This document shows positions 1 through 64,000 of a DNA stretch of 64,000 bases, piece by piece. Source of the DNA: Gammaproteobacteria bacterium (GTDB lineage: Bacteria; Pseudomonadota; Gammaproteobacteria; Pseudomonadales; IMCC2047). The stretch lies in assembly GCA_021773395.1 (NCBI GenBank), contig JAJFKB010000024.1, positions 282,741 through 346,740 of the forward strand, in the 5' to 3' direction. Position 1 is the first letter of the stretch. Every line of letters begins with the position of its first letter. Under the pieces are notes generated by a model. The model had not been told where the DNA came from. It did not search any database and saw nothing but the letters and a program-made list of their open reading frames with translations. The position numbers and the translations under genes are program-made.

Positions 1-817
1 GACTGGTGAAAATTATGATCGAGTAAAAGCAGAGTGATATGAATCCAACATGCAAACCGCTGATCACGAAAAGGTGATTGGTTCCGGTTCGGGTTACCGT
101 GCGCCACAAATCCCCATCCATTTCAGATCGATCGCCAATGAGCAGGGCACGCAACACCTCCGGGTAAGATGTCTGCGCCCCCGACTGCGCCAATCTCTGC
201 GCCAGAACATAGCGCGAGCGATCTGCAAGCGAATTCCATCCTGGCTCAGATAAAAGTCGATTCTGCGAATCTGCTCGAACATAACCGGTCGCACCAATAC
301 CCTGCCGGAACAGATAGGTTTCGTAATCAAATGATCCGGGGTTTGCCAAGCCGTGAGGCCGTTTTAATCGGATCGTTAACCGCCAATACTCCCCTGGCTT
401 TACCGGTTGATCTGTCTGATACCAGTTAAGACGTATTTTTTTAATCTGTTGATCGATTACCGCTCCGTCGGAATCCCGCAATGAGCGAACATTCATTAAA
501 AAGCGCTGCCGAGCTCTATTGTTTGTTATTACTGATACATCAGGAAGACCCACGACTTCACCCTCAACGATGAGATCAATATTTTCATACTGATGGGGAA
601 TAATTTGATGCAAGCCAAGACAACCGTAAATGACACCCCATATCAAACCGAAACTTAATGCACCGAAAAGTTTTAATGGTTTATACTTCAATGAGACCAC
701 GACACAAAAAGTCAGTGGAAGCAGGATCAAAACAAGTGGCCAGCCCAATTCTGGCAATTTTGGAAAGAGGGTAACGACACTAATGCCGATACAGCAGCTA
801 ATTATCCATGAGCGCAT
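1..817 (-). CDS. comEC: ComEC/Rec2 DNA uptake channel, N-terminal part
   Basis: ComEC forms the inner-membrane channel that brings transforming single-stranded DNA into the cytoplasm. About 272 codons are readable and the frame stays open to the window edge, so the gene is cut by the window, not broken. The N-terminus has two hydrophobic stretches. A DUF4131-type segment follows, with NPGSFDYETYLFRQGIGATGYV near residues 140–165. Then comes the Competence-domain signature: ALLIGDRSEM followed by RTGTNHLFVISGLHVGF. The ATG at 817 follows a GGAG/AAGGA ribosome site. The gene is divergent from the DUF2062 gene with only 40 bases between starts, so their promoters must overlap. The comEC–DUF2062–lol order is one I recall from Pseudomonas. 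The family call is secure; competence of this organism is not shown. Confidence 0.88.
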   Translation of the reverse strand, partial: MRSWIISCCIGISVVTLFPKLPELGWPLVLILLPLTFCVVVSLKYKPLKLFGALSFGLIWGVIYGCLGLHQIIPHQYENIDLIVEGEVVGLPDVSVITNNRARQRFLMNVRSLRDSDGAVIDQQIKKIRLNWYQTDQPVKPGEYWRLTIRLKRPHGLANPGSFDYETYLFRQGIGATGYVRADSQNRLLSEPGWNSLADRSRYVLAQRLAQSGAQTSYPEVLRALLIGDRSEMDGDLWRTVTRTGTNHLFVISGLHVGFISLCFYSIIIFTS

Positions 818-857
818 AAAGAGTTCCTTCTCCTAGCGGATTACTATATTTTAATGT

Positions 858-1433
858 ATGCCACGTAAATTTTTTAAGCGAATTCTCCCAGATCCCGTCA
901 AGATAAAAGAAAACCGATATCTGGCGTTACTTGGTGACAGTATTCACGAGTCTGAACTCTGGCACCTAACCAAGCGTTCCGTAGCCGGTGCTTTTTTTAT
1001 CGGCATATTCTGCGCATTTCTGCCAATACCCTTCCAATCACTGCTTGCTGCAACTCTGGCAATTTTATTTAAACGCAATTTAGCACTATCAGTAGCACTG
1101 GTGTTTATCACCAATCCAATAACAATGCCGCCTATTTTCTATTTTAATTACTGGATTGGCAGCCTGCTACTCAGCGATCCCGCAGTTTATCAGCAAGCCC
1201 ACATAAATGACATTTGGGGATGGCTGACAAAAAATTTCGACACCATAGGTAAGCCGTTAATTCTAGGCTCTTTAATCAGCGGCCTGGTATTTGGTTACCT
1301 CAGCTACCTCGCCATTCACTGGTTTTGGGTTTGGAAAGTGACTACACGTTGGAAAATCCGCAAACAACTGCGTAGAAGTAAAATAAGACAGCTAGGCCGA
1401 TCAAAAGCACTGTTCACGAAAAGCTCTAAATAG
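858..1433 (+). CDS. DUF2062 family membrane protein
   Basis: A small integral membrane protein of 191 residues in the DUF2062 family, whose function is unknown. A basic N-terminus (MPRKFFKRILPDP) leads into a first hydrophobic pair from about residue 45 to 105. The family-typical segment FITNPITMPPIFYFNYWIG sits at about 85–103. Another membrane segment lies at about 132–158, followed by a strongly basic tail (RWKIRKQLRRSKIRQLGRSK). It is divergent from comEC and converges on lolD with about 100 bases between. Its frequent place next to comEC and lol genes suggests an envelope role, but nothing here shows a substrate or reaction. Confidence 0.85.
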   Translation: MPRKFFKRILPDPVKIKENRYLALLGDSIHESELWHLTKRSVAGAFFIGIFCAFLPIPFQSLLAATLAILFKRNLALSVALVFITNPITMPPIFYFNYWIGSLLLSDPAVYQQAHINDIWGWLTKNFDTIGKPLILGSLISGLVFGYLSYLAIHWFWVWKVTTRWKIRKQLRRSKIRQLGRSKALFTKSSK

Positions 1434-1536
1434 TTTCCAGTTCCATTCGGCTTAGCAAAATATGCAATCAATTAAATTGCAGATGCTATGTCGTCTTCGC
1501 CTCTAACAAAGAGCTAAGGAGAGTCTGATTAATTCC

Positions 1537-2250
1537 TTAAGCAATAAAAGACTCGCGCGCAAGCGTCAAGGCTCCATCTTCCAATAGATAGGTGCAGTCC
1601 ATTCTGTCCGCCAACTGAGTATCATGCGTGACCATGATAAAACTTATCGCAAATTCACGATTTAACTCCGTCATAAGATCATGAATCGACTCTGCCGTTT
1701 TACGATCCAGATTACCTGTAGGCTCATCCAGCAGCACACAATCCGGTCTCATAACCAGAGCCCGGGCGATAGCCACTCTCTGCCTTTCTCCCCCTGACAA
1801 TTCCGGTGGTTTGTGATCTGCTCGGGATTTCAACCCTACCTTTTCCAGTAACTCCATCGCCGCTTCAGCCGCTTCTTTGTGGCTTTTTCCACCTATCAAA
1901 AGGGGCATGCCTACATTTTCAAGCGCGGTAAACTCCGGTAACAAATGATGAAACTGGTACACAAATCCGAGCTTTTTATTTCTTAGGTTTCCTCGCTCTC
2001 TTTCCGAAATTTTCGCTAGATCCTGTCCACCTAGACAAACAGAACCTCGGTCGGGATTATCAACTCCACCCAGCAGGTTAAGTAGTGTTGACTTACCTGA
2101 CCCCGAAGCACCCACTATGGCGATTCGTTCACCGCGTTTAACTGACAAATTGATGCTATTGAGTACCGCCAAATCTCTCGGCCCTTCATGGTAACTTTTA
2201 CATAGGTCTTCACAGCGTAATACGATATCGCCCGCGTCCAAACTACTCAT
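1537..2250 (-). CDS. lolD: Lipoprotein-releasing ABC transporter ATPase LolD
   Basis: LolD powers the inner-membrane LolCDE complex, which extracts outer-membrane lipoproteins and hands them to LolA. The 237-residue protein has Walker A (GASGSGKST, 47–55), the ABC signature (LSGGERQ, 151–157), Walker B (CVLLDEP, 171–177) and the H-loop histidine in IMVTHDT. Its start overlaps the end of lolC by 8 bases (the end of lolC is read through TATGAGTAG), so the two are translationally coupled. LolD, MacB and FtsE are related, but the lolC neighbour settles the call. No second permease gene follows: DUF2062 converges from the other side after about 100 bases. Confidence 0.92.
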
Positions 2251-3484
2251 ACCTTAGTGCCTCCGCCGGCTGTATTTTCGCGGCCCTCAACGAAGGGTAC
2301 AGGGTTGCAAGGAAGCTCAATCCTAATGCAGAAGACGCTACTATAAGAATATCCTCCAGTAGAAGTTGTGATGGGATATAACTAATAAAATAAACATCCG
2401 AACTCAAAAACTGAATATTGAGTGTGCGCTCCAGCCATGCTACAACATCACTGACCGACAGGGCTAAGATAGTACCCAGCAATGTACCCAGTAATGTACC
2501 AATGACACCAATAACAGCACCTTGAACCATGAAAGTTGCCATAATGGTTCCGGGGCTTGCCCCCATCGTCCTCAGGATCGCGATATCCGCTCGCTTATCG
2601 GTGACTACCATTACCAACGTGGAAATTATATTAAAGGCTGCCACGGCAACAATCATCAATAACAATAAGCCAATCATTGTCTTTTCCAGCTTTATCGCCT
2701 GAAACAAATTACCCTGACTGCGGGTCCAGTCACTTGCCCAGTATCGCCCAGGCAACGCAGAAGCGATGCGCCAACCGACTTCTCCTGCTTTAAATAAATC
2801 TTTGAGTTTTAAGCGAATACCATGTACACCCTCCCCCAATCGATATAGCTTGGCAGCATCAGTAAGGTGAACCAGCGCCATATTACTATCCAGCTGAGCG
2901 CCAACTTTAAAAATACCCTGTATCTTAAAGCGCTTTAATCTGGGCAGTATACCCGCCGGCGAAGCCGTTGCCTCCGGTAAAACCAGCGTGACCTTATCGC
3001 CCTTGCTAACCCGTAAGCTTCGAGCCAGCAACTCGCCTAGAATGATCCCGAATTCGCCCGCTTGCAGGTCCTCCAATTCGCCTTCAAGCATGTGTTGCCC
3101 AATAATAGATACTCCATGTTCCCATTCAGGAAGGATGCCGCTGACCAGAACACCATGCACAGTCCCGGCATGGGTTAACATACCCTGCCCCTGTATAAAC
3201 GGAGCCGCAGCCACTACCTCACTGTCTTGGCTCGCCGCTTCTGTCACTGACTTCCAATCTTGAATCGACCCATTGCTATGGAGGGATACATGCGGAACCA
3301 TACCCAATATTCGTTCTCGTAACTCTCTGTCAAAACCATTCATTACCGAAAGTACAAGAATCAACACTGCAACGCCCAGTATCATGCCCAGCATGGCCGT
3401 CATTGAGATGAAAGAAATAAAGTGGTTTCTGCGTTTAGCGCGGGTATAACGCAATCCAATGAAGAAAGGCAGCATTCGATACAT
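2243..3484 (-). CDS. lolC: Lipoprotein-releasing system permease LolC/LolE family
   Basis: Permease of the lipoprotein-releasing transporter. The 413 residues show the standard family layout: one N-terminal membrane helix (about 25–48, [27 protein letters not shown]), a periplasmic domain (about 50–270), and three C-terminal helices containing the FtsX-like motif [20 protein letters not shown]. It is the first gene of a lolC–lolD pair. Many gammaproteobacteria carry both lolC and lolE around lolD; here only one permease is present, so it may act as a homodimeric LolF-type permease unless a lolE lies elsewhere. The symbol is therefore provisional. The ATG at 3484 has only a weak upstream ribosome site; an in-frame ATG three codons later is also possible. 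Confidence 0.88.
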
Positions 3485-3634
3485 GACTAGCCCAAAACTT
3501 TAGTGTTAGCAAATATTTCCATGTAGCTGAAAGAATCCATTAAACTGTTATACTTATAAGGGTTTTAGAATAAAGTTCTCTATGACCAATCAGTCAGATA
3601 AGCAATAGATTACGAATTAGCGGATTTTAACTGA

Positions 3635-4234
3635 ATGACAACAGGTGTACAGGATAATAGGGATTTTTATCGTATTCAGGACGTGGCGTTTCTGGAATTC
3701 GAGGAAATCGATCCCGAACAGATAAAATCGGGCAGGGTTATCTTTCCTCTTGAGGTTTCCCCCCAATTTCAGCTGTTAAACAAATTGCATACCATTGATT
3801 CTGAACACAGCGCTTTGCTAAAGGTCATTGGAGGCAATAACCGAGATATTGCCGCATACCTTAAAAGCATCAACGAGAAAATTGAATTATTAGCGCATAG
3901 CGTTGTTGAATATAGCGAGGCTATCGATAATTTAGCGCTGCAGGAAATTACGCTCAGTGAGGGTGGCTTGTCATTCACAAGTGCCAGAGCGCTGAGTTTA
4001 GACACTTATCTCGCACTAAAAGTAGTATTGCTACCTTCCTATGTTGGTCTATTATTAATCGGACGCGTAGTGAACTGTAACGAGCATATCAGCGGTGATT
4101 TTTTAATTAATCTTATTTTTGAAAACCTCTTGGACAATGATCGACAGCTGATTGCCAGACACGTTTTGCAACACCAGGCCAAACAACGCCGAGAAAGTAT
4201 CACCGGCAAAGACAAGGAGACAGATCAACCATGA
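3635..4234 (+). CDS. PilZ-like domain protein
   Basis: A 199-residue cytoplasmic protein resembling PilZ proteins, which bind cyclic di-GMP. The RxxxR motif is RDFYR at residues 9–13. The second signature normally reads (D/N)xSxxG; here it is TLSEGGL at 106–112, so the acidic or amide residue is a threonine. About 90 mostly helical residues separate the two motifs, far more than in a minimal PilZ domain. The gene is divergent from lolC and overlaps the next gene by an ATGA junction. A PilZ gene in this position next to lol genes is also one I recall from Pseudomonas. Ligand binding is uncertain because of the changed motif. Confidence 0.7.
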   Translation: MTTGVQDNRDFYRIQDVAFLEFEEIDPEQIKSGRVIFPLEVSPQFQLLNKLHTIDSEHSALLKVIGGNNRDIAAYLKSINEKIELLAHSVVEYSEAIDNLALQEITLSEGGLSFTSARALSLDTYLALKVVLLPSYVGLLLIGRVVNCNEHISGDFLINLIFENLLDNDRQLIARHVLQHQAKQRRESITGKDKETDQP

Positions 4235-4527
4235 ACAAACAAGCCATGCTGTTCGTCATCACACTATTCTGCAGCACCACTGCTCTATCACAAGCTCTGG
4301 AAATCAGCGTATCCAAACAGGCACCGGGTTTGCAGAATATCGAGCGTCCTGTTAATGGGATGGATAAGAATAGCGTCGAAAACCGCTTTGGCCCACCCAC
4401 AGAAATGACTACACCAGTGGGCGACCCACCCATTAGCAAATGGATTTACAACGACTTTACCGTGTACTTCGAATACAACACTGTGCTCCACTCTGTGCTT
4501 CGACACCAGGCCAAAGGAACAGAATAG
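4231..4527 (+). CDS. Small secreted protein, possibly BamE-like
   Basis: A 98-residue exported protein. Residues 1–22 form a clear signal peptide (MNKQAMLFVITLFCSTTALSQA). The mature part contains MDKNSVENRFGPP and then WIYNDFTVYFEYNTVLHSV. The sequence 'helix, then xxFGxP, then a strand pair' recalls the BamE/SmpA fold, but I do not see a lipobox cysteine and make no firm family claim. Its ATG lies inside the stop of the PilZ gene (ATGA), so expression is probably coupled to it. The gene ends 22 bases before the convergent matrixin gene. Confidence 0.7.
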   Translation: MNKQAMLFVITLFCSTTALSQALEISVSKQAPGLQNIERPVNGMDKNSVENRFGPPTEMTTPVGDPPISKWIYNDFTVYFEYNTVLHSVLRHQAKGTE

Positions 4528-4548
4528 AGCTGTCAATTACTGCGCAAT

Positions 4549-5670
4549 TCAGGGTTCAGAGGCATCAATTTCGGTCATCTCGAATTTCTGGGATCCTGTA
4601 TTCCATTTAAAGATCACATCGTAGCTTTTACCCTCAACGGATAACCCTTTAATTTTAAAACTGTTTTGGGAAGTTTTTTCGTATCCGCCATCCAGTGAAA
4701 CCTGATTCGAATCAGAAACAAAGGCCGCATCAAAGGCCTCTACATTAAAGGTATGGGTGACCTCGGTGGTACGGAAAAACCAATCCATTACGCGAACCGT
4801 CAGTGTATGCTCACCCGGTTCCAAAAGGCTCCAGGCCATTGCCATGGAAAAACCTGCGCTCTCCGATCCCGGTCGATCTTTGTAGAGTTTCTTAACATCC
4901 TCTCGCGTGCCACCTCGGGGCACACGTGTAAAGGTTTCACCATCGAGTAACAGATCGATCCGCAAAATATCGGCGTTTCCTACTGCCCACCCTCTGATAT
5001 TACTGATTCCGCTGACGGTGGCACTTTCCCCCGGCTCCTCTAACACGACCTCTATCCCATCATCGGTAAAAGCCGGATTTGAATAGAGCACCTCGACACC
5101 TTTAATATCATCAGCAGTCGGCTCATCAATACTGTCGATAAAGCTCGCCATTATCGCGGGTACATCGTCTTCGTGATTGAGACCGATTACATGGCCAAGC
5201 TCATGGATTAAAACTCGCTTAAAGTCCATGGTAAACGGGCGCAGAGGCCCATCATATACATCCCAATCAACATTATTATTGATAACGACATCCGACTCCA
5301 GGGTATAAATGTCGTCGGTAATGATAGCTACCGAAAATGTAATAGCCAAAGTATCCTCGTCAAAAGGCACACCACAGGCATCATCGGCAAAAGCAACTGT
5401 ATTTCTATCATCCCCGAAAAAGTTGGGTGGGAAAACACTACAGGGATCAACCTTTACCGAAATCAGATTAAACTCAAACTCGGTATTCTCCCCCCATGTA
5501 TTAAGTGCCTCAACTGCTGCTGCATGCCAGGTGGTACCCGAACCGCTAGAACCGGACAAATTGATATAAATGGGTAGTGGTTCCTGTATGGTGCGAAAAG
5601 CCAACTCATAGGCGTACACCGTATGACAAAATAGACTGAGCAAAAGCAGCGTCGCTATTTTCCTACACAT
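4549..5670 (-). CDS. Secreted matrixin-type zinc metalloprotease with Ig-like tail
   Basis: A secreted zinc peptidase of the M10/matrixin type. I place the start at the ATG at 5670 because GGAGA lies just upstream and the protein then begins with a clean signal peptide (MCRKIATLLLLSLFCHTVYA). A longer frame from 5700 would run into the upstream gene. The zinc site HELGHVIGLNH is at about 156–166 and a Met-turn candidate (IMASFID) follows at 173–179. After the catalytic domain, about 200–320 looks like a bacterial Ig-like domain (SGISNIRGWAV … LLLDGETF … GEHTLTVRVMDW). No PEP-CTERM, sortase or T2SS-specific tail is visible. It is the second gene of a pair, 11 bases after the upstream stop. Substrate unknown. 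Confidence 0.82.
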   Translation of the reverse strand: MCRKIATLLLLSLFCHTVYAYELAFRTIQEPLPIYINLSGSSGSGTTWHAAAVEALNTWGENTEFEFNLISVKVDPCSVFPPNFFGDDRNTVAFADDACGVPFDEDTLAITFSVAIITDDIYTLESDVVINNNVDWDVYDGPLRPFTMDFKRVLIHELGHVIGLNHEDDVPAIMASFIDSIDEPTADDIKGVEVLYSNPAFTDDGIEVVLEEPGESATVSGISNIRGWAVGNADILRIDLLLDGETFTRVPRGGTREDVKKLYKDRPGSESAGFSMAMAWSLLEPGEHTLTVRVMDWFFRTTEVTHTFNVEAFDAAFVSDSNQVSLDGGYEKTSQNSFKIKGLSVEGKSYDVIFKWNTGSQKFEMTEIDASEP

Positions 5671-5681
5671 TGCGGGTCTCC

Positions 5682-6287
5682 TTACCTTGATTTGATCCAA
5701 TTCTTAAACTGTTGCGTACTCACGTGTGAAGTGGATTGGCTTTTTAGCTTCAGCCCTTTCGCCACCCTTCCTCCAATCACACTGACGCCGCCAGGCTCCG
5801 CTGATGTGGCACCCGGCAACTCTACCAAATAACGTCCGTCAGCTGCTTTGACTCTCGCTTCATCAGAACTCTTCTCATCAATAATGAAGTGTCCCTGACT
5901 CCAACCTTTAAGTGGATGTACAGAGGTCTTTTGGGGGTCACGCACAAAATAGATGCCACGTTCACCCAGCAATGGAATCTGCATATTGTCAATTTTGAGC
6001 TGACGGCCTGTTACACGACCGCCCAAAAAGTGAAGGCTGATCTGATCATCACCCCACTCACCTTTGACAACTTCATTGATCTGAAAGGTGACCCTGGTCA
6101 TAATCGCCCTCCCCTTACTCGCCGGTTCAGCGGTCACTTCTATCACAGTAGCATCAACAACCAGATTGGCACCACTAACCACCTGCTCCATATCAAGCTG
6201 CCGGACACTGGACGCCCACGCAGATAATGGAAAAATTGCCGTAGAAATTAAAAACAGATACTTTGCGAACATAAATATGCGATTCAT
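5682..6287 (-). CDS. Secreted protein of unknown function, paired with matrixin protease
   Basis: About 201 residues. The start at ATG 6287 is chosen because a near-perfect AGGAGGTGA site precedes it and the protein then begins with a signal peptide (MNRIFMFAKYLFLISTAIFPLSAWA). The mature part is β-rich, with segments such as ANLVVDATVIEV, VTFQINEVVKGEWG and LGERGIYFV, but I do not recognise the family. It lies 11 bases upstream of the metalloprotease gene on the same strand, so the two very likely share one mRNA. It may be a substrate, chaperone or inhibitor of the protease. That idea rests only on gene order. Confidence 0.72.
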   Translation of the reverse strand: MNRIFMFAKYLFLISTAIFPLSAWASSVRQLDMEQVVSGANLVVDATVIEVTAEPASKGRAIMTRVTFQINEVVKGEWGDDQISLHFLGGRVTGRQLKIDNMQIPLLGERGIYFVRDPQKTSVHPLKGWSQGHFIIDEKSSDEARVKAADGRYLVELPGATSAEPGGVSVIGGRVAKGLKLKSQSTSHVSTQQFKNWIKSR

Positions 6288-6474
6288 ACCAGTCACCTCC
6301 TGTCTCTCGCCATTCCCATTTAGAGATGTCTGGCATCTCATTTATTGTGGTCTCAATCGAAATCCAATGTACCCTGTCAGGCTACTCATCAGCAAGAAAA
6401 ATTTAGAATCTCAACAAAATTGAATGATCACTTACAGCCCAACAGACATATCTCTGAAAGAGATTCAGATTATC

Positions 6475-6488
6475 TATACCAAAGTCTA
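6475..6488 (+). promoter_or_regulatory. Candidate CrbR operator upstream of acs
   Basis: TATAC-CAAA-GTCTA is an imperfect palindrome, nine of ten arm positions matching TAGAC-N4-GTCTA. It lies about 87 bases upstream of the acs ATG. A TAGCCT -10 candidate starts 23 bases after the site (6512–6517), which would put the palindrome centre near -42, the class II activator position. The same arrangement recurs before the symporter operon at 15174–15217. Confidence 0.5.
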
Positions 6489-6568
6489 ATTTTCTTTATT
6501 ATTCGATCAGGTAGCCTAATAGGTTTTAATGCAACATTACCATTTGATAACCGACCAGGACCATCGCG

Positions 6569-8506
6569 ATGCTCGAGATCACCAGTCACCCCATACCCGA
6601 AAAATTTAAAGAAGCCGCTTACATAAACGAACAGCAATACCAGCAAATGTATCAGGTATCTATCGATAACCCGGAAACGTTTTGGGCTCAGCAGGCCAGC
6701 GAATTCCTTGATTGGCAGCGTCACTGGGATGCTGTTTGTTCCTTCGATTTCACTAAAGGAGAAACAGCATGGTTTAGTGGTGGCCAGCTTAACGTCAGTT
6801 ATAACTGTATTGACCGCCATCTGGACAAACGTTCCCGGCAAACCGCTATTATCTGGGAGGGGGACAACCCTGAAGATTCAAGAAAAATCAGCTATAAGGA
6901 GCTGCACCAGCAGGTTTGCCGGTTTGCCAATGTATTGAAGCAACGAGGTGTGGGAAAAGGTGACCGGGTTTGTATCTATATGCCGATGATACCGGAAGCA
7001 ACTTACGCAATGTTGGCCTGCGCACGTATTGGCGCTGTCCATTCGGTGGTTTTCGGTGGTTTTTCTCCCGAAGCGCTTAAAGACCGTATTCTTAACTCCG
7101 ATTGCCGCACCCTGATAACCGCTGACGAAAGTGTTCGAGGAGGCAAAAACATTCCACTCAAAGCGAATGCCGATAAAGCATTGGCAGATTGCCCGAATGT
7201 ATCGACTTGTATTGTTGTTCAGCGCACTGGAAATGAAGTTGAATGGGACGAGACAAGAGATCTTTGGCTCCACGAAGCAATCGCAGAGGTGAGTGACCAG
7301 TGCGATCCAGAGCCTATGGACGCTGAAGACCCACTCTTTATCCTGTATACCTCTGGATCGACTGGAAAACCAAAAGGTGTACTGCACACCACCGCTGGCT
7401 ACCTATTGCAGTCAGCCATGACGCATAAGTATATATTTGATTATCAGGATGGGGACATCTATTGGTGTACCGCTGATGTAGGTTGGATAACCGGCCACTC
7501 CTACATTGTTTACGGACCTTTGGCGAATGGCGCAACCACTCTGGTTTTCGAGGGTGTGCCGACCTACCCTGATGCCTCCCGTTTTTGGCAGGTAATTGAC
7601 AAACACCAGGTCAATATTTTTTATACCGCGCCGACTGCAATCCGCGCACTCATGGGAGCAGGAGACCAGTATGTCAATCGCTCCTCCAGATCATCGTTAA
7701 AATTACTCGGAACCGTAGGTGAGCCCATCAACCCCGAAGCCTGGGAGTGGTACTATCAGATCGTAGGAGACAAAAAATGTCCCATTGTAGACACTTGGTG
7801 GCAGACAGAAACCGGAGCGGTAATGATTACACCATTACCTGGCGCAACAGATCTTAAACCAGGCTCAGCAACCCGCCCATTCTTTGGCGTCAAGCCAGAG
7901 TTACTGGATACTGACGGCAATATCATTAAGGGACCGGGCGAAGGCAATCTGGTTATTTCTCAATCATGGCCCAGCCAGATTCGAAGTATTTATGGTGACC
8001 ATCAGCGAATGATCGACACCTACTTTTCCACCTATCCGGGATACTACTTCACTGGCGACGGAGCACGCAGGGACGAAGATGGTTACTACTGGATAACCGG
8101 GCGGGTTGACGATGTGCTAAATGTCTCCGGTCACCGCATGGGAACGGCAGAGATAGAAAGTGCACTAGTGCTGCACGACGCAGTTGCCGAAGCTGCAGTG
8201 GTTGGCTATCCACACGACATTAAAGGTCAAGGGATCTATGCTTATGTGACCCTGATGCATGACTGCGAGCCATCAAATGCATTACAGGCGGAATTAGTGG
8301 GCATGGTAAATCAGGAAATAGGCCCCATTGCCAAACCTGACGTCATACAATGGTCGCCTGGCTTGCCAAAAACACGTTCTGGTAAAATCATGCGACGGAT
8401 CTTGCGCAAAGTGGCCGCCAATGAGTTGGATAATCTGGGCGATATCAGTACGCTGGCCGATCCTTCAGTGGTTCAGGAGATTATTAGCAACCGACCTGCC
8501 TTATAA
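6569..8506 (+). CDS. acs: Acetyl-CoA synthetase
   Basis: Acs activates acetate to acetyl-CoA with ATP through acetyl-AMP, the scavenging arm of acetate metabolism. Its 645 residues match the family length. Visible signatures are the P-loop-like motif [11 protein letters not shown] (about 262–272), [10 protein letters not shown], the [31 protein letters not shown] region split across the hinge, and [11 protein letters not shown] with the catalytic, acetylatable lysine at about 606. ATG 6569 is preceded by AGGA. The gene stands alone on the plus strand, converges on prpE, and shares a strong terminator with it. A candidate CrbR site lies upstream. CrbS/CrbR control of acs is established in Vibrio and Pseudomonas; here it is inferred from the site and the presence of both genes. 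Confidence 0.95.
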
Positions 8507-8510
8507 AATA

Positions 8511-8544
8511 AAAGCCCGAAGCTTCCCTGCTTCGGGCTTTTCTC
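8511..8544. terminator. Bidirectional terminator between acs and prpE
   Basis: A perfect 12-base stem (AAAGCCCGAAGC at 8511–8522 with GCTTCGGGCTTT at 8529–8540) closes a 6-base loop. An A-rich run precedes it and a T-rich run follows, so it can end transcripts of both convergent genes. Confidence 0.9.
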
Positions 8545-8590
8545 ATTAGCATTTTACTCTCCGGGCAACCACCGATTAACGCGCGTCAGT

Positions 8591-10492
8591 TTATGCAGAT
8601 TGTTGTAATAACCCTTTAGCCTGGAACAACGTCTCTATCTCCCGCAAACTTTCCGGGTCATCGATCGTAGAGGGGGTGGTATAGGATTCGCCCGCGGCAA
8701 TCTTGCGAATCACTTTTCTCAGAATCTTCCCAGAACGTGTTTTCGGCAGCCTTTTAACCTGATAAACCTGATGCAGACAGACCACGGCTCCAATATCACG
8801 ACGCACCATAGCCACCATCTCCTGCTGCAAAGTGTCCTCGTCGATCGTTTCACCATCCTTGAGCAATACCAGCGCAATCGGCACCTGTCCCTTGAGATCA
8901 TTATGTATACCAATCACCGCACATTCAGCAACCCCTGAATGCGAAGCCACCACTTCCTCAATCTGACCGGTTGAAAAACGGTGGCCTGCTACGTTCATCA
9001 CATCATCGGTCCGGCCCATAACAAACAGGTACCCCTCCTCATCCAGGTATCCCCCGTCACCCGAAAGATAAAACCCCGGAAAATCCGCCAGGTAACCCGC
9101 CTGAAAACGATCAAAATTTCTCCATACGGTCGGCAAACAGCCTGGCGGCATTGGCCGCTTCAGTACAATATTGCCCTGGACTCCAGCCGCCACAGGATGT
9201 CCAGTATCATCCAGTATCTGCACATGATAACCCGGCACAGGAAATGTGGCCGAGCCAGGCTTCGTGGGTTTCGGCTCGACACCCATCATATTGGCTGCAA
9301 TTGCCCAACCGGTTTCTGTCTGCCACCAGTGATCGACCACTGGCACCTGAAATGTTTCCTGCAGCCAGTGATACGTAGGTGGATCCAGACGTTCGCCCGC
9401 CAGGTAAATCACTTCAAGGGAGGATAGATCGTATTGTCGCGCCAACTCCGCTTGAGGATCCTCCTTTTTGATAGCGCGAAAAGCAGTCGGAGCAGAGAAG
9501 ATCGCTTTGACAGCATATTCCGAGATAACCCGCCAAAATGCTCCCGCATCCGGGGTCCGCACCGGCTTACCTTCGTATAAGACCGTGGTACAACCGCTGA
9601 TCAACGGCGCATAAACAATATAGGAATGCCCGACAACCCATCCCACATCTGAAGCTGCCCAGAACACTTCGCCCGGCTGGATATCATAAATAGCCGACAT
9701 ACTATACTTCATTGCCACAGCATGGCCTCCATTATCTCGGACAATACCCTTTGGCGTTCCTGTAGTGCCAGAGGTGTAGAGAATGTAGAGGGGATCGGTA
9801 GCCTTCACCGGCGTACAGGCAACGGGTTCGGAAATTGAGACCAGTTTGTGCCAGTCATAATCTCTGCCCTGCAGCAGCGATGCCTGACACTGTTCACGTT
9901 GCAGAATGACGCAATGCTGCGGTGGACACTGTGCCACCTCGATGGCCTTGTCCAGCAATGGTTTATATTCAATGATCTTGTCCATTTCAATACCACAGGA
10001 CGCCGAGAGTACCACTTTTGGTTGGGCATCATCGATACGCACTGCAAGCTCATGGGCTGCGAAGCCTCCAAAGACCACTGAATGAATGGCTCCGATCCGT
10101 GCGCAGGCCAGCATGGCAACCGCAGCTTCAGGCACCATCGGCATATAAATAAGTACCCGATCACCTTTATTGACGCCAAGTTTTTTCAGCCCACCTGCCA
10201 GGGTGGCCACCTGGGAGGTCAATTCTCTGTAACTAATCGCTCGCTTTGTACCTGTAACCGGAGAATCATATAGAACCGCAGTTTGATCTCCCCGTCCCTG
10301 CTCCACGTGATAATCCAGAGCCAGATAAGCTGTATTCAGCTCGCCATCAGCAAACCAGCGATCGATCCCATTTTCATCCTGGCTGAGGATCTGTTGGGGA
10401 AACTTAAACCAAGACAAAGCCTGCGCCTTATCCAGCCAAAAGCTTTCCGGGTCTGATACGGATTGACCGTATTCTTCTGCATAATTACTCAT
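8591..10492 (-). CDS. prpE: Propionyl-CoA synthetase (acetyl-CoA synthetase-like)
   Basis: An AMP-forming acyl-CoA synthetase of 633 residues, about 12 shorter than the Acs in this window. Motifs include YTSGTTGTPKG, VVDHWWQTETGWAI, YLSGDGGYLDEEGYLFVMGRTDDVMNVAGHR (spread over the hinge) and [11 protein letters not shown] with the catalytic lysine at about 589. The N-terminus (YAEEYGQSVSDPESFWLDKA) and the segment GGFAAHELAVRIDDAQPKV are typical of PrpE, not Acs. It activates propionate and probably other short acids. Start ATG 10492 has GGAG upstream. It is the last gene of a minus-strand run beginning with the symporter and lies 13 bases after the exonuclease gene, so import and activation of short-chain acids appear co-transcribed. 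No prpBC genes are nearby. Confidence 0.88.
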   Translation of the reverse strand: MSNYAEEYGQSVSDPESFWLDKAQALSWFKFPQQILSQDENGIDRWFADGELNTAYLALDYHVEQGRGDQTAVLYDSPVTGTKRAISYRELTSQVATLAGGLKKLGVNKGDRVLIYMPMVPEAAVAMLACARIGAIHSVVFGGFAAHELAVRIDDAQPKVVLSASCGIEMDKIIEYKPLLDKAIEVAQCPPQHCVILQREQCQASLLQGRDYDWHKLVSISEPVACTPVKATDPLYILYTSGTTGTPKGIVRDNGGHAVAMKYSMSAIYDIQPGEVFWAASDVGWVVGHSYIVYAPLISGCTTVLYEGKPVRTPDAGAFWRVISEYAVKAIFSAPTAFRAIKKEDPQAELARQYDLSSLEVIYLAGERLDPPTYHWLQETFQVPVVDHWWQTETGWAIAANMMGVEPKPTKPGSATFPVPGYHVQILDDTGHPVAAGVQGNIVLKRPMPPGCLPTVWRNFDRFQAGYLADFPGFYLSGDGGYLDEEGYLFVMGRTDDVMNVAGHRFSTGQIEEVVASHSGVAECAVIGIHNDLKGQVPIALVLLKDGETIDEDTLQQEMVAMVRRDIGAVVCLHQVYQVKRLPKTRSGKILRKVIRKIAAGESYTTPSTIDDPESLREIETLFQAKGLLQQSA

Positions 10493-10505
10493 ATGAAATC
10501 TCCAT

Positions 10506-11183
10506 TCAACCTGATTTCTTCAATAGTGTTTTAAGCGAAAGTACTTGATCACCTGCAATATGTTCGGCCTGAGCTAGAAAAAGCTCGGCCGTAGCGACTG
10601 CATCTGAAAGAGCATCATGAGCCTTGTAAACAGGCAGGTGATAACGCTCACGACATTGATAGAGTCTAAGCTTCGCCGACTCACCCTGGTGACCTCGCGC
10701 ATACAGCCGACTTATCTCCAGCTTTAAAGTATCCACAATCCGCGCGATCAACGGCACCGCATAAAGCTGTTTAAACGCAATATTCAAAAACTGCATATCC
10801 AGTGGTGCATGGTGTAACAACAACACCCTTCCCCTCAGGCTCTCTAGAAAGCGTTCAAGCGCATATTCAAGGGTTACCGCTTGCTCCAATTCACGATCGT
10901 GAATACCATGAATGGTGGCACTATCACCCACACTCGCACTGGTTTTGACCATCAACCGGGATGCCTGGGACATCACCACCTTTCCTCCAATCACAGGCAC
11001 GTAAGCCACACAGACAATCTCGCCTGATTGGGCATCCAGGCTGGTTAACTCCAGATCAGCCGCCAAAAACTCTATGTTTCTGTAATCTGAATTCCTATCC
11101 GGCAATCTATATTTCAGGTACTCACACATCGGTGTGTGCTGTGACTCACGTCGATACCATTTCTGTTTGATTGCCGCCAACAT
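10506..11183 (-). CDS. DEDDh 3'-5' exonuclease, DnaQ-like
   Basis: A 225-residue exonuclease-fold protein related to the proofreading subunit of DNA polymerase III. The acidic residues of the DEDDh class can be placed: D43 and E45 in ADLEL, D129 in HHAPLDMQF, then H189 and D194 in HDALSDA. The ATG at 11183 overlaps the TGA of the upstream gene (TGATG). A GTG one codon earlier is an alternative. It follows the cNMP/CBS/DUF294 gene and precedes prpE. I recall this pair as a recurrent partner of Na+/acetate symporter genes, but its role there is not established. It is not a replacement for dnaQ by context. Confidence 0.87.
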   Translation of the reverse strand: MLAAIKQKWYRRESQHTPMCEYLKYRLPDRNSDYRNIEFLAADLELTSLDAQSGEIVCVAYVPVIGGKVVMSQASRLMVKTSASVGDSATIHGIHDRELEQAVTLEYALERFLESLRGRVLLLHHAPLDMQFLNIAFKQLYAVPLIARIVDTLKLEISRLYARGHQGESAKLRLYQCRERYHLPVYKAHDALSDAVATAELFLAQAEHIAGDQVLSLKTLLKKSG

Positions 11184-13042
11184 CACATAAACCCACGGGT
11201 AAATTTAAGACGTAACGCCGACTGCGCCTGGTTTACCACTTCAAAAGCATCCTTTAGCTGGTGTCGAACCAAGTCGGACATCTCGTCCGGTATAAGGTAA
11301 TTATCGGGTTTTTCAGATCGAGCCAGCTTGTTCCCCTGATGGAGTAACCGTTGATGGGAAATAAATTCATAGGCATCCAATAAATTCCGAGCATCTTTGC
11401 GCGTAATAACACGGTCTTCCGCCAAAGCCTGGAGTCTTTCAATGGTGTTCACTCGCTCCATACCTACTGATAGCGCATACACCCTCGCCAAATCGATAAT
11501 GGGTACAACTCCCCGGTGTTTTAGATCCAGCGTATTGATGTGATCACCATCCCGTTCAAGCACGAAGGTTTTAAAGAAACCCAGCGGCGGTGTCGTCTTG
11601 AGGGCATTTTGAGTTAAATAAGCCAAAAAAATGTCGTTGCCCTTTGCGCAATCACAAACAACTTTATGCAATCGATCAAAAAGAGACTGTTCGCCATACA
11701 CTCGGCGCATATCAAAAAAAATACTGGTGTGCATCAACGCTTTAGAATCCGGTTCGTTAATCCAGCTTTGAAAACGATCTTTCCAAACCCGCAGTGACTG
11801 CCGCCAGCGCGGCGTTTTGGCCATGATTTCGCCAGGACAAAAGACATAACCGCAGGCATCCAGCCCGGTACAAACGTAATCCGCAAACTCTGAAAAATAC
11901 TGATCATGTTCAGGCTTAGCTGAATCATCAATGAGCAGTGCATTATCCTGATCTGAAATTGCTGTTTGATCCTGTCGTCCCTGCGAACCAAATGCTAACC
12001 AGGCAAAAGGCACGGGTGCCTTGCCCAGTTTTTCCTGAGCCTGCAGAATTAATTGTTTGGTAAATGCATCACTGACACTGGTAATTATCCGTCCGATTTC
12101 ATCGGCTTTGGCATCGGCTTCGATCAAGTTGCGTAGTAGCATGGGTATATCCCGGCTCACTTCTTTGAGTCCCGAAATATCTTCTTGCCGACTTATTTCA
12201 CTAATCAAGTAAACTGGATCTGATTTTTGCGCCTTTACCAGATCGGTTGTCGATAAAACGCCAAAGATCCTATCAGTGCTATCCGCAACAACCGGCAGGT
12301 AATGAATATTATGCTCTGTCATCAGCATTGTTGCTTCAAAAACAAAATCTTGGACTGATACCGTAATTGGGTTGGGCGTCATTATTGCTGTTACCGGCGT
12401 ATCACTCCCTTTCCCCTGTGCTAAGACCCGTGAGCGCATATCCCGGTCTGTTATGATACCGATCAGCTCCTCTTGATCCATGACCAATATTGAGGAGACA
12501 CGCTGCTCGGTCATCATCCTGGCTGCATCAGCCACATTTGCCGACTTATCGATAGTAACGACACCAGGAGTGATCACATCACGAACGCGTCGAGCCAACT
12601 GATGATCCTGGTTGCGAGTTAATACCGCCTGCTTTAATCTTTTGGCATGCGCCTGATGAAAGAAACGCTCAAAGGGCCGATTATGGCTACGCAAATAGCT
12701 AAAAGTTTCCTCGTCAATTTGATACAGCAGACCATCCTCGATCACAGCCACCCTGTTACTGATAGCATCGCCGGTCAGCAGCGAGGGATAACCAAAATAG
12801 CCACCTTCAGCAACTCGATCCACCAGGTCGCCCTCCTCACTTCGGACTTCAAATGCACCAGTACGAACAATATAAAGTTGTGGTTTTTGGTAATTTAGAA
12901 CACTTGCCTGGGACCCTTTGCGGTAATAACTGATTTGTATACTTTTAGCGGCTTTGGCTAGCAGATTTTCTGGTAGCTGATCGAAGGGCACACAGGCTGC
13001 AAGGTAATCTTTGATTTCCTGAACCTCAACACTGATTGTCAC
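11183..13042 (-). CDS. cNMP-binding/CBS/DUF294 putative nucleotidyltransferase
   Basis: About 619 residues in four parts: a cyclic-nucleotide-binding-like domain (about 15–125), a CBS pair (about 152–272), a DUF294 nucleotidyltransferase domain and a DUF294 C-terminal helical domain (about 430–600). The transferase motif is intact: GSQGRQDQTAISDQD at 352–366, the GSxxR…DxD pattern of GlnD-like enzymes. I choose the GTG at 13042, which has AAGGGG just upstream. The ATG at 13099 lies inside a hairpin (13083–13117) and has no ribosome site. CBS and cNMP domains suggest sensing of adenine nucleotides and modification of a partner protein. The symporter or PrpE are the obvious candidates by operon position. 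No target is known from this sequence. Confidence 0.85.
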   Translation of the reverse strand: MTISVEVQEIKDYLAACVPFDQLPENLLAKAAKSIQISYYRKGSQASVLNYQKPQLYIVRTGAFEVRSEEGDLVDRVAEGGYFGYPSLLTGDAISNRVAVIEDGLLYQIDEETFSYLRSHNRPFERFFHQAHAKRLKQAVLTRNQDHQLARRVRDVITPGVVTIDKSANVADAARMMTEQRVSSILVMDQEELIGIITDRDMRSRVLAQGKGSDTPVTAIMTPNPITVSVQDFVFEATMLMTEHNIHYLPVVADSTDRIFGVLSTTDLVKAQKSDPVYLISEISRQEDISGLKEVSRDIPMLLRNLIEADAKADEIGRIITSVSDAFTKQLILQAQEKLGKAPVPFAWLAFGSQGRQDQTAISDQDNALLIDDSAKPEHDQYFSEFADYVCTGLDACGYVFCPGEIMAKTPRWRQSLRVWKDRFQSWINEPDSKALMHTSIFFDMRRVYGEQSLFDRLHKVVCDCAKGNDIFLAYLTQNALKTTPPLGFFKTFVLERDGDHINTLDLKHRGVVPIIDLARVYALSVGMERVNTIERLQALAEDRVITRKDARNLLDAYEFISHQRLLHQGNKLARSEKPDNYLIPDEMSDLVRHQLKDAFEVVNQAQSALRLKFTRGFM

Positions 13043-13082
13043 AATAACACCCCTTCGTTTCTTGCCTATTATCTGGAACGCA

Positions 13083-13117
13083 ACAATCTCCCAGCCCAAG
13101 CTGGGCGGAGAGATTGT
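13083..13117. terminator. Hairpin between symporter and DUF294 genes
   Basis: ACAATCTC (13083–13090) pairs perfectly with GAGATTGT (13110–13117). An inner CCCAGC/GCTGGG stem lies inside it, with a four-base bulge on one side. The T-rich run follows on the plus strand, so on the minus strand, where the operon runs, this is a stem without a U-tract. It may reduce read-through or protect the 3' end of the symporter message. Confidence 0.5.
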
Positions 13118-13142
13118 CTTTTAAGCTATATTGACTATCCGA

Positions 13143-14849
13143 TCAATGTGCCTGCGCAACTCCAGACCCTTTGGGATAACGAATACCCTCCACCATCTCT
13201 TGAACCTCGACGGGAGCATCGTTAGTTAATTTATTGACCAGGAATGCCACTCCGAAATTCAGTAGCATACCCAAGGTGCCAATACCTTCCGGTGAAATCC
13301 CAAACAACCAGTTCTCAGGAGAGTTCGCTGCCGGATTGATAAATTTAAAGTAAACGATATAGGCCGCTGTAAACAGGATACCGCTTAACATACCACTGAT
13401 CGCTCCCTCTTTATTCATACGCTTGTAGAATATGCCCATAATAATCGCGGGGAAGAAGGAGGAAGCAGCCAAGCCGAAGGCAAAGGCGACCACCTGCGCC
13501 ACAAATCCTGGTGGATGAATACCTAGATAGCCCGCCACAGTAATCCCCACCGCTGCTGCAATTCGAGCAAACAGCAGCTCCTGCCGGTCAGTTATTCGAG
13601 GCATCAAGTTGCGCTTCAATAAATCGTGGGATATGGATGTGGATATCACCAGCAGTAGCCCTGCGGAGGTCGACAGAGCCGCAGCAATACCGCCTGCTGC
13701 CACCAGCGCTATCACCCAGTTTGGCAGGTTGGCAATTTCCGGATTAGCCAACACCATAATATCACGATCAATTTTCATCTCGTTACGCTCATCTGCCGCG
13801 TAAAACATCTTGCCGTCTTCGTTCTTATCTTCCCACTTGATCAGGCCGGTACGTTCCCAGTTTTTGATCCAGCTCGGGGCAGATTCATGGAACGTACCCT
13901 GCATGTCTTCACCATTAATGGTGTTGATCATATTAACTCGTGCAAAAGTAGCAACAGCAGGCGCTGTGGTATAGAGCAGTGCGATAAACAGCAGAGCCCA
14001 ACCAGCAGATTTACGAGCATCGCGTACTTTGGGTACAGTAAAGAAACGCACAATCACATGGGGCAATCCTGCTGTTCCCACCATAAGAGCAGCCGTAATA
14101 AAGAATACATCGATGGTACTCTTTGTCCCCGATGTATAGGCCGTAAACCCTAGTTCCTGGGATAACCCATCAAGTTTATCCAGCAGAAACACACCCGACC
14201 CATCAGACATCGTACTACCAAATCCCAACTGAGGAATTGCGTGCCCGGTCATCATGATCGAAATAAAGATTGCCGGCACCAGATAGGCACAGATCAAAAC
14301 ACAGTACTGAGCGACCTGCGTGTAAGTAATTCCTTTCATTCCTCCCAATACGGCATAGAAGAAGACGATAGCCATACCAATGATAACGCCCATGGTAATG
14401 TCAACCTCGAGGAATCGGGAAAATACCACGCCAACGCCGCGCATCTGTCCCGCCACATAAGTGAAAGACACAAAAATCGCACAGATCACCGCAACTGTTC
14501 TAGCCGTTTGCGAGTAGTAACGATCACCAACAAAATCCGGTACAGTAAATTTACCAAACTTACGCAAATAGGGTGCTAGGCATAGAGCCAGCAACACATA
14601 GCCACCCGTCCAGCCCATCAAGTAAACTGCACCATCATATCCCATAAATGAGATCAGTCCAGCCATTGAAATAAAGGAAGCCGCTGACATCCAGTCCGCT
14701 GCTGTCGCCATCCCATTTGCGACCGGGTGAACGCCACCGCCAGCCACATAAAACTCTTGTGTGGAACCCGCTCTGGCCCATATCGCAATACCGATATATA
14801 GCGTAAAGCTAAGACCGATAAGAATAAAGGTAAGTGTTTGAATATCCAT
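13143..14849 (-). CDS. Na+/solute symporter large subunit, ActP-like (VC_2705 type)
   Basis: A 568-residue inner-membrane transporter of the solute:sodium symporter family with about 13 predicted helices. Residues 20–70 ([40 protein letters not shown], in short pieces) match acetate-permease-like symporters. [17 protein letters not shown] (about 168–184) and the late [24 protein letters not shown] segment are also typical. The pairing with a small DUF4212 subunit 9 bases upstream identifies the two-component VC_2705-type system, not classical ActP paired with YjcH. The likely substrate is acetate or another short-chain acid, given acs, prpE and CrbSR alongside. Length exceeds ActP because of an insert with a charged loop at about 315–370 ([20 protein letters not shown]). 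Confidence 0.9.
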
Positions 14850-14858
14850 TATCGACTC

Positions 14859-15125
14859 CTAGTCTTCGTGCACATTGTGCTTTTGGTCAATTTTGTTCAT
14901 CTTCGCCACGTAGAAAAAAATTAGCGCAACAAAAACGTAAATTGCTCCCTGCTGAGCAAACCAAAAGCCCAGTTTGAAGCCGAAAAACTGGATCTGGTTT
15001 AGCTGATCGACAAATAAAATGCCGCAACCAAAGGAAACCAGAAACCAAACTAATAAAAGCTTTAACACGAGACCTATATTCTCGCGCCAATAGGCTTCAT
15101 TGGATGAACTATCTTTATCGGTCAT
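14859..15125 (-). CDS. DUF4212 symporter small subunit
   Basis: An 88-residue membrane protein with two hydrophobic helices (about 18–40 and 48–75), ending in a charged tail (KMNKIDQKHNVHED). The family is the small partner of VC_2705-type sodium/solute symporters. The start ATG 15125 follows GAGGTG. It is the first gene of the operon and lies about 85 bases downstream of the centre of the TAGAC-N4-GTCTA palindrome, with a TAGATT -10 candidate between. Confidence 0.9.
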   Translation of the reverse strand: MTDKDSSSNEAYWRENIGLVLKLLLVWFLVSFGCGILFVDQLNQIQFFGFKLGFWFAQQGAIYVFVALIFFYVAKMNKIDQKHNVHED

Positions 15126-15173
15126 TGCCGCACCTCATACTTTCATGGGTTAATTGGATACTGGGACGATAAC

Positions 15174-15217
15174 AATCTAACAAGGCTGCCCTTATCAGGC
15201 ACTTAGACCTTCGTCTA
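15174..15217 (-). promoter_or_regulatory. Candidate CrbR operator and -10 for the symporter operon
   Basis: A perfect palindrome TAGAC-CTTC-GTCTA (15204–15217) lies between the divergent symporter operon and crbS. Read on the minus strand, a TAGATT -10 candidate (15174–15179) starts 24 bases after it. In the acs region the corresponding gap is 23 bases. This matches an activator bound over the -35 region. Confidence 0.55.
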
Positions 15218-15245
15218 TTTTTTTGCTGAGCCGAGTTGCTATACA

Positions 15246-18200
15246 ATGGCTTATCGTTGGCTTACCGGACGCAAACAACTTATGCTGCAACCTTGGCTAT
15301 TGATTCTCTGCGCTCTCGCTTATATTGGCGCACTATTCGGTATCGCCTATTACAGTGACTTTCGCGTAAAAACCGGAAGGCCTCTGCCTCATCGTGCGTT
15401 AATTTTCAGTTTATCGTTAGCTGTGTATTGCACCTCTTGGACCTATTATGGTGCTGTCGGAAAGGCATCAAGCGATGGCTGGAGTTACCTGTCAATCTAC
15501 ATTGGCCCGATCATAACCTTTGTTTTTGGCTACCCTTTTTTGCGCCGGGTCACGACCATTTGTAAAGAACATAACATTACAACCATCGCCGACTTCATCT
15601 CTTCCCGATATGGAAAATCACAACTGTTAGCTGTATTAGTTGCTCTCATCGCAATCATGGGAACCCTTCCCTATATTGCTTTACAATTAAAAGCTGTAGC
15701 ACTCAGCTATCAGGTTGTGACCTCAGAAATCGCTTCGCAAAGACAAATAGTGCCCGCTTTTTTCTGGGGCGAAAACGGATTGGATACGGGTCTGGTGGTA
15801 GCCTTGCTTATGGCCGTATTCAGCATCCTGTTCGGCACGCGCTACGTCAACGCATCTGAGCACCACGAAGGCATCATTGTAGCCATCGCATTCGAGTCTA
15901 TTGTTAAGCTGTTAGCACTGATTGCTGTGGCGCTGTTTGCCGTATACAGCATTCATGGAGACTGGGGAGCCTTTATACAGAGTGCTAATCAGTCACCGGA
16001 ACTGATCAACCTTTGGCGGAATCCGTCACTAAGCGACCACCTATTTAATGCTGGCTTTATTACACCCACAATTTTAGCGATGATGGCTATTTTTTTACTG
16101 CCCCGACAGTTCCATGTCACCTTTGTAGAAAGCACTGACAGGGAGCACTTGAAGACGGCTCGATGGCTATTCCCTCTGTATCTACTTATTACTTGCCTGG
16201 TAATCATTCCAATTACTATTACAGGATCAATGCTTTTTCAGGGCTTACCGATTAACCCGGATATGTTTGTACTGACACTGCCCATGTCTGAGGGTAGCAA
16301 CCTGTTAACACTGGCCGCTTTTATTGGTGGATTTTCAGCTGCTACCAGTATGGTGATTATCGCGGTCATTACACTGAGTACCATGGTGTGTAATGACATA
16401 GTTATGCCCTGGCTGTTCAAAATCAATAAACTCAACCTTAAGGAGAAATCCGATCTAACCGGTTTGCTGCTAGGTATCAGGCGCTGTGCAATACTGGCCA
16501 TCCTTCTATTGGGCTATGCTTACTACCGCTACATCAGCGAAATAGCAACCCTCGCATCCATCGGCCTGGTCTCCTTTGTCGCTGCAGCTCAGTTTGCTCC
16601 TGCCGTTATCGGTGGCGTTTATTGGAAACAGGGACATCGAAAAGGCGCAACCTATGGCTTGATTGCCGGATTTTCAATCTGGTTTTATACACTCTTACTA
16701 CCCACTTTAGTCGACACAGGTTGGCTGTCCGAAGTATTTGTCGAACAGGGTTTATGGGGAATCAGCTGGCTTCGGCCATACGCACTGTTTGGTCTAGAGG
16801 GTTATGACCCTATCACGCACAGCCTGATATGGAGCATGGTTATCAACACCTGGTTTTATATCTATTTTTCATTAGGTAGTACTGCGCGCCTAACCGATCG
16901 AATTCAAGCTGCTCATTTCACACAGACATTTCTGGCACAACAACCCAAACCACGAATTCCCTGGTGGAGCACATCCGAAGTTGGTGAATTACGCTTACTG
17001 GCCGAGCGCTATATTGGCAAAGCCAGCACCCAAAAAGCTTTTGCCGAATATGCCCGAGAGAAAGAGACCGATCTAAGCCCATCTGAACAGGCGGACAGCG
17101 AATTGGTACGTTTTACTGAACACCTACTCGCCGGAGCGATTGGTGCTTCGTCCGCCAGACTCGTAATCACCTCAATGTTACGTAAGAAAAAGGACGTACC
17201 TATCGAGGATATCGTCAATATTGTCGACGAAGCATCACAGGCCATACAATTTAACCAGGATCTGTTGCACACCACCATCGAACATATCGATCAAGGTATC
17301 AGTGTGGTTGATAAAAATCTTCAAATTGTTGCATGGAACAATCGCTATATAGAGCTCTTTGACTACCCTTCCGGTTTAATACAGGTTGGACGCCCGATTG
17401 CCGAAGTTATTCGCTATAACGCTGAAAATGGTGAATGTGGCCCTGGCGATATAGATGACCATGTCAATAAGCGACTTCAATTTCTCGCTGCAGGCACTCC
17501 TCACTCTTTTCAACGCTTTAGGGATAACGGTACAGTGTTGGAAATGCACGGCAACCCCATGCCAGGGGGCGGCTTTGTCACCAGTTTCAGTGACATTACA
17601 GAACATAAAAAAATTCAACAGGAGCTGGTTGAAATCAATGAAAATCTGGAACAAAGAGTACAGGATAGAACTCAGGAACTCTCAGTTTTAAATCAAGAAC
17701 TGCGTGCCGCAAATTCGAGCAAAACCCATTTTATTGCCGCAGTAAACCATGACCTGATGCAGCCATTAAACGCGGCGCGTCTTTTTACCTCATCTCTTAT
17801 GCAAAAGACAGATTGTGAAGAGCAGCTGGTTAAGCGAATTGCGAAATCCTTGCAATCTGCGGAAGAAATACTCAACACACTGGTAGATATATCCAAACTG
17901 GACAGTGGTTCTTTGAAAGTAAATATAAAATCGTTCCCTGTGGCCGATATTCTGAAGACGCTGAGTGATGAGTTTTCAGTCGTAGCGGAGCAGCGCAACA
18001 TACAGTTTGACACGTTACCCTGTTCACTCTTTATACAGAGTGACTCTCACCTGCTTCGCCGTATTTTGCAGAATTTTTTGTCTAATGCACTGCGATACAC
18101 CAGAGAAGGTCGGGTATTGATCGGTTGCCGTCGCAGGCGGAGCTTATCGAATGAACCCAAACTTTTGATTCAGGTTTGGGACACAGGTGTGGGAATTGCC

Positions 18201-18863
18201 GAAACTGATATCAGCAGAATGTTTAAAGAGTTTGAGCGCTTGGACAATCAGCGCTCAAATCATGATAAAGGGGTTGGACTTGGGCTGGCCATTGCCAAAC
18301 GGATTAGTCAAATTCTCGAGCATCCGATATCCGTTCAATCGCAGCTGGGCAGAGGTACCGTTTTCAGTCTGGAAGTCCCAGTTAGCACAAAATCACATAT
18401 TCCAGCAACTGCAGATCGCCATTCAGTACCAGAAAAAGCATTAGAAGACCGGCTACCAGGAAGCTCAGATTTGAGTAACCTGAGGATTCTCTGTATTGAT
18501 AATGATCCGGATGTGCTCGACGCTATGCAAGCCCTGCTACTTGGTTGGTCATGCCAGGTGGTGGCAGCCCTTTCTGAGACTGAAGCACTGAAAATACTGC
18601 GGGAAGGCTCTCTGAATATCGATATTATGCTCGTGGATTATCACCTGGATAAAGGACAAACGGGTATTGAAGCTATGAAAGCAATCAAGGAATATCTTGG
18701 TAAGCTTATCCCCGGTATTCTCATCACAGCCGACTTTAGCGAAGAGGTGAAGGAACAGGCTATCGACGAAGGCTATCGCTACCTGCGTAAGCCAGTAAAT
18801 CCGGGTGCATTAAGAAGCCTTATTTCCAAAATATCTCGACATTTACTGAATACGCGCGTGTAA
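15246..18863 (+). CDS. crbS: CrbS-type sodium-symporter-linked hybrid histidine kinase
   Basis: A 1205-residue sensor kinase. Residues 1–550 form a full SLC5-like transporter domain with about 13 helices. A STAC-like linker follows at about 575–660 (GELRLLAERYIGKASTQKAF). Next come a PAS domain (about 675–795), a coiled linker, the HisKA box with the phospho-accepting His at about 835 in NHDLMQPL, and the ATPase domain (ILQNFLSNALRYT, VWDTGVGIAE, GVGLGLAIAKRI). A receiver domain ends the protein, with the acceptor Asp at about 1131 in VDYHLD and the conserved Lys in LRKPVNP. This architecture defines CrbS, which with CrbR switches on acs in Vibrio and Pseudomonas. It is divergent from the symporter operon and convergent with crbR. 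The in-frame ATG at 15282 is a possible alternative start. Confidence 0.9.
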   Translation: MAYRWLTGRKQLMLQPWLLILCALAYIGALFGIAYYSDFRVKTGRPLPHRALIFSLSLAVYCTSWTYYGAVGKASSDGWSYLSIYIGPIITFVFGYPFLRRVTTICKEHNITTIADFISSRYGKSQLLAVLVALIAIMGTLPYIALQLKAVALSYQVVTSEIASQRQIVPAFFWGENGLDTGLVVALLMAVFSILFGTRYVNASEHHEGIIVAIAFESIVKLLALIAVALFAVYSIHGDWGAFIQSANQSPELINLWRNPSLSDHLFNAGFITPTILAMMAIFLLPRQFHVTFVESTDREHLKTARWLFPLYLLITCLVIIPITITGSMLFQGLPINPDMFVLTLPMSEGSNLLTLAAFIGGFSAATSMVIIAVITLSTMVCNDIVMPWLFKINKLNLKEKSDLTGLLLGIRRCAILAILLLGYAYYRYISEIATLASIGLVSFVAAAQFAPAVIGGVYWKQGHRKGATYGLIAGFSIWFYTLLLPTLVDTGWLSEVFVEQGLWGISWLRPYALFGLEGYDPITHSLIWSMVINTWFYIYFSLGSTARLTDRIQAAHFTQTFLAQQPKPRIPWWSTSEVGELRLLAERYIGKASTQKAFAEYAREKETDLSPSEQADSELVRFTEHLLAGAIGASSARLVITSMLRKKKDVPIEDIVNIVDEASQAIQFNQDLLHTTIEHIDQGISVVDKNLQIVAWNNRYIELFDYPSGLIQVGRPIAEVIRYNAENGECGPGDIDDHVNKRLQFLAAGTPHSFQRFRDNGTVLEMHGNPMPGGGFVTSFSDITEHKKIQQELVEINENLEQRVQDRTQELSVLNQELRAANSSKTHFIAAVNHDLMQPLNAARLFTSSLMQKTDCEEQLVKRIAKSLQSAEEILNTLVDISKLDSGSLKVNIKSFPVADILKTLSDEFSVVAEQRNIQFDTLPCSLFIQSDSHLLRRILQNFLSNALRYTREGRVLIGCRRRRSLSNEPKLLIQVWDTGVGIAETDISRMFKEFERLDNQRSNHDKGVGLGLAIAKRISQILEHPISVQSQLGRGTVFSLEVPVSTKSHIPATADRHSVPEKALEDRLPGSSDLSNLRILCIDNDPDVLDAMQALLLGWSCQVVAALSETEALKILREGSLNIDIMLVDYHLDKGQTGIEAMKAIKEYLGKLIPGILITADFSEEVKEQAIDEGYRYLRKPVNPGALRSLISKISRHLLNTRV

Positions 18864-18901
18864 AAATGTGGCTAGCATGTTTCAAAACAACTTTTTAATT
18901 C

Positions 18902-19567
18902 TCAGTTCGCAGTATCCGACGACTCAACTTCCAGGTAGGTAGCCGCAACTGCCGCCGCCTGAGTACGATTACTGACTTCCAGTTTTTTGAAAATCTCGGT
19001 CAAATGAGCCTTGATGGTCGCTTCCGAAACACAAACTTCATCAGCGATTTGCTTGTTCAGGCGGCCATCTGTCAGCATCATCAAAATCCTGAATTGCTTA
19101 GGCGTCAACGTTGCCAGTCGATCAATAAAACCTGAATTGTCGCGAGTCACATCACTGATCTGCTCAGCCATCCCTTTAGGTAACCAGACTTCTCCCGCCA
19201 GCACCTGCTCAATGGCCTCTACGATAAGAGAGATCTGCGAGGACTTTGGAATAAAACCCGCTGCGCCAAACTCCATCGCACGTGCAATTGTTTCAACATC
19301 TTCACTGGCAGAGATCATAGTAACCGGTATCTGAGGACATTGTAGTCCTAAATAGCTAAGTGCAGAAAATCCAACAGCTCCGGGCATATGTAAATCCAGC
19401 ATAATTAAATCACTATCATCATGATGGCGTATCACACGCTGTAGCGAAGAAAAACTATCAGCATCGATCACTTTAATATCGCCAAAAGACTGCTGAATCG
19501 CATGATGCAGTGCATCACGAAATAACGGATGATCATCCGCTATTATTATCTTGTTTGCTACATACAT
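18902..19567 (-). CDS. crbR: CrbR-type LuxR/NarL response regulator
   Basis: A 221-residue response regulator, the expected partner of CrbS. The receiver domain has the acidic pair DD at 11–12, acceptor Asp58 (IMLDLHMPG) and Lys108 (FIPKSS). A LuxR-type helix-turn-helix lies at about 155–205 (LTPKQFRILMMLTDGRLNKQ, then SEATIKAHLTEIFKKL). The start at ATG 19567 is preferred because AAAGGAAG precedes it; a TTG at 19591 has no such site. The gene converges on crbS and is divergent from the porin gene. A TAGAC-N4-GTCGA palindrome lies about 97 bases upstream of its start, which suggests autoregulation or control of the porin. Confidence 0.9.
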   Translation of the reverse strand: MYVANKIIIADDHPLFRDALHHAIQQSFGDIKVIDADSFSSLQRVIRHHDDSDLIMLDLHMPGAVGFSALSYLGLQCPQIPVTMISASEDVETIARAMEFGAAGFIPKSSQISLIVEAIEQVLAGEVWLPKGMAEQISDVTRDNSGFIDRLATLTPKQFRILMMLTDGRLNKQIADEVCVSEATIKAHLTEIFKKLEVSNRTQAAAVAATYLEVESSDTAN

Positions 19568-19657
19568 AAGGCTTCCTTTGTTCGGGAGCAAGCATTAAGC
19601 AATTGCTACAATCCTGTATTAATGTGCTATACCATCATACCAGACAAATTGTGCAAC

Positions 19658-19671
19658 TAGACGATGGTCGA
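19658..19671. promoter_or_regulatory. Candidate CrbR operator between crbR and porin gene
   Basis: TAGAC-GATG-GTCGA matches nine of ten arm positions of the palindrome found upstream of the symporter operon. Toward crbR a TATGAT candidate (19634–19639) follows at 18 bases, a spacing that differs from the other two sites. Toward the porin gene I see no convincing -10 at the expected distance. It is the weakest of the three. Confidence 0.4.
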
Positions 19672-19800
19672 GTTTTATAAACTATTTGCCGTGATTCCGG
19701 GTTAATTCAGACAAATTTATAGACTTTCCGCTAATACACTCATTCCGCCATTACACGCAAACTATGCCCACAGTTTAATATAAAACAGTGGGGAATCGAA

Positions 19801-21117
19801 ATGACCAGTAAATGTCCAAAACGATTGGCACTTTACGTAGCAATCAGTTCATTACTTTTGGCAGCTAATTCCAACACCGCCACGGCTGCGGCAACAAGCG
19901 AGCAACTTGAATCCCGGATTGCACAACTGGAGGCACTTATTCAGAAACTTGAAGGTAAAGTTTCCGAACAGGACAAGGCAATTACCACGGTCAAAGAGTT
20001 TACCGTTGCGACTGATGCAAAAAAAGCTTCTGATTCCCAACCTGGTACAAAAGTTACTCTTGGCGGCTACATCAAAGCCGATACCACCTACAGCAGCTAT
20101 AGCGGTGGCGATCTGGCGGCAGGCAGCGCTGGTCGCGATTTCTATATCCCAGGCACAATACCCGTCGGTGGGCAGGATGAGAGCACTGACACCGATTATT
20201 CGGCCAAGGAGTCTAGATTCTTCCTAAAAACAGAATCTGACTTTAACGGTAAGGCGCTAATCAGTTATATCGAGATGGACTTTCTACTGGCACCCGGTGG
20301 CAATGAACGAGTCAGTAACGGGTATCAGCCAAGATTGCGTCACGCTTTCCTCAAATATGGTAAATGGATGGCCGGACAAAGCTGGTCCACTTTCCAGGAT
20401 GTTGGCGCGCTGGCAGAAAACCTCGACTTTGTCGGGCCAGCCGAAGGTACGGTTTTTGAGCGACAACCTCAGATTCGCTATACCCACGGGAACTGGCAAG
20501 TCGCGCTGGAAAACCCTGAAACCACAGTCACACCCTTTGGCGGAGGAGGCAGAATCGTAACAGACGACAACGCCCTACCTGATGTGGTCATGCGTTATAC
20601 ATACAAGGAAGACTGGGGCTGGCTCAGCGTCGCAACCATCGCTCGACAACTCAGCTATGAAGACAAGGCTTCCGGTATCGATGATACCGAAAGTGGACTT
20701 GGTATCAGCCTGTCAGGTAAAGTAAAGATCGGCCGTGATGATATTCGATTTATGCTAACCCGCGGCAGTGGATTGGGTCGCTATGTGGGACTTAACACCG
20801 CAAACGGCGCTGTCGTTGATGCAAAAGGAGACCTGGAAGCTATCGACTCGACATCCGGCTTTGTTTCACTAAGGCATTTTTGGAATGAAAGCTGGCGCTC
20901 TAACTTGACCTTATCTGGTTTCTCAGCGGACAACGACACCGATCTGACTGGAAGTGGTGTTACCAAACAGGTGTATAGTGTCCACCTCAATCTGCTCTAC
21001 TCGCCAACACCCAAAATAACCATTGGTGCAGAATATATGTTTGCCGAGCGCGAAATTGAAAGCGGTGCGGATGGCGACCTCGATAGATTCATATTCTCCA
21101 TGAAATACGGCTTTTAA
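19801..21117 (+). CDS. DcaP-type trimeric outer-membrane porin
   Basis: A 438-residue outer-membrane protein. A signal peptide of about 29 residues is followed by a short coiled coil (ATSEQLESRIAQLEALIQKL, about 31–60) that probably helps trimerise the barrel. The rest is a β-barrel with alternating strands, ending in the C-terminal phenylalanine (RFIFSMKYGF) recognised by the BAM machinery. DcaP porins import small negatively charged molecules such as dicarboxylates. Its place beside crbR suggests it delivers short-chain acids to the periplasm for the symporter. A strong terminator follows. Confidence 0.85.
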   Translation: MTSKCPKRLALYVAISSLLLAANSNTATAAATSEQLESRIAQLEALIQKLEGKVSEQDKAITTVKEFTVATDAKKASDSQPGTKVTLGGYIKADTTYSSYSGGDLAAGSAGRDFYIPGTIPVGGQDESTDTDYSAKESRFFLKTESDFNGKALISYIEMDFLLAPGGNERVSNGYQPRLRHAFLKYGKWMAGQSWSTFQDVGALAENLDFVGPAEGTVFERQPQIRYTHGNWQVALENPETTVTPFGGGGRIVTDDNALPDVVMRYTYKEDWGWLSVATIARQLSYEDKASGIDDTESGLGISLSGKVKIGRDDIRFMLTRGSGLGRYVGLNTANGAVVDAKGDLEAIDSTSGFVSLRHFWNESWRSNLTLSGFSADNDTDLTGSGVTKQVYSVHLNLLYSPTPKITIGAEYMFAEREIESGADGDLDRFIFSMKYGF

Positions 21118-21153
21118 CTCATTATTATATAGATACTTTTTTGCGGCAGTACC

Positions 21154-21201
21154 AAGCCCTGGCTCCTTTCCCATCCCCTATTAAGCCAGGGCTTTTTTTA
21201 C
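21154..21201 (+). terminator. Intrinsic terminator of the porin gene
   Basis: AAGCCCTGGCT (21154–21164) pairs over 11 bases with AGCCAGGGCTT (21184–21194) and is followed by a run of T. The loop is 19 bases. It also lies downstream of the convergent pepN gene. Confidence 0.88.
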
Positions 21202-21213
21202 CTCAAAATTTTC

Positions 21214-23841
21214 CTAAAGGCTCTTTGACGCTATCTCGAGTACATCTTTGGATAACTGGGGTTCAGCACGCACTCTTTGCATCTGTTCCTTCATCAAAAG
21301 ACTAAGCTCAGGAACATATTTACGCCAACGCGTAAGTGGTATTAACAGTCTGGCGGCAATAGAGGGGTTGATGGCATTCAGTTCAATCACCCGATCAGCC
21401 AAAAATTTATAACCTGTACCATCCCTGCGATGGAAACCTGTTGCATTCTGATTACAGAATACGCCAATCAATGACCGGACTTTGTTAGGGTTCTTGATGC
21501 TGAAAGCCGGGTGCGACAATAGGCGCATAACTTCTTCAAATGTTTCCTCCAGTGGGCTGGAAGCCTGCATCGCAAACCACTGATCAACCACCAGAGGATC
21601 ATGCTGCCAATGCTGGTAGAATCCATCCAATGCGATAATCCGCTCCTCCTGATAATCAGAATGGGCCAACGCAGTCAGTGCCGCGCTGGTATCCGTCATA
21701 TTATCGCTATCCGCCAACTGTTTTTGGCAATACTTCAGCATATTGGGATGATGCAAAAGCATCAGATAATGCAAGCAGATATTTTTTAAACTACGTTGTG
21801 CGCTGCCCTTTGCCTCAGGGACGTAAGCATCTGCCGTCAGATTCGCGTGATAGCAAGCTTCCAATTCGTCCTTCAACAAGCGAGCAATTTCGAAACGTAC
21901 CTGTTGGCGTGCGATGTGAATCGCATGAGGATCAACCAGCTCCGACAGTTCGCTGAGATAGGCCTCAGAGGGCAACGCTAACATACGCGCCAGCATGGCC
22001 TTATCCAGACTCTGATCCAACAGCAACTGCCTATAGGCTTCTATCAAACAACTGGCCACGACAGGCGTTTTCCCTGTCTGATTATCCCCTATCATCTCCC
22101 GAATAATATCGATAGCGAGTTTCTGCCCGGCATCCCAGCGATTGAAGCCGTCTTGGTCATGTCGCATTAAAATTACCAATTCTTCACGCTGATAGGGGTA
22201 GTCAAGTTTAACCGGCGCAGAAAAGCCTCTTAGCAATGAGGGAATCGGTTTGGTATCAATATTCTTAAAGACAAAAGTCTGCTCCGATTCCGTAAAGTTC
22301 AGCACGGTATTTGTTAACTCAGTATCACCCATTTGCTCGCCTTCATTATTCAACAAGCCGATATTCACCGGAATTTGCAGGGCGTGATAATCCACGTTAA
22401 TAGCGGTTGCTGCTGCGGATTGGGTTAACATTAAACGATACTCGCGTTTTTGCTCATCGTATTGATCTCTAATCTTCAATAGCGGCGTCCCGGCTTGCTC
22501 ATACCAGCGCCTAAACTGCTTCAAGTCAACGCCACTTGCATCTTCCAGTGCCTTCACAAAATCATCAGTGGTAACCGCTTGACCGTCATGGCGCTCAAAG
22601 TAGAGATCCGTTCCCTTGCGAAATTTTCCAGGGCCCAGTAACTGGTGCATCATACGCACCAACTCGGCCCCTTTTTCATAAATGGTTACCGTATAAAAAT
22701 TGGAGATTTCCATGTATGATTCCGGTCGAACTGGATGTGCCATAGGCCCAGCATCTTCCGCAAACTGCATCGTTCTAAGCAGCGCGACATCATCGATGCG
22801 CTTCACCGTTCGCGAACTCATATCTGCTGAAAATTCCTGATCTCGAAAAACGGTAAAGCCCTCCTTGAGGCTTAACTGAAACCAGTCTCGACAAGTCACA
22901 CGGTTACCAGACCAGTTATGGAAATACTCATGCGCCACGACACCTTCAACACGCTGATACGCTGCATCAGTGGTCGTTTCAGGTTTCGCTAAAACACAGG
23001 ACGAGTTGAAAATATTGAGTCCCTTGTTCTCCATCGCGCCCATATTAAAATCATTTACCGCGACAATCATAAATTTGTCCAGGTCATACTCGCGACCGTA
23101 AATCTCCTCATCCCATTTCATCGAGCGTTTCAGAGAATCCATGGCGAAATCACACTTCTCGATATTTTCCGGCTCTACAAAAATCTGTAGTTGTACCTCG
23201 CGGCCAGAACATGTCAAAAAACTGTCCTCAATAAACTCCAGATTACCTGCCACCAGGGCAAACAGGTAAGCGGGTTTTTTGAAGGGATCATGCCAGGTTA
23301 CCCAGTGGCGCCCGTTATCCATCTCACCCCGTTCTATATCATTACCGTTCGACAGCAGAACTGGATATTTGGATCTGTCCGCAACCAGTGTCGTGGTAAA
23401 CACGGACATAACATCAGGACGATCCAGGTAATAGGTGATCTTGCGGAAACCCTCTGCTTCACACTGGGTGCAGAACATTTTGTTAGATTTATATAGCCCC
23501 TCCAGCGATGTGTTTTTATCGGGCCTAATCAAAGTCACACATTCAAGTGCAAAGCTCTTTGGAACATTTTTCACCGTTAGGCTGTCTTCATCCACTTCAT
23601 AAAGGGAAGCATCCAGATCAACCCCGTCCAGGGCAATACGTTTCAGCTCTAAATTAACACCATTAAGCAACAGTGGCACAGTCCCTTTAATCTGGCATTC
23701 GGGATTGCGTCTGAACATTAGATTGGACTTAACCAAAGTCGCAGCCTCGCCCAATTCGAAATGAAGCTGAGTGATGTCGATAAGATAGGGTGGCACCTGA
23801 TAATCAGAAAGCTGGATTTCACGCGCTTGATTGTCTCTCAT
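21214..23841 (-). CDS. pepN: Aminopeptidase N
   Basis: A cytoplasmic M1-family zinc aminopeptidase that removes N-terminal residues in peptide turnover. It has 875 residues, close to E. coli PepN. The substrate-binding GAMEN motif is at 268–272, the zinc site HEYFH at 304–308, and the third ligand Glu at about 327 in LKEGFTVF. It is the last gene of a conserved housekeeping run (nadK, phosphoesterase, glpG, DUF1315, DUF2797, pepN), all on the minus strand, but a gap of about 75 bases separates it from DUF2797, so it may have its own promoter. Confidence 0.95.
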   Translation of the reverse strand: MRDNQAREIQLSDYQVPPYLIDITQLHFELGEAATLVKSNLMFRRNPECQIKGTVPLLLNGVNLELKRIALDGVDLDASLYEVDEDSLTVKNVPKSFALECVTLIRPDKNTSLEGLYKSNKMFCTQCEAEGFRKITYYLDRPDVMSVFTTTLVADRSKYPVLLSNGNDIERGEMDNGRHWVTWHDPFKKPAYLFALVAGNLEFIEDSFLTCSGREVQLQIFVEPENIEKCDFAMDSLKRSMKWDEEIYGREYDLDKFMIVAVNDFNMGAMENKGLNIFNSSCVLAKPETTTDAAYQRVEGVVAHEYFHNWSGNRVTCRDWFQLSLKEGFTVFRDQEFSADMSSRTVKRIDDVALLRTMQFAEDAGPMAHPVRPESYMEISNFYTVTIYEKGAELVRMMHQLLGPGKFRKGTDLYFERHDGQAVTTDDFVKALEDASGVDLKQFRRWYEQAGTPLLKIRDQYDEQKREYRLMLTQSAAATAINVDYHALQIPVNIGLLNNEGEQMGDTELTNTVLNFTESEQTFVFKNIDTKPIPSLLRGFSAPVKLDYPYQREELVILMRHDQDGFNRWDAGQKLAIDIIREMIGDNQTGKTPVVASCLIEAYRQLLLDQSLDKAMLARMLALPSEAYLSELSELVDPHAIHIARQQVRFEIARLLKDELEACYHANLTADAYVPEAKGSAQRSLKNICLHYLMLLHHPNMLKYCQKQLADSDNMTDTSAALTALAHSDYQEERIIALDGFYQHWQHDPLVVDQWFAMQASSPLEETFEEVMRLLSHPAFSIKNPNKVRSLIGVFCNQNATGFHRRDGTGYKFLADRVIELNAINPSIAARLLIPLTRWRKYVPELSLLMKEQMQRVRAEPQLSKDVLEIASKSL

Positions 23842-23915
23842 ATTTGTATTTTATCAATGTGTTATGGATATTATTTAATGTAATTTCGATACTAGTGGTA
23901 CTGAATAAAAAGTCG

Positions 23916-24746
23916 CTATACCGAAAACTCAACCTGATATCCGGCAAACTTTCTTACGTTCAACACCCCGATGTCCAATATCAAATATTGACCTTTAATA
24001 CCCAGCAAGGTGCCCTCGATCTCTGGCGTTTTATCAAAATTTAATGAAACAATTTTATCCGGGTATTCGATCACCGGATATTCAATGTCGATAGTTTCTG
24101 CCTGCTCGCAAGACTGAACTGATTGAATTCCAAATTGATTCTGCATGTCGCTAATCTGATCAGCCAGCAACCTGAGTAATTTCGTCCGGGCGCTGTATAA
24201 ATCCAGCTTATCAACCTTACCTCTCAACATGACTCGCCAGTTTGTTTTGTCGGCTATATGTTGTTTAAATAGCACCTCTGCCATCCCGGACTGATATCTG
24301 GTTTGCACCGCGAGTACTGGAATCGCCTGTATCGCACCCTGATCAATCCATCTTGTGGGAATATTCTCGCTTCGGGTAATACCGACCTTTAATCCAGAAG
24401 AGTTAGCCAGGTAAACAAAATGTGGCTGCATACAATGCTGCTCTCCCCATTCGGGTTCGCGACAGGTGCCTTGATGATAATGACATTTTTCCGGGCTGAC
24501 GATACAGATATCACACTGCGCAAGCTTCTTCATGCAGGGATAACAATATCCCTGGCTAAAGCTCTTGTTTGTTTTTCGGCCACAGTGCACACAATGAATC
24601 TGTTGTTGATAAGCGAGTCGTATTCTTTGTCCCAGGTAAGTATTCAGCTTAAATAAACCATCTGACAAGGGCAACTGATAGTCTACCGGAGCATCAAGCT
24701 GTACGTGCATTTTACGCAGACTCCCCTGCATCACCGAGTCGGACAT
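23916..24746 (-). CDS. DUF2797 family protein
   Basis: About 276 residues. The family has no assigned function. The middle carries a cysteine/histidine-rich cluster suited to zinc binding: CVHCG near 53–57, CYPCMKKLAQCDIC, then CHYHQGTC and later HCMQPH. It is followed by FVYLANSSGLKVGITR, which resembles the opening of a GIY-YIG nuclease-like domain, with arginine in the expected region. I start at the ATG at 24746; a TTG two codons earlier is the only longer option. It lies between DUF1315 and pepN in an order I recall from Pseudomonas. Confidence 0.85.
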   Translation of the reverse strand: MSDSVMQGSLRKMHVQLDAPVDYQLPLSDGLFKLNTYLGQRIRLAYQQQIHCVHCGRKTNKSFSQGYCYPCMKKLAQCDICIVSPEKCHYHQGTCREPEWGEQHCMQPHFVYLANSSGLKVGITRSENIPTRWIDQGAIQAIPVLAVQTRYQSGMAEVLFKQHIADKTNWRVMLRGKVDKLDLYSARTKLLRLLADQISDMQNQFGIQSVQSCEQAETIDIEYPVIEYPDKIVSLNFDKTPEIEGTLLGIKGQYLILDIGVLNVRKFAGYQVEFSV

Positions 24747-24787
24747 ACTCAAACTACACTCTCAATCGGATCATTATTTTGCAAGTA

Positions 24788-25078
24788 CTACTCACTCTGC
24801 TCGCCGTTTCCATAATAGTTAACTTCGCCATTGCCCACCACCGCATCAGAGGATGGCTCGCCAGCCTGACTTTTACAGGTCTGCCCTAAATACCCGGCAC
24901 GATCCTCCTCCGCCACGTGCAGTGCTTCATAGCTGATGATTGCCTGCATGCAGGTCTCCCGCTGCTCCGGGGAAAGGGGTTTGCCATCCGGCCATTTACC
25001 CAACTCCAACGATTGCTTAAGGCTTTGATAAATCTCAGGACTTAAATTTTGTGAAAACTGAACGAAATCTTTTTCCAT
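24788..25078 (-). CDS. DUF1315 family protein (YeaC-like)
   Basis: A 96-residue cytoplasmic protein. The first 60 residues match the DUF1315/YeaC pattern: SPEIYQSLKQSLELGKWPDG, then PLSPEQRETCMQAIISYE. The tail (about 70–96) is low-complexity and rich in Gly, Asn and Glu. It lies 25 bases downstream of glpG in the same direction. Function unknown. Confidence 0.85.
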   Translation of the reverse strand: MEKDFVQFSQNLSPEIYQSLKQSLELGKWPDGKPLSPEQRETCMQAIISYEALHVAEEDRAGYLGQTCKSQAGEPSSDAVVGNGEVNYYGNGEQSE

Positions 25079-25103
25079 ATACGTTATCTACCATACACTC
25101 TAA

Positions 25104-25937
25104 TCAAGGGGAACGTCTCAGCCAGGTAAAAACCCAAGCCAGTATCAACCCGATCAGCAAGCCGACCAGGTGCGCTGTATTGGCAACGGGGCCAAAACCA
25201 ACTAATCGAAGAACATCTGTAAAGCCCAGCACCAACCAGAACATCATTAACCCCATCAATGCTGCGGGGAAGTTATATGAGTTTTGAGGATTTAGCCGAT
25301 CCCACATCCAGCAAAAGGCGAGAATTGCAAAAACCACTCCAGACATACCACCAAAACCGGAGCCAGAATCATAATACTGCGCAATATTCGATGCCGCTGC
25401 TGACACAAGTATCAGCAGCACTAGCCTCGCTGTTTCTCCACGCATTTCAATCTGGTGCCCGAATACCCACAACATCAGCAGGTTAAAGGCCAAGTGCATT
25501 ACATTAAAATGTAAAAAAATTGGCGTTATCAGTCGCCAGTATTCTCCACTTTCAAGAATATAGGCAGGGGAACCCATTCTAAGCAGAAGAAATACGGATT
25601 GTTCTGCACCATAAAGCAACAGCGTAACCAGCACACTAATTAGAATCAACAATGAAATAATGGGGGATGCCAGCAAATACCGCCAAACCCTTTCAAAAAA
25701 AAGCCGAAAGTCTGCACGCGACGAATCCCTTATGGGCTGCGCAGCGTAATCTTCTAAATCTCCTGCCTGATATTGTTGGTATAGCTCTTTCACGAGCACC
25801 AAGTGTTTGTCGTTTGCGACCCAAACCACCTGCTGCCCGGCATGTTCACTGATGCGATGTTGAATATTTCTCGACCACAACAACCTGCTAAGAGGACGAA
25901 TATCTTGAGCCAATGGAATAGTTAATGCTTTGATCAT
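25104..25937 (-). CDS. glpG: Rhomboid intramembrane serine protease GlpG
   Basis: GlpG cuts transmembrane proteins within the membrane. The 277-residue protein has a soluble N-terminal domain (about 1–80, MIKALTIPLAQDIRPLSRLL) and six helices. The catalytic dyad is Ser199 in GGMSGVVFA and His256 in TAHLVGLL. The HFNVMHLAFNLLMLWVFG segment (143–160) carries the conserved loop-1/helix-2 residues. Its ATG overlaps the stop of the phosphoesterase gene (ATGA), so translation is coupled. Confidence 0.93.
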   Translation of the reverse strand: MIKALTIPLAQDIRPLSRLLWSRNIQHRISEHAGQQVVWVANDKHLVLVKELYQQYQAGDLEDYAAQPIRDSSRADFRLFFERVWRYLLASPIISLLILISVLVTLLLYGAEQSVFLLLRMGSPAYILESGEYWRLITPIFLHFNVMHLAFNLLMLWVFGHQIEMRGETARLVLLILVSAAASNIAQYYDSGSGFGGMSGVVFAILAFCWMWDRLNPQNSYNFPAALMGLMMFWLVLGFTDVLRLVGFGPVANTAHLVGLLIGLILAWVFTWLRRSP

Positions 25938-26929
25938 TCGATCAAATTTCCTTTGTTATCCAACTTGGAATGCTGTTCGACGTGAACAAAATTTTCGACG
26001 GCCAACTGTCCAGGTCCATTCATCTGATACGCTACCAACTTGCCCCCATACACTGCACTATAGTCCAGACAGGCTATATTCTGGCTTATCAGGTCAGGTG
26101 TGCCTTGACGCCAGTAATGACCTACAAACAACGGAGGTTCTGATTCCGAATAATACACTAACCTTTGTCTGTCCTCATCGCTAAGACGTCTATCATGTAT
26201 CCTGTGAGGCAAAGGGTCGGGCTGAAATATGACCTCGCCATAGGTTCCCGGATTCTTCAACCAAAATTTGGTACGAAAGTTTCGCCGCTGCAATCCATCA
26301 CTACCCTGTATGCTTGCGTTGTCAGGTAATAACATGCTGGTGCCTCGCGTTAATCGATTGACCAGCCGAAACTCTGTGCTACTAAGATCCATACTACGAT
26401 GCAATACATCTTCATTGATTTGCGGCGACTGGTATTGTCCCAGATATTCCTCGATCAGAGGCTGATCCCAGCAAGCGTGTGCCACACGAAAGTCATTGAA
26501 TGACAGAAATAAAGGCAACGTCTTAAACCAATCAATAAAATAGGCGAGTTCATCCTGATAATCAGCAAACTGATCCAGCGTCTCTTTAATCTGGCTTGCG
26601 TGCCTTTGATTACGCTCTCTCAGGTAGCCTTTGCCACTTTCTCGGGATTCAGTATGGAACTTGATGACGTTAAGCTCGTGGTTGCCCAGCACCACCCACG
26701 CATCACCTCGGGACACCATCTTATATACTAACTGTAAGGTTTCTCTGATCTTTGGGCCACGATCGACCAGATCTCCAAGAAAAACCGCTTTTCGTTGTGG
26801 ATGCCTGTAACTTCCTTGTTGAAACCGATAACCAAGCTTCTCCAACAGCTCAGTCAAAGCATCATAACAACCGTGTACGTCGCCGATAATATCGTAACCC
26901 ATCGACGCTTTTTCAACCACCGCCACCAC
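25934..26929 (-). CDS. Calcineurin-like metallophosphoesterase
   Basis: A 331-residue phosphoesterase of the PP2A/ApaH-like group. Metal-site motifs are GDVHGCYD (about 17–24), GDLVDRGP (about 52–59) and GNHELN (about 82–87), with a later GHYWRQG histidine. The substrate cannot be told; protein phosphatase and diadenosine polyphosphate hydrolase are both possible. The first codon is GTG at 26929, overlapping the nadK stop by one base. An ATG nine codons later (MGYDIIGDVHG) is an equally plausible start. It sits between nadK and glpG in the housekeeping run. Confidence 0.85.
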   Translation of the reverse strand: MVAVVEKASMGYDIIGDVHGCYDALTELLEKLGYRFQQGSYRHPQRKAVFLGDLVDRGPKIRETLQLVYKMVSRGDAWVVLGNHELNVIKFHTESRESGKGYLRERNQRHASQIKETLDQFADYQDELAYFIDWFKTLPLFLSFNDFRVAHACWDQPLIEEYLGQYQSPQINEDVLHRSMDLSSTEFRLVNRLTRGTSMLLPDNASIQGSDGLQRRNFRTKFWLKNPGTYGEVIFQPDPLPHRIHDRRLSDEDRQRLVYYSESEPPLFVGHYWRQGTPDLISQNIACLDYSAVYGGKLVAYQMNGPGQLAVENFVHVEQHSKLDNKGNLIE

Positions 26930-27822
26930 TAATCCCCTAATCGACTTCCCCAGCTCAACTTACTGCGACAACTTTCATAAAAATCATGCGATAAAGGATG
27001 TACCAGCTTGAGCCTGTCCTCCATCTTTTTGATAAAGACTTCATCACCAGGAGCAATCGTAAAACTGTCATGCCCATCGCAACTTAACAGTGGATAGGTA
27101 TCATGCAGACTACCTGGAACGATCTTAATGCGACTATTGCCATCCACGACTAATGGCCGAGCTGTCAGTGTATGGGGGAACATGGGAACCAACACAATGG
27201 CATCCAATGCCGGGTGCATGATAGGCCCACCCCCGGATAACGCATAAGCAGTCGAGCCCGTCGGCGTTGAAACAATAAGCCCGTTAGAACGTTGGCTATA
27301 GACAAACTGATCATCAATATATAATTCAAATTCAATCATACGAGCAGATTTACCAGAACTCAGCACAATATCATTAAGCGCCTGGCCATAGCCCTTTGAC
27401 TGTTCACTCTCTTCATTCGCACGAATCTTTGTGCGCAGAAGAAATCTCTCCTCAGTCGTATACTGTCCCGCCAGCACTTCATCCATGCGCAGTTCCAGCT
27501 CATCTGGTGATATATCGGTCAAAAACCCCAGTCCACCGCGATTAATACCGACCACAGGCACATGATGTTTAGCCAAAGCCCTGGCAGCCGTTAGCATACT
27601 GCCGTCTCCTCCGACAACAATCGCCAAATCACATTTACTGCCAAGAGAATCATGACTATGTACTGTCAGCCGCTGATTCGGTAGTAACTGCGCAGCATAC
27701 TCCTCCAGCACAACCTCACAGTTTCTCGACAAGAGATAGTCCACGAGCTGCGTCAGCGAATCCGCAACGTCAGCATTGCCTTCACGACGACCGACTATTC
27801 CTATGGTATTAAATGGGTGCAT
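26929..27822 (-). CDS. nadK: NAD kinase
   Basis: Makes NADP from NAD using ATP or polyphosphate. The 297-residue protein has the catalytic GGDGSML motif (about 71–77), NRGGLGFLTD (about 94–103), a conserved NDIVLSSG segment (about 147–154; family often NE) and the long SNGLIVSTPTGSTAYALSGG NAD-binding stretch, all in order. It heads the minus-strand housekeeping run and is divergent from the DUF1853 gene, about 108 bases away. The following phosphoesterase overlaps its stop. Confidence 0.95.
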   Translation of the reverse strand: MHPFNTIGIVGRREGNADVADSLTQLVDYLLSRNCEVVLEEYAAQLLPNQRLTVHSHDSLGSKCDLAIVVGGDGSMLTAARALAKHHVPVVGINRGGLGFLTDISPDELELRMDEVLAGQYTTEERFLLRTKIRANEESEQSKGYGQALNDIVLSSGKSARMIEFELYIDDQFVYSQRSNGLIVSTPTGSTAYALSGGGPIMHPALDAIVLVPMFPHTLTARPLVVDGNSRIKIVPGSLHDTYPLLSCDGHDSFTIAPGDEVFIKKMEDRLKLVHPLSHDFYESCRSKLSWGSRLGD

Positions 27823-27930
27823 TCGGGTTATCGCCTCGTCATGATATAAAAGCCTAAATTGGCTGGTTCGCCTGTATGATATAGTGATAATGCCGTTATC
27901 TCAAAACTATGACTGATCATAGAGAATATT

Positions 27931-28824
27931 GTGCCTTACCAATTATCCGCCGATAAATTGCACCAGGATTTGCAGTGGGCTCTCAGTAGCCCCGACCTAA
28001 TGGCAGCTCCCGGAACGCTCTGCGAGATGACGGGTAACCTTGAGCTCGCACGCTGGGCTGCACTGGATAAGCACAAAGAGAAAATACCCGATTATACAGA
28101 GCAACGCAGCCCCAAGAAACTGGGCATCTATTTCGAAGTACTTTGGCAATATATTCTGGAGCAAAACGACCGCTTTGATCTAATTGCCTGTAATCTTCCG
28201 GTAAGATCTGACGGAGAAACACTGGGAGAGTTCGATTTTATCTATTACTGCCGTCAACGGCAGCAATATTATCATCTGGAGACCGCCGTTAAATTCTATC
28301 TGGGTATTCCCCATATGCGAGGGGGAAGCACTTCCTGGGACTGCTGGATCGGCCCAGGAGGCAAAGATCGGCTAGATTTAAAACTCAACAAAATGCTACA
28401 CAGGCAATCTCAGCTTTCCAAAACGCCACAAGGTGCTTCTGTCATAGCCGAATTGGGTATTACACAGGTACATCCAGCGATCTGCCTAAAGGGATACTTC
28501 TTTTACCCCTTAACTCAGCTTTGCAACGCACCGAAACAAGCGGGTAATAACCACCTGACCGGCTACTGGTTACGCATTAGCGAATTACAGCAACTTAATC
28601 ATAAAAACTTTTGGCTGATATTATCAAAGGATGGTTGGCTGGCTCCAGCATCTGAAAAGGCAGACACAAAACTGCTCAACAAAGATGCTCTGGAAGAGAA
28701 ATTACGCTGTTACTTTAGTCATTCCAAATTTCCAAAAATGGTTGCGCATTTAGCACCCTTTGCAGATGGCTACCGGGAAACCAACCGCTATTTCGTCACT
28801 CCGGACAACTGGTTTGGGAGCTAG
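27931..28824 (+). CDS. DUF1853 family protein, possible PD-(D/E)XK fold
   Basis: A 297-residue cytoplasmic protein of the DUF1853 family. The start is a GTG. Around residues 95–130 the pattern GEFDFIYYCRQRQQYYHLETAVKFYLG (split here as GEFDFIYY and HLETAVKFYLG) gives D…ExxxK, the active-site layout of PD-(D/E)XK nucleases, to which I believe this family has been linked. Nuclease activity is not shown. It is divergent from nadK. Confidence 0.83.
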   Translation: MPYQLSADKLHQDLQWALSSPDLMAAPGTLCEMTGNLELARWAALDKHKEKIPDYTEQRSPKKLGIYFEVLWQYILEQNDRFDLIACNLPVRSDGETLGEFDFIYYCRQRQQYYHLETAVKFYLGIPHMRGGSTSWDCWIGPGGKDRLDLKLNKMLHRQSQLSKTPQGASVIAELGITQVHPAICLKGYFFYPLTQLCNAPKQAGNNHLTGYWLRISELQQLNHKNFWLILSKDGWLAPASEKADTKLLNKDALEEKLRCYFSHSKFPKMVAHLAPFADGYRETNRYFVTPDNWFGS

Positions 28825-28864
28825 CCCGAATTTTTTGCCAAGTGCCAGGATTTTATCGCGGGCC

Positions 28865-28941
28865 GTGTTGAATTGAGTGTGCTCGCGACCGCAAGTGCTG
28901 TTATTCTGCGGTGCAGGGAGTATGTGCGTCCAATTCAGCAC
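28865..28941. repeat. Nested inverted repeat in the gap between convergent genes
   Basis: GTGTTGAATTG (28865–28875) pairs with CAATTCAGCAC (28931–28941), with one G·U wobble on RNA. Inside it ACCGCA (28888–28893) pairs with TGCGGT (28907–28912). It lies between the ends of DUF1853 and the deaminase gene. It could fold as a branched RNA or serve as a terminator without a U-tract. Nothing else stands out in 28825–29067. Confidence 0.4.
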
Positions 28942-29067
28942 AGAACAAGTTAAAAACTGGCCAGCCACACGCCGGTGACAAATCTTCACCGAGGCGATTT
29001 TAGATCAAAGCCAATATGTGTAGGGGCTTCAGAGCTATTTTAGGCTTACTGGTGAAATATTCGGTAG

Positions 29068-30018
29068 CTACCGCGGCACTTCTATTTGCCTGCGATATCG
29101 TTCCAGCTTTTCGCACATACCCCTTAAGCCCTGCAGCCCGCCAGTATGAATCGCAACGATACAGCTTCCCGGAAAAAAATAATTCTGCTCAATTAACTGG
29201 AATAAACCAAACATCATTTTGCCTGTATAAATCGGCTCCAGAGGGATATCCGAAAATTCCTGCCACCTGTCCATAAACTGTATCAACTCCGGCGAAACGC
29301 GCGCAAACCCGCCACAATGGTAGGCGTGAATAACCTGCCATGGCACGCCTGAATCATAATCGTTCAAACTCAATAGTTGCGTTACCTTTTCCTCTAAATC
29401 CCGCAACCCCTTCAAGGCACAAAATCCCAACACTTTTGTTTGACGACTGGTTAAACCGGAAACCAGGCCAGCCAGCGTAGCCCCGGTACCGCATGGGACG
29501 CATAAATAATCAAAACAATCTACCTGGTGCTCTATATCTTGCGCTATCTCCGCGCAGCCCTTAACGGCCAGTAAGTTAGCCCCACCTTCTGGAATCACAT
29601 AGCAGGGTTCGAATGGCCGAATCAGTTGCTCGAGAAAATCCGCCTCATTCCTTCGTCGATATTCTGACCTGGATACCGCAATCAACTGCATCCCCCAATC
29701 CACCGCATCCTGTAAGGTAGGATTCAACGGGCTGACTATTTCCCCTCTCACCAAGCCGATTGTATCCAAATCATATAATTGTCCGGCATAGGCTAAAGCA
29801 TGCAGATGGTTTGAATAAGCCCCACCAAAGCTGACCAGCCTGTGTGCACCATTCGCTTTAGCATGTGCAATATTGTGTTTTAGCTTATACCACTTGTTCC
29901 CCGATATTTTGGGATGTAGCAAATCCTGCCGGCTGACCATAAGTCGCAAAGCCTTTTCCTCCAGCAAAGGATGACTAACACCCTGTATAGAAGGAGCAAT
30001 AAGATTGCTTAATTTCAT
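29068..30018 (-). CDS. PLP-dependent ACC deaminase/D-cysteine desulfhydrase family
   Basis: A 316-residue fold-type II PLP enzyme. The PLP lysine lies in GNKWYKLKHN (about 40–49), and FGGAYSNHLHALA (about 64–76) and CGTGATLAGLVSG (about 176–188) are the phosphate-binding and family signatures. Members act as 1-aminocyclopropane-1-carboxylate deaminase or D-cysteine desulfhydrase; I cannot separate the two by eye, and the short length favours a desulfhydrase-like enzyme. The start ATG has AAAGG upstream. Convergent with DUF1853. Confidence 0.85.
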   Translation of the reverse strand: MKLSNLIAPSIQGVSHPLLEEKALRLMVSRQDLLHPKISGNKWYKLKHNIAHAKANGAHRLVSFGGAYSNHLHALAYAGQLYDLDTIGLVRGEIVSPLNPTLQDAVDWGMQLIAVSRSEYRRRNEADFLEQLIRPFEPCYVIPEGGANLLAVKGCAEIAQDIEHQVDCFDYLCVPCGTGATLAGLVSGLTSRQTKVLGFCALKGLRDLEEKVTQLLSLNDYDSGVPWQVIHAYHCGGFARVSPELIQFMDRWQEFSDIPLEPIYTGKMMFGLFQLIEQNYFFPGSCIVAIHTGGLQGLRGMCEKLERYRRQIEVPR

Positions 30019-30218
30019 CTGCCTTTACACACTAAAGATAATCAATATAACGGCGGTCTTTTAAAAACTTACTCTTTTAAAATACCAGTAAAACGCTATA
30101 TTCCCACTCACACCAAAATATCTAATTTGGAACGCGGCGACTGCTATGTATAATGCAAGATTCGTATTAGTCAGCAGTTCATAAATGCCTACGTCCACTT
30201 TGTGAGGGATCATAGACC

Positions 30219-31955
30219 ATGCCAAGATTGCAGTTGTCATTAAAACTTAGCTTCACATTATTAGCTACTCTGTTTTTAACCCTAGGGCATTCTGCTCATG
30301 CTCTGCAACCGGGTTCCTGCCTGACAACGGATCAACCCCAGGTAATATTGGAAAACGAACTAGCCAGCCTTGACTGGCAGGCTGACGGCAATCTGGCGTT
30401 AAAACTACAGGCCAGCCATGGCGGCGATATACTTTGGCAACCCCCTGCTTACAATGGTGGTAAGAGTTTATGCCTGCTGGATGAAGGAAATCTTATTATC
30501 GCTGCAGAGAAAATCAATTTCGCCAAGAGCGTTCCAATAGATTTGAAGCCAGGGCAGTGCCTGACTGCCGGAAAGACCATCGCAAGCAATGAAATTGTAT
30601 CACTGATCTGGCAGGATGATGGCAACCTGGTGCTCTACCAGCTGCCCACCGGAAAAGCGAAAAAGAAAAGAGCCGTTTGGGCAACGAATACCTGGGCAAA
30701 TGGCGAAGAAGGCAAACTTCGTGATCTCTGTTTTGATTTGGATGGTGTACTGCGCGTTTATAACGATAAAAAGCTTCCAATTTGGTCTTCTAAAACTGAC
30801 GACAGGGGAAGTTCTCTTGAGTTGGGCCCCAATTGCAATTTAAGAATTCTCGATAGCTCCGATAGACCAATCTGGAAATCAATATTACGCCCCTCGTTTA
30901 ATAGCAAAAAAATATGCAACTTGGAAAAACGGAATTTATGGCAGGCATTTGAACATCACAAAGCAATGTCTAATGAGGGCATGCTAATCCCCCACAGTTA
31001 TTCAGGTTTAAGCTTATCAGAATGTCAATTGTACCTGGGCAATGAAAATGGTATAGCTTGGGAGAGTTCAACTGAATATTGTATACCAATCAGTAAAAAA
31101 GCTTACTCCAAAAATAATATGAGTTTTAATATTGACAGGTTCTATGAACACCCAAAGCTTCGATCAAAATTTATCGGCGCTGAAACCAGCGGCGTCGGAT
31201 CGATAAAAAACTCAAATAATCATCTCAAGCCCTATATTAAGATATTTGATGGCCGGCAGTTTAGTTTTGATTATATTCAATTGGTTAACCGAAGTAACAG
31301 CCATCTTGCCATAGACGAGAAAACTTCATTTACACCATCCTCTATCGAATACCGCGGCGTATGGAAACTCTGCACGGATCCGGACTTCAAGGGTAAGTGT
31401 ATCGAGATCAAATCAAAGAATGTGGCGCGTATCAGCGACGTTGCGAAGGAGCTGGGCGACAACTGGAATGATGCTATTTCATCCGCAAAACTTCTAGGCT
31501 ATATCGATACTGAAAGTGATTATTTGATTCGCGCGCGCTTTGCTGACACCAGAAAAATATGTGCCAATGTCCCCGAGAAAAGTAATACTAGTTATACATT
31601 TCAATTAACGGATTTGGATAACCAATTACTAACCAACAGCGGTGGGCGAAAATCTGAATGCAAATTGAGCTTTACTGACTCTGAAACGAAAAAGTGTTGC
31701 GACACCGGCTATGACGGAACCGATTCACCGGTATATTTAAGTTGGCAAAAACAGCAAAGTCTGTCTACCAACAAAAACCCTGTGCTGTCGTTACATATCA
31801 CCAGTGACGAAAAACTACAGCATGGCAAGGTAGCCGAAGCAGCACTTCAAGAAGTTGAAATAACAGAAGAGGAATCAGTTAGTGACCAGGTGAAGCTATG
31901 TATCAACGGTCAATCACGACATTGCGAGAGGAGCACCACCGCATCAGAGGAATAA
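30219..31955 (+). CDS. Secreted lectin-like protein with βγ-crystallin-like segment
   Basis: A 578-residue exported protein. A signal peptide (about 1–28, ending SAHA) is followed by bulb-lectin-like repeats at about 30–95 and 105–225. The second contains WQDDGNLVLY, an exact match to the QxDxNxVxY mannose-binding motif; the first has the degenerate WQADGNLALKL. Around 340–420 a second module reads YIKIFDGRQFSFDYIQL, then WKLCTDPDFKGKCIEI and LGDNWNDAISSAKLLG, which resembles a βγ-crystallin pair. The last 60 residues are acidic and probably disordered. Sixteen or so cysteines suggest disulphides in the periplasm or outside. The gene is convergent, 18 bases apart, with an unrecognised coiled-coil gene. 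The function may be glycan binding at the surface; this is inference. Confidence 0.75.
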   Translation: MPRLQLSLKLSFTLLATLFLTLGHSAHALQPGSCLTTDQPQVILENELASLDWQADGNLALKLQASHGGDILWQPPAYNGGKSLCLLDEGNLIIAAEKINFAKSVPIDLKPGQCLTAGKTIASNEIVSLIWQDDGNLVLYQLPTGKAKKKRAVWATNTWANGEEGKLRDLCFDLDGVLRVYNDKKLPIWSSKTDDRGSSLELGPNCNLRILDSSDRPIWKSILRPSFNSKKICNLEKRNLWQAFEHHKAMSNEGMLIPHSYSGLSLSECQLYLGNENGIAWESSTEYCIPISKKAYSKNNMSFNIDRFYEHPKLRSKFIGAETSGVGSIKNSNNHLKPYIKIFDGRQFSFDYIQLVNRSNSHLAIDEKTSFTPSSIEYRGVWKLCTDPDFKGKCIEIKSKNVARISDVAKELGDNWNDAISSAKLLGYIDTESDYLIRARFADTRKICANVPEKSNTSYTFQLTDLDNQLLTNSGGRKSECKLSFTDSETKKCCDTGYDGTDSPVYLSWQKQQSLSTNKNPVLSLHITSDEKLQHGKVAEAALQEVEITEEESVSDQVKLCINGQSRHCERSTTASEE

Positions 31956-31973
31956 CTGATAATATTTGCTCGA

Positions 31974-33218
31974 TTAATAGCCCTGCGCAGCGTCCTGGGA
32001 CTGTTTGAGCTGATGTGTTTGACACAAATCGCTGCTACCCACCACAAAATCTTGCGGATGGTCAACGCGCTTAAGCGAAACACCGCAGGAACAGCCAGTG
32101 GCGTTGCCCGCCTGGCAAACCGGGTTTTGGTAATGCTCATACCAGGCAACATATTGCGTTTCAGAAACACCTAGCTGTTTGGCCCAAAATTCTTGCTCAT
32201 TGCATATATAGGGATCCACTTGCTCAGGTTTAAGACTATAGCTGCCAATCCCTGATCGGGTAACAATCAACTCGACTCCCGCATCCAGCAAACCCATAAG
32301 AAATCCATTGATTGCCTGTTTTTTCTCTCCCTCTACACTATCCGTTAACTGTCGTATTTCCTCTTGGGCCTGCAATTCCAAATCCTGACTATAATGTAGC
32401 TCCAGTGCTTTGGTATCCAACTCCTGTGTGAGGCCATCTTTAAGCTGCAACAATTTTTTATTCATCTTCTTTTTATACTTAGCAGCTATCACATCGACAT
32501 GCGCCTTACTCTCCTCTTCCATCTCGCCAATTTGCTTTTTGAGTTCAGTGGTTTGCTTTTCCAGGGTCGCAATTTGAGACTCCAACTGACCGACAATTTC
32601 ATCTCTGTGCTGATGCAGCTTCCTGATTTTGTCTTCATACTTGTGCTTAAGCGTCTTCTCGATATTGGTGATTAAATCCCTTCTATAATCGTCCCCATCA
32701 TCAATCGCTTCATCTTCCAACGCGAAATCAGGTACACCGAATCGAAGCCCATCTGCGCCATAGCGCCGACGATCTCCCCCATCATAAATACCCAGCTTAT
32801 TTCGCCTAACGGCATCGCGGATCGCTGTGAGAATTGCAATTTCGTTTTTCCCCGCCGACCACAAATCGTTTTTATATTCATTTTTACAATTGCTTCGAGA
32901 TAGCAACAAAATACTGCCCTGCCCGAGGTCGGGGCCCATTACGGCATCTCTTATCAGAGCATGTAAAGGTAAATTCCAGGAGTTTTCGACGTGCCCATCC
33001 GTATCAAACTGGATTTTGAAAAGTGCGACTGCATGGGTAGTTAGGTAAGGGCCAACCGTCACGTAGGCAGCCGAATACTCGCCGCCTGCAAACTCGGGGA
33101 TGCCGACAACGCTCTCTAGAACAGCGTCAAACTCGACATAAAGCAGCTCCTTTATGACCTCTTTTCCTTTAAAAAAGAAAACCGCTTCTGCGAAATGCTT
33201 ATCCTGTTTTAGTACCAT
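31974..33218 (-). CDS. Unrecognised coiled-coil protein
   Basis: A 414-residue protein I do not recognise. There is no signal peptide or membrane helix. The N-terminal 165 residues are globular (e.g. GGEYSAAYVTVGPYL, NSWNLPLHALIRDAVMGPDL). Residues about 190–310 are a long, highly charged coiled coil (KHKYEDKIRKLHQHRDEIVG and later repeats). The last 100 residues carry several cysteines and histidines (CQAGNATGCSCG … SDLCQTHQ) that could bind a metal. The gene is convergent with the lectin gene and has about 280 bases of gap upstream. Domain layout suggests an intracellular scaffold, but no role is supported. Confidence 0.7.
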   Translation of the reverse strand: MVLKQDKHFAEAVFFFKGKEVIKELLYVEFDAVLESVVGIPEFAGGEYSAAYVTVGPYLTTHAVALFKIQFDTDGHVENSWNLPLHALIRDAVMGPDLGQGSILLLSRSNCKNEYKNDLWSAGKNEIAILTAIRDAVRRNKLGIYDGGDRRRYGADGLRFGVPDFALEDEAIDDGDDYRRDLITNIEKTLKHKYEDKIRKLHQHRDEIVGQLESQIATLEKQTTELKKQIGEMEEESKAHVDVIAAKYKKKMNKKLLQLKDGLTQELDTKALELHYSQDLELQAQEEIRQLTDSVEGEKKQAINGFLMGLLDAGVELIVTRSGIGSYSLKPEQVDPYICNEQEFWAKQLGVSETQYVAWYEHYQNPVCQAGNATGCSCGVSLKRVDHPQDFVVGSSDLCQTHQLKQSQDAAQGY

Positions 33219-33495
33219 TGATTACCTAATCACCTTCCAACGCGCAGAGAGACACCCGCACCCAAAACATACGCTATCTGGAAAGTATAGACGAAGTTTA
33301 AAATTCCACTTAGCTAACAGCAGAAAAACTCTACATATTCCATGAGAAAAATCTTATTCAATTTGATAGTAGCAAAGTATATTTTCAACGATTATTCTAT
33401 ACCGACAAACTCCTCGCAACGCCTGATTGCTGGGAATATAAGGTGCCCAGAATTATAAATATTTGTCATAATTCGGGCTTGAGAGGATATAGATC

Positions 33496-33702
33496 GTGAA
33501 AAAACTTAAAGCAGTGGTAACATTGGTATTGGTTGTTGCAGTTGTGGTGTTTGCAGTCCAAAATTCCGAAGTTGTCAAAATCCAGTTTTTGATATGGAGT
33601 TTTTCCGCGCCCAGAGCACTACTTGTGATTACCCTGCTGGGAATTGGCTTCATCCTCGGCCTATTCATATCCAGCCTGTCTGAGCTTAAAAATGGCGAGT
33701 GA
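33496..33702 (+). CDS. LapA-like DUF1049 small membrane protein
   Basis: A 68-residue protein with two transmembrane helices (about 5–22 and 41–60), joined by NSEVVKIQFLIWSFSAP, the typical DUF1049/LapA core. In E. coli LapA takes part in control of lipopolysaccharide synthesis with LapB; no lapB is present here. The start is a GTG after AGAGGA. A palindrome GAATTAT…ATAATTC (33450–33474) lies just upstream, and a terminator follows at 33781. Confidence 0.8.
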   Translation: MKKLKAVVTLVLVVAVVVFAVQNSEVVKIQFLIWSFSAPRALLVITLLGIGFILGLFISSLSELKNGE

Positions 33703-33780
33703 CTAACCACCTTGTCAGAAAAAAGAGATCACCTGGCCCTATTGAACTCAGTTTGATATCTAATAATTTGATCCAACATC

Positions 33781-33804
33781 ACCGGTAAAGTGTCCGGTTT
33801 TTTT
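33781..33804 (+). terminator. Intrinsic terminator after the LapA-like gene
   Basis: ACCGG (33781–33785) pairs with CCGGT (33794–33798) around an 8-base loop and runs into seven T. The stem is short but GC-rich. Confidence 0.7.
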
Positions 33805-33919
33805 ACATATAAAACTATCCGTATTTTTAACCCATTGTAACTACAGGTTTTTTTATGAGGCGTAGATATTGCATGGTTATCATAAAGCTAAATTTCACAG
33901 CATGGAGTTCTAGATAGTC

Positions 33920-34651
33920 ATGAAAAAAGTACTTTCCGCAGTGTGTTTCGTAATCTGCATAATTCCACTTCAATCACAAGCCCTGCCACTGCTGGCAATA
34001 GATATCCAGCCAATACAGGTTTGCAATAATAGTGGCGGCGATTGCGCCAATTCTTCAATGGAGCTATTTGAAGGCATCGGGGATAAAATCTGGTCGCAGG
34101 CGGATATCGATCTTAACTTTTTATCCTGGCTAGCCGTTGACGATTCCAGCATTCTGAACTCGGCAAATCATGGCTCCTATACCGCCAACGCAAACCCCAG
34201 CATTGTAAACATCTGGTTTATTGAAGACCTGGCAAGCTGTGGTGGAACTGGCAGTACCGCTACATTATTCGGCTGTGGCGGTGGTAATAAAATCTCCGTC
34301 ACCGACCTGGTTTTTAGCTTTAATGGTGGCATAGGCCGACTGGATACTATTTCACACGAAATTGGGCATGTTTTGGGTTTGGGCCACAATGACTTTGGTG
34401 CAGGCGGTGGCAATAACCTGATGACCAGTGGTGGCAGTCGAACCGTACCTTCAAGCATTAATGATATAAATCCCGATGGCGCCGGACTATCTGTTCTGAC
34501 AGACGAGCAGATCGAGGAAGCACGGTCTTCAGATGTCTTGTATCGCGTGGTACCTGCACCAGCTACTCTTTGGCTGGTTTTCATTGGGTTAACGCTATTA
34601 AGGTTAAGGGGGAATCTAACTTCCAAGCAACTCCTTGTGAAGCAGATCTAA
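33920..34651 (+). CDS. Secreted matrixin-type metalloprotease with PEP-CTERM-like tail
   Basis: A 243-residue exported zinc protease. A signal peptide (about 1–21) precedes the catalytic domain. The zinc motif HEIGHVLGLGH is at 146–156 and a Met-turn (NLMTSG) follows at about 166–171. The C-terminus has VPAPATL (211–217), a hydrophobic helix and basic residues (LLRLRGNLTSKQLLVKQI, about 226–243), the plan of a PEP-CTERM sorting signal in its VPAP form. The tail after the helix is longer and less arginine-rich than usual. If genuine, an exosortase elsewhere would process it. It lies 7 bases upstream of an unknown secreted gene. It differs from the matrixin at 4549, which has an Ig-like tail. 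Confidence 0.8.
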   Translation: MKKVLSAVCFVICIIPLQSQALPLLAIDIQPIQVCNNSGGDCANSSMELFEGIGDKIWSQADIDLNFLSWLAVDDSSILNSANHGSYTANANPSIVNIWFIEDLASCGGTGSTATLFGCGGGNKISVTDLVFSFNGGIGRLDTISHEIGHVLGLGHNDFGAGGGNNLMTSGGSRTVPSSINDINPDGAGLSVLTDEQIEEARSSDVLYRVVPAPATLWLVFIGLTLLRLRGNLTSKQLLVKQI

Positions 34652-34658
34652 CCACCTG

Positions 34659-35219
34659 ATGATGCATAGACTCGCGCTGGCCTACTTAAAATTTGGGTTT
34701 GTGCTTGTCATTGCGAGTGTGCATGCGACTGATGAAATAGCGCTACCACCTGCCAGTGAAAATTACTATTCCCCGGCGAGCGCGTACCTACTTACGCTAA
34801 CAATGATTGGGGCGCCTGAAGACTGGGCGGCCAATGGTTCTGAGGCTGTTTTCAAAAAAATCCAAAATGGTCAATCAGAGCAACTTTGGTCACAGCAACT
34901 ACCCCATTCATACCGGCCGAAGCTTGTCATCGTATCTGATCAGGGTTATCTGGCTTTGTTCGATCAGTGGATTAATGTACTGGGACCCTACGCGATAATG
35001 GTCTTTTCTCCTTCAGGCGATAGACTGAAAAGCCTTTCATTTGACGACATTGCCAAATCAGTAGAGGCCAGTCGAGCCAATGTGGTAAAAAAGGCTCAAA
35101 TCGGTTCGTGGATGGAATCGCTTCCAAGAATAGCTGCCAGCAGTAATATTGTAGAGGTTGCTGTCGCCGGTAAAGTGCTGTCTATCGACCTTGAAACCGG
35201 ATCCCTTTCCCAAAACTGA
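34659..35219 (+). CDS. Exported protein of unknown function
   Basis: A 186-residue protein that starts with a signal peptide (about 1–24, ending in SVHAT). I do not recognise the family. The rest is mixed α/β, with the segments RPKLVIVSDQGYLALFD, INVLGPYAIMVFSPSGDRLK and VVEVAVAGKVLSIDLETGSL in rough paraphrase; the last resembles a β-propeller-like strand repeat. It follows the matrixin gene by 7 bases and is probably co-transcribed, so it may be a substrate or partner of that protease. Confidence 0.65.
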   Translation: MMHRLALAYLKFGFVLVIASVHATDEIALPPASENYYSPASAYLLTLTMIGAPEDWAANGSEAVFKKIQNGQSEQLWSQQLPHSYRPKLVIVSDQGYLALFDQWINVLGPYAIMVFSPSGDRLKSLSFDDIAKSVEASRANVVKKAQIGSWMESLPRIAASSNIVEVAVAGKVLSIDLETGSLSQN

Positions 35220-35273
35220 CCTAAAAGAAGTTTTCTTTATAGCTTAAACGATTAACTCTATTAGACTTTAAGC

Positions 35274-36734
35274 CTACTGATTATCCTCCAGCTCAACCAC
35301 TTGCAACTCTTGATCGCTCTGGTTAAGTACAGATTTTGGTAAGCTTTTACTGGTCTTCGCACCGAGTTTTTTCAGGGTTTCCGCTCGATTAACCAGATTA
35401 CCACGCCCGGAAGATAGTTTATTATGGGCCTTTTCATAAGCATCCTGAGCTTTGTCCAAGCGCTGACCAACCTCTTCAAGATCACCAACAAAATTAACAA
35501 ATTTGTCGTAGAGATCACCGGATCGCTTGGCAATTTCCTGTGCATTCTGCGATTGGTATTCATTACGCCAGATATGCTGAATGGTTCTCAAGGTGGCAAG
35601 CAGAGTGGAGGGACCAACCAATATAATGTTCTGCTCGAATGCTTTACTAAATAGCTCAGGATCCTTTTGTACAGCCAGGTTAAACGCATCTTCTACCGGC
35701 AGAAAAAGCAGCACAAAGTCTAGTGTGCGAATACCAGGAAGATTTTGGTAGTCTTTACCACCCAGATCCTTGATATGCTTCTGCAACGACTGCATATGCT
35801 TGACCGCTTCGAGCTGCCGCTCTTCCTCGCTGTCGACGGAAACATAACGATGATATGCAGTTAGGGTAACCTTTGAGTCAATGATCACGTCCTTTTGTTC
35901 AGGTAAATGAACCACCACATCGGGCTGCAGCCGTGATCCCGATTCATTTTTCAAACTGACCTGGACATCATACTCTCGTCCTTTCACCAAACCGGAGGCT
36001 TCCAGTATGCGCTCGAGCTTCAGCTCTCCCCAAGTCCCCTGGGTTTTGCTTTCCCCTTTCAATGCATTGGTCAAATTTACTGCATCGACACTAATTCGGC
36101 CATTCAACTCCTGTAAACTACGGATCTCTCTTACCAGTGAAAAGCGATCTTTGGATTCTTTATCATAGGTATCTTCGACGCGTTTCTGGAAATCTTTAAT
36201 TTGCCCACTCAGGGGCTTGAGTACCGATTCTATGTTGATTTTATTCTGCTCGGTAAATTTGTTGCTTTTCTCTTCCAGAATATCGTTCGCCAGATTCTTA
36301 AACTCGTGGGTCAGTTTTTCCTTTGCATCGTTAAGAATGGCCAGTTTTTCCTCTGCCTGCACGCGTTCCGCTTCCAGGCGTGTTTCAAGCTCTGTTTTTC
36401 TATGCCGAAGTTCTCGCAGCTCCTGATCCATTCCAGACTCACGTCCAGCAAGCTCTTCAGATCGCTTTGTGATCAACTCCAATCGAGTGCTCAGTTCCAC
36501 CAGGGAAGAATTTGCCTCGCCCAGCTCAGACTTTGCGCTACCCAGATCCTGTTCAAGATGTTTGAGCAATTCCCGGGATGAATCGAATTCTTCTTGCAAA
36601 GAGGTAAGCTTTTGTTCAAGGACTAACTGACGGCTCCGTGAGATCAACCAAGTCAGTAAAATCCCGAAAAGCAATCCCAGTATTGAACAGAGTGCCAACT
36701 GCAGCGGTAAACCAAGGTTTGTTATTATTTCCAT
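35274..36734 (-). CDS. rmuC: DNA recombination protein RmuC
   Basis: RmuC limits inversions at short inverted repeats, probably by acting on unusual DNA structures. The 486 residues show one N-terminal membrane anchor (about 8–30), a long coiled coil (about 32–150), and the nuclease-like RmuC domain (about 170–450) with GTWGELKLERILEASGL and VIDSKVTLTAY. The last 40 residues are variable. It stands alone; the oad genes lie upstream by about 80 bases. Confidence 0.92.
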   Translation of the reverse strand: MEIITNLGLPLQLALCSILGLLFGILLTWLISRSRQLVLEQKLTSLQEEFDSSRELLKHLEQDLGSAKSELGEANSSLVELSTRLELITKRSEELAGRESGMDQELRELRHRKTELETRLEAERVQAEEKLAILNDAKEKLTHEFKNLANDILEEKSNKFTEQNKINIESVLKPLSGQIKDFQKRVEDTYDKESKDRFSLVREIRSLQELNGRISVDAVNLTNALKGESKTQGTWGELKLERILEASGLVKGREYDVQVSLKNESGSRLQPDVVVHLPEQKDVIIDSKVTLTAYHRYVSVDSEEERQLEAVKHMQSLQKHIKDLGGKDYQNLPGIRTLDFVLLFLPVEDAFNLAVQKDPELFSKAFEQNIILVGPSTLLATLRTIQHIWRNEYQSQNAQEIAKRSGDLYDKFVNFVGDLEEVGQRLDKAQDAYEKAHNKLSSGRGNLVNRAETLKKLGAKTSKSLPKSVLNQSDQELQVVELEDNQ

Positions 36735-36813
36735 AGCCCAAGCTTACCGTAAAATGAGCATCTTAAGTAAGAGAGGATGATCTAAAAGTCGTCTTAATAA
36801 GTAAAACCGAAGA

Positions 36814-37983
36814 CTAGCCGCCCACCATGCTAATCATCACGCCCGCAGCAACAGCTGAACCAATAACGCCAGCGACGTTGGGCCCCATGGCATGCATCAA
36901 CAGATAATTATTCGGGTTCGCCTCAAGCCCTACCTTGTTGGCCACACGAGCTGCCATAGGTACCGCCGATACACCCGCTGCTCCAATTAGCGGATTGATG
37001 GGGGTTTTGGAGATTTTATTCATCAGTTTCGCCATAATTACACCAGCGGCTGTACCGATGCAAAACGCTACCATTCCCAAGGACAAAATACCTAATGTTT
37101 TAAGGTCAAGGAACTTGTCGGCACTTAGCTTGGAACCCACCCCCAGCCCCAAAAAGATAGTTACAACGTTAATAAGTGCATTTTGCGTAGTATCACTCAA
37201 GCGATCAACCACACCACATTCACGCATCAGGTTACCGAAGCAAAACATACCCAATAGTGGTGCGGCACTGGGTAAAAACATGGCAACCAATATCAGTATA
37301 ACCAATGGAAATGTAATTTTTTCTCTGCGCGACACCTGGCGCAGTTGCTTCATCTCGATTTCACGCTCCGCTTTGGATGTGAGCGCACGCATAATGGGTG
37401 GCTGAATCATAGGCACCAGAGCCATATAAGAATAGGCCGCTACAGCAATCGCACCCAACAAATCAGGAGCCAACTTGCTGGATACAAAAATGGCCGTAGG
37501 GCCATCTGCACCACCGATAATACCAATGGCCGCTGCATCAGCAATCGAAAACTCAATAACACCGGTCACCGACAGAGCAACCGCACCCAGTACTGTCGCA
37601 AAAATACCAAATTGCGCAGCTGCACCGAGAAACAGCGTTTTTGGATTGGCCAGCAAAGGCCCAAAATCGGTCATGGCGCCCACACCCATAAAAATAACCA
37701 GTGGGAACACACCCGTGGCAATGCCTATATTGTAGATGTAATAGAGCATGCCGCCGGGAGAAAGCAGGTGCCCCAGGCTATCGTATAATGGTGCATCACT
37801 GAATCCGGCACCAGGGACGTTGACCAGAATGGCGCCAAAACCTATGGGAACAAGTAACAGTGGCTCAAAGCCCTTGCGAATAGCCAGAAACAGTAATAAC
37901 AGGCCAATCACCATCATAAAAATCTGACCGATACTAATCTGGCTTAGACCCGAATCCAGCCACAACCCAAGTAGTGGTTCCAT
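36814..37983 (-). CDS. oadB: Oxaloacetate decarboxylase, Na+-pump β subunit
   Basis: The membrane subunit that decarboxylates carboxybiotin and pumps two Na+ outward. The 389-residue protein has about 10 helices. Family motifs include [23 protein letters not shown] (split: [16 protein letters not shown] and LLANPK) and [16 protein letters not shown] with the essential aspartate near 173–190, then [18 protein letters not shown]. It is the last gene of oadGAB, 18 bases after oadA. Confidence 0.94.
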
Positions 37984-38001
37984 ATAACTTACACCTGAAC
38001 T

Positions 38002-39786
38002 CTAGCCGAGTGTCAGCAGGTTATTGCCCACTGCTACACTATCACCAACCTTAACCAACACATCGACGACTGTGCCGGCACGTGCCGCTCTGACTTCAGT
38101 TTCCATTTTCATTGCTTCGAGAATAATGATCACATCACCCTGCTGCACATGATCACCGGGGCCAACGTTTACCTTAAATATATTTCCGGCTAACGGTGCA
38201 GTGATGGCTTCAACCTCACCCGCACCACCCGATGCTGGCGCTGCTGCAGCGGGCGCGGCCGACTGGATAGACTCAAGTTCGCCACCCTCAGCCACTTCCA
38301 CTACATATCGCTGTCCATTAACCGAGACGGTGTAAACTTCCGATCCGCCAGATTCTACTGAAGGTTGAGTCTGTGGCTGTAATTCGAGCCCCGTAGGCAC
38401 GGGTTCAAATGCCGATGGATTACCACGGTTTTTCAGAAATTTTAGACCAATTTGCGGAAATAACGCATAGGTCAGTACATCATCGACCAGGTTATCTGCC
38501 AGTTTAATCGACTCCTTGCTCGCCAGCGCCGTTAGCTCTTCAGTCAACTTTTCCAATTCCGGCTGCAATAAATCTGCAGGACGGCAAGTTATCGGCGCCG
38601 CTCCATCCAGCACTTTTTCCTGTAGCTCAGGATTCATCGGTGCAGGCGTCGCACCATATTCACCTTTCAATACCCCCGCTGTTTCCTTGGAAATAGATTT
38701 ATAGCGTTCGCCGGTTAAAACATTAATGACGGACTGTGTGCCCACAATTTGAGAAGTGGGCGTAACCAGCGGAATATATCCCAGATCCTTTCTCACACGA
38801 GGAATTTCCTCCAGCACCTCATCCAATTTGTCGGAGGCACCCTGCTCGCGCAGCTGGCCTTCCATATTGGTCAACATACCACCAGGTACCTGCGCCACTA
38901 ATATTCGCGAATCAATACCTCTTAGAGAGCCTTCAAATTTCGCATACTTTTTACGCACTTCGCGGAAGTAGGCGGCAATTTCCTCTAGCAGGATAATATC
39001 GAGCCCAGTATCATACTCTGTACCCTCGAATATCGCCACAACCGACTCAGTGGGTGAATGTCCATAGGTCATGCTCATGGACGAAATAGCTGTATCGACA
39101 TTATCAATACCTGCCTCGACACATTTCACAATAGTCGAGGTTGATAGCCCGGTAGTTGCATGGCACTGCATATGAATGGGAATATCCACCGTCTTTTTTA
39201 AACGGGTCACCAGCTCATAGCCCTCATATGGACGCAGCAATCCCGCCATATCCTTAATGGCAATCGAGTGGGCGCCCATATCCTCAAGCTGCCGCCCCAA
39301 ATCCACCCATAAATCCATAGAATGCACGGGGCTCACAGTATAGGAAATCGTACCCTGTGCATGCTTACCCTGTTTAATAACCGCTTTAACTGCCGTTTCC
39401 AGGTTGCGCATGTCGTTCATCGCATCAAATACACGAAATACATCGACGCCATTCACTGCGGCCCGCTCAACGAACTTCTCTACTACATCATCGGCATAGT
39501 GCCGATAACCCAAAATATTCTGTCCTCGAAACAACATCTGTTGTGGTGTATTAGGCATAACGGCTTTCAACTCACGAATTCGCTCCCAAGGATCCTCTCC
39601 CAGATAACGAATACATGAATCAAAGGTCGCCCCACCCCAAGACTCCAAGGACCAAAACCCTACCTTATCCAGTTTTTCTGCAATGGGTAACATATCATCC
39701 AAACGCAGTCTTGTTGCGAATAAAGACTGGTGCGCATCACGAAGTACAACATCGGTTATACCGAGCGGCTTTTTAACTTCACTCAT
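38002..39786 (-). CDS. oadA: Oxaloacetate decarboxylase α subunit, biotin-dependent
   Basis: The carboxyltransferase subunit that moves CO2 from oxaloacetate to biotin. I start at ATG 39786 ([20 protein letters not shown]) because AGGA lies upstream and the longer frame runs into the intergenic gap. About 594 residues. An HMGL-like TIM barrel at 1–280 has the metal site [11 protein letters not shown] near 11–21; a PYC-type conserved region follows to about 470. An Ala/Pro-rich linker leads to a biotin domain with EAMKMETEV and biotinyl-Lys at about 560. It lies between oadG and oadB. Confidence 0.95.
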
Positions 39787-39871
39787 GATTATTAGCGTCC
39801 TGATTGTTGGTTCTGTACTCAATTCTATTTTTGCGAAGTGACGACTCAAGCTCACCCAGCCTGATAACTCA

Positions 39872-40117
39872 CTACTTTTTTTTACGAGACCGGAATTGGT
39901 GTATAGCGACAGAAATTACGGCTGCCAGTTGTGTGTCCGATTGAGGCGCAGAGCTACTGGGTTGTAACAACGGCTCTATCTCCGGCTCGGGGAAAAGCTT
40001 AGCCACGATTTTTGACATCAACGTAGTACCGATGACCAATAACGTGAGGAACAAAAATACCATGCCCATCCCGTAAGCCATCAGCGTAAAACCTTGATTT
40101 AGTAGATTACCTGTCAA
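39872..40117 (-). CDS. oadG: Oxaloacetate decarboxylase γ subunit
   Basis: The small membrane anchor that assembles the α and β subunits. A single helix ([26 protein letters not shown]) is followed by a short Pro/Glu-rich region ([15 protein letters not shown]) and a basic end. I begin at a TTG at 40117, giving about 81 residues, because residues read from the other TTG at 40216 look non-coding for this family. No ATG fits and no ribosome site is clear, so the start is uncertain. It heads oadGAB. Confidence 0.78.
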
Positions 40118-40263
40118 AGTGATGCCTACTCTATCCCAATAAACATAATAACAACCTAACCTGCACCGCGACGTTAAGACAGACGATGAATTACCCTTTT
40201 TTACCGCTGCTGGCAATATACCTGCTGCTCAATGTCTATTCAACATAATCCACTCGTGAAATT

Positions 40264-40284
40264 ACCCCTGACAAATGCAGGGGT
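40264..40284 (-). terminator. Possible terminator after the AraC gene
   Basis: ACCCCTG (40264–40270) pairs with CAGGGGT (40278–40284) over seven bases with a 7-base loop. The minus-strand run after it is only TAATTT, so termination may be weak. Confidence 0.4.
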
Positions 40285-40359
40285 TACAACTAAAGCGATA
40301 AGGTTTATATGATAGCAACAAGGAGGAAAATTAAAACGATTTTATCGTTAATTTTACCG

Positions 40360-41391
40360 TTATTTTTTTAAAGTATCGGAGGGAGACTCACCAAATTTTT
40401 GCTTATACTCAACAGAAAATTTGCCCAATTGGGTAAAACCCCAGGCAAGCGCAATCTCCGTGACATTCCGATTTGCCATATCGGAACCTTTCAAATCAAG
40501 GTGCACTCGCTCCATACGTACGGACTTAAGATACTTCATCGGCGAAGTACCCTTATGCCGCTTAAACCCTTCCAACAACGTTCTTCCACTCACTCCAGAC
40601 ATATCAACAAGCTGCGTCAAGGTGATCGGCTCCGCACAATGCTCATTAATATAGTCTTCAACACGATGTACATAATGTGGCGCAGCCACTGGCGTTCTCG
40701 ATGCCAACTCCTGAGAGTAGTTGTTTGGCTGCGCGTTTAGCAGTACCCACATCAACATTTGCTCATACTGGGCATAACCTAACGGCGCATTGTTGAGCAA
40801 AGACTGCTCATTCTCCAGCTCGGCAACCAACCATTGCACCATATGCCAAAGTGAGGCGCTCGCAGGAGAATTAAGGTCAACAGCCACTTCAAAATCTAGC
40901 GGCCTTTGTAGGTCGCACCCTAGCATCTTGCTAAGGAAGCGCTCTAAAGCTAATCGATTAATTTTGATCAGTAATTTGGAGCACTCCGCATTCCATCGCG
41001 TAGAAAATTTCTGATAAGGACTCGCCACCACACCGGATCCGGTATTGGTGACAACTTTAACGTCGCCATAGCTAGTTTCCGAAACGCCCGATAGCGGCAC
41101 CTCGATGAGGAAAAAACCCAGCTGATCAACATTGACGCTTGCTTCCGTGCCATAACGGAGATAATTGACGGAAATATCGGACAGGGGGGCATGATGAAAT
41201 ACGGCTCTATGCACCCCTTTGGAACTGCTTAATACTTTACAATGATGAGGCAGCAGCACACTCCCTATATGTGCACTTAACTCCTCAAAATCATCCGTTT
41301 TGCAAAGCATACGGCTTTGCAACGGATTTGAGTCAAACAGTGAACAACCTGTCGAGTTTTGTCCAGCGGTTGAGAAACGAGGATATTCCAT
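40360..41391 (-). CDS. AraC/XylS-family transcriptional regulator
   Basis: A 343-residue activator-type protein. Residues about 25–215 form an effector-binding region of the AraC_binding_2 type, seen in XylS- and FeaR-like regulators of aromatic catabolism. The C-terminus has both helix-turn-helix motifs: ITLTQLVDMSGVSGRTLLEG near 255–274 and NVTEIALAWGFTQLGKFSVEYKQ near 304–326, ending in the usual KFGESPSD. It lies downstream of the MFS gene on the same strand. Three promoters in the island share a box spaced like an XylS site (TGCC…ATAG overlapping the -35), which makes this gene the leading candidate to bind it. The effector is unknown. Confidence 0.88.
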   Translation of the reverse strand: MEYPRFSTAGQNSTGCSLFDSNPLQSRMLCKTDDFEELSAHIGSVLLPHHCKVLSSSKGVHRAVFHHAPLSDISVNYLRYGTEASVNVDQLGFFLIEVPLSGVSETSYGDVKVVTNTGSGVVASPYQKFSTRWNAECSKLLIKINRLALERFLSKMLGCDLQRPLDFEVAVDLNSPASASLWHMVQWLVAELENEQSLLNNAPLGYAQYEQMLMWVLLNAQPNNYSQELASRTPVAAPHYVHRVEDYINEHCAEPITLTQLVDMSGVSGRTLLEGFKRHKGTSPMKYLKSVRMERVHLDLKGSDMANRNVTEIALAWGFTQLGKFSVEYKQKFGESPSDTLKK

Positions 41392-41549
41392 CTTATCTAA
41401 TTCACGCGACCCCTAAAGACCTAAGCAGATGGTATATCCTATATTTCCTGTAAAGTCAACTTCGAACACTCCAAAAAAAATCTTAACCATTTGTTTTTAA
41501 TGATTTTTTTCGATCTCAATTTACTTTGACACCAAACAACACCAGAGAT

Positions 41550-42890
41550 TTATACCTCTTGCAGTTTCTCAATGGTGGCCCGAAATGACTTTAATCCCCG
41601 CGCCATGAGCAGCACCGCAATCAGGGCTGATCCACAAGCAACCATAGCCATGGAAAAACCAACCGCCTTTTCATCCTGAAATAGATAATCGGTCGATAAC
41701 GCTACCAAAGTCGCACCACCGGTAATACCTAACAGATTCATAAACAGGAAAAATAGCGCCGTCACCTGCGCCCGCATTTGGTTAGGCGCCATAAGCTGCA
41801 ACGCTGCGGCTGAGGTGGCCATGGGGAAACTGGCAAAATAAAGTGCTATACCTAATACCACTAAGGTAGAAGTGAGCGATGGCATAAAAGGAAATAATGC
41901 GGCGGGAACAATTGCTCCCAAACCACCAACTACGCCGGCCAGCATCGCCGCATCAGCTCTGCCGCGTTTGGTAAAGAAATCAATAAGCCAGCCACTACTT
42001 AGCACACCACCAACATTACATACCAACACCAGAGTTCCCAAATAGATACCCACATCGCGAGTGGTGAGTTCGTAATTGCGCAACAGGAAAGCCGGCGCCC
42101 ACGACATCAGTGCATAGAGCACCAAAGCAAGCAGCCCAAAACCCAAATAATGTGCCGAAAAAGCGCCTTTATTTTTACCAATATAAGCGAAAACATCCTT
42201 GATAGCATAACCACTATCACCTTCAACGACCCCTTTACGCTCAGGATCTTTTACAGTCAAATAAAACAGTGCCGCGACAATCAATCCAGGCAGCCCGACT
42301 ATAAAAAACGTCATTTGCCAAGGCTTGATAGTGCCAATGATCGGCACTTCAACAATACCAATTTTGCTCACCATTTCAATGGCGACACCACCGATGATAT
42401 AAGCCAATCCTGCGCCCAGAAAGGAACCCATCGAGTAAACGCCAAGCGCCAGGCCCAGCTTGGATTTTGGGAACGCATCAGTAATCATCGAGTAAGCCGC
42501 CGGAGAGAGTGCCGCCTCACCGACACCCACGCCCATTCTCGCGGCGAAGAGTTGCCAGAAGTTTTTTGCGGTACCGCAAACCGCGGTCGCCACACTCCAG
42601 ACTGCAATACCAATTGCAATAATAACCGGTCTTGATTTGGTATCTGCCAGTCGTGCTATAGGCAATCCCATCACCGCATAAAAAATCGCGAATGCCAGGC
42701 CGTGGATCAGACTAAACTGCGTATCAGATATCTCCAAATCAGCTCGAATCGGTTCGATCAATAACGCCACTATTTGCCGGTCAACAAAGGAAAACAGATA
42801 AGCGATCATACAAAGTACTACCATGTACCAGGCAGTACCCATCGACTTCGGTTGTTGTTCGACGCTATTTTCTATATCCACAGTTGCCAT
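41550..42890 (-). CDS. MFS transporter, spinster-like
   Basis: A 446-residue major facilitator protein with 12 predicted helices. Family motifs are FVDRQIVALLIEPIRADLEI (about 34–53), GLPIARLADTKSRP (the loop 2–3 motif, about 75–88) and GVGVGEAALSPAAYSMITDAF (about 115–135). Bacterial spinster-like members move organic acids or lipophilic molecules. It lies 33 bases after the 2-oxo acid decarboxylase gene and has a good AGGA site, so the two are probably co-transcribed. It would import a substrate or export a product; direction is not shown. Confidence 0.85.
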   Translation of the reverse strand: MATVDIENSVEQQPKSMGTAWYMVVLCMIAYLFSFVDRQIVALLIEPIRADLEISDTQFSLIHGLAFAIFYAVMGLPIARLADTKSRPVIIAIGIAVWSVATAVCGTAKNFWQLFAARMGVGVGEAALSPAAYSMITDAFPKSKLGLALGVYSMGSFLGAGLAYIIGGVAIEMVSKIGIVEVPIIGTIKPWQMTFFIVGLPGLIVAALFYLTVKDPERKGVVEGDSGYAIKDVFAYIGKNKGAFSAHYLGFGLLALVLYALMSWAPAFLLRNYELTTRDVGIYLGTLVLVCNVGGVLSSGWLIDFFTKRGRADAAMLAGVVGGLGAIVPAALFPFMPSLTSTLVVLGIALYFASFPMATSAAALQLMAPNQMRAQVTALFFLFMNLLGITGGATLVALSTDYLFQDEKAVGFSMAMVACGSALIAVLLMARGLKSFRATIEKLQEV

Positions 42891-42923
42891 TTTTTTTCCT
42901 CTCAGCTATTCGCTGTTTTATTG

Positions 42924-44579
42924 TTATTTACCGCGCAGAGTTTCGCTCATCAAGGTAAACGCCTCTGACGCATCCCAGGGATCCACATGGACTTCAATAA
43001 CCAGGGCACCTGGACCCTGATAGTTTTCCGCAATCGCCAAAGCATTTTCCAGATCACCTTCAGTATGAACATCGATACCCTGACCGCCAAAGGCTTCTGG
43101 CAGCTTATGGTATTTCCAGTCGGCAATATCGTTAAAGGGGCCATCATGTATCAGACGCTCCGCAGTATAACCCTTATTATTCACAACAAAAATAATCGGT
43201 GCTTTGCCGTAGCGCGCCATACTGGAAAGCTCCTGCGCCGTCATTTGGAATGACCCATCTCCCTCCAGGGCGATTACACGCTGACTATCATTTGCAGCAA
43301 AGCAGGCCCCCAACGAGGCACCAAAGCCCATTCCGATAGATGCCCAATAGCAGGAGGCCACATAGGTCACCCCCTCGGGTAATTGCAGATGACTCGAGTT
43401 AATCGCACAACCCGCATCCGCACAGAGAATGTCGCCTGCTTTAACAAAATGAGCGATCCGGTCATAAAAACGTTTATTGCTCATCGGCTCATCGTTTTTC
43501 GGCTCATAAGCAACGCTGGGTTTATGCGAAAAACCTTGTTGTGGCTGCCCCTGTTCCTGCTCGAATTTATCCGGCAACTCTTCCAGCAACGCTTCGATAA
43601 AATCGGCAACCCTTACCTGTTCAAACTGCTTGTCAGCCAGAATCACCTGATCTTCCAAAACCTGTATCATTTGCTGATCACTAAGCTTTGCAGTAAAGCC
43701 TCCTAAATTAAAATCCGAGGGGACCGCGCCTAAAAAGATAACGTTATCCGCTGACTCAACGAAATCCTTCACCGGCTGCAAACTACCTGCTCCCTGATAC
43801 AATCCAATACATTCCGGCATATGCTCTATAAAGTCAGCCTTACCGATAAACATGGTCCCACAGGGAAGGCCCTTACGTTTAATCAGATCAATCACCCTAT
43901 TCTGAAGATTCGATCGATGAATTTCGTGCCCAGGTAGTATGACGGTTCTTGCACCCTTCATAATTCGATCGACAACCAACTCGACCGACTCTTTCAAAGA
44001 GGACTTATCACTAACAGCTGCAGTCGTTACCAATGGCTCAGGCAAGCCACAAGCCGTTGTTTGAATATCCCTTGGAAGCTCAAGATATACCGGCCTTTTC
44101 TCCGCCAGGCAGATCTGTAACGCTTCATCAATATCCTGAGTTGCCGTCGCTGGATTATCAAGCAATTTGGTGTGGATCGTTACCTGTTCAAAGATTTTCA
44201 TCGAGGCTTCGTACCTATTGGGCAGCGTGTGGTGCAAAATTGGCTGCGTCCGATAGGATTCAGTTTCCGGTCCACCCGATATAAAAACGACCGGCACCCG
44301 CTCGGCAAGTGCTCCAGCAGCCGCATTAACAAAACTGAACGCTCCCGGACCATAGGTCGCTGCAACCGCTCCGAGCCCATTAATACGCGCATACCCATCC
44401 GCAGCATAACCTGCATTCAGCTCATTACAGGCCGCAACATGCTCTATACCACTACCTTCCATTTTCTGAAAGAAGGGCAGAATGAAATCTCCCGGAATAC
44501 CAAAAATATGGTTCACTCCCAATGACTTCAACCGCATCAACAAATAGTCTGAAACTGTTATATTTCTATCGTTTGTCAT
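42924..44579 (-). CDS. ThDP-dependent 2-oxo acid decarboxylase (pyruvate/phenylpyruvate decarboxylase family)
   Basis: A 551-residue thiamine-diphosphate enzyme that turns a 2-oxo acid into an aldehyde one carbon shorter. The catalytic Glu is E53 (CNELNAGYAADGYAR) and a His-His pair lies at 116–117 (ILHHTLPN), as in pyruvate decarboxylases; the ThDP motif is GDGSFQMTAQELSSMARYGK … NNKGYT. Pyruvate, phenylpyruvate, indolepyruvate and benzoylformate are all possible substrates. GAGGTAA precedes the ATG. A hairpin lies between it and the upstream aldehyde dehydrogenase, so it may be partly independent. The dehydrogenase is the natural next step for its aldehyde product. Confidence 0.87.
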   Translation of the reverse strand: MTNDRNITVSDYLLMRLKSLGVNHIFGIPGDFILPFFQKMEGSGIEHVAACNELNAGYAADGYARINGLGAVAATYGPGAFSFVNAAAGALAERVPVVFISGGPETESYRTQPILHHTLPNRYEASMKIFEQVTIHTKLLDNPATATQDIDEALQICLAEKRPVYLELPRDIQTTACGLPEPLVTTAAVSDKSSLKESVELVVDRIMKGARTVILPGHEIHRSNLQNRVIDLIKRKGLPCGTMFIGKADFIEHMPECIGLYQGAGSLQPVKDFVESADNVIFLGAVPSDFNLGGFTAKLSDQQMIQVLEDQVILADKQFEQVRVADFIEALLEELPDKFEQEQGQPQQGFSHKPSVAYEPKNDEPMSNKRFYDRIAHFVKAGDILCADAGCAINSSHLQLPEGVTYVASCYWASIGMGFGASLGACFAANDSQRVIALEGDGSFQMTAQELSSMARYGKAPIIFVVNNKGYTAERLIHDGPFNDIADWKYHKLPEAFGGQGIDVHTEGDLENALAIAENYQGPGALVIEVHVDPWDASEAFTLMSETLRGK

Positions 44580-44629
44580 TTACTATTACCTCGAAACCCA
44601 CCAGATATACTAAAGAGCTTTTTCATTCC

Positions 44630-44663
44630 AAAGAGAAATGGGCCTAATGGCCCACTTCTCTTT
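44630..44663 (-). terminator. Hairpin between aldehyde dehydrogenase and decarboxylase genes
   Basis: AAAGAGAA plus TGGGCC (44630–44644) pairs with GGCCCA plus TTCTCTTT (44649–44663), with one mismatch and a TAAT loop. The stem has 14 pairs. T-runs are short on both strands. It may terminate or attenuate aldehyde dehydrogenase transcripts before the decarboxylase gene. Confidence 0.6.
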
Positions 44664-44698
44664 TAACTACATCTTCTAACTTTAAATTATCTGTTCGA

Positions 44699-46138
44699 TT
44701 AAACCTTAGGATTATTAACCGTAATCCACTTCCATTCTGTCAGCACATCCAGTTCCGCTTCGGTACCTTCGCGACCGAATCCGCTTAAACCGGCACCCCC
44801 AAAAGGTGGGTTAGGTTCATCCTGAATCGTTGGACGGTTAATATGCACCGCACCAGATTCTGCTTGCTGCGCCATGGAAAGCGCTTTCTCAATATCACGC
44901 GTGAATATGGAAAAGCTCAAACCGTAATCGGTATCATTTGCCTTATCCATAGCTTCCTGGATCGTGTCAAAGGTATAAAGGCTGGTTACGGGACCGAAGG
45001 TTTCATTTCGGCAAACCTCCATGCTTTCATTGACTCCGCGTAAAATGGTCGGTTTGCAACGATTACCCTCCCAGTCTCCTCCAGCCAGTAATTCAGCGCC
45101 CTGCTGTTTCGCTTGTTCAATGTGTGTGCGCACGCGATCACGTTGTTTTTCACTAATAATGGGACCAACAAAGGCATCCGGCGACCGCAAGTCACCTAAA
45201 CTAACCTGACCCGCTGCAGCCACAAATTTCTCGGTAAACTCTTCCGCTATTCCTCTTTGCAGCAGAATTCGACTTGACGCCATACAAGCCTGACCCTGGA
45301 AGAAGAAAATACCAAAAACCGCCGCCTGGACGGCCGCATCAATATCCGCATCATCCAGCACAATCAGGGGGCTCTTACCGCCCAGCTCCAGAGTGATCGG
45401 CTTGAGGTCTTTGGCCGCCAGCTGAGCGACGTGCTTGCCGACTACAGGGGAACCACAGAAAGTTATCGAGCGGACTTTTTTGTGCGAAGTCAGCACATCA
45501 CCAATTTCAAATGGATTCCCGGTCACTACATTAAACAACCCATCTGGCACTCCCGCTTCATGTAATATTTCAGCAAACTTAATCGAAACCTGGGACGAAA
45601 ATTCAGATGGCATATGAACCACGGCATTACCGCAGGCAAGCGGCATTGCGCATTGCTTGGTGACTTTCAACAGTGGCACATTAAAGGGTGAAATGGCCGC
45701 AACTACGCCTACAGGAGAACGCACTGCCATGCTGAACACATCCGGTGACTCCGAAGGAATTACCTCTCCGCGGATGCGGCGGGGCACGCTGGCAATAGCA
45801 CGTAGCGCATTGATGCAATAATTAACCTCAAACTGCGCCTTAAATAATGGCGATCCAACTTCATCAACAAGTATATCAAGAAATTCCTGACTATCACGCT
45901 CAACCAGCTCAGCCGCCTTCATAAACCAAAGTTCTCTCTGATGCGCGAGCAAGCCCTTATTCGCTTTAAATGCGACTAATGCTGTTTCCACCGCCTTGTT
46001 GACATCTTCTGGCGTGGCGCTGGCAATGCGCGAATACAGCGAATCATCAACTGGATTAAAATCGTCAAGATACATTCCAGAGGAAGGTGCAACCCACTCG
46101 CCACCAATCCATAATTCGGTCTGTTTAACATCGGTCAT
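44699..46138 (-). CDS. Aldehyde dehydrogenase with altered cofactor motif
   Basis: A 479-residue NAD(P)-dependent aldehyde dehydrogenase. The base Glu is E251 (LELGGKSP), the nucleophile Cys is C285 (FFFQGQACMASSR), and the oxyanion Asn is in SPFNVPLL. The usual KPSE lysine, which contacts the cofactor ribose, is replaced: GNAVVHMPSE at about 171–180 has Met. Overall it resembles benzaldehyde/salicylaldehyde-type dehydrogenases. AGGAGG precedes the ATG, and an AraC-type box with a -10 lies at 46268–46316. It starts a unit leading to the decarboxylase and MFS genes. The aldehyde substrate is unknown. Confidence 0.9.
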   Translation of the reverse strand: MTDVKQTELWIGGEWVAPSSGMYLDDFNPVDDSLYSRIASATPEDVNKAVETALVAFKANKGLLAHQRELWFMKAAELVERDSQEFLDILVDEVGSPLFKAQFEVNYCINALRAIASVPRRIRGEVIPSESPDVFSMAVRSPVGVVAAISPFNVPLLKVTKQCAMPLACGNAVVHMPSEFSSQVSIKFAEILHEAGVPDGLFNVVTGNPFEIGDVLTSHKKVRSITFCGSPVVGKHVAQLAAKDLKPITLELGGKSPLIVLDDADIDAAVQAAVFGIFFFQGQACMASSRILLQRGIAEEFTEKFVAAAGQVSLGDLRSPDAFVGPIISEKQRDRVRTHIEQAKQQGAELLAGGDWEGNRCKPTILRGVNESMEVCRNETFGPVTSLYTFDTIQEAMDKANDTDYGLSFSIFTRDIEKALSMAQQAESGAVHINRPTIQDEPNPPFGGAGLSGFGREGTEAELDVLTEWKWITVNNPKV

Positions 46139-46267
46139 TGAAATAGCCTCCTAAAATAGAAATTCTGTTTGCCCGTCGAAACCATATAGTCTTTCAAAGT
46201 AAAACAAGCTGGCGCTGATGCTCCTGCCCCTAACTTTATTAAACAGGAGTAGTTACCCAGGATAGCT

Positions 46268-46316
46268 ATTAAAAAGTAAAGGGGGAATGGCGTCTATCCC
46301 ATAATGGCAGCGATTT
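46268..46316 (-). promoter_or_regulatory. AraC-type box and -10, aldehyde dehydrogenase promoter
   Basis: On the minus strand: AAATCGCTGCCAT, TATGGG, ATAG (46294–46316), then 20 bases and TTTAAT (46268–46273). The first 17 fixed positions are identical to the box before the hydroxyacyl-CoA dehydrogenase gene. The ATAG overlaps the -35 position. Confidence 0.6.
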
Positions 46317-46409
46317 GTGAACAGCCATCAATCCTTAGTTAAAGGCCTATTGTCTCCCTAATACTTAATTATTGTCCAGTTACCGCTTCAGGCGGTCTAC
46401 AGGTACTCA

Positions 46410-47885
46410 TCAGGAGTATCCAATATAGGTATGGAATAAACCTTGCGGATCATATTGGCTACGCAATTTTCCAAGCCTTACCCAGCCTTCCTCTGTAAAG
46501 CACTGTTTGACATGTTCAGGATAGCGCACGAACTCTGTCTCGTTAATATAATGTCCTTTGGAAAAGCCCTGATCCATGGTCGCCTTAATCTTATCCATCC
46601 AAAGATAGTTGGGTTCCGTATGCTCAGGTTTATCTGCCAGCGCATAATAAGACATGTAGTCATCGGCAAAGTGCGGTAAGGCAGTATCCGTGCGCTTGCT
46701 AGGATTAACCCCCCACACAGTAATCACAAATGAACGTTTGGATACCGACTCCCTTAAGATATCGACCATTTTCAGAACGGCCTCACCAAGCCTATCAGTC
46801 CACATATTATCAATACTGGTCCTATCCGGTGCGGTGGCGTCCGTGATCAACTGACCCTCGAACAGTTCCGGGAAGGTATGAGGCCTGTCGACTTTTTTCA
46901 GATAGGCCTTTTCCGCGATCGGGCTGGCAGCGAAAGGCGCCAATATTTGCTGCGCCTGGGCTTTGCTGTCAGCAAATGCAATCACCATAACAATAAAGGC
47001 AATACCCTCTTTCGGCATACCCGGAATATCAGCACTGTGTTTTAACACACCCAGTATTTCCGCATTAATATCTTTTTCCTTGGCCAGTTTTTCCAACTCA
47101 CTAACGGCCATCGGAATATGCTCTTCAGTCAGAATATAGGCACTCTTGGTAATCGCTCTGGGCATTGGATACATTTTGACATGATAACGGACAATAATGC
47201 CGAAAAAGCCTGGCCCGGCTCCTCTTATCGCCCATAATAAATCTGGATTTTCATTTTCATTGACGTTAATCAGCTTACCATCGGCTGTAACAATTTCAGC
47301 ACCGATGACTGAACGACAGGAAATATCCCATTTTTGTAGATTCCAGCCCAAGCCTCCACCTAACAAAAACCCACCCAAACCAACGACGTTGGTATGGGCT
47401 GTCGGAAACGCCAGGCCCTGGGCATTCGCAAGTTCCTGAAACTCCTGTGCGCGCATACCCGGCTGTAACCAGGCTGTTTGGTTTTCAACATCAAAGCTGA
47501 CTTCACGCAACTGGGATAAGTCGATCATTACCGACTCATCGCGAAGATGCGAGGCAGAAATACTATGCCCGGTACTACGAATGGATACTTTGAGCCCATT
47601 TTCCCGCGCATAATTGATCGCATTAATAACGTCTTCCGTTGAGGTAGCAAGCACCATAGTCTGTGGGTAACGTTTGGGCTTACGAACATACCAGGTCATT
47701 CCTTGACGCCAGTCTTCATAAAATTTGTCTGTCTTTTGAATGACCGTCCCTTTAATGCGGCTCAATGCATCACCTACCTGTTTGGCGAAAGCAACCGATG
47801 TATTAAAACTCGCCATCACACCCAAGGCACAGACTGAAGTCAGCCTTTTTAAAAAGGTGCGACGTGTAGGCTTATGATCAACCAT
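46410..47885 (-). CDS. Tat-exported FAD-binding oxidoreductase (BBE-like)
   Basis: A periplasmic flavin oxidase of about 491 residues. The start is the ATG at 47885 with GGGGAG seven bases before it; the protein then opens with a Tat signal (TRRTFLKRL, about 6–14). The PCMH-type FAD domain spans about 45–230, with RSTGHSIS carrying the His that may bind FAD covalently. The Cys used by doubly linked berberine-bridge enzymes is absent from the matching segment (PTAHTNVVGLGGF). A BBE-type tail ends with RSQYDPQGLFHTYIGYS. It lies between the TonB receptor and the dehydrogenase promoter, with its own upstream terminator, so it is a separate unit. Substrate unknown; alcohols, sugars and aromatic alkaloid-like amines are all possible. 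Confidence 0.85.
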   Translation of the reverse strand: MVDHKPTRRTFLKRLTSVCALGVMASFNTSVAFAKQVGDALSRIKGTVIQKTDKFYEDWRQGMTWYVRKPKRYPQTMVLATSTEDVINAINYARENGLKVSIRSTGHSISASHLRDESVMIDLSQLREVSFDVENQTAWLQPGMRAQEFQELANAQGLAFPTAHTNVVGLGGFLLGGGLGWNLQKWDISCRSVIGAEIVTADGKLINVNENENPDLLWAIRGAGPGFFGIIVRYHVKMYPMPRAITKSAYILTEEHIPMAVSELEKLAKEKDINAEILGVLKHSADIPGMPKEGIAFIVMVIAFADSKAQAQQILAPFAASPIAEKAYLKKVDRPHTFPELFEGQLITDATAPDRTSIDNMWTDRLGEAVLKMVDILRESVSKRSFVITVWGVNPSKRTDTALPHFADDYMSYYALADKPEHTEPNYLWMDKIKATMDQGFSKGHYINETEFVRYPEHVKQCFTEEGWVRLGKLRSQYDPQGLFHTYIGYS

Positions 47886-48219
47886 AGAAAAACTCCCCGT
47901 TCGTTTTATTTCAACAACAGTAACAACGACAATAAAAGGTGAATCTATTACCCGACTTAATTGCCACAAACCTGTAAGTATATGACTCTTGGAGAAGACC
48001 GAACAACCTCCAACTAAAAAGAGTCATTCAAAACCTAGCACTATGTAGTAAGGATTAGATTACGCTGACCCATCAATTCCTGACGATATAATTATTTTTT
48101 TATGTAATGCAACCGAATAATAAAATCATCACCCCGATTGGACCAGTCAACCGGGGTGATGTTCAGTTCGTTTCTTACTTTTAGAAACTTATTGTAAAAA
48201 CGCTTTTTCCTTAACTAAA
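47886..48219. other. Intergenic gap, TonB receptor to FAD oxidase
   Basis: This 334-base gap holds the terminator of the receptor gene at 48110–48161 and the promoter and leader of the FAD oxidase gene. I looked for the AraC-type box found at three other promoters here and did not find it. No small ORF with a ribosome site stood out. Confidence 0.5.
48110..48161 (-). terminator. Intrinsic terminator of the TonB receptor gene
   Basis: CATCACCCCG (48127–48136) pairs perfectly over ten bases with CGGGGTGATG (48152–48161). On the minus strand the stem is followed by ATTTTATTATT. Confidence 0.8.
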
Positions 48220-50586
48220 TCAGAAAAAGTTATACTTAACGGACAGTGACCATTCGAACGGACGTCCATAAACTTGTTCTACATAAGCTGCAGAAGTCTG
48301 GAACGATGAGTTACCGGTAATGATATACGCTTCATCCGTAATATTTCTGAAAGACAACAGGCCTTCCCAACGGCCATCATTGGTTTCCAATGCCATCGAT
48401 GCATTGAGCATGTCATAGGAATCCTGATGGATCTGGGGCGTGTTAATCGCGTCATTTTCCTGTTCATCATGGTATGACCAATCCACTCTTGGCGTCAATG
48501 TCGCCCAATCACCAAGATCAAAAGTATAGGCTACTCCAAGAGCAGCGCTTAGCTCTGGCGTGTTAACCAGTTTAAAACTTTTATCTAACGGTGTCAGGTT
48601 GGTGGTGACACGGGGATCCAACTTATCATATTCTGCGTCGATATAACCCACAGAGGCCGTGACATACCAGCGATCAGTCGGCACCCAGGTCAGCTCAACT
48701 TCAGCACCATCAATGGTTGCTTCACCACCGTTATAGGTAATAGGGTTAAAACCCTCACGAATAATGATCTGCAAATCCGAGTAATCCGTGTGAAACATCG
48801 CCACGTTCAGACGGACACTGCTATCGAGCAGGTCGGACTTGAAACCTACCTCATAGCTTTCAACCGTTTCGGGATCAAAACTGCTTGGCACATCAGTAAA
48901 TTGGGTAAATCGCTGATCGTACCCGCCACTTTTATAACCCTCTGAATAGGTTGCATACACCATAAAATCATCCGTCATCTGGTAAGACAGGTTAAGCATG
49001 ATATTGGTGTCATCAAATTCTTCTTCAAACCAAGCAAAAGTCGCCAACCGTTCTCCCGCAGCAAGAGGTGGTCCGCCCCCTGACTGCAGGTAGAACCCGG
49101 CAAAACCCGGAAATACATTAGGAAATAAACCACTGGCGGAGGCATCACCATAGGAGATTTGGTCAGGCTTGAACTGCTTGGTATCTTCGGTATATCTGAC
49201 CCCGAAAGTTAATGCCAGTTTATCGGTCATATCATAAGTGGCTTGGAAAAAGGCCGCTTCTGACTCGTTGTCAAAAATACCACCACTCTGGATTGAACCC
49301 ACAGGTAGAAACACCGGATTTTTGTTAAATCCATCTTCCTGGAAGTAGTAGAGCCCCAACAACCACTTCAATCTGTCTTCCATAGCGACACCGGAAAACT
49401 GAAGTTCCTGACTGAACTGATCCTGCTCGTAAAAATCTCGAGTAGCAAAAATAATACCGGGCGTATTATCCCCATCACGCGACGATTCCATATCCATATC
49501 ACGATAACCGGTGATCGACTTAATGGTCAGCCAATCGTTAACATTCCAGGTCATTTCGACACTCGCGCCCCAGATATCCAAATCTGACTTAGTCGGGAAG
49601 GTGCCTCCTGATTTATATTCCCCGTAAAACGTATCGGGTGTTAAGCAACCGGGAGCACCGCCGGCGCCAACGCCAGGAGGTGGAAACGAAGGTGGTCCAG
49701 GGAGTACCCCGAAGTCCGGATTGATATTAACCGCTGTACAACTGGCCAGCACACCGTTGGCAAAGGTACCAAACGCCGCCTTGTCATTAACACCACCAGT
49801 AACACCGGGCGTACCATTTTCACGAATCTTGGTTGCATCAGCTATGGCATAAAGCTCGAAATCGTCAGTTGGCGTCCAGAGCAATGAACCACGACCGGCG
49901 AGGCTATCGTCATCACCAGTGCTAGGCCCACCAAAGATTCGGTCAACATAACCGTCTCGCTTGCGTGAAGATATCGCAAAATTAGTTAGCAAATCCTCTG
50001 ATACGGGCATGTTGACCTTGGCAGTTGCATAACGCATATCATCATCGCCCACCTGAAGCTGTACGCTGCCACTAGCTTCCGGCTCAGGTCTTTTTGAGTA
50101 AATTGCAACGGCTCCACCAATAGTGTTACGGCCAAACAGCGTTCCCTGTGGTCCGCGCAACACTTCAATTCGCTGTACATCAATAAAATCCAGTACGCCA
50201 CCAACCGAACGTGCCATATAGATACCATCAACATAAAGTCCCACACCCGGGTCGGTGACCGGTGTGAAGTCAGTCTGGCCGATACCACGAATAAAAATTT
50301 GTGCGGCTGAACTTGAACCCGATGATGGGGATGCCGAATCAAAGGTCAGGTTCGGCGTTATATCACTCAATTTATCCGTAGAATCAATTTGCCGGTATGC
50401 CAACTCACGATCAGTGAATGCCGATACGGCTATCGGTGTAGACTGCAGGTTTTCCTCACGCTTCCTCGCAGTCACCACTATTTCTTCCAAAGCAAAGCCA
50501 GTACTGGCCTCCTCTGCCTGTATTCCACTGCTAGCCAGCAAACTGGTAGCAATCAGCGGCGTTAAGCCATATTTAATTGTCTTCAT
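48220..50586 (-). CDS. TonB-dependent outer-membrane receptor
   Basis: A 788-residue active-uptake receptor. A signal peptide (about 1–24) is followed by a TonB-box-like segment (EEIVVTARKREENLQ, about 33–47), a plug domain (about 50–165, with VGLYVDGIYMARS and LRGPQGTLFGRNTIGGA), and a 22-strand β-barrel ending in SLSVKYNFF. The plug is of the common marine/sphingomonad type used for many carbon compounds as well as siderophores; no Fur box is seen upstream. Its place between catabolic genes suggests it brings in the island's substrate. AGGGA precedes the ATG. The 150-base gap upstream holds its own promoter region but no AraC-type box. Confidence 0.9.
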   Translation of the reverse strand: MKTIKYGLTPLIATSLLASSGIQAEEASTGFALEEIVVTARKREENLQSTPIAVSAFTDRELAYRQIDSTDKLSDITPNLTFDSASPSSGSSSAAQIFIRGIGQTDFTPVTDPGVGLYVDGIYMARSVGGVLDFIDVQRIEVLRGPQGTLFGRNTIGGAVAIYSKRPEPEASGSVQLQVGDDDMRYATAKVNMPVSEDLLTNFAISSRKRDGYVDRIFGGPSTGDDDSLAGRGSLLWTPTDDFELYAIADATKIRENGTPGVTGGVNDKAAFGTFANGVLASCTAVNINPDFGVLPGPPSFPPPGVGAGGAPGCLTPDTFYGEYKSGGTFPTKSDLDIWGASVEMTWNVNDWLTIKSITGYRDMDMESSRDGDNTPGIIFATRDFYEQDQFSQELQFSGVAMEDRLKWLLGLYYFQEDGFNKNPVFLPVGSIQSGGIFDNESEAAFFQATYDMTDKLALTFGVRYTEDTKQFKPDQISYGDASASGLFPNVFPGFAGFYLQSGGGPPLAAGERLATFAWFEEEFDDTNIMLNLSYQMTDDFMVYATYSEGYKSGGYDQRFTQFTDVPSSFDPETVESYEVGFKSDLLDSSVRLNVAMFHTDYSDLQIIIREGFNPITYNGGEATIDGAEVELTWVPTDRWYVTASVGYIDAEYDKLDPRVTTNLTPLDKSFKLVNTPELSAALGVAYTFDLGDWATLTPRVDWSYHDEQENDAINTPQIHQDSYDMLNASMALETNDGRWEGLLSFRNITDEAYIITGNSSFQTSAAYVEQVYGRPFEWSLSVKYNFF

Positions 50587-50736
50587 GATTTATCCCTCTT
50601 ACTCTGTAAACTAAACACTCAGGTTTTGCGTAATTTATCTTTTTTGTAACTTATTACGCTAATATTTCCTCTCTACACTACTACACTCACCCCAATGAGA
50701 TTAAAAAATTTTGATTCACAACCCACAGCCTGCTGA

Positions 50737-51753
50737 CTAACCTGGCTTAGGCATCAATTCCAAATGCTTGAGCAACCCTACGAAAGCTGCCAGTTTTTCA
50801 TTACGGTAGGCATCGATATCCCGGTCTTTATAGTCATAAAATCCTTGACCATCCCGTAATCCGTTTCTGTTGTTTTGCATATTCTGTTTAACAATCTCAG
50901 CCGGGGCAAAGCGCTGCTGATCAATGTTGTCGGCCAGGTAATTGCAGGCATAATACAGAATATCACCACCCCCCCAGTCTACGAACTCCAGCATTCCGAG
51001 GATTGCATAGCGCACCCCAAAGCCAACTCGAACAGCCTTATCAATATCTTCAGCGGAAGCGACGCCCTCTTCCACCATACGTGCTGACTCGTTCAGTACC
51101 AGCGCCTGCAGCCGAGACACAACATACCCGGGCGAGGCCGCACAAACGACAGGTACCTTACCGATCTTTTCAAACAGCGCCTTGAGACGCCCAACCGTTT
51201 GTTCGCTGGTATTTTCCGAAGGACTGATTTCAATCAAAGGCATAAGGTAGGCGGGATTCAGCCAGTGAGCATTAGAAAAACGTGTTTTGTTTTCAACGAA
51301 CTCAGCCAGTGTATTGGCCAGCATAGTTGAAGTCGTAGAGGCAAAAATAGCCTGCTCAGAGGCTGTTTCATTCAACCAGGCATAGGTACTTTTTTTAATT
51401 TCGGCGATCTCAGATACGGCTTCAAAAACAAAATCTGCTTTCCCTAAACAGTCTCCCGCATCTGCTTTTGCAACAATCCGTATTCGCCGCAAAATTTCTG
51501 TTGCCTGTTGTTCAGATACAGACCCAACCCCCTTTAGGAATTCAAGGTCCGCATGAATCGCGGGGAGTGTTGATTGAATCAGCGCATCAAATTTTTGTTG
51601 CGTACGATCTTCGCTATCGACAAGTGAAACGGCATATCCGGCATAGGCGAAACTCAATGCTATACCACAACCCATTCGACCGATCCCAATGACCGAAAGA
51701 TTTATTTGAGTACTTTCCAGGTTGGCCGCGAAATCTAAATCGGAATCATTCAT
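50737..51753 (-). CDS. 3-Hydroxyacyl-CoA dehydrogenase
   Basis: A 338-residue NAD-dependent dehydrogenase. The start is ATG 51753 (MNDSDLDFAANLE), after GAGAGAAG and about 15 bases from the predicted transcription start; a longer frame from 51864 would include the promoter. GIGRMGCGIALSFAYAGY (about 22–39) is the NAD-binding motif, and the C-terminal 3HCDH domain includes VSRLQALVLNESARMVEEGV. The catalytic His-Glu pair is not at the usual easily seen place: SNAHWLNPAYLMPLIEI gives H and E. It is a stand-alone enzyme of the hydroxybutyryl-CoA or L-carnitine/lambda-crystallin type, with no hydratase part. It is under its own AraC-type promoter. Confidence 0.87.
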   Translation of the reverse strand: MNDSDLDFAANLESTQINLSVIGIGRMGCGIALSFAYAGYAVSLVDSEDRTQQKFDALIQSTLPAIHADLEFLKGVGSVSEQQATEILRRIRIVAKADAGDCLGKADFVFEAVSEIAEIKKSTYAWLNETASEQAIFASTTSTMLANTLAEFVENKTRFSNAHWLNPAYLMPLIEISPSENTSEQTVGRLKALFEKIGKVPVVCAASPGYVVSRLQALVLNESARMVEEGVASAEDIDKAVRVGFGVRYAILGMLEFVDWGGGDILYYACNYLADNIDQQRFAPAEIVKQNMQNNRNGLRDGQGFYDYKDRDIDAYRNEKLAAFVGLLKHLELMPKPG

Positions 51754-51774
51754 ACATCTTCTCTCATTGGCATG

Positions 51775-51823
51775 ATTAGACCTGAAGCAACGCAGGCAAA
51801 CTATTGCAAAATGGCAGCGATTT
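51775..51823 (-). promoter_or_regulatory. AraC-type box and -10, hydroxyacyl-CoA dehydrogenase promoter
   Basis: On the minus strand: AAATCGCTGCCAT, TTTGCA, ATAG (51801–51823), then 20 bases and TCTAAT (51775–51780). The predicted start site near 51768 leaves a 15-base leader with the ribosome site, which supports the ATG at 51753. Confidence 0.65.
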
Positions 51824-51888
51824 CGACACAACCCTGCGACATTTTCCAGCCAGAGAAGCGCCAAGCAGCCGATAATTGAAAGATATAA

Positions 51889-53445
51889 CTATAGTACGCC
51901 CTTTTTAAGCAGCTGATCAATATAATCAGCCTGACGCAAAATCAGAGCAACTATTGTTAAGGTGGGGTTTTCACAGCCTACCGTTGGCAAGAGACTGCCG
52001 TCGGAAATAAACAGGTTCGCCACATCATGAGTCTGCCCCCAAGGGTTACAGACAGAATCAGCGGGATTACGACCAATACGCGCCACCCCCATATTGTGAG
52101 TTGCGGGAAACACATCCTCGGGAGCAAAAACCTGATGCGCGCCTAAAGCTCTATAGATCGCCACCCCCTTGTCCCTCGCATAATTTTTCATTCTTTGGGT
52201 ATTAGGATGATCCTGGTAGTGAATCAGCGGCACAGGAAGCCCGTTTTCATCTTTTTCCGATGGATGCAGAGTAATGCGATTTGTCGCCTGCGGCAAATCT
52301 TCACCATGCACTAACATCGCGGCCATATGGTCATAGCGGCTCATTATTTGCGCCAGCTCATCGCCCCATTTGTCACGCAGAACAATTTTGCCAATTATCT
52401 CCGGCGTAAAGGGTACCGTTAAAAACAGAAAGCCACCGCTAAAGCCTCTATTCGGATCATGGTGTCTTTCATCTTTGATAATACCCGCTTGATGCGTGCC
52501 GCGATGCATATTCACAGGTCCTGGCATCAGGCCAATAATAGGTAATGCGAAATGACGCATGTAGTTCCTGCCCACCTGATCACTGGAGTTGGCTAGCCCG
52601 TTAGGGAACTCGGGGGAATGCGAATTCAGTAAAAGGCGTGTGGTTTCTACTGCGTTTCCGGCAACGCAAACCAGCCGTGCCTTCTGCGTATGTATTTGAC
52701 CTGATGCATCCCGATAATCAACACTATTGACCCGGCCCTGACCCGTATGATTGATGCGCACCGCCATTGACTCAGGTCTCAACTCAAAATATTTCGTTGC
52801 CTCGGCGGATCTGATTTCGGTATACAACGTCGACCATTTTGCCTGAACAACGCAGCCGCTGGTGCAAAAGCCCAGTTGCAGGCAGGATGGTCTGCCATCT
52901 CTTGGCCGAGAATTAATGGCCACGTTATTGGTGTCAATCTGCTGATAACCCAGCGCCCGAGCACCGGCTTCAAGTACTTTATAGTTGTTATTTCCAGGCA
53001 AGCGCTCTATTCCATGGGTACCCGTTACTCCCATTTTATACTCTGCCCGCTCATAATAGGGCGCAATCTCGAGCGGCTCCAGAGGCCAGTCGACCAGGTT
53101 CGTATTATCGATCATGCCGTAGGTGGATTTAGCCCGAAACTCATGAGCCTGCATGCGAGGACATGAGGCCGTCCAGTGCATGGTTGTCCCTCCAACTGTT
53201 TTACAGGTCCATACCGGAAACTGAGCGTTAGCAATGCCTGTACCCTTGCGTCGGTCAAACCAGGTTAGGCGTTCAGACATCACCGCTTCATCATTAACAA
53301 TATCGTTCGGCTTGAGTCTCTTGCCCGCCTCTAGACATACAACCTTGATACCTCGCTGCGCCAACTCATTAGACAAGGTTCCGCCACCGGCACCCGAGCC
53401 AATCACAACCACCACAGAGTCATCCGTCAGGTCAAATTCCGCCAT
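51889..53445 (-). CDS. GMC-family FAD oxidoreductase
   Basis: A 518-residue flavoprotein of the glucose–methanol–choline family, oxidising alcohols or sugars. The FAD motif is VVVVIGSGAGGGTLSNELAQ (about 11–30), with GGTTMHWTASCPRM near 85–98. The C-terminal active-site region (HNMGVARIGRNPADSV, SLLPTVGCENPTLTIVAL) carries the catalytic His/Asn in NPTLT. It has no signal peptide of its own. It overlaps the end of the upstream subunit-3 gene by 14 bases, so the two are coupled, and the Tat-like signal on that subunit could carry this one out. No cytochrome subunit is near. AGGAG-like GGAG precedes the ATG. Confidence 0.9.
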   Translation of the reverse strand: MAEFDLTDDSVVVVIGSGAGGGTLSNELAQRGIKVVCLEAGKRLKPNDIVNDEAVMSERLTWFDRRKGTGIANAQFPVWTCKTVGGTTMHWTASCPRMQAHEFRAKSTYGMIDNTNLVDWPLEPLEIAPYYERAEYKMGVTGTHGIERLPGNNNYKVLEAGARALGYQQIDTNNVAINSRPRDGRPSCLQLGFCTSGCVVQAKWSTLYTEIRSAEATKYFELRPESMAVRINHTGQGRVNSVDYRDASGQIHTQKARLVCVAGNAVETTRLLLNSHSPEFPNGLANSSDQVGRNYMRHFALPIIGLMPGPVNMHRGTHQAGIIKDERHHDPNRGFSGGFLFLTVPFTPEIIGKIVLRDKWGDELAQIMSRYDHMAAMLVHGEDLPQATNRITLHPSEKDENGLPVPLIHYQDHPNTQRMKNYARDKGVAIYRALGAHQVFAPEDVFPATHNMGVARIGRNPADSVCNPWGQTHDVANLFISDGSLLPTVGCENPTLTIVALILRQADYIDQLLKKGVL

Positions 53446-53968
53446 TATCAGCTACTCCAGATTGCTTGGGCAACCAACCAATATCGTTAAAACCTCGCTC
53501 CAAATATCCACCATGCTCGATCGCAGATCCTTGATAACCCAGCTGTGACCATACCTGCCTGTTACGCAATACCAGCTCATGGGTGGTCCATCGCACCATC
53601 GCCATAAACGGTATATCAATCAGTTCAGACACCGCTTGATTCCGTTCAATTCGCCGCATCGACAACCAGGGTACCCCTGAATATTGATTTAAAGTTTTGA
53701 TCCCGTTTCGCAAGACATGATCAACACCAGGCTGGGTTGCCATCTGCATCATCAACTTCGCAGCGACTTTCCGATAGACATCAGAATCTGCAGGTTGTAG
53801 TGGCAGCAACAGATAAGCCAGCTCGGAAAGCACCGCCACAATTTGTTGATTTTCGCTGGATATTTTTTGCTTCTTATCGCTGGAGGAATTAGCATAGATA
53901 CTCCAGTGAGCCGCAGAGACTGCAAGAACCAACCGGCTCAGATGAACGATAAATTGACGCCGCTCCAT
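53432..53968 (-). CDS. Gluconate 2-dehydrogenase subunit 3 family protein
   Basis: A 178-residue small subunit of membrane-linked GMC dehydrogenases. The N-terminus MERRQFIVHLSRLVLAVSAAHW is Tat-like (RRQFIVHL). The mature part (about 45–170) is helical and matches the family pattern with LLPLQPADSDVYRKV and the MVRWTTHELVLRNRQVWSQLGY stretch. It likely helps export and dock the GMC subunit next to it. It is the first gene of its unit, downstream of an AraC-type promoter and an attenuator-like leader. Confidence 0.83.
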   Translation of the reverse strand: MERRQFIVHLSRLVLAVSAAHWSIYANSSSDKKQKISSENQQIVAVLSELAYLLLPLQPADSDVYRKVAAKLMMQMATQPGVDHVLRNGIKTLNQYSGVPWLSMRRIERNQAVSELIDIPFMAMVRWTTHELVLRNRQVWSQLGYQGSAIEHGGYLERGFNDIGWLPKQSGVADNGGI

Positions 53969-54107
53969 AAGCTACCCCATTTTGCTCGATTCCCATTAAA
54001 AACTCTGAGATAGTATATAAGCCTGGTACCAATGATTGATATTCGAATAAGGTAGCAAATATTCTGTTTAGGCAAAGTTAATGTGTCGAGCAGACGCCAG
54101 CAACTCT

Positions 54108-54132
54108 AAAAAAAAGGCCCTAAAAAGGGCCT
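54108..54132 (-). terminator. Intrinsic terminator in the GMC operon leader
   Basis: AGGCCCT (54115–54121) pairs with AGGGCCT (54126–54132) around an AAAA loop; on the minus strand the stem is followed by eight T. It can end the LysR message, but it also lies between the AraC-type promoter and the GMC genes. Confidence 0.78.
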
Positions 54133-54150
54133 GGCCATATTGGCGCTTAT

Positions 54151-54169
54151 TGTTGTGCCAGGCACAACA
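54151..54169. repeat. Perfect 19-base palindrome in the GMC operon leader
   Basis: TGTTGTGCCAGGCACAACA: two 9-base arms around one central base. It could be an operator for a dimeric regulator or fold into an RNA hairpin. Its GCCTGGC half (minus strand) can also pair with GCCAGGC in the left arm of the terminator downstream. Confidence 0.6.
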
Positions 54170-54195
54170 GGAGGAAGAGATTTAATCTGGCGCGC

Positions 54196-54244
54196 ATTTG
54201 AACACAGCTTGAAGAAGCACACTATTCGATATTGGCAGCAATTT
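54196..54244 (-). promoter_or_regulatory. AraC-type box and -10, GMC operon promoter
   Basis: On the minus strand: AAATTGCTGCCAA, TATCGA, ATAG (54222–54244), then 20 bases and TCAAAT (54196–54201). Fifteen of the 17 fixed positions match the other two boxes. The predicted start near 54189 leaves a leader of about 220 bases. Confidence 0.55.
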
Positions 54245-54325
54245 TTAAACAGTGGGAGCTTATCAAGGTATATCTCTGATCAATGAAGAATAAAATAACC
54301 GGCTATTTCGGAGCAGAAGTAATCG

Positions 54326-55195
54326 CTAGGTCAGACGTTTCACAAGCAGATCGACAAACAATCTAACTTTGGTAGCCAGGTGCCGATTATAGGGGTAAAC
54401 CGCCCAGTACATTGGGTCTACAGGATTGTATTGTTCCAGAATTGGGCGTAAACGTCCTGCCTGAATATCCTCTCTTAAATACAGCTCTGGCAACTGTACA
54501 ATGCCCAACCCGCTTAATGCCGCGCGCTTTAAAGTCCTACCGTTATTGGATCGCCAACTCCCCTCTACCTTAAGATCATAATGATGTTCTTCGTCTTTTA
54601 TCCGCCAGGTGGTATTGGAACCGACTAAGCAATTGTGCTGATGCAAATCGGGTATCCGGTCCGGTGTACCGTGCTCGGACAAGTAATGCGGACTCGCGCA
54701 GATTCTGAGATTGCGAGGCACAATTTTACGTGCCTTCAGGCTTGAATCAGGCAGAACGCCCGAGCGGATCGCCAGATCAAACCCTTCTGCGACCAGATCG
54801 ATAGCCCGATCAGTAAAATCTATGTCGACTCGAATATCCGGATAGGCCTTCATATACTCGATCGCGACCGGCACCACATAATCCTCTGCGAAAACACCGA
54901 CAGCCGTAATGCGTAAGGTACCGATGGGACGTGCCTGCATATCCATCACTGTCTGTTCGGCAAGTTCCAGATTACCGAGCAGATCTTTACAGTGGCTGTA
55001 AAAACTACTGCCAAGTTCCGTCAATGTTACTTTGCGTGTGGTGCGATTAAGCAGTTGCGCGCCTAGACGGTTCTCAAGGCCTGATATCTGACGACTGATA
55101 TAGGACTTGGACACTTCCATTTTGTCCGCGGCGGTAGAGAATCCCTGGTGTTCAACCACTTTAACGAAGGCTTCATACTGATCCCATTTACTCAC
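54326..55195 (-). CDS. LysR-family transcriptional regulator
   Basis: About 289 residues. I favour the GTG at 55195 (with AAAGGG about eight bases upstream) over an ATG at 55237, which has none. The N-terminal helix-turn-helix is QGFSTAADKMEVSKSYISRQISGLENRLGAQL (in short: TAADKMEVSKSYISRQISGL, about 20–39). The effector domain follows from about 90, with the AIRSGVLPDSSL segment typical of the CrgA/DsdC-like group. It is divergent from frmA, with a candidate inverted repeat between them at 55240–55277, so it may control itself, frmAB, or the GMC operon. No site for it is proven. Confidence 0.87.
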   Translation of the reverse strand: MSKWDQYEAFVKVVEHQGFSTAADKMEVSKSYISRQISGLENRLGAQLLNRTTRKVTLTELGSSFYSHCKDLLGNLELAEQTVMDMQARPIGTLRITAVGVFAEDYVVPVAIEYMKAYPDIRVDIDFTDRAIDLVAEGFDLAIRSGVLPDSSLKARKIVPRNLRICASPHYLSEHGTPDRIPDLHQHNCLVGSNTTWRIKDEEHHYDLKVEGSWRSNNGRTLKRAALSGLGIVQLPELYLREDIQAGRLRPILEQYNPVDPMYWAVYPYNRHLATKVRLFVDLLVKRLT

Positions 55196-55239
55196 CAACC
55201 AAACCCTTTGTTGCTCACGAAGAACAATATGTTGCATTT

Positions 55240-55277
55240 ATACTGTTTATAACTCAAGCAAAAACAATATATAGTAT
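55240..55277. promoter_or_regulatory. Inverted repeat between lysR and frmA
   Basis: ATACTGTTTATA and TATATAGTAT-type arms: nine of twelve arm positions are complementary across a 14-base centre. It lies between divergent lysR and frmA, the usual place of a LysR operator. An inner TGTTT-N13-AAACA is also present. Confidence 0.35.
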
Positions 55278-55341
55278 TTTACAGGTATAACGCCCCGAAA
55301 TTAGATCAGCTTAAAACAACACCACACACTGGAGTATCACC

Positions 55342-56448
55342 ATGAAAACTCGAGCAGCAGTCGCCTTTCAGGCAGGTAAACCTTTAGAAATTGTTGAGGT
55401 AGATCTCGAAGGCCCTAAGGCAGGTGAGGTTTTGGTTGAAATAAAGGCTACCGGAGTCTGCCATACTGATGCCTTCACACTTTCAGGCGATGATCCCGAA
55501 GGCGCCTTCCCAGCGATACTGGGTCATGAAGGCGCTGGTATCGTTCAGGAAGTAGGGCCAGGGGTTTCCTCTTTAAAACCCGGTGACCATGTGATTCCTC
55601 TTTATACACCCGAATGCAGGGAATGTGACTTCTGCCTGCACCCCAAAACCAACCTATGCCAGGCGATTCGTGAAACCCAGGGCGCGGGTCTGATGCCCGA
55701 TGGATCCAGCCGATTTTCGATGGATGGGAAATCTATCTTGCATTATATGGGTTGCTCCACATTCTCCAACTACACGGTGCTGCCGGAAATTGCGCTGGCC
55801 AAAATTCGCAAAGATGCCCCCTTTGATAAAGTATGTTATATCGGCTGCGGAGTCACCACTGGCGTAGGCGTAGTTGTATTCGACGCCAAGGTAGAACCCG
55901 GCTCAAATGTTGTCGTTTTTGGATTGGGCGGTATAGGTCTGAATGTTATTCAAGGCGCAAGGCTGGCGGGTGCAAATAAAATTGTGGGCATTGACCTTAA
56001 CGAATCGAAAGTACCGCTAGCCAGACAGTTTGGTATGACTGATTTCATCAACCCTAAAGGGGTTGATGATATCGTGTCTTCGATTATCGAACTAACCGGT
56101 GGTGGCGCTGACTACAGTTTTGAATGTATCGGTAACGTCAACACCATGCGTCAGGCGCTTGAATGCTGCCATAAGGGTTGGGGGGAATCCTACATTATCG
56201 GGGTTGCCGGAGCCGGACAGGAGATCTCCACGCGACCCTTTCAACTGGTAACCGGCAGAGTCTGGCGCGGTACCGCTTTTGGCGGCGCGCGTGGCCGTAC
56301 TGATGTACCAAAAATTGTCGACTGGTATATGGACAATAAAATCAATATCGATGATTTGATCACCCACACCATGCCGCTCGAAGAGATCAATACCGCATTC
56401 GATCTGATGCATGCCGGCAAAAGCATACGCTCAGTCGTGCTTTACTAG
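55342..56448 (+). CDS. frmA: S-(hydroxymethyl)glutathione dehydrogenase (class III alcohol dehydrogenase)
   Basis: Oxidises S-hydroxymethylglutathione, formed from formaldehyde, to S-formylglutathione, and can reduce nitrosoglutathione. Its 368 residues fit the family. The catalytic zinc ligands are in [12 protein letters not shown] (Cys, about 37–48) and GHEGAGIV (His/Glu). The structural zinc Cys cluster is [15 protein letters not shown] (about 92–106), and NAD binding is at [14 protein letters not shown] (about 194–207). GGAG precedes the ATG. It is followed by frmB after 33 bases, and is divergent from the LysR gene. Confidence 0.95.
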
Positions 56449-56481
56449 GGTCTGTTCACACTAATTGGATTGCTATTTGGG

Positions 56482-57321
56482 ATGAAGAAGATCAGCGACA
56501 ACCGATGTTTTGATGGCAGACAGCAACGCTACCAACACCACTCAAGCTGTTTGAATTGCGAGATGACTTTCTCGGTTTACCTGCCTCCTCTGGCGGAAAC
56601 TGAAAAGGTCCCAGTGATTTTTTGGCTATCGGGACTTACGTGCAGCGATGAAAATTTTGTCCAAAAAGCCGGCGCCCAGCGTTACGCCAGTGAACAGGGT
56701 GTGGCCATAATCGCTCCCGACACCAGTCCACGGGGCGAAGCCATTCCAGATGACCCCGAACATGACTGGGATTTTGGCATAGGAGCGGGCTTTTATCTCA
56801 ACGCGACTCAAGAACCCTGGCGGCAACACTACCAGATGTACAACTATATTTGCGAAGAGTTACCCGCAATAATCTTTAATGAACTGCCTCTCGACGTATC
56901 ACGCCAGTCGATCATGGGTCATTCCATGGGCGGCCACGGCGCATTGACCATCGCCCTGAAAAACCCCGGACGATTCAAAGCAGTATCAGCCTTTTCGCCC
57001 ATCTGCGCCCCAATGAATTGCCCCTGGGGAGTCAAAGCCTTTAGCAACTACCTGGGCAAAGATAGGGAAATCTGGGCTCAGTATGATAGTTGCGCACTGA
57101 TCAAGTCAGCAAAAGAACGTCTGCCCATTCTTTTGGACCAGGGTGATCAGGACGGATTTCTGGAAGAGCAGCTAAAGCCGAATCTGTTAAAAACAGTCTG
57201 CGAAGAGTACAGGCACCCGCTGAATTTACGCATGCAGAAAGGTTATGATCATAGCTACTTTTTTATTGTCAGTTTTATGGGTGATCATATTGCACATCAT
57301 GCGCAAGCGCTACGAAAATAG
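56482..57321 (+). CDS. frmB: S-formylglutathione hydrolase
   Basis: Hydrolyses S-formylglutathione to formate and glutathione, the second step of formaldehyde detoxification. I start at ATG 56482 (279 residues, close to the E. coli length), since the longer frame begins with a TTG. The nucleophile Ser148 lies in GHSMGGHGAL; the Asp is near residue 225 in DQGDQDGF and the His is in KGYDHSYFFI near 257. It lies 33 bases after frmA, so both are co-transcribed. Confidence 0.94.
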   Translation: MKKISDNRCFDGRQQRYQHHSSCLNCEMTFSVYLPPLAETEKVPVIFWLSGLTCSDENFVQKAGAQRYASEQGVAIIAPDTSPRGEAIPDDPEHDWDFGIGAGFYLNATQEPWRQHYQMYNYICEELPAIIFNELPLDVSRQSIMGHSMGGHGALTIALKNPGRFKAVSAFSPICAPMNCPWGVKAFSNYLGKDREIWAQYDSCALIKSAKERLPILLDQGDQDGFLEEQLKPNLLKTVCEEYRHPLNLRMQKGYDHSYFFIVSFMGDHIAHHAQALRK

Positions 57322-57527
57322 GCACACCACAACCTAGTAATAACATTACTATTTGATCGTATTATATTGTTTTGTATCTTTTTTATATTTTATTTAGTCA
57401 ACGTTTTTGAAGACATTAGATAGTGAGCGTGCGCTAAGAAATTGAAGTACAGCATGGCTGCAAACAACAAGATCTAATCATAAAACTGGGTGAAGTGAGC
57501 ATTATTGATGCCAGTAATTCGGCTTTG

Positions 57528-60500
57528 CTATCCACCTAAATTTAGCAGCAGAGCATTACCCCCCGTCGCCACAATATTGGTTGTAATTGTTTTCTCTACC
57601 GCAAAACGCAGCATATAATCTGACTCGCCTTTTTCAATGACTACTGGCGTAATCGCACCTCCACGCGCCGCCAGTTGCTGTTGCATCTCGATAGCTTCCA
57701 CTAAAGGGCCGGACCAGGCTATCGCCGCTGTGCGATGGTCGGCTGTGACAAATTTTTGTACTTCGGGAGAGTCCTGCTTGCAGGGTGTCATATAAAGTAT
57801 CGATGGTGGAACACCTGCCTCAAGTAATGCGCTGATCATCAGTTGAGCGGACTCCAGGTGTTCGATAGATGGCTGAACGATGACCGCATTACCCGTCGCC
57901 AGTGCCACCGCTATTTGTCCGGCAAAATTCGTAAAACGTTCTCCTTCGGCAGCAACACAATAAACAATTCCCCGGCCATGCAGGCTTAGCTGATTGGTTT
58001 CGCCGGTTGGCCCTGGCAATACGATGGGCGCATTACAGCGACTGCGGGCCTGCTGCGCATAATACTGACAAACAGTCGCAGCCTCTCTTGCCTCGGACGA
58101 TACTTGAGCAACCTCTAGCATACTTGCGGCTTTTTCCAGAACAGCTCCGCGATGTTTTCCACCAGCCAGAACCCAAGCCAATTGATTTTGTTCTGCGCTG
58201 TTATAACTATTGGAAAGTTGAGCAATAACGTCTTCTGCTGCCGCAGCACTACTGCCGCTCACCATATTATTGGCCGAACGTGCTTTTTCAATGAATAGTG
58301 CTTTACCGGCTATTGGTGATTTTGCCACGAGAACGCTTGACTCAGCATCCACTGCCTTAAATTCCAATACCTGGCTAACTTTATAGGCAAAACGCGGCAG
58401 ATAATGGGGTCCTCCAGCCTTAGGCCCTGTACCAGAAAGCCCTTGGCCGCCAAAAGGATTAACGCCCACTACCGCACCCACCATATTGCGGTTAATGTAG
58501 TTATTGCCGACTCGAGTGCGCTTTACCACCGCTTTGGCGAACGATTCAATACGACTATGCACGCCCAAAGTTAAACCAAATCCAGTGCCGTTAATCTCCT
58601 TAATCACGCTATTGATGTCGGATTTTTTAAACCTGATAACATGCAGAATTGGGCCAAAAACCTCACCCGGCAACTGATCAATGGAAGCTAATTCAAATAG
58701 GTGTGGTGGGACAAAGGTGCCTGACGCAGACTCCTTTGGCAGCTGGCAGGCATGGAGCAATCTGGCTTCGTCTTTCATATTCTCAACATGTCGCAGCAAG
58801 CCCTCGCGGGCCTTGTCATCGATGACGGGACCCACATCTGTCTCCAGCTGCCAGGGATTGCCGATACGCAATTCGTCCATGGCACCTTTAAGCATGGTGA
58901 TGACGGAATCCGCTATCTCTTCCTGTACATACATCACCCTTAACGCCGAACAACGCTGGCCGGCACTTAAAAATGCAGAGCGTATGACATCATCAACCAC
59001 CTGTTCCGGTAACGCTGACGAGTCGACAATCATCACATTCTGGCCGCCAGTTTCGGCGATTAAAACCGGTATATCCTGACTACGACTAATACCCTGCCGT
59101 TGCACCAGCGTCTTCTGAATAGTCTGCGCTACCTCCGTTGACCCGGTAAATGCAACGCCTTTGACTCGGTTGTCCATATTTAGAATAGCCCCCAAAACAC
59201 TGCCCCGACCTGGCATAAAATGCAGCACATCAGTGGGGACCCCGGCCAGATGTAAAATACCAATGGCTTGAGCCGCAATCAGTGGAGTCGGATCGGCCGG
59301 TTTGGCAATAACACAATTACCAGCCGCAAGCGCAGCGGCTATTTGCCCAGTGAAGATTGCCAGAGGGAAATTCCAAGGGCTGATACAGAAGAACACCCCT
59401 CGCCCCTGCAGTCGGTTTTCACAGATATTCCCCGCTGGATCAATGGTGTTATAAGCTCCTTCAAAATGGTGGCGAGCCTGGAGCGCGTAGTAGCGTAAAA
59501 AATCAACCGCCTCGCGTACTTCCGAAACGCCATCGTCGAGGGTACGCCCCGCCTCATAGCCTAACAAACCAATCAACTCCGGCATTTGCTCTAGCATTAT
59601 ATCTGCGGCCCGCTCCAACAAGCCTGCCCGGGCGTCTCCCCCCAGCGCACTCCAACTGGCCTGAGCTGCATCAGCTAAATTCAACGCGCGGCTGACATCT
59701 TCGGCGCTAGCGTTACGACAAAAGCCGATGATTCGGCGGGTATCTGCCGGACAGACCACTGCCAGACCATCCTCAACATTGACTTCACCACCAACTATCG
59801 GCCCAGTGTGCCATTGCTGATCAGCCATAGATGCAACTGTCTCTTGAAGCGCCCGCGCAACATCTGCGTTGGCTAAATCCAAGCCATGGGTATCGGCCCG
59901 CGCTTCTCCTGCTGCTCGATAAATATTTTCGGGTAACGGGATAACGCTATGGCGACGAGAGTCGGCCTTGTTCACCTCATACTGAACGTCGGTAATCACC
60001 TGCTCTACTGGTACATTTTTATTCATAAACCGGTTAACAAAAGAGCTGTTGGCGCCATTCTCCAGCAAACGGCGCACCAGGTACGGCAGCAGGTCCTTGT
60101 GTGCACCCACTGGCGCATAAACACGCACGGGTGCAACATAATCTTCTTTCGCTAACTGACGATGCAACAAGTCACCCATCCCATGCAGGCGCTGGAATTC
60201 AAATTGCTTATTGCCATTGCTCGCAAGTGCCAATACCAACGCGGCCGTGTGAGCGTTATGCGTAGCAAATTGCGGATAAATTACCTCCTGGGCACCCAGT
60301 AGTTTTTCCGCACATACCTGATAGCTTAAATCTGTATTGGCCTTGCGGGTATAAACGGGGTAATCGGCATAACCCTGCTCCTGGGCATATTTGATTTCTG
60401 AATCCCAGTAAGCACCTTTTACCAAACGCACCATTAATCGGGTACCAGTGTCGTGCGCCAACGCAATTAACCAGTCAGCCACCCAAATAGATCTCTTCCC

Positions 60501-61475
60501 ATAGGCTTGTAATACAAATCCTAACCCGTCCCAGTGACTCAACCCGGGATCGCTGGCTAGCGCCTGCAAAATATCAAGAGAAAGCTCCAGTCTATCTGCT
60601 TCCTCTGCATCGATAGTAAAACCGAGCCCATACTTTTTCGCCTCCATGGCCAGTTGGCGCACAAGCGGCAACAACTCATTTATTACTCGCGTTTTCTGTT
60701 TGAATTCGTAACGCGGGTGCAGCGCCGACAATTTAACTGAAATACCGTTAGCACTTATAACGTTATCGCTCTTTTCACGAGCACCGATTTCCTGAATAGC
60801 CTTTAGGTAAGCATCAAAATAGCGCGCCGCGTCCGCTTTTGTTCGAGCACCTTCACCTAACATATCAAAGGAGAAACGTGTGCCGGATCTATTCTCGCTT
60901 TGCCCACGCTTTATTGCCTCGTTAATGTCGCGCCCTAGCACGTATTGCTGCCCCATAATTTTCATAGCCTGACGCACCGCTGTTCGCACCATAGGCTCAC
61001 CCACACGGTTTATCAGTTTTTTTAGCCACCCCTCTGTGTCTTCTGTGATATTCGAATCCAGGCTCACAATCCTGCCGGTTAACATCAATCCCCAGGTAGA
61101 TGCATTAACAAAAAGAGAGGTAGACTGACCCAAATGATCACCCCAGTCTCCGGACAAAACCTTTTCAGCGATCAACTCATCGGCCGTATCTGCATCCGGC
61201 ACTCTCAAGAGCGATTCTGCCAGACACATTAGCGCCACACCTTCCTTGCTCGATAAACTAAACTCCTGCATGAATAGATCCAGCGTGCCTGCATTATCTG
61301 CATCCTCACGACAACCTGTCACCAAAGTCCGGCCTTTCTTAACAATCTGCTCTCGCTGAACTTCAGTCAGACACGAGTGTGTCAATAAATAATCTACACA
61401 GGTCGCTTCATCAGCATGCGTATGTTGGCGGATGGTTGCTCTGAACATATCCAGTGATGCAGGCGTGGACACCAT
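57528..61475 (-). CDS. putA: Bifunctional proline dehydrogenase/P5C dehydrogenase without DNA-binding domain
   Basis: Oxidises proline to glutamate in two channelled steps. The 1315-residue protein has a helical N-terminal arm (1–170), the FAD proline dehydrogenase barrel (about 180–480, with [16 protein letters not shown]), and the glutamate-semialdehyde dehydrogenase domain (about 570–1040, catalytic Glu in IAETGGQN and Cys in [10 protein letters not shown]). A C-terminal ALDH-superfamily-like domain (about 1090–1315) completes it. The ribbon-helix-helix DNA-binding domain of E. coli-type trifunctional PutA is missing: the start ([18 protein letters not shown]) enters the arm directly. Regulation may instead come from the divergent Lrp-type gene 127 bases away. 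Confidence 0.95.
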
Positions 61476-61602
61476 GTCTCACCTCTCAATTCTTATAATG
61501 TATGATTCTGTATTATGGGCAATACGCTCTATAATTATTCGTTATAATCGGCACTTAAACATTATTTAATAATTCTATTGTCTGTTATTTTAGGTTTATA
61601 TT

Positions 61603-62094
61603 ATGCAAAAGAAAGATAAGCCCCTGGATCGCACGGACTACCGAATACTCGACCGGCTGCAAAAAAATAGCAAGATCACAAACGTTGAGTTAGCAGAGCA
61701 GATTAATCTTAGTCCACCGCCCTGCCTGGAACGGGTAAAACGACTCGAGCGCGACGGATATATCAAGAAGTACGTTGCAATACTCAACCCCTATAAACTC
61801 AATGCAGGACTGTTAGCCTACATACAAGTTTCTTTACTCAGCACCGCCAGCAAAGATTTGGAGGATTTTAATCGAGCAATGATACTGCTCGATCAAGTTC
61901 AGGAGTGTCATATGGTGTCCGGCGGCTTTGATTACTTGATCAAAGTAAGGACGTCTGACATGCAGTCTTATAGAGACTTTCTGGGAAATGATTTGGCCAC
62001 TATCGCCAACGTCAGAGAAACCCACACTTATGTGGTGATGCAAGAGGTTAAATATGAGCACAATATATCGCTTGATTATGCTCAACAAGGTTAA
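61603..62094 (+). CDS. Lrp/AsnC-family regulator, PutR-like
   Basis: A 163-residue regulator with an N-terminal AsnC helix-turn-helix (LDRTDYRILDRLQKNSKITN … NLSPPPCLERVKRLERDGYI, about 8–60) and a C-terminal RAM effector domain (about 75–155). Divergent from putA, it probably activates putA in response to proline, as PutR/BkdR-like regulators do elsewhere. The putA–lrp gap contains CTATAATTATTCGTTATAAT, an AT-rich dyad that could be its site. The proline response is inferred from position only. Confidence 0.88.
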   Translation: MQKKDKPLDRTDYRILDRLQKNSKITNVELAEQINLSPPPCLERVKRLERDGYIKKYVAILNPYKLNAGLLAYIQVSLLSTASKDLEDFNRAMILLDQVQECHMVSGGFDYLIKVRTSDMQSYRDFLGNDLATIANVRETHTYVVMQEVKYEHNISLDYAQQG

Positions 62095-62532
62095 GATTAA
62101 CCGGCGGTGATTTTAGGTGACAACTATTTCTTTCAACCTATTTTCTTCCCTGTAAGAAAAGTTAATCTTTAATAATTAATTACATTAATAAAAAGACGTA
62201 TCTTTTTGATATATAACTAATATAATAAACTAAAACCCGCCAAATAATCTATGTTTTTAGTCGCTTGGTTTAGATCCCGCTGGCACATAGAATATAGCCA
62301 TACAGACTTCATATCGTTTGGCGCTTTTGGTGATAAATGTCATTCAGACTAAGCCGGGCCGAGCACTTCATTTTTTGAATTGGTCGGATTGAAAGATTGT
62401 TGCTCTCCACTTTCTTCGCCTTCTTTGTGAGCCAACCTGATTTCTTCAAAATCAACCTGGCTATGATCTCGCCTTATTAAGTCTCTTTCATATTTGCCGT
62501 CATTGGTATACTCACTTTCAGTCAATGGGGCG
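62095..62532. other. Intergenic gap between lrp-like gene and DUF481 gene
   Basis: This 438-base gap is AT-rich after the lrp stop. I see no tRNA and no clear terminator in it. A possible 58-codon reading frame at 62349–62525 is the only coding signal. Confidence 0.4.
62349..62525 (-). CDS. Possible small acidic protein (doubtful)
   Basis: A 58-codon frame that starts at a TTG eight bases after the DUF481 stop. It encodes a hydrophilic, Glu/Asp/Lys-rich peptide (LTESEYTNDGKYERDLIRR, then HSQVDFEEIRLAHKEG). The composition looks coding-like, but there is no ATG, GTG or convincing ribosome site. It could be a coupled short gene or chance. Confidence 0.2.
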   Translation of the reverse strand: MTESEYTNDGKYERDLIRRDHSQVDFEEIRLAHKEGEESGEQQSFNPTNSKNEVLGPA

Positions 62533-63561
62533 TTAGAAATCCCAACCTAAGCCGAAAATATAGGAAGAGTCCTCTTTTTCTGCATTGTCGGCTGGGGTCT
62601 GATCCCAATCAAACAGTACTTTCGCTTCGATAAACAGGTGTGAATTTATGCGTGTGCGAATACCTGTCGTAGTATTGAATAATTGATCCTGTGCATCTTC
62701 TAAACTGGGAATCCATTTGCCATGATGAAAGAAGGTTGTCGCAGTGGAAAACTTGTGACTGTAGCGCCAGCCAAAGCGCGCAGCAATATAATCGTTATCC
62801 TCAGATTGATCAGAAAAACTCTCGTTGACCCAACTTAAACCGGCCTCAACGTCGAACTTGGTAACCTCGTTATTAATCCAACGATAACCTCCACCAGAAC
62901 CGAGAGTAAGCCGCAAATCCAGGTTTGCTGTTGACTCCTTTTCGGCATTAATTTCACCGTACAAGTAGTATTTAGGTGTTAAAAAATAGTCATAATGAGC
63001 ACCCAGCTCGTAACGTCGCTTACTGGTACTTTCAGTACCGGTATCGGGATCTGTCTCGCGATTTTCGATGAATTCCAGATCCAGAATAATACGATCTGTT
63101 TTAGTCTCTCTAATAGCATCCACCAGCATTTGCATATCCTGAGACTCACTATTACCGCGATCGATAACCAGGCCTCCGGAAATCCTGCCCGTCCATTCCA
63201 CCGGTGGCGGAGCGGGAGGGTTTATCTTCAAAAGCTGTGATAAAGCAACAGTTTTTGCCTCGACAATACTGGATTGGCTCAATTGGATTGTGCCATCATC
63301 CGCAAGCTGAACTGTTTGTTTAAGTACAGTGCCATCTTGAAAGTGTAATTCTGCAGCCTCATCTATAGCGAAGCTATCGACCTTATCAATAGCGAAGCTG
63401 ACTTCTCCGAGCACGGCAGAATTAAGTTTAATCGTTCCATTTTGCATGGAAATTATGGTGCCCTGGAGTTGATCACCATTGTGAAATTTGATCAAATCCG
63501 CCCAGCTAGGTGAAACAAAAAATACAGCGCAGCAGAGTATTAATCTGTGTGTTTTGAACAT
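62533..63561 (-). CDS. DUF481 outer-membrane protein
   Basis: A 342-residue protein with a signal peptide (about 1–21, ending SWA). Residues 25–115 form repeated β-strands of an LSm-like kind (FHNGDQLQGTIISM, AELHFQDGTVLKQTVQL), then a Pro-rich hinge (INPPAPPPVEW). A DUF481 barrel-like domain follows (about 122–342), ending in GLGWDF with the terminal Phe of outer-membrane proteins. Function unknown; it may be a salt-induced outer-membrane barrel. GGAAG precedes the ATG. Confidence 0.87.
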   Translation of the reverse strand: MFKTHRLILCCAVFFVSPSWADLIKFHNGDQLQGTIISMQNGTIKLNSAVLGEVSFAIDKVDSFAIDEAAELHFQDGTVLKQTVQLADDGTIQLSQSSIVEAKTVALSQLLKINPPAPPPVEWTGRISGGLVIDRGNSESQDMQMLVDAIRETKTDRIILDLEFIENRETDPDTGTESTSKRRYELGAHYDYFLTPKYYLYGEINAEKESTANLDLRLTLGSGGGYRWINNEVTKFDVEAGLSWVNESFSDQSEDNDYIAARFGWRYSHKFSTATTFFHHGKWIPSLEDAQDQLFNTTTGIRTRINSHLFIEAKVLFDWDQTPADNAEKEDSSYIFGLGWDF

Positions 63562-63700
63562 TAAAACTTCCTATTAGATACAGTCAGGCTAGGTATATTA
63601 AACAATGGGTTAACAAATGAGAACGGGCGAATTTACCGAATAGTTCGAATTTTTTCAATATGCCGGTGAGTGGTTACGCCGTTTAATTCGCATTCCCCGC

Positions 63701-64000
63701 TCACTGCCCGGCGAGCTGCACTGTCAGTTGGGTCGAGCCTCCCAGTGTCACCCACCCCGAGAGTCGACCGCCCCACGGGGTCCCGAAGGGTGACCCTCCG
63801 ATGGTCGCGCCCGTTGGGACCGTCAACGGGACGTCGAGCGCTATTGTAGAGCTCACATGTACCTGTCCGCCCTGCAGGTATGCCTCCACACGGGAGGCAG
63901 TCCCACCAGAGCGCGCGACGATCTCGTCGCCCCAGGCCTGCATCCGTCGAACATGATCGGTCGCCACGCCCATGGACGGGTTGTCCAGCGGCGCGTCCGC
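63701..64000 (-). CDS. Partial GC-rich ORF of foreign composition
   Basis: A frame of 99 codons plus a TGA stop, open to the right edge, so its start is outside the window. It reads ADAPLDNPSMGVATDHVRRM … TPWGGRLSGWVTLGG … TVQLAGQ. I do not recognise the family; the Gly/Thr/Val-rich, strand-like repeats recall a structural or tail-type protein, but that is a guess. By my count 75 of 99 codons end in G or C, unlike every other gene here. Two 60-base lines inside it hold 42 and 40 G+C. It may belong to another genome joined to this one. Confidence 0.5.
   Translation of the reverse strand, partial: ADAPLDNPSMGVATDHVRRMQAWGDEIVARSGGTASRVEAYLQGGQVHVSSTIALDVPLTVPTGATIGGSPFGTPWGGRLSGWVTLGGSTQLTVQLAGQ

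Follow-up and report, generated by a model that had tools for sequence, protein, structure and literature searches.

Putative operators of an AraC/XylS-type activator at the promoters of a catabolic gene island in a gammaproteobacterium

Three boxes of one design occur only in the island

Is the catabolic island in this 64,000-nt stretch of DNA (the window) read as one regulon, and if so, which protein recognises the sequence shared by its promoters? The initial annotation had described three minus-strand promoters (P1, P2 and P3, Table 1) carrying AAATYGCTGCCAW-N6-ATAG-N20 followed by a TNWAAT -10 element, and we verified all three to the letter. P1 and P2 are identical at 17/17 pattern positions and P3 matches 15 of them; the three-way identity is 17/23 over the first 23 bp, and the pairwise identities over 49 bp are 30, 28 and 30 positions. 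Beyond the box and the -10 element the flanks show little similarity, so that the boxes do not stem from a recent duplication. The -10 hexamers are weak, the usual A at position 2 being absent.

The genome-wide scan that had been suggested as a check, run at 0 mismatches, returned three matches in 3,802,679 bases, namely P1-P3 themselves, and the reversed pattern returned none in the same genome. Since the pattern had been derived from the sites themselves, we added a de novo test on the island's eight gaps. The best 23-bp triple drawn from different gaps again consisted of the P1-P3 boxes, with 17 identical columns, compared with best triples of 10-14 columns in 100 dinucleotide shuffles of the gaps, where 14 was reached once. 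With up to three mismatches there are 66 genomic matches versus 29 for the reversed control. The 63 non-site matches have two or three mismatches; among the 27 examined, 25 lie inside called frames, and the two between frames (L139 and L155) have no -10 element at 20 or 21 nt. In L148, where the match is in-frame, TAAACT follows at 20 nt and a frame of 100 codons comes 105 nt further on, but ATAG is missing. When 57 genomes (our own and 56 relatives) were scanned at one mismatch, nine of the 56 relatives had one match, or two on separate contigs (G036), and the reversed control had matches in three genomes; we took these matches as background.

That the pattern was picked after viewing the sites, and that it has so many matches at three mismatches, would fit a repeat or a chance likeness rather than operators. 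However, its exact form is unique to P1-P3, the shuffles stay at or below 14 columns against 17, the sites are all intergenic with a -10 element at a fixed distance and flanks that are little alike, and the examined mismatch matches lie almost all within frames or lack a suitably placed -10 element; we therefore regard this explanation as highly improbable. The three-box observation is real: the exact boxes are confined to one island, upstream of its units, and this island ends in the regulator gene. The absence of a box ahead of the TonB receptor, FAD oxidase and decarboxylase genes, also proposed earlier, was borne out, as the best matrix scores in these gaps are 4.7 or less versus 31.9-33.9 at P1-P3. 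The gaps ahead of the AraC and MFS genes are likewise without a box in the matrix scan (best 4.7 or less).

Table 1. Features of the island, in window coordinates
Feature	Position	Strand	Remarks
AraC/XylS-type regulator gene	40360..41391	-	AraC_binding_2 + HTH_18
AraC gene promoter TTGACT-N17-TATACC	41431..41459	-	no box; kept in same-genus ortholog locus L022
MFS gene	41550-42890	-	downstream of P1
ThDP decarboxylase gene	42924-44579	-	downstream of P1
ALDH gene	44699-46138	-	first gene after P1
P1	46268..46316	-	AAATCGC + half-site TGCC-N6-GGATA + G + N20 + TTTAAT (-10)
FAD oxidase gene	46410-47886	-	no box; insulated
Strong intrinsic terminator	48127..48161	-	after TonB receptor gene; separates off FAD oxidase gene
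TonB receptor gene	48220-50586	-	downstream of P2
3HCDH gene	50737-51864 (long ORF)	-	probable ATG 51753; listed TTG start 51864 mechanical
P2	51775..51823	-	AAATCGC + TGCC-N6-CAATA + G + N20 + TCTAAT (-10)
GMC dehydrogenase gene	51889-53445	-	downstream of P3b
Tat small subunit gene	53432-53968	-	downstream of P3b
P3b	54012..54074	-	previously missed; tandem half-sites, then TATACT
P3b -10, TATACT	54017-54012	-	after proximal half-site, T and N21
P3b proximal half-site	54054-54040	-	TACC-TTATTC-GAATA, then T, N21
P3b distal half-site	54074-54060	-	TGCC-TAAACA-GAATA, then TTTGC
Intrinsic terminator	54107..54132	-	AGGCCC-loop-GGGCCT + U8; hairpin 54132-54115; between P3 and gene at 53968
Predicted short P3 transcript	54107..54189	-	~83 nt; putative start, placed from the -10
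P3	54196..54244	-	AAATTGC + TGCC-N6-GAATA + G + N20 + TCAAAT (-10)
Putative P1 unit	46138-41550	-	
Putative P2 unit	51753-48220	-	
Putative P3b unit	53968-51889	-	
Regulator unit		-	own promoter

Transcription units of the island and a fourth promoter

The gaps upstream of the decarboxylase and TonB genes (119 and 150 bases) are boxless, and we infer that these are the second genes of the P1 and P2 units, respectively. P2 was labelled as lying inside a gene by the frame caller owing to the mechanical TTG start of the 3HCDH frame; within the long ORF, similarity to the 3HCDH family starts at residue 53, and the P2 -10 element lies 21 nt ahead of the probable ATG. The nearest solved relatives of the GMC dehydrogenase are fructose and glucose dehydrogenase subunits. 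As to the insulated FAD oxidase, homologs with E-values of 1e-60 or better were found at the order level in 6 of 390 other genomes, with 30-39% identity. A second FAD oxidase (38%) is encoded in the same genome (G000:C26:240573-242048), on a contig that also harbors AraC_binding_2 genes.

The proposal of one promoter design serving three units holds for the boxes, which are alike, but an intrinsic terminator intervenes between P3 and the gene that follows. Since this terminator stands between P3 and the gene at 53968, and another promoter, P3b, lies past it, P3b would naturally serve as promoter for the genes of the small subunit and the GMC dehydrogenase, and is a likelier promoter of this operon than P3. 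Its -10 element is 43 nt from the ATG of the small subunit. The proximal half-site of P3b was first found with the P1-P3 matrix, as the sole other gap hit above 5 (54061-54039, score 11.3), although by the matrix alone P3b ranks 12th in the window, with ten other non-site positions as good. As a tandem pair, using an adapted half-site score set only after the sites had been seen, P3b is the best in the window at periods 15-31, scoring 17/18 at period 20 against 15 for the next pair, and none of 40 Markov resamples at period 20 reached its score (largest 16.5).

The boxes have the register of XylS and CphR half-sites

Read as TGCC-N6-NNATA, the P1-P3 box matches XylS/CphR half-sites in its 15-bp register. 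The XylS half-site is described as TGCA-N6-GG(N)TA, 15 bp in length, and the title of a paper in the reference list of the same source states that the XylS operator overlaps the RNA polymerase site (PMC5481539). In the CphR-regulated cphA2A1 promoter of Rhodococcus, the source passages give tandem 15-bp half-sites of the TGCA-N6-GGNTA type, the proximal at -35 to -49 and the distal at -55 to -69 (period 20), with CGCG and TGCG as the A sub-motifs actually found, and they describe cphR expression as constitutive (PMC6205950).

All four promoters of the island show the register TGCN-N6-NNNTA ending at -35 with a -10 element about 20 nt on, at exactly N20 in P1-P3 and N21 in P3b, where the proximal half-site begins with TACC. 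If the -10 hexamer is set at -12 to -7, the P1-P3 half-site spans about -48 to -34; thus the end of the box does overlap the -35 region, on which ATAG had been placed, but only at its upstream edge. The XylS-type arrangement proposed for these promoters is likewise retained in part: the 15-bp register and the -10 element at 20 nt are there, but a single half-site is recognisable in P1-P3, against two in the XylS and CphR promoters, the distal positions at period 20 scoring 2.5, 1.5 and 6.0 of 9. Because this defining second half-site is missing, we consider that P1-P3 would work like XylS-type promoters without calling them such. The tandem layout of an XylS/CphR-type promoter is found at P3b, with period 20. 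The strict letters TGCA and GGNTA do not occur at the four promoters, as P1-P3 have TGCC, P3b has TGCC and TACC, and GG is present in P1 only.

Compared with XylS and the Pm promoter of the TOL plasmid, as described in the passages on its operator, the island shares an AraC/XylS-type regulator, the 15-bp register and an operator overlapping the RNA polymerase site, but P1-P3 have TGCC for TGCA, NNATA for GGNTA and a missing or degenerate distal half-site, and the putative regulon here has several units (PMC5481539). Compared with CphR, the layout of cphA2A1 is matched by P3b, and a constitutive regulator gene is a further likeness; however, the Rhodococcus system has one divergent promoter versus four promoters in one island here, and P1-P3 possess a proximal half-site only, plus AAATYGC (PMC6205950). 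Among the matches listed in a literature search, titles and abstract openings name neither the box nor the island, and a passage of a paper on the ben/ant promoters states that no XylS-type consensus was found upstream of the ant promoter.

Half-site spacing is conserved in a paralogous island

The AraC_binding_2 domain is encoded by 15 genes in this genome (G000) and by 11 in the same-genus genome G001; two further genomes from the family have none. We examined these 26 genes in 24 neighbourhoods comprising 292 upstream regions, which contain 33 TGC-N9-ATA boxes. A TATAAT-like -10 element (at least 4/6, last T), with the distance counted from ATA+1, follows seven of the 33 boxes at 20 nt and two at 21 nt; the remaining distances between 8 and 36 nt each have zero to two cases. 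The seven 20-nt cases are P1-P3, two promoters of the paralog island L082 (G000:C1) together with one of its syntenic ortholog L095 in the same-genus genome, and one case in L130 that is probably due to chance.

L082 and L095 resemble our island in having one AraC_binding_2 gene, flanked in their case by genes for a TonB receptor and a PQQ alcohol dehydrogenase, and half-sites of period 20 with the -10 element at N20 (two such promoters in L082). They differ in the proximal half-sites (TGCG...GAATA/GCATA), in having recognisable distal half-sites (ending in GGATA/GCATA), and in a dehydrogenase promoter without the AAATYGC design. The sequence GGATAG-NCGN-TGCG-N6-GAATA-N-N20-TATAAT is kept in both before the PQQ alcohol dehydrogenase gene, so box, spacing and -10 element of the paralog island are conserved in a second species. 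The nearest non-orthologous AraC proteins (35-38% identity) are encoded in four genomes of another family, beside a divergent promoter with TGCA-N6-GGATA-N5-TGCY-N6-GGATCG and TAGTAT 21 nt on in three of the four; in the fourth (G331) the letters have diverged.

In P1-P3, AAATYGC corresponds to the last two letters of a distal half-site plus a 5-nt linker (ATYGC). In its place L095, L082 and the other family have GGATA-N5, and the linker of the paralog island's TonB promoter, ATTGC, is the same as in P3. AAATYGC may thus reflect a changed contact of the second regulator monomer.

Across 340 kb surrounding AraC genes in the genus, nine tandem pairs reach at least 15.5 by the adapted score at periods 14-33. 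Four are spaced at period 20 (P3b, two pairs in L082 and one in L095); none of these falls within a long frame, and each has a -10 element. The other five (periods 15, 16, 16, 25 and 26) all lie inside frames of at least 120 codons, one having a marginal ATTAAT. With the strict published letters, period 20 is in excess in the other family (8 pairs versus 0-4 at other periods) and not at the genus loci (3 versus 1-6), the latter a result that counts against the reading of the boxes as such operators. L083, L085 and L086, three loci of one family, are without a tandem pair when the adapted threshold is applied.

Matrix scanning of 19 loci around AraC homologs gave many hits of 9.5-19.5 inside genes. 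The top hit outside the window, AAATCGCTGGCATTTTG (L094, position 11197, minus strand, G001:C165; score 19.5), was rejected, as it has no ATAG and is placed 16 nt ahead of a frame of 283 codons, too near for a promoter; a matrix hit by itself therefore counts for little at these loci. At L086 (G054), an ALDH gene whose product is 69% identical to that of the island adjoins an AraC_binding_2 gene, and upstream of it (11369-11328, minus strand) we noticed GTTGCGCACGCGAGATAG-N20-TAGGGT (TGCG-N6-AGATAG). We did not use this stretch as evidence for a box, since it was picked out visually, in DNA of high GC content. At L082, L093, L095 and L083, an AraC-type gene is adjacent to the gene for a TonB receptor with about 40% identity to that of the island, a recurrent module of uptake plus regulator.

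The regulator and a model of the regulon

Both regulator domains score above their cut-offs (PF14525, 118.3 bits; PF12833, 66.1 bits), and AndR ranks first among the NCBIfam models, yet below its cut-off (170.7 versus 350 bits). The ortholog scan found one locus, L022 in G391, with a protein 78-79% identical; G391 and G001 were treated as one genome, match positions being equal. All of 817 plasmid records are below 60% identity to the AraC protein. Gene order at L022 follows window positions 35274-42000, namely MFS, AraC, a 617/596 aa protein, a 389 aa protein and a 486/490 aa protein, and the same-genus genome therefore shares the island at its AraC end. We take the 617/596 aa protein to be biotin-type carboxylase-like and the 389 aa protein to be a membrane protein. 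L022 is on the sole orthologous contig that was found; this contig breaks off within the MFS gene, and P1-P3 fall beyond its reach. The rest of the island has only local matches in G391/G001 (59-264 bases, 66-80% identity, in stretches of the TonB and ALDH genes); as G001 is 83% complete, lack of the remainder there is no proof of its absence.

We considered autoregulation and dropped it, since the gap ahead of the AraC gene has a plain TTGACT-N17-TATACC promoter and no box. As had been proposed, the 40360 protein is the likeliest binder of the boxes, judging from its location and its domains. With 15 genes of the domain family in the genome, another member could bind them, and the two designs, AAATYGC with one half-site in P1-P3 versus a tandem pair in P3b, would suit a scheme in which another of these proteins, or one of a different family, binds P1-P3 and the local AraC protein binds P3b alone. 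We think this improbable, because the local regulator's island contains all four promoters, which have TRCC-N6-NNATA and the 20/21-nt spacing in common, while the exact box is found nowhere else in the genome. LysR-type regulators are expected to bind a dyad with T-N11-A, and the P1-P3 boxes are not such dyads, which argues against the neighbouring LysR protein as their binder.

We thus favour, as the probable reading, that an XylS/CphR-type activator, most likely the 40360 protein, uses the boxes as operators and turns on P1, P2 and P3b, and a short RNA from P3. Expression of the regulator would rely on an ordinary sigma-70 promoter of its own. Once bound by its inducer, it would occupy the 15-bp half-site, which at its 3' end overlaps a poor -35 element on the upstream side, and recruit RNA polymerase to the -10 element 20-21 nt further on. 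P1 would then express the ALDH, decarboxylase and MFS genes, P2 the 3HCDH and TonB receptor genes, and P3b, through two half-sites of period 20, the small subunit and GMC dehydrogenase genes, while the P3 transcript would stop after ~83 nt at the terminator, its product being a short RNA or else a leaky leader. In that case the boxes would represent a specific operator code of XylS-like regulators from an uncharacterised branch that has many copies in the genus (15 and 11 genes), and the whole island could be read as one regulon, possibly with an inducer-controlled small RNA. The rule of period-20 half-sites with N20/21 may be used for reading the other islands of the genus.

A candidate short RNA from P3

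The terminator past P3 probably belongs to the LysR gene, and P3 would drive only an RNA of ~83 nt, a candidate small RNA or attenuated leader. The predicted RNA has a pyrimidine-rich unpaired CUUCCUCCU stretch followed by three hairpins, the last being the terminator. The fold of 54190-54105 has an energy of -27 kcal/mol (z -2.76; 0 of 200 shuffles equally stable), and both the minimum-energy and the centroid folds contain the terminator hairpin. The layout of a 3' UTR-derived small RNA is present at the level of sequence, in the order LysR end (54326), P3 and terminator hairpin. Rfam has no family above gathering for this RNA (best 20 bits versus 50) and no copy occurs in the five other genomes searched, for which reason we treat it as a candidate.

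P3 and P3b might instead be tandem promoters of one unit, with a conditional or leaky terminator that is read through into the GMC operon and hairpins that act as an attenuator. Both promoters lie in one gap on the same strand, and the GCCUGGC of hairpin 1 has its complement, GCCAGGC, beside the terminator arm, so that antiterminator pairing is conceivable. A 16-codon leucine-rich frame on the minus strand (54197-54147, MRARLNLFLLLCLAQQ) moreover stops just short of the terminator. However, its ATG overlaps the P3 -10 element, so the frame is absent from the P3 transcript, and we set aside its reading as a leader peptide; the terminator hairpin persists in both folds, and the five other genomes lend no comparative support. 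Read-through from P3 therefore appears rather doubtful to us.

Returning to the short RNA, we put forward tentatively, with less confidence than the operator model itself, that the AraC/XylS-type activator switches on this ~83-nt small RNA besides the enzyme operons. One regulator would then use two operator designs, the tandem pair for the dehydrogenase operon, and the AAATYGC-extended single half-site for the other operons and the RNA, whose CUUCCUCCU stretch could mask ribosome-binding sites. In duplex energies computed, without a control, against 43 gene starts, GMC ranks third and ALDH fifth (tied with another start for fourth), behind unrelated genes, a ranking that does not inform on targets.

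HilD is a member of the AraC family, and the small RNA DapZ ends at the dapB terminator. DapZ derives from the dapB 3' UTR and is activated by HilD, according to the source passage, and P3 would be analogous as a regulator-activated short RNA in the 3' UTR of the upstream gene, although the regulator subfamily differs and the P3 RNA is a prediction (PMC4098024). The LysR gene upstream of P3 adjoins the island and diverges from a gene for S-(hydroxymethyl)glutathione dehydrogenase (window positions 54326-57321). A further gene there is presumably esterase-like, and with the dehydrogenase gene it probably forms a formaldehyde pair.
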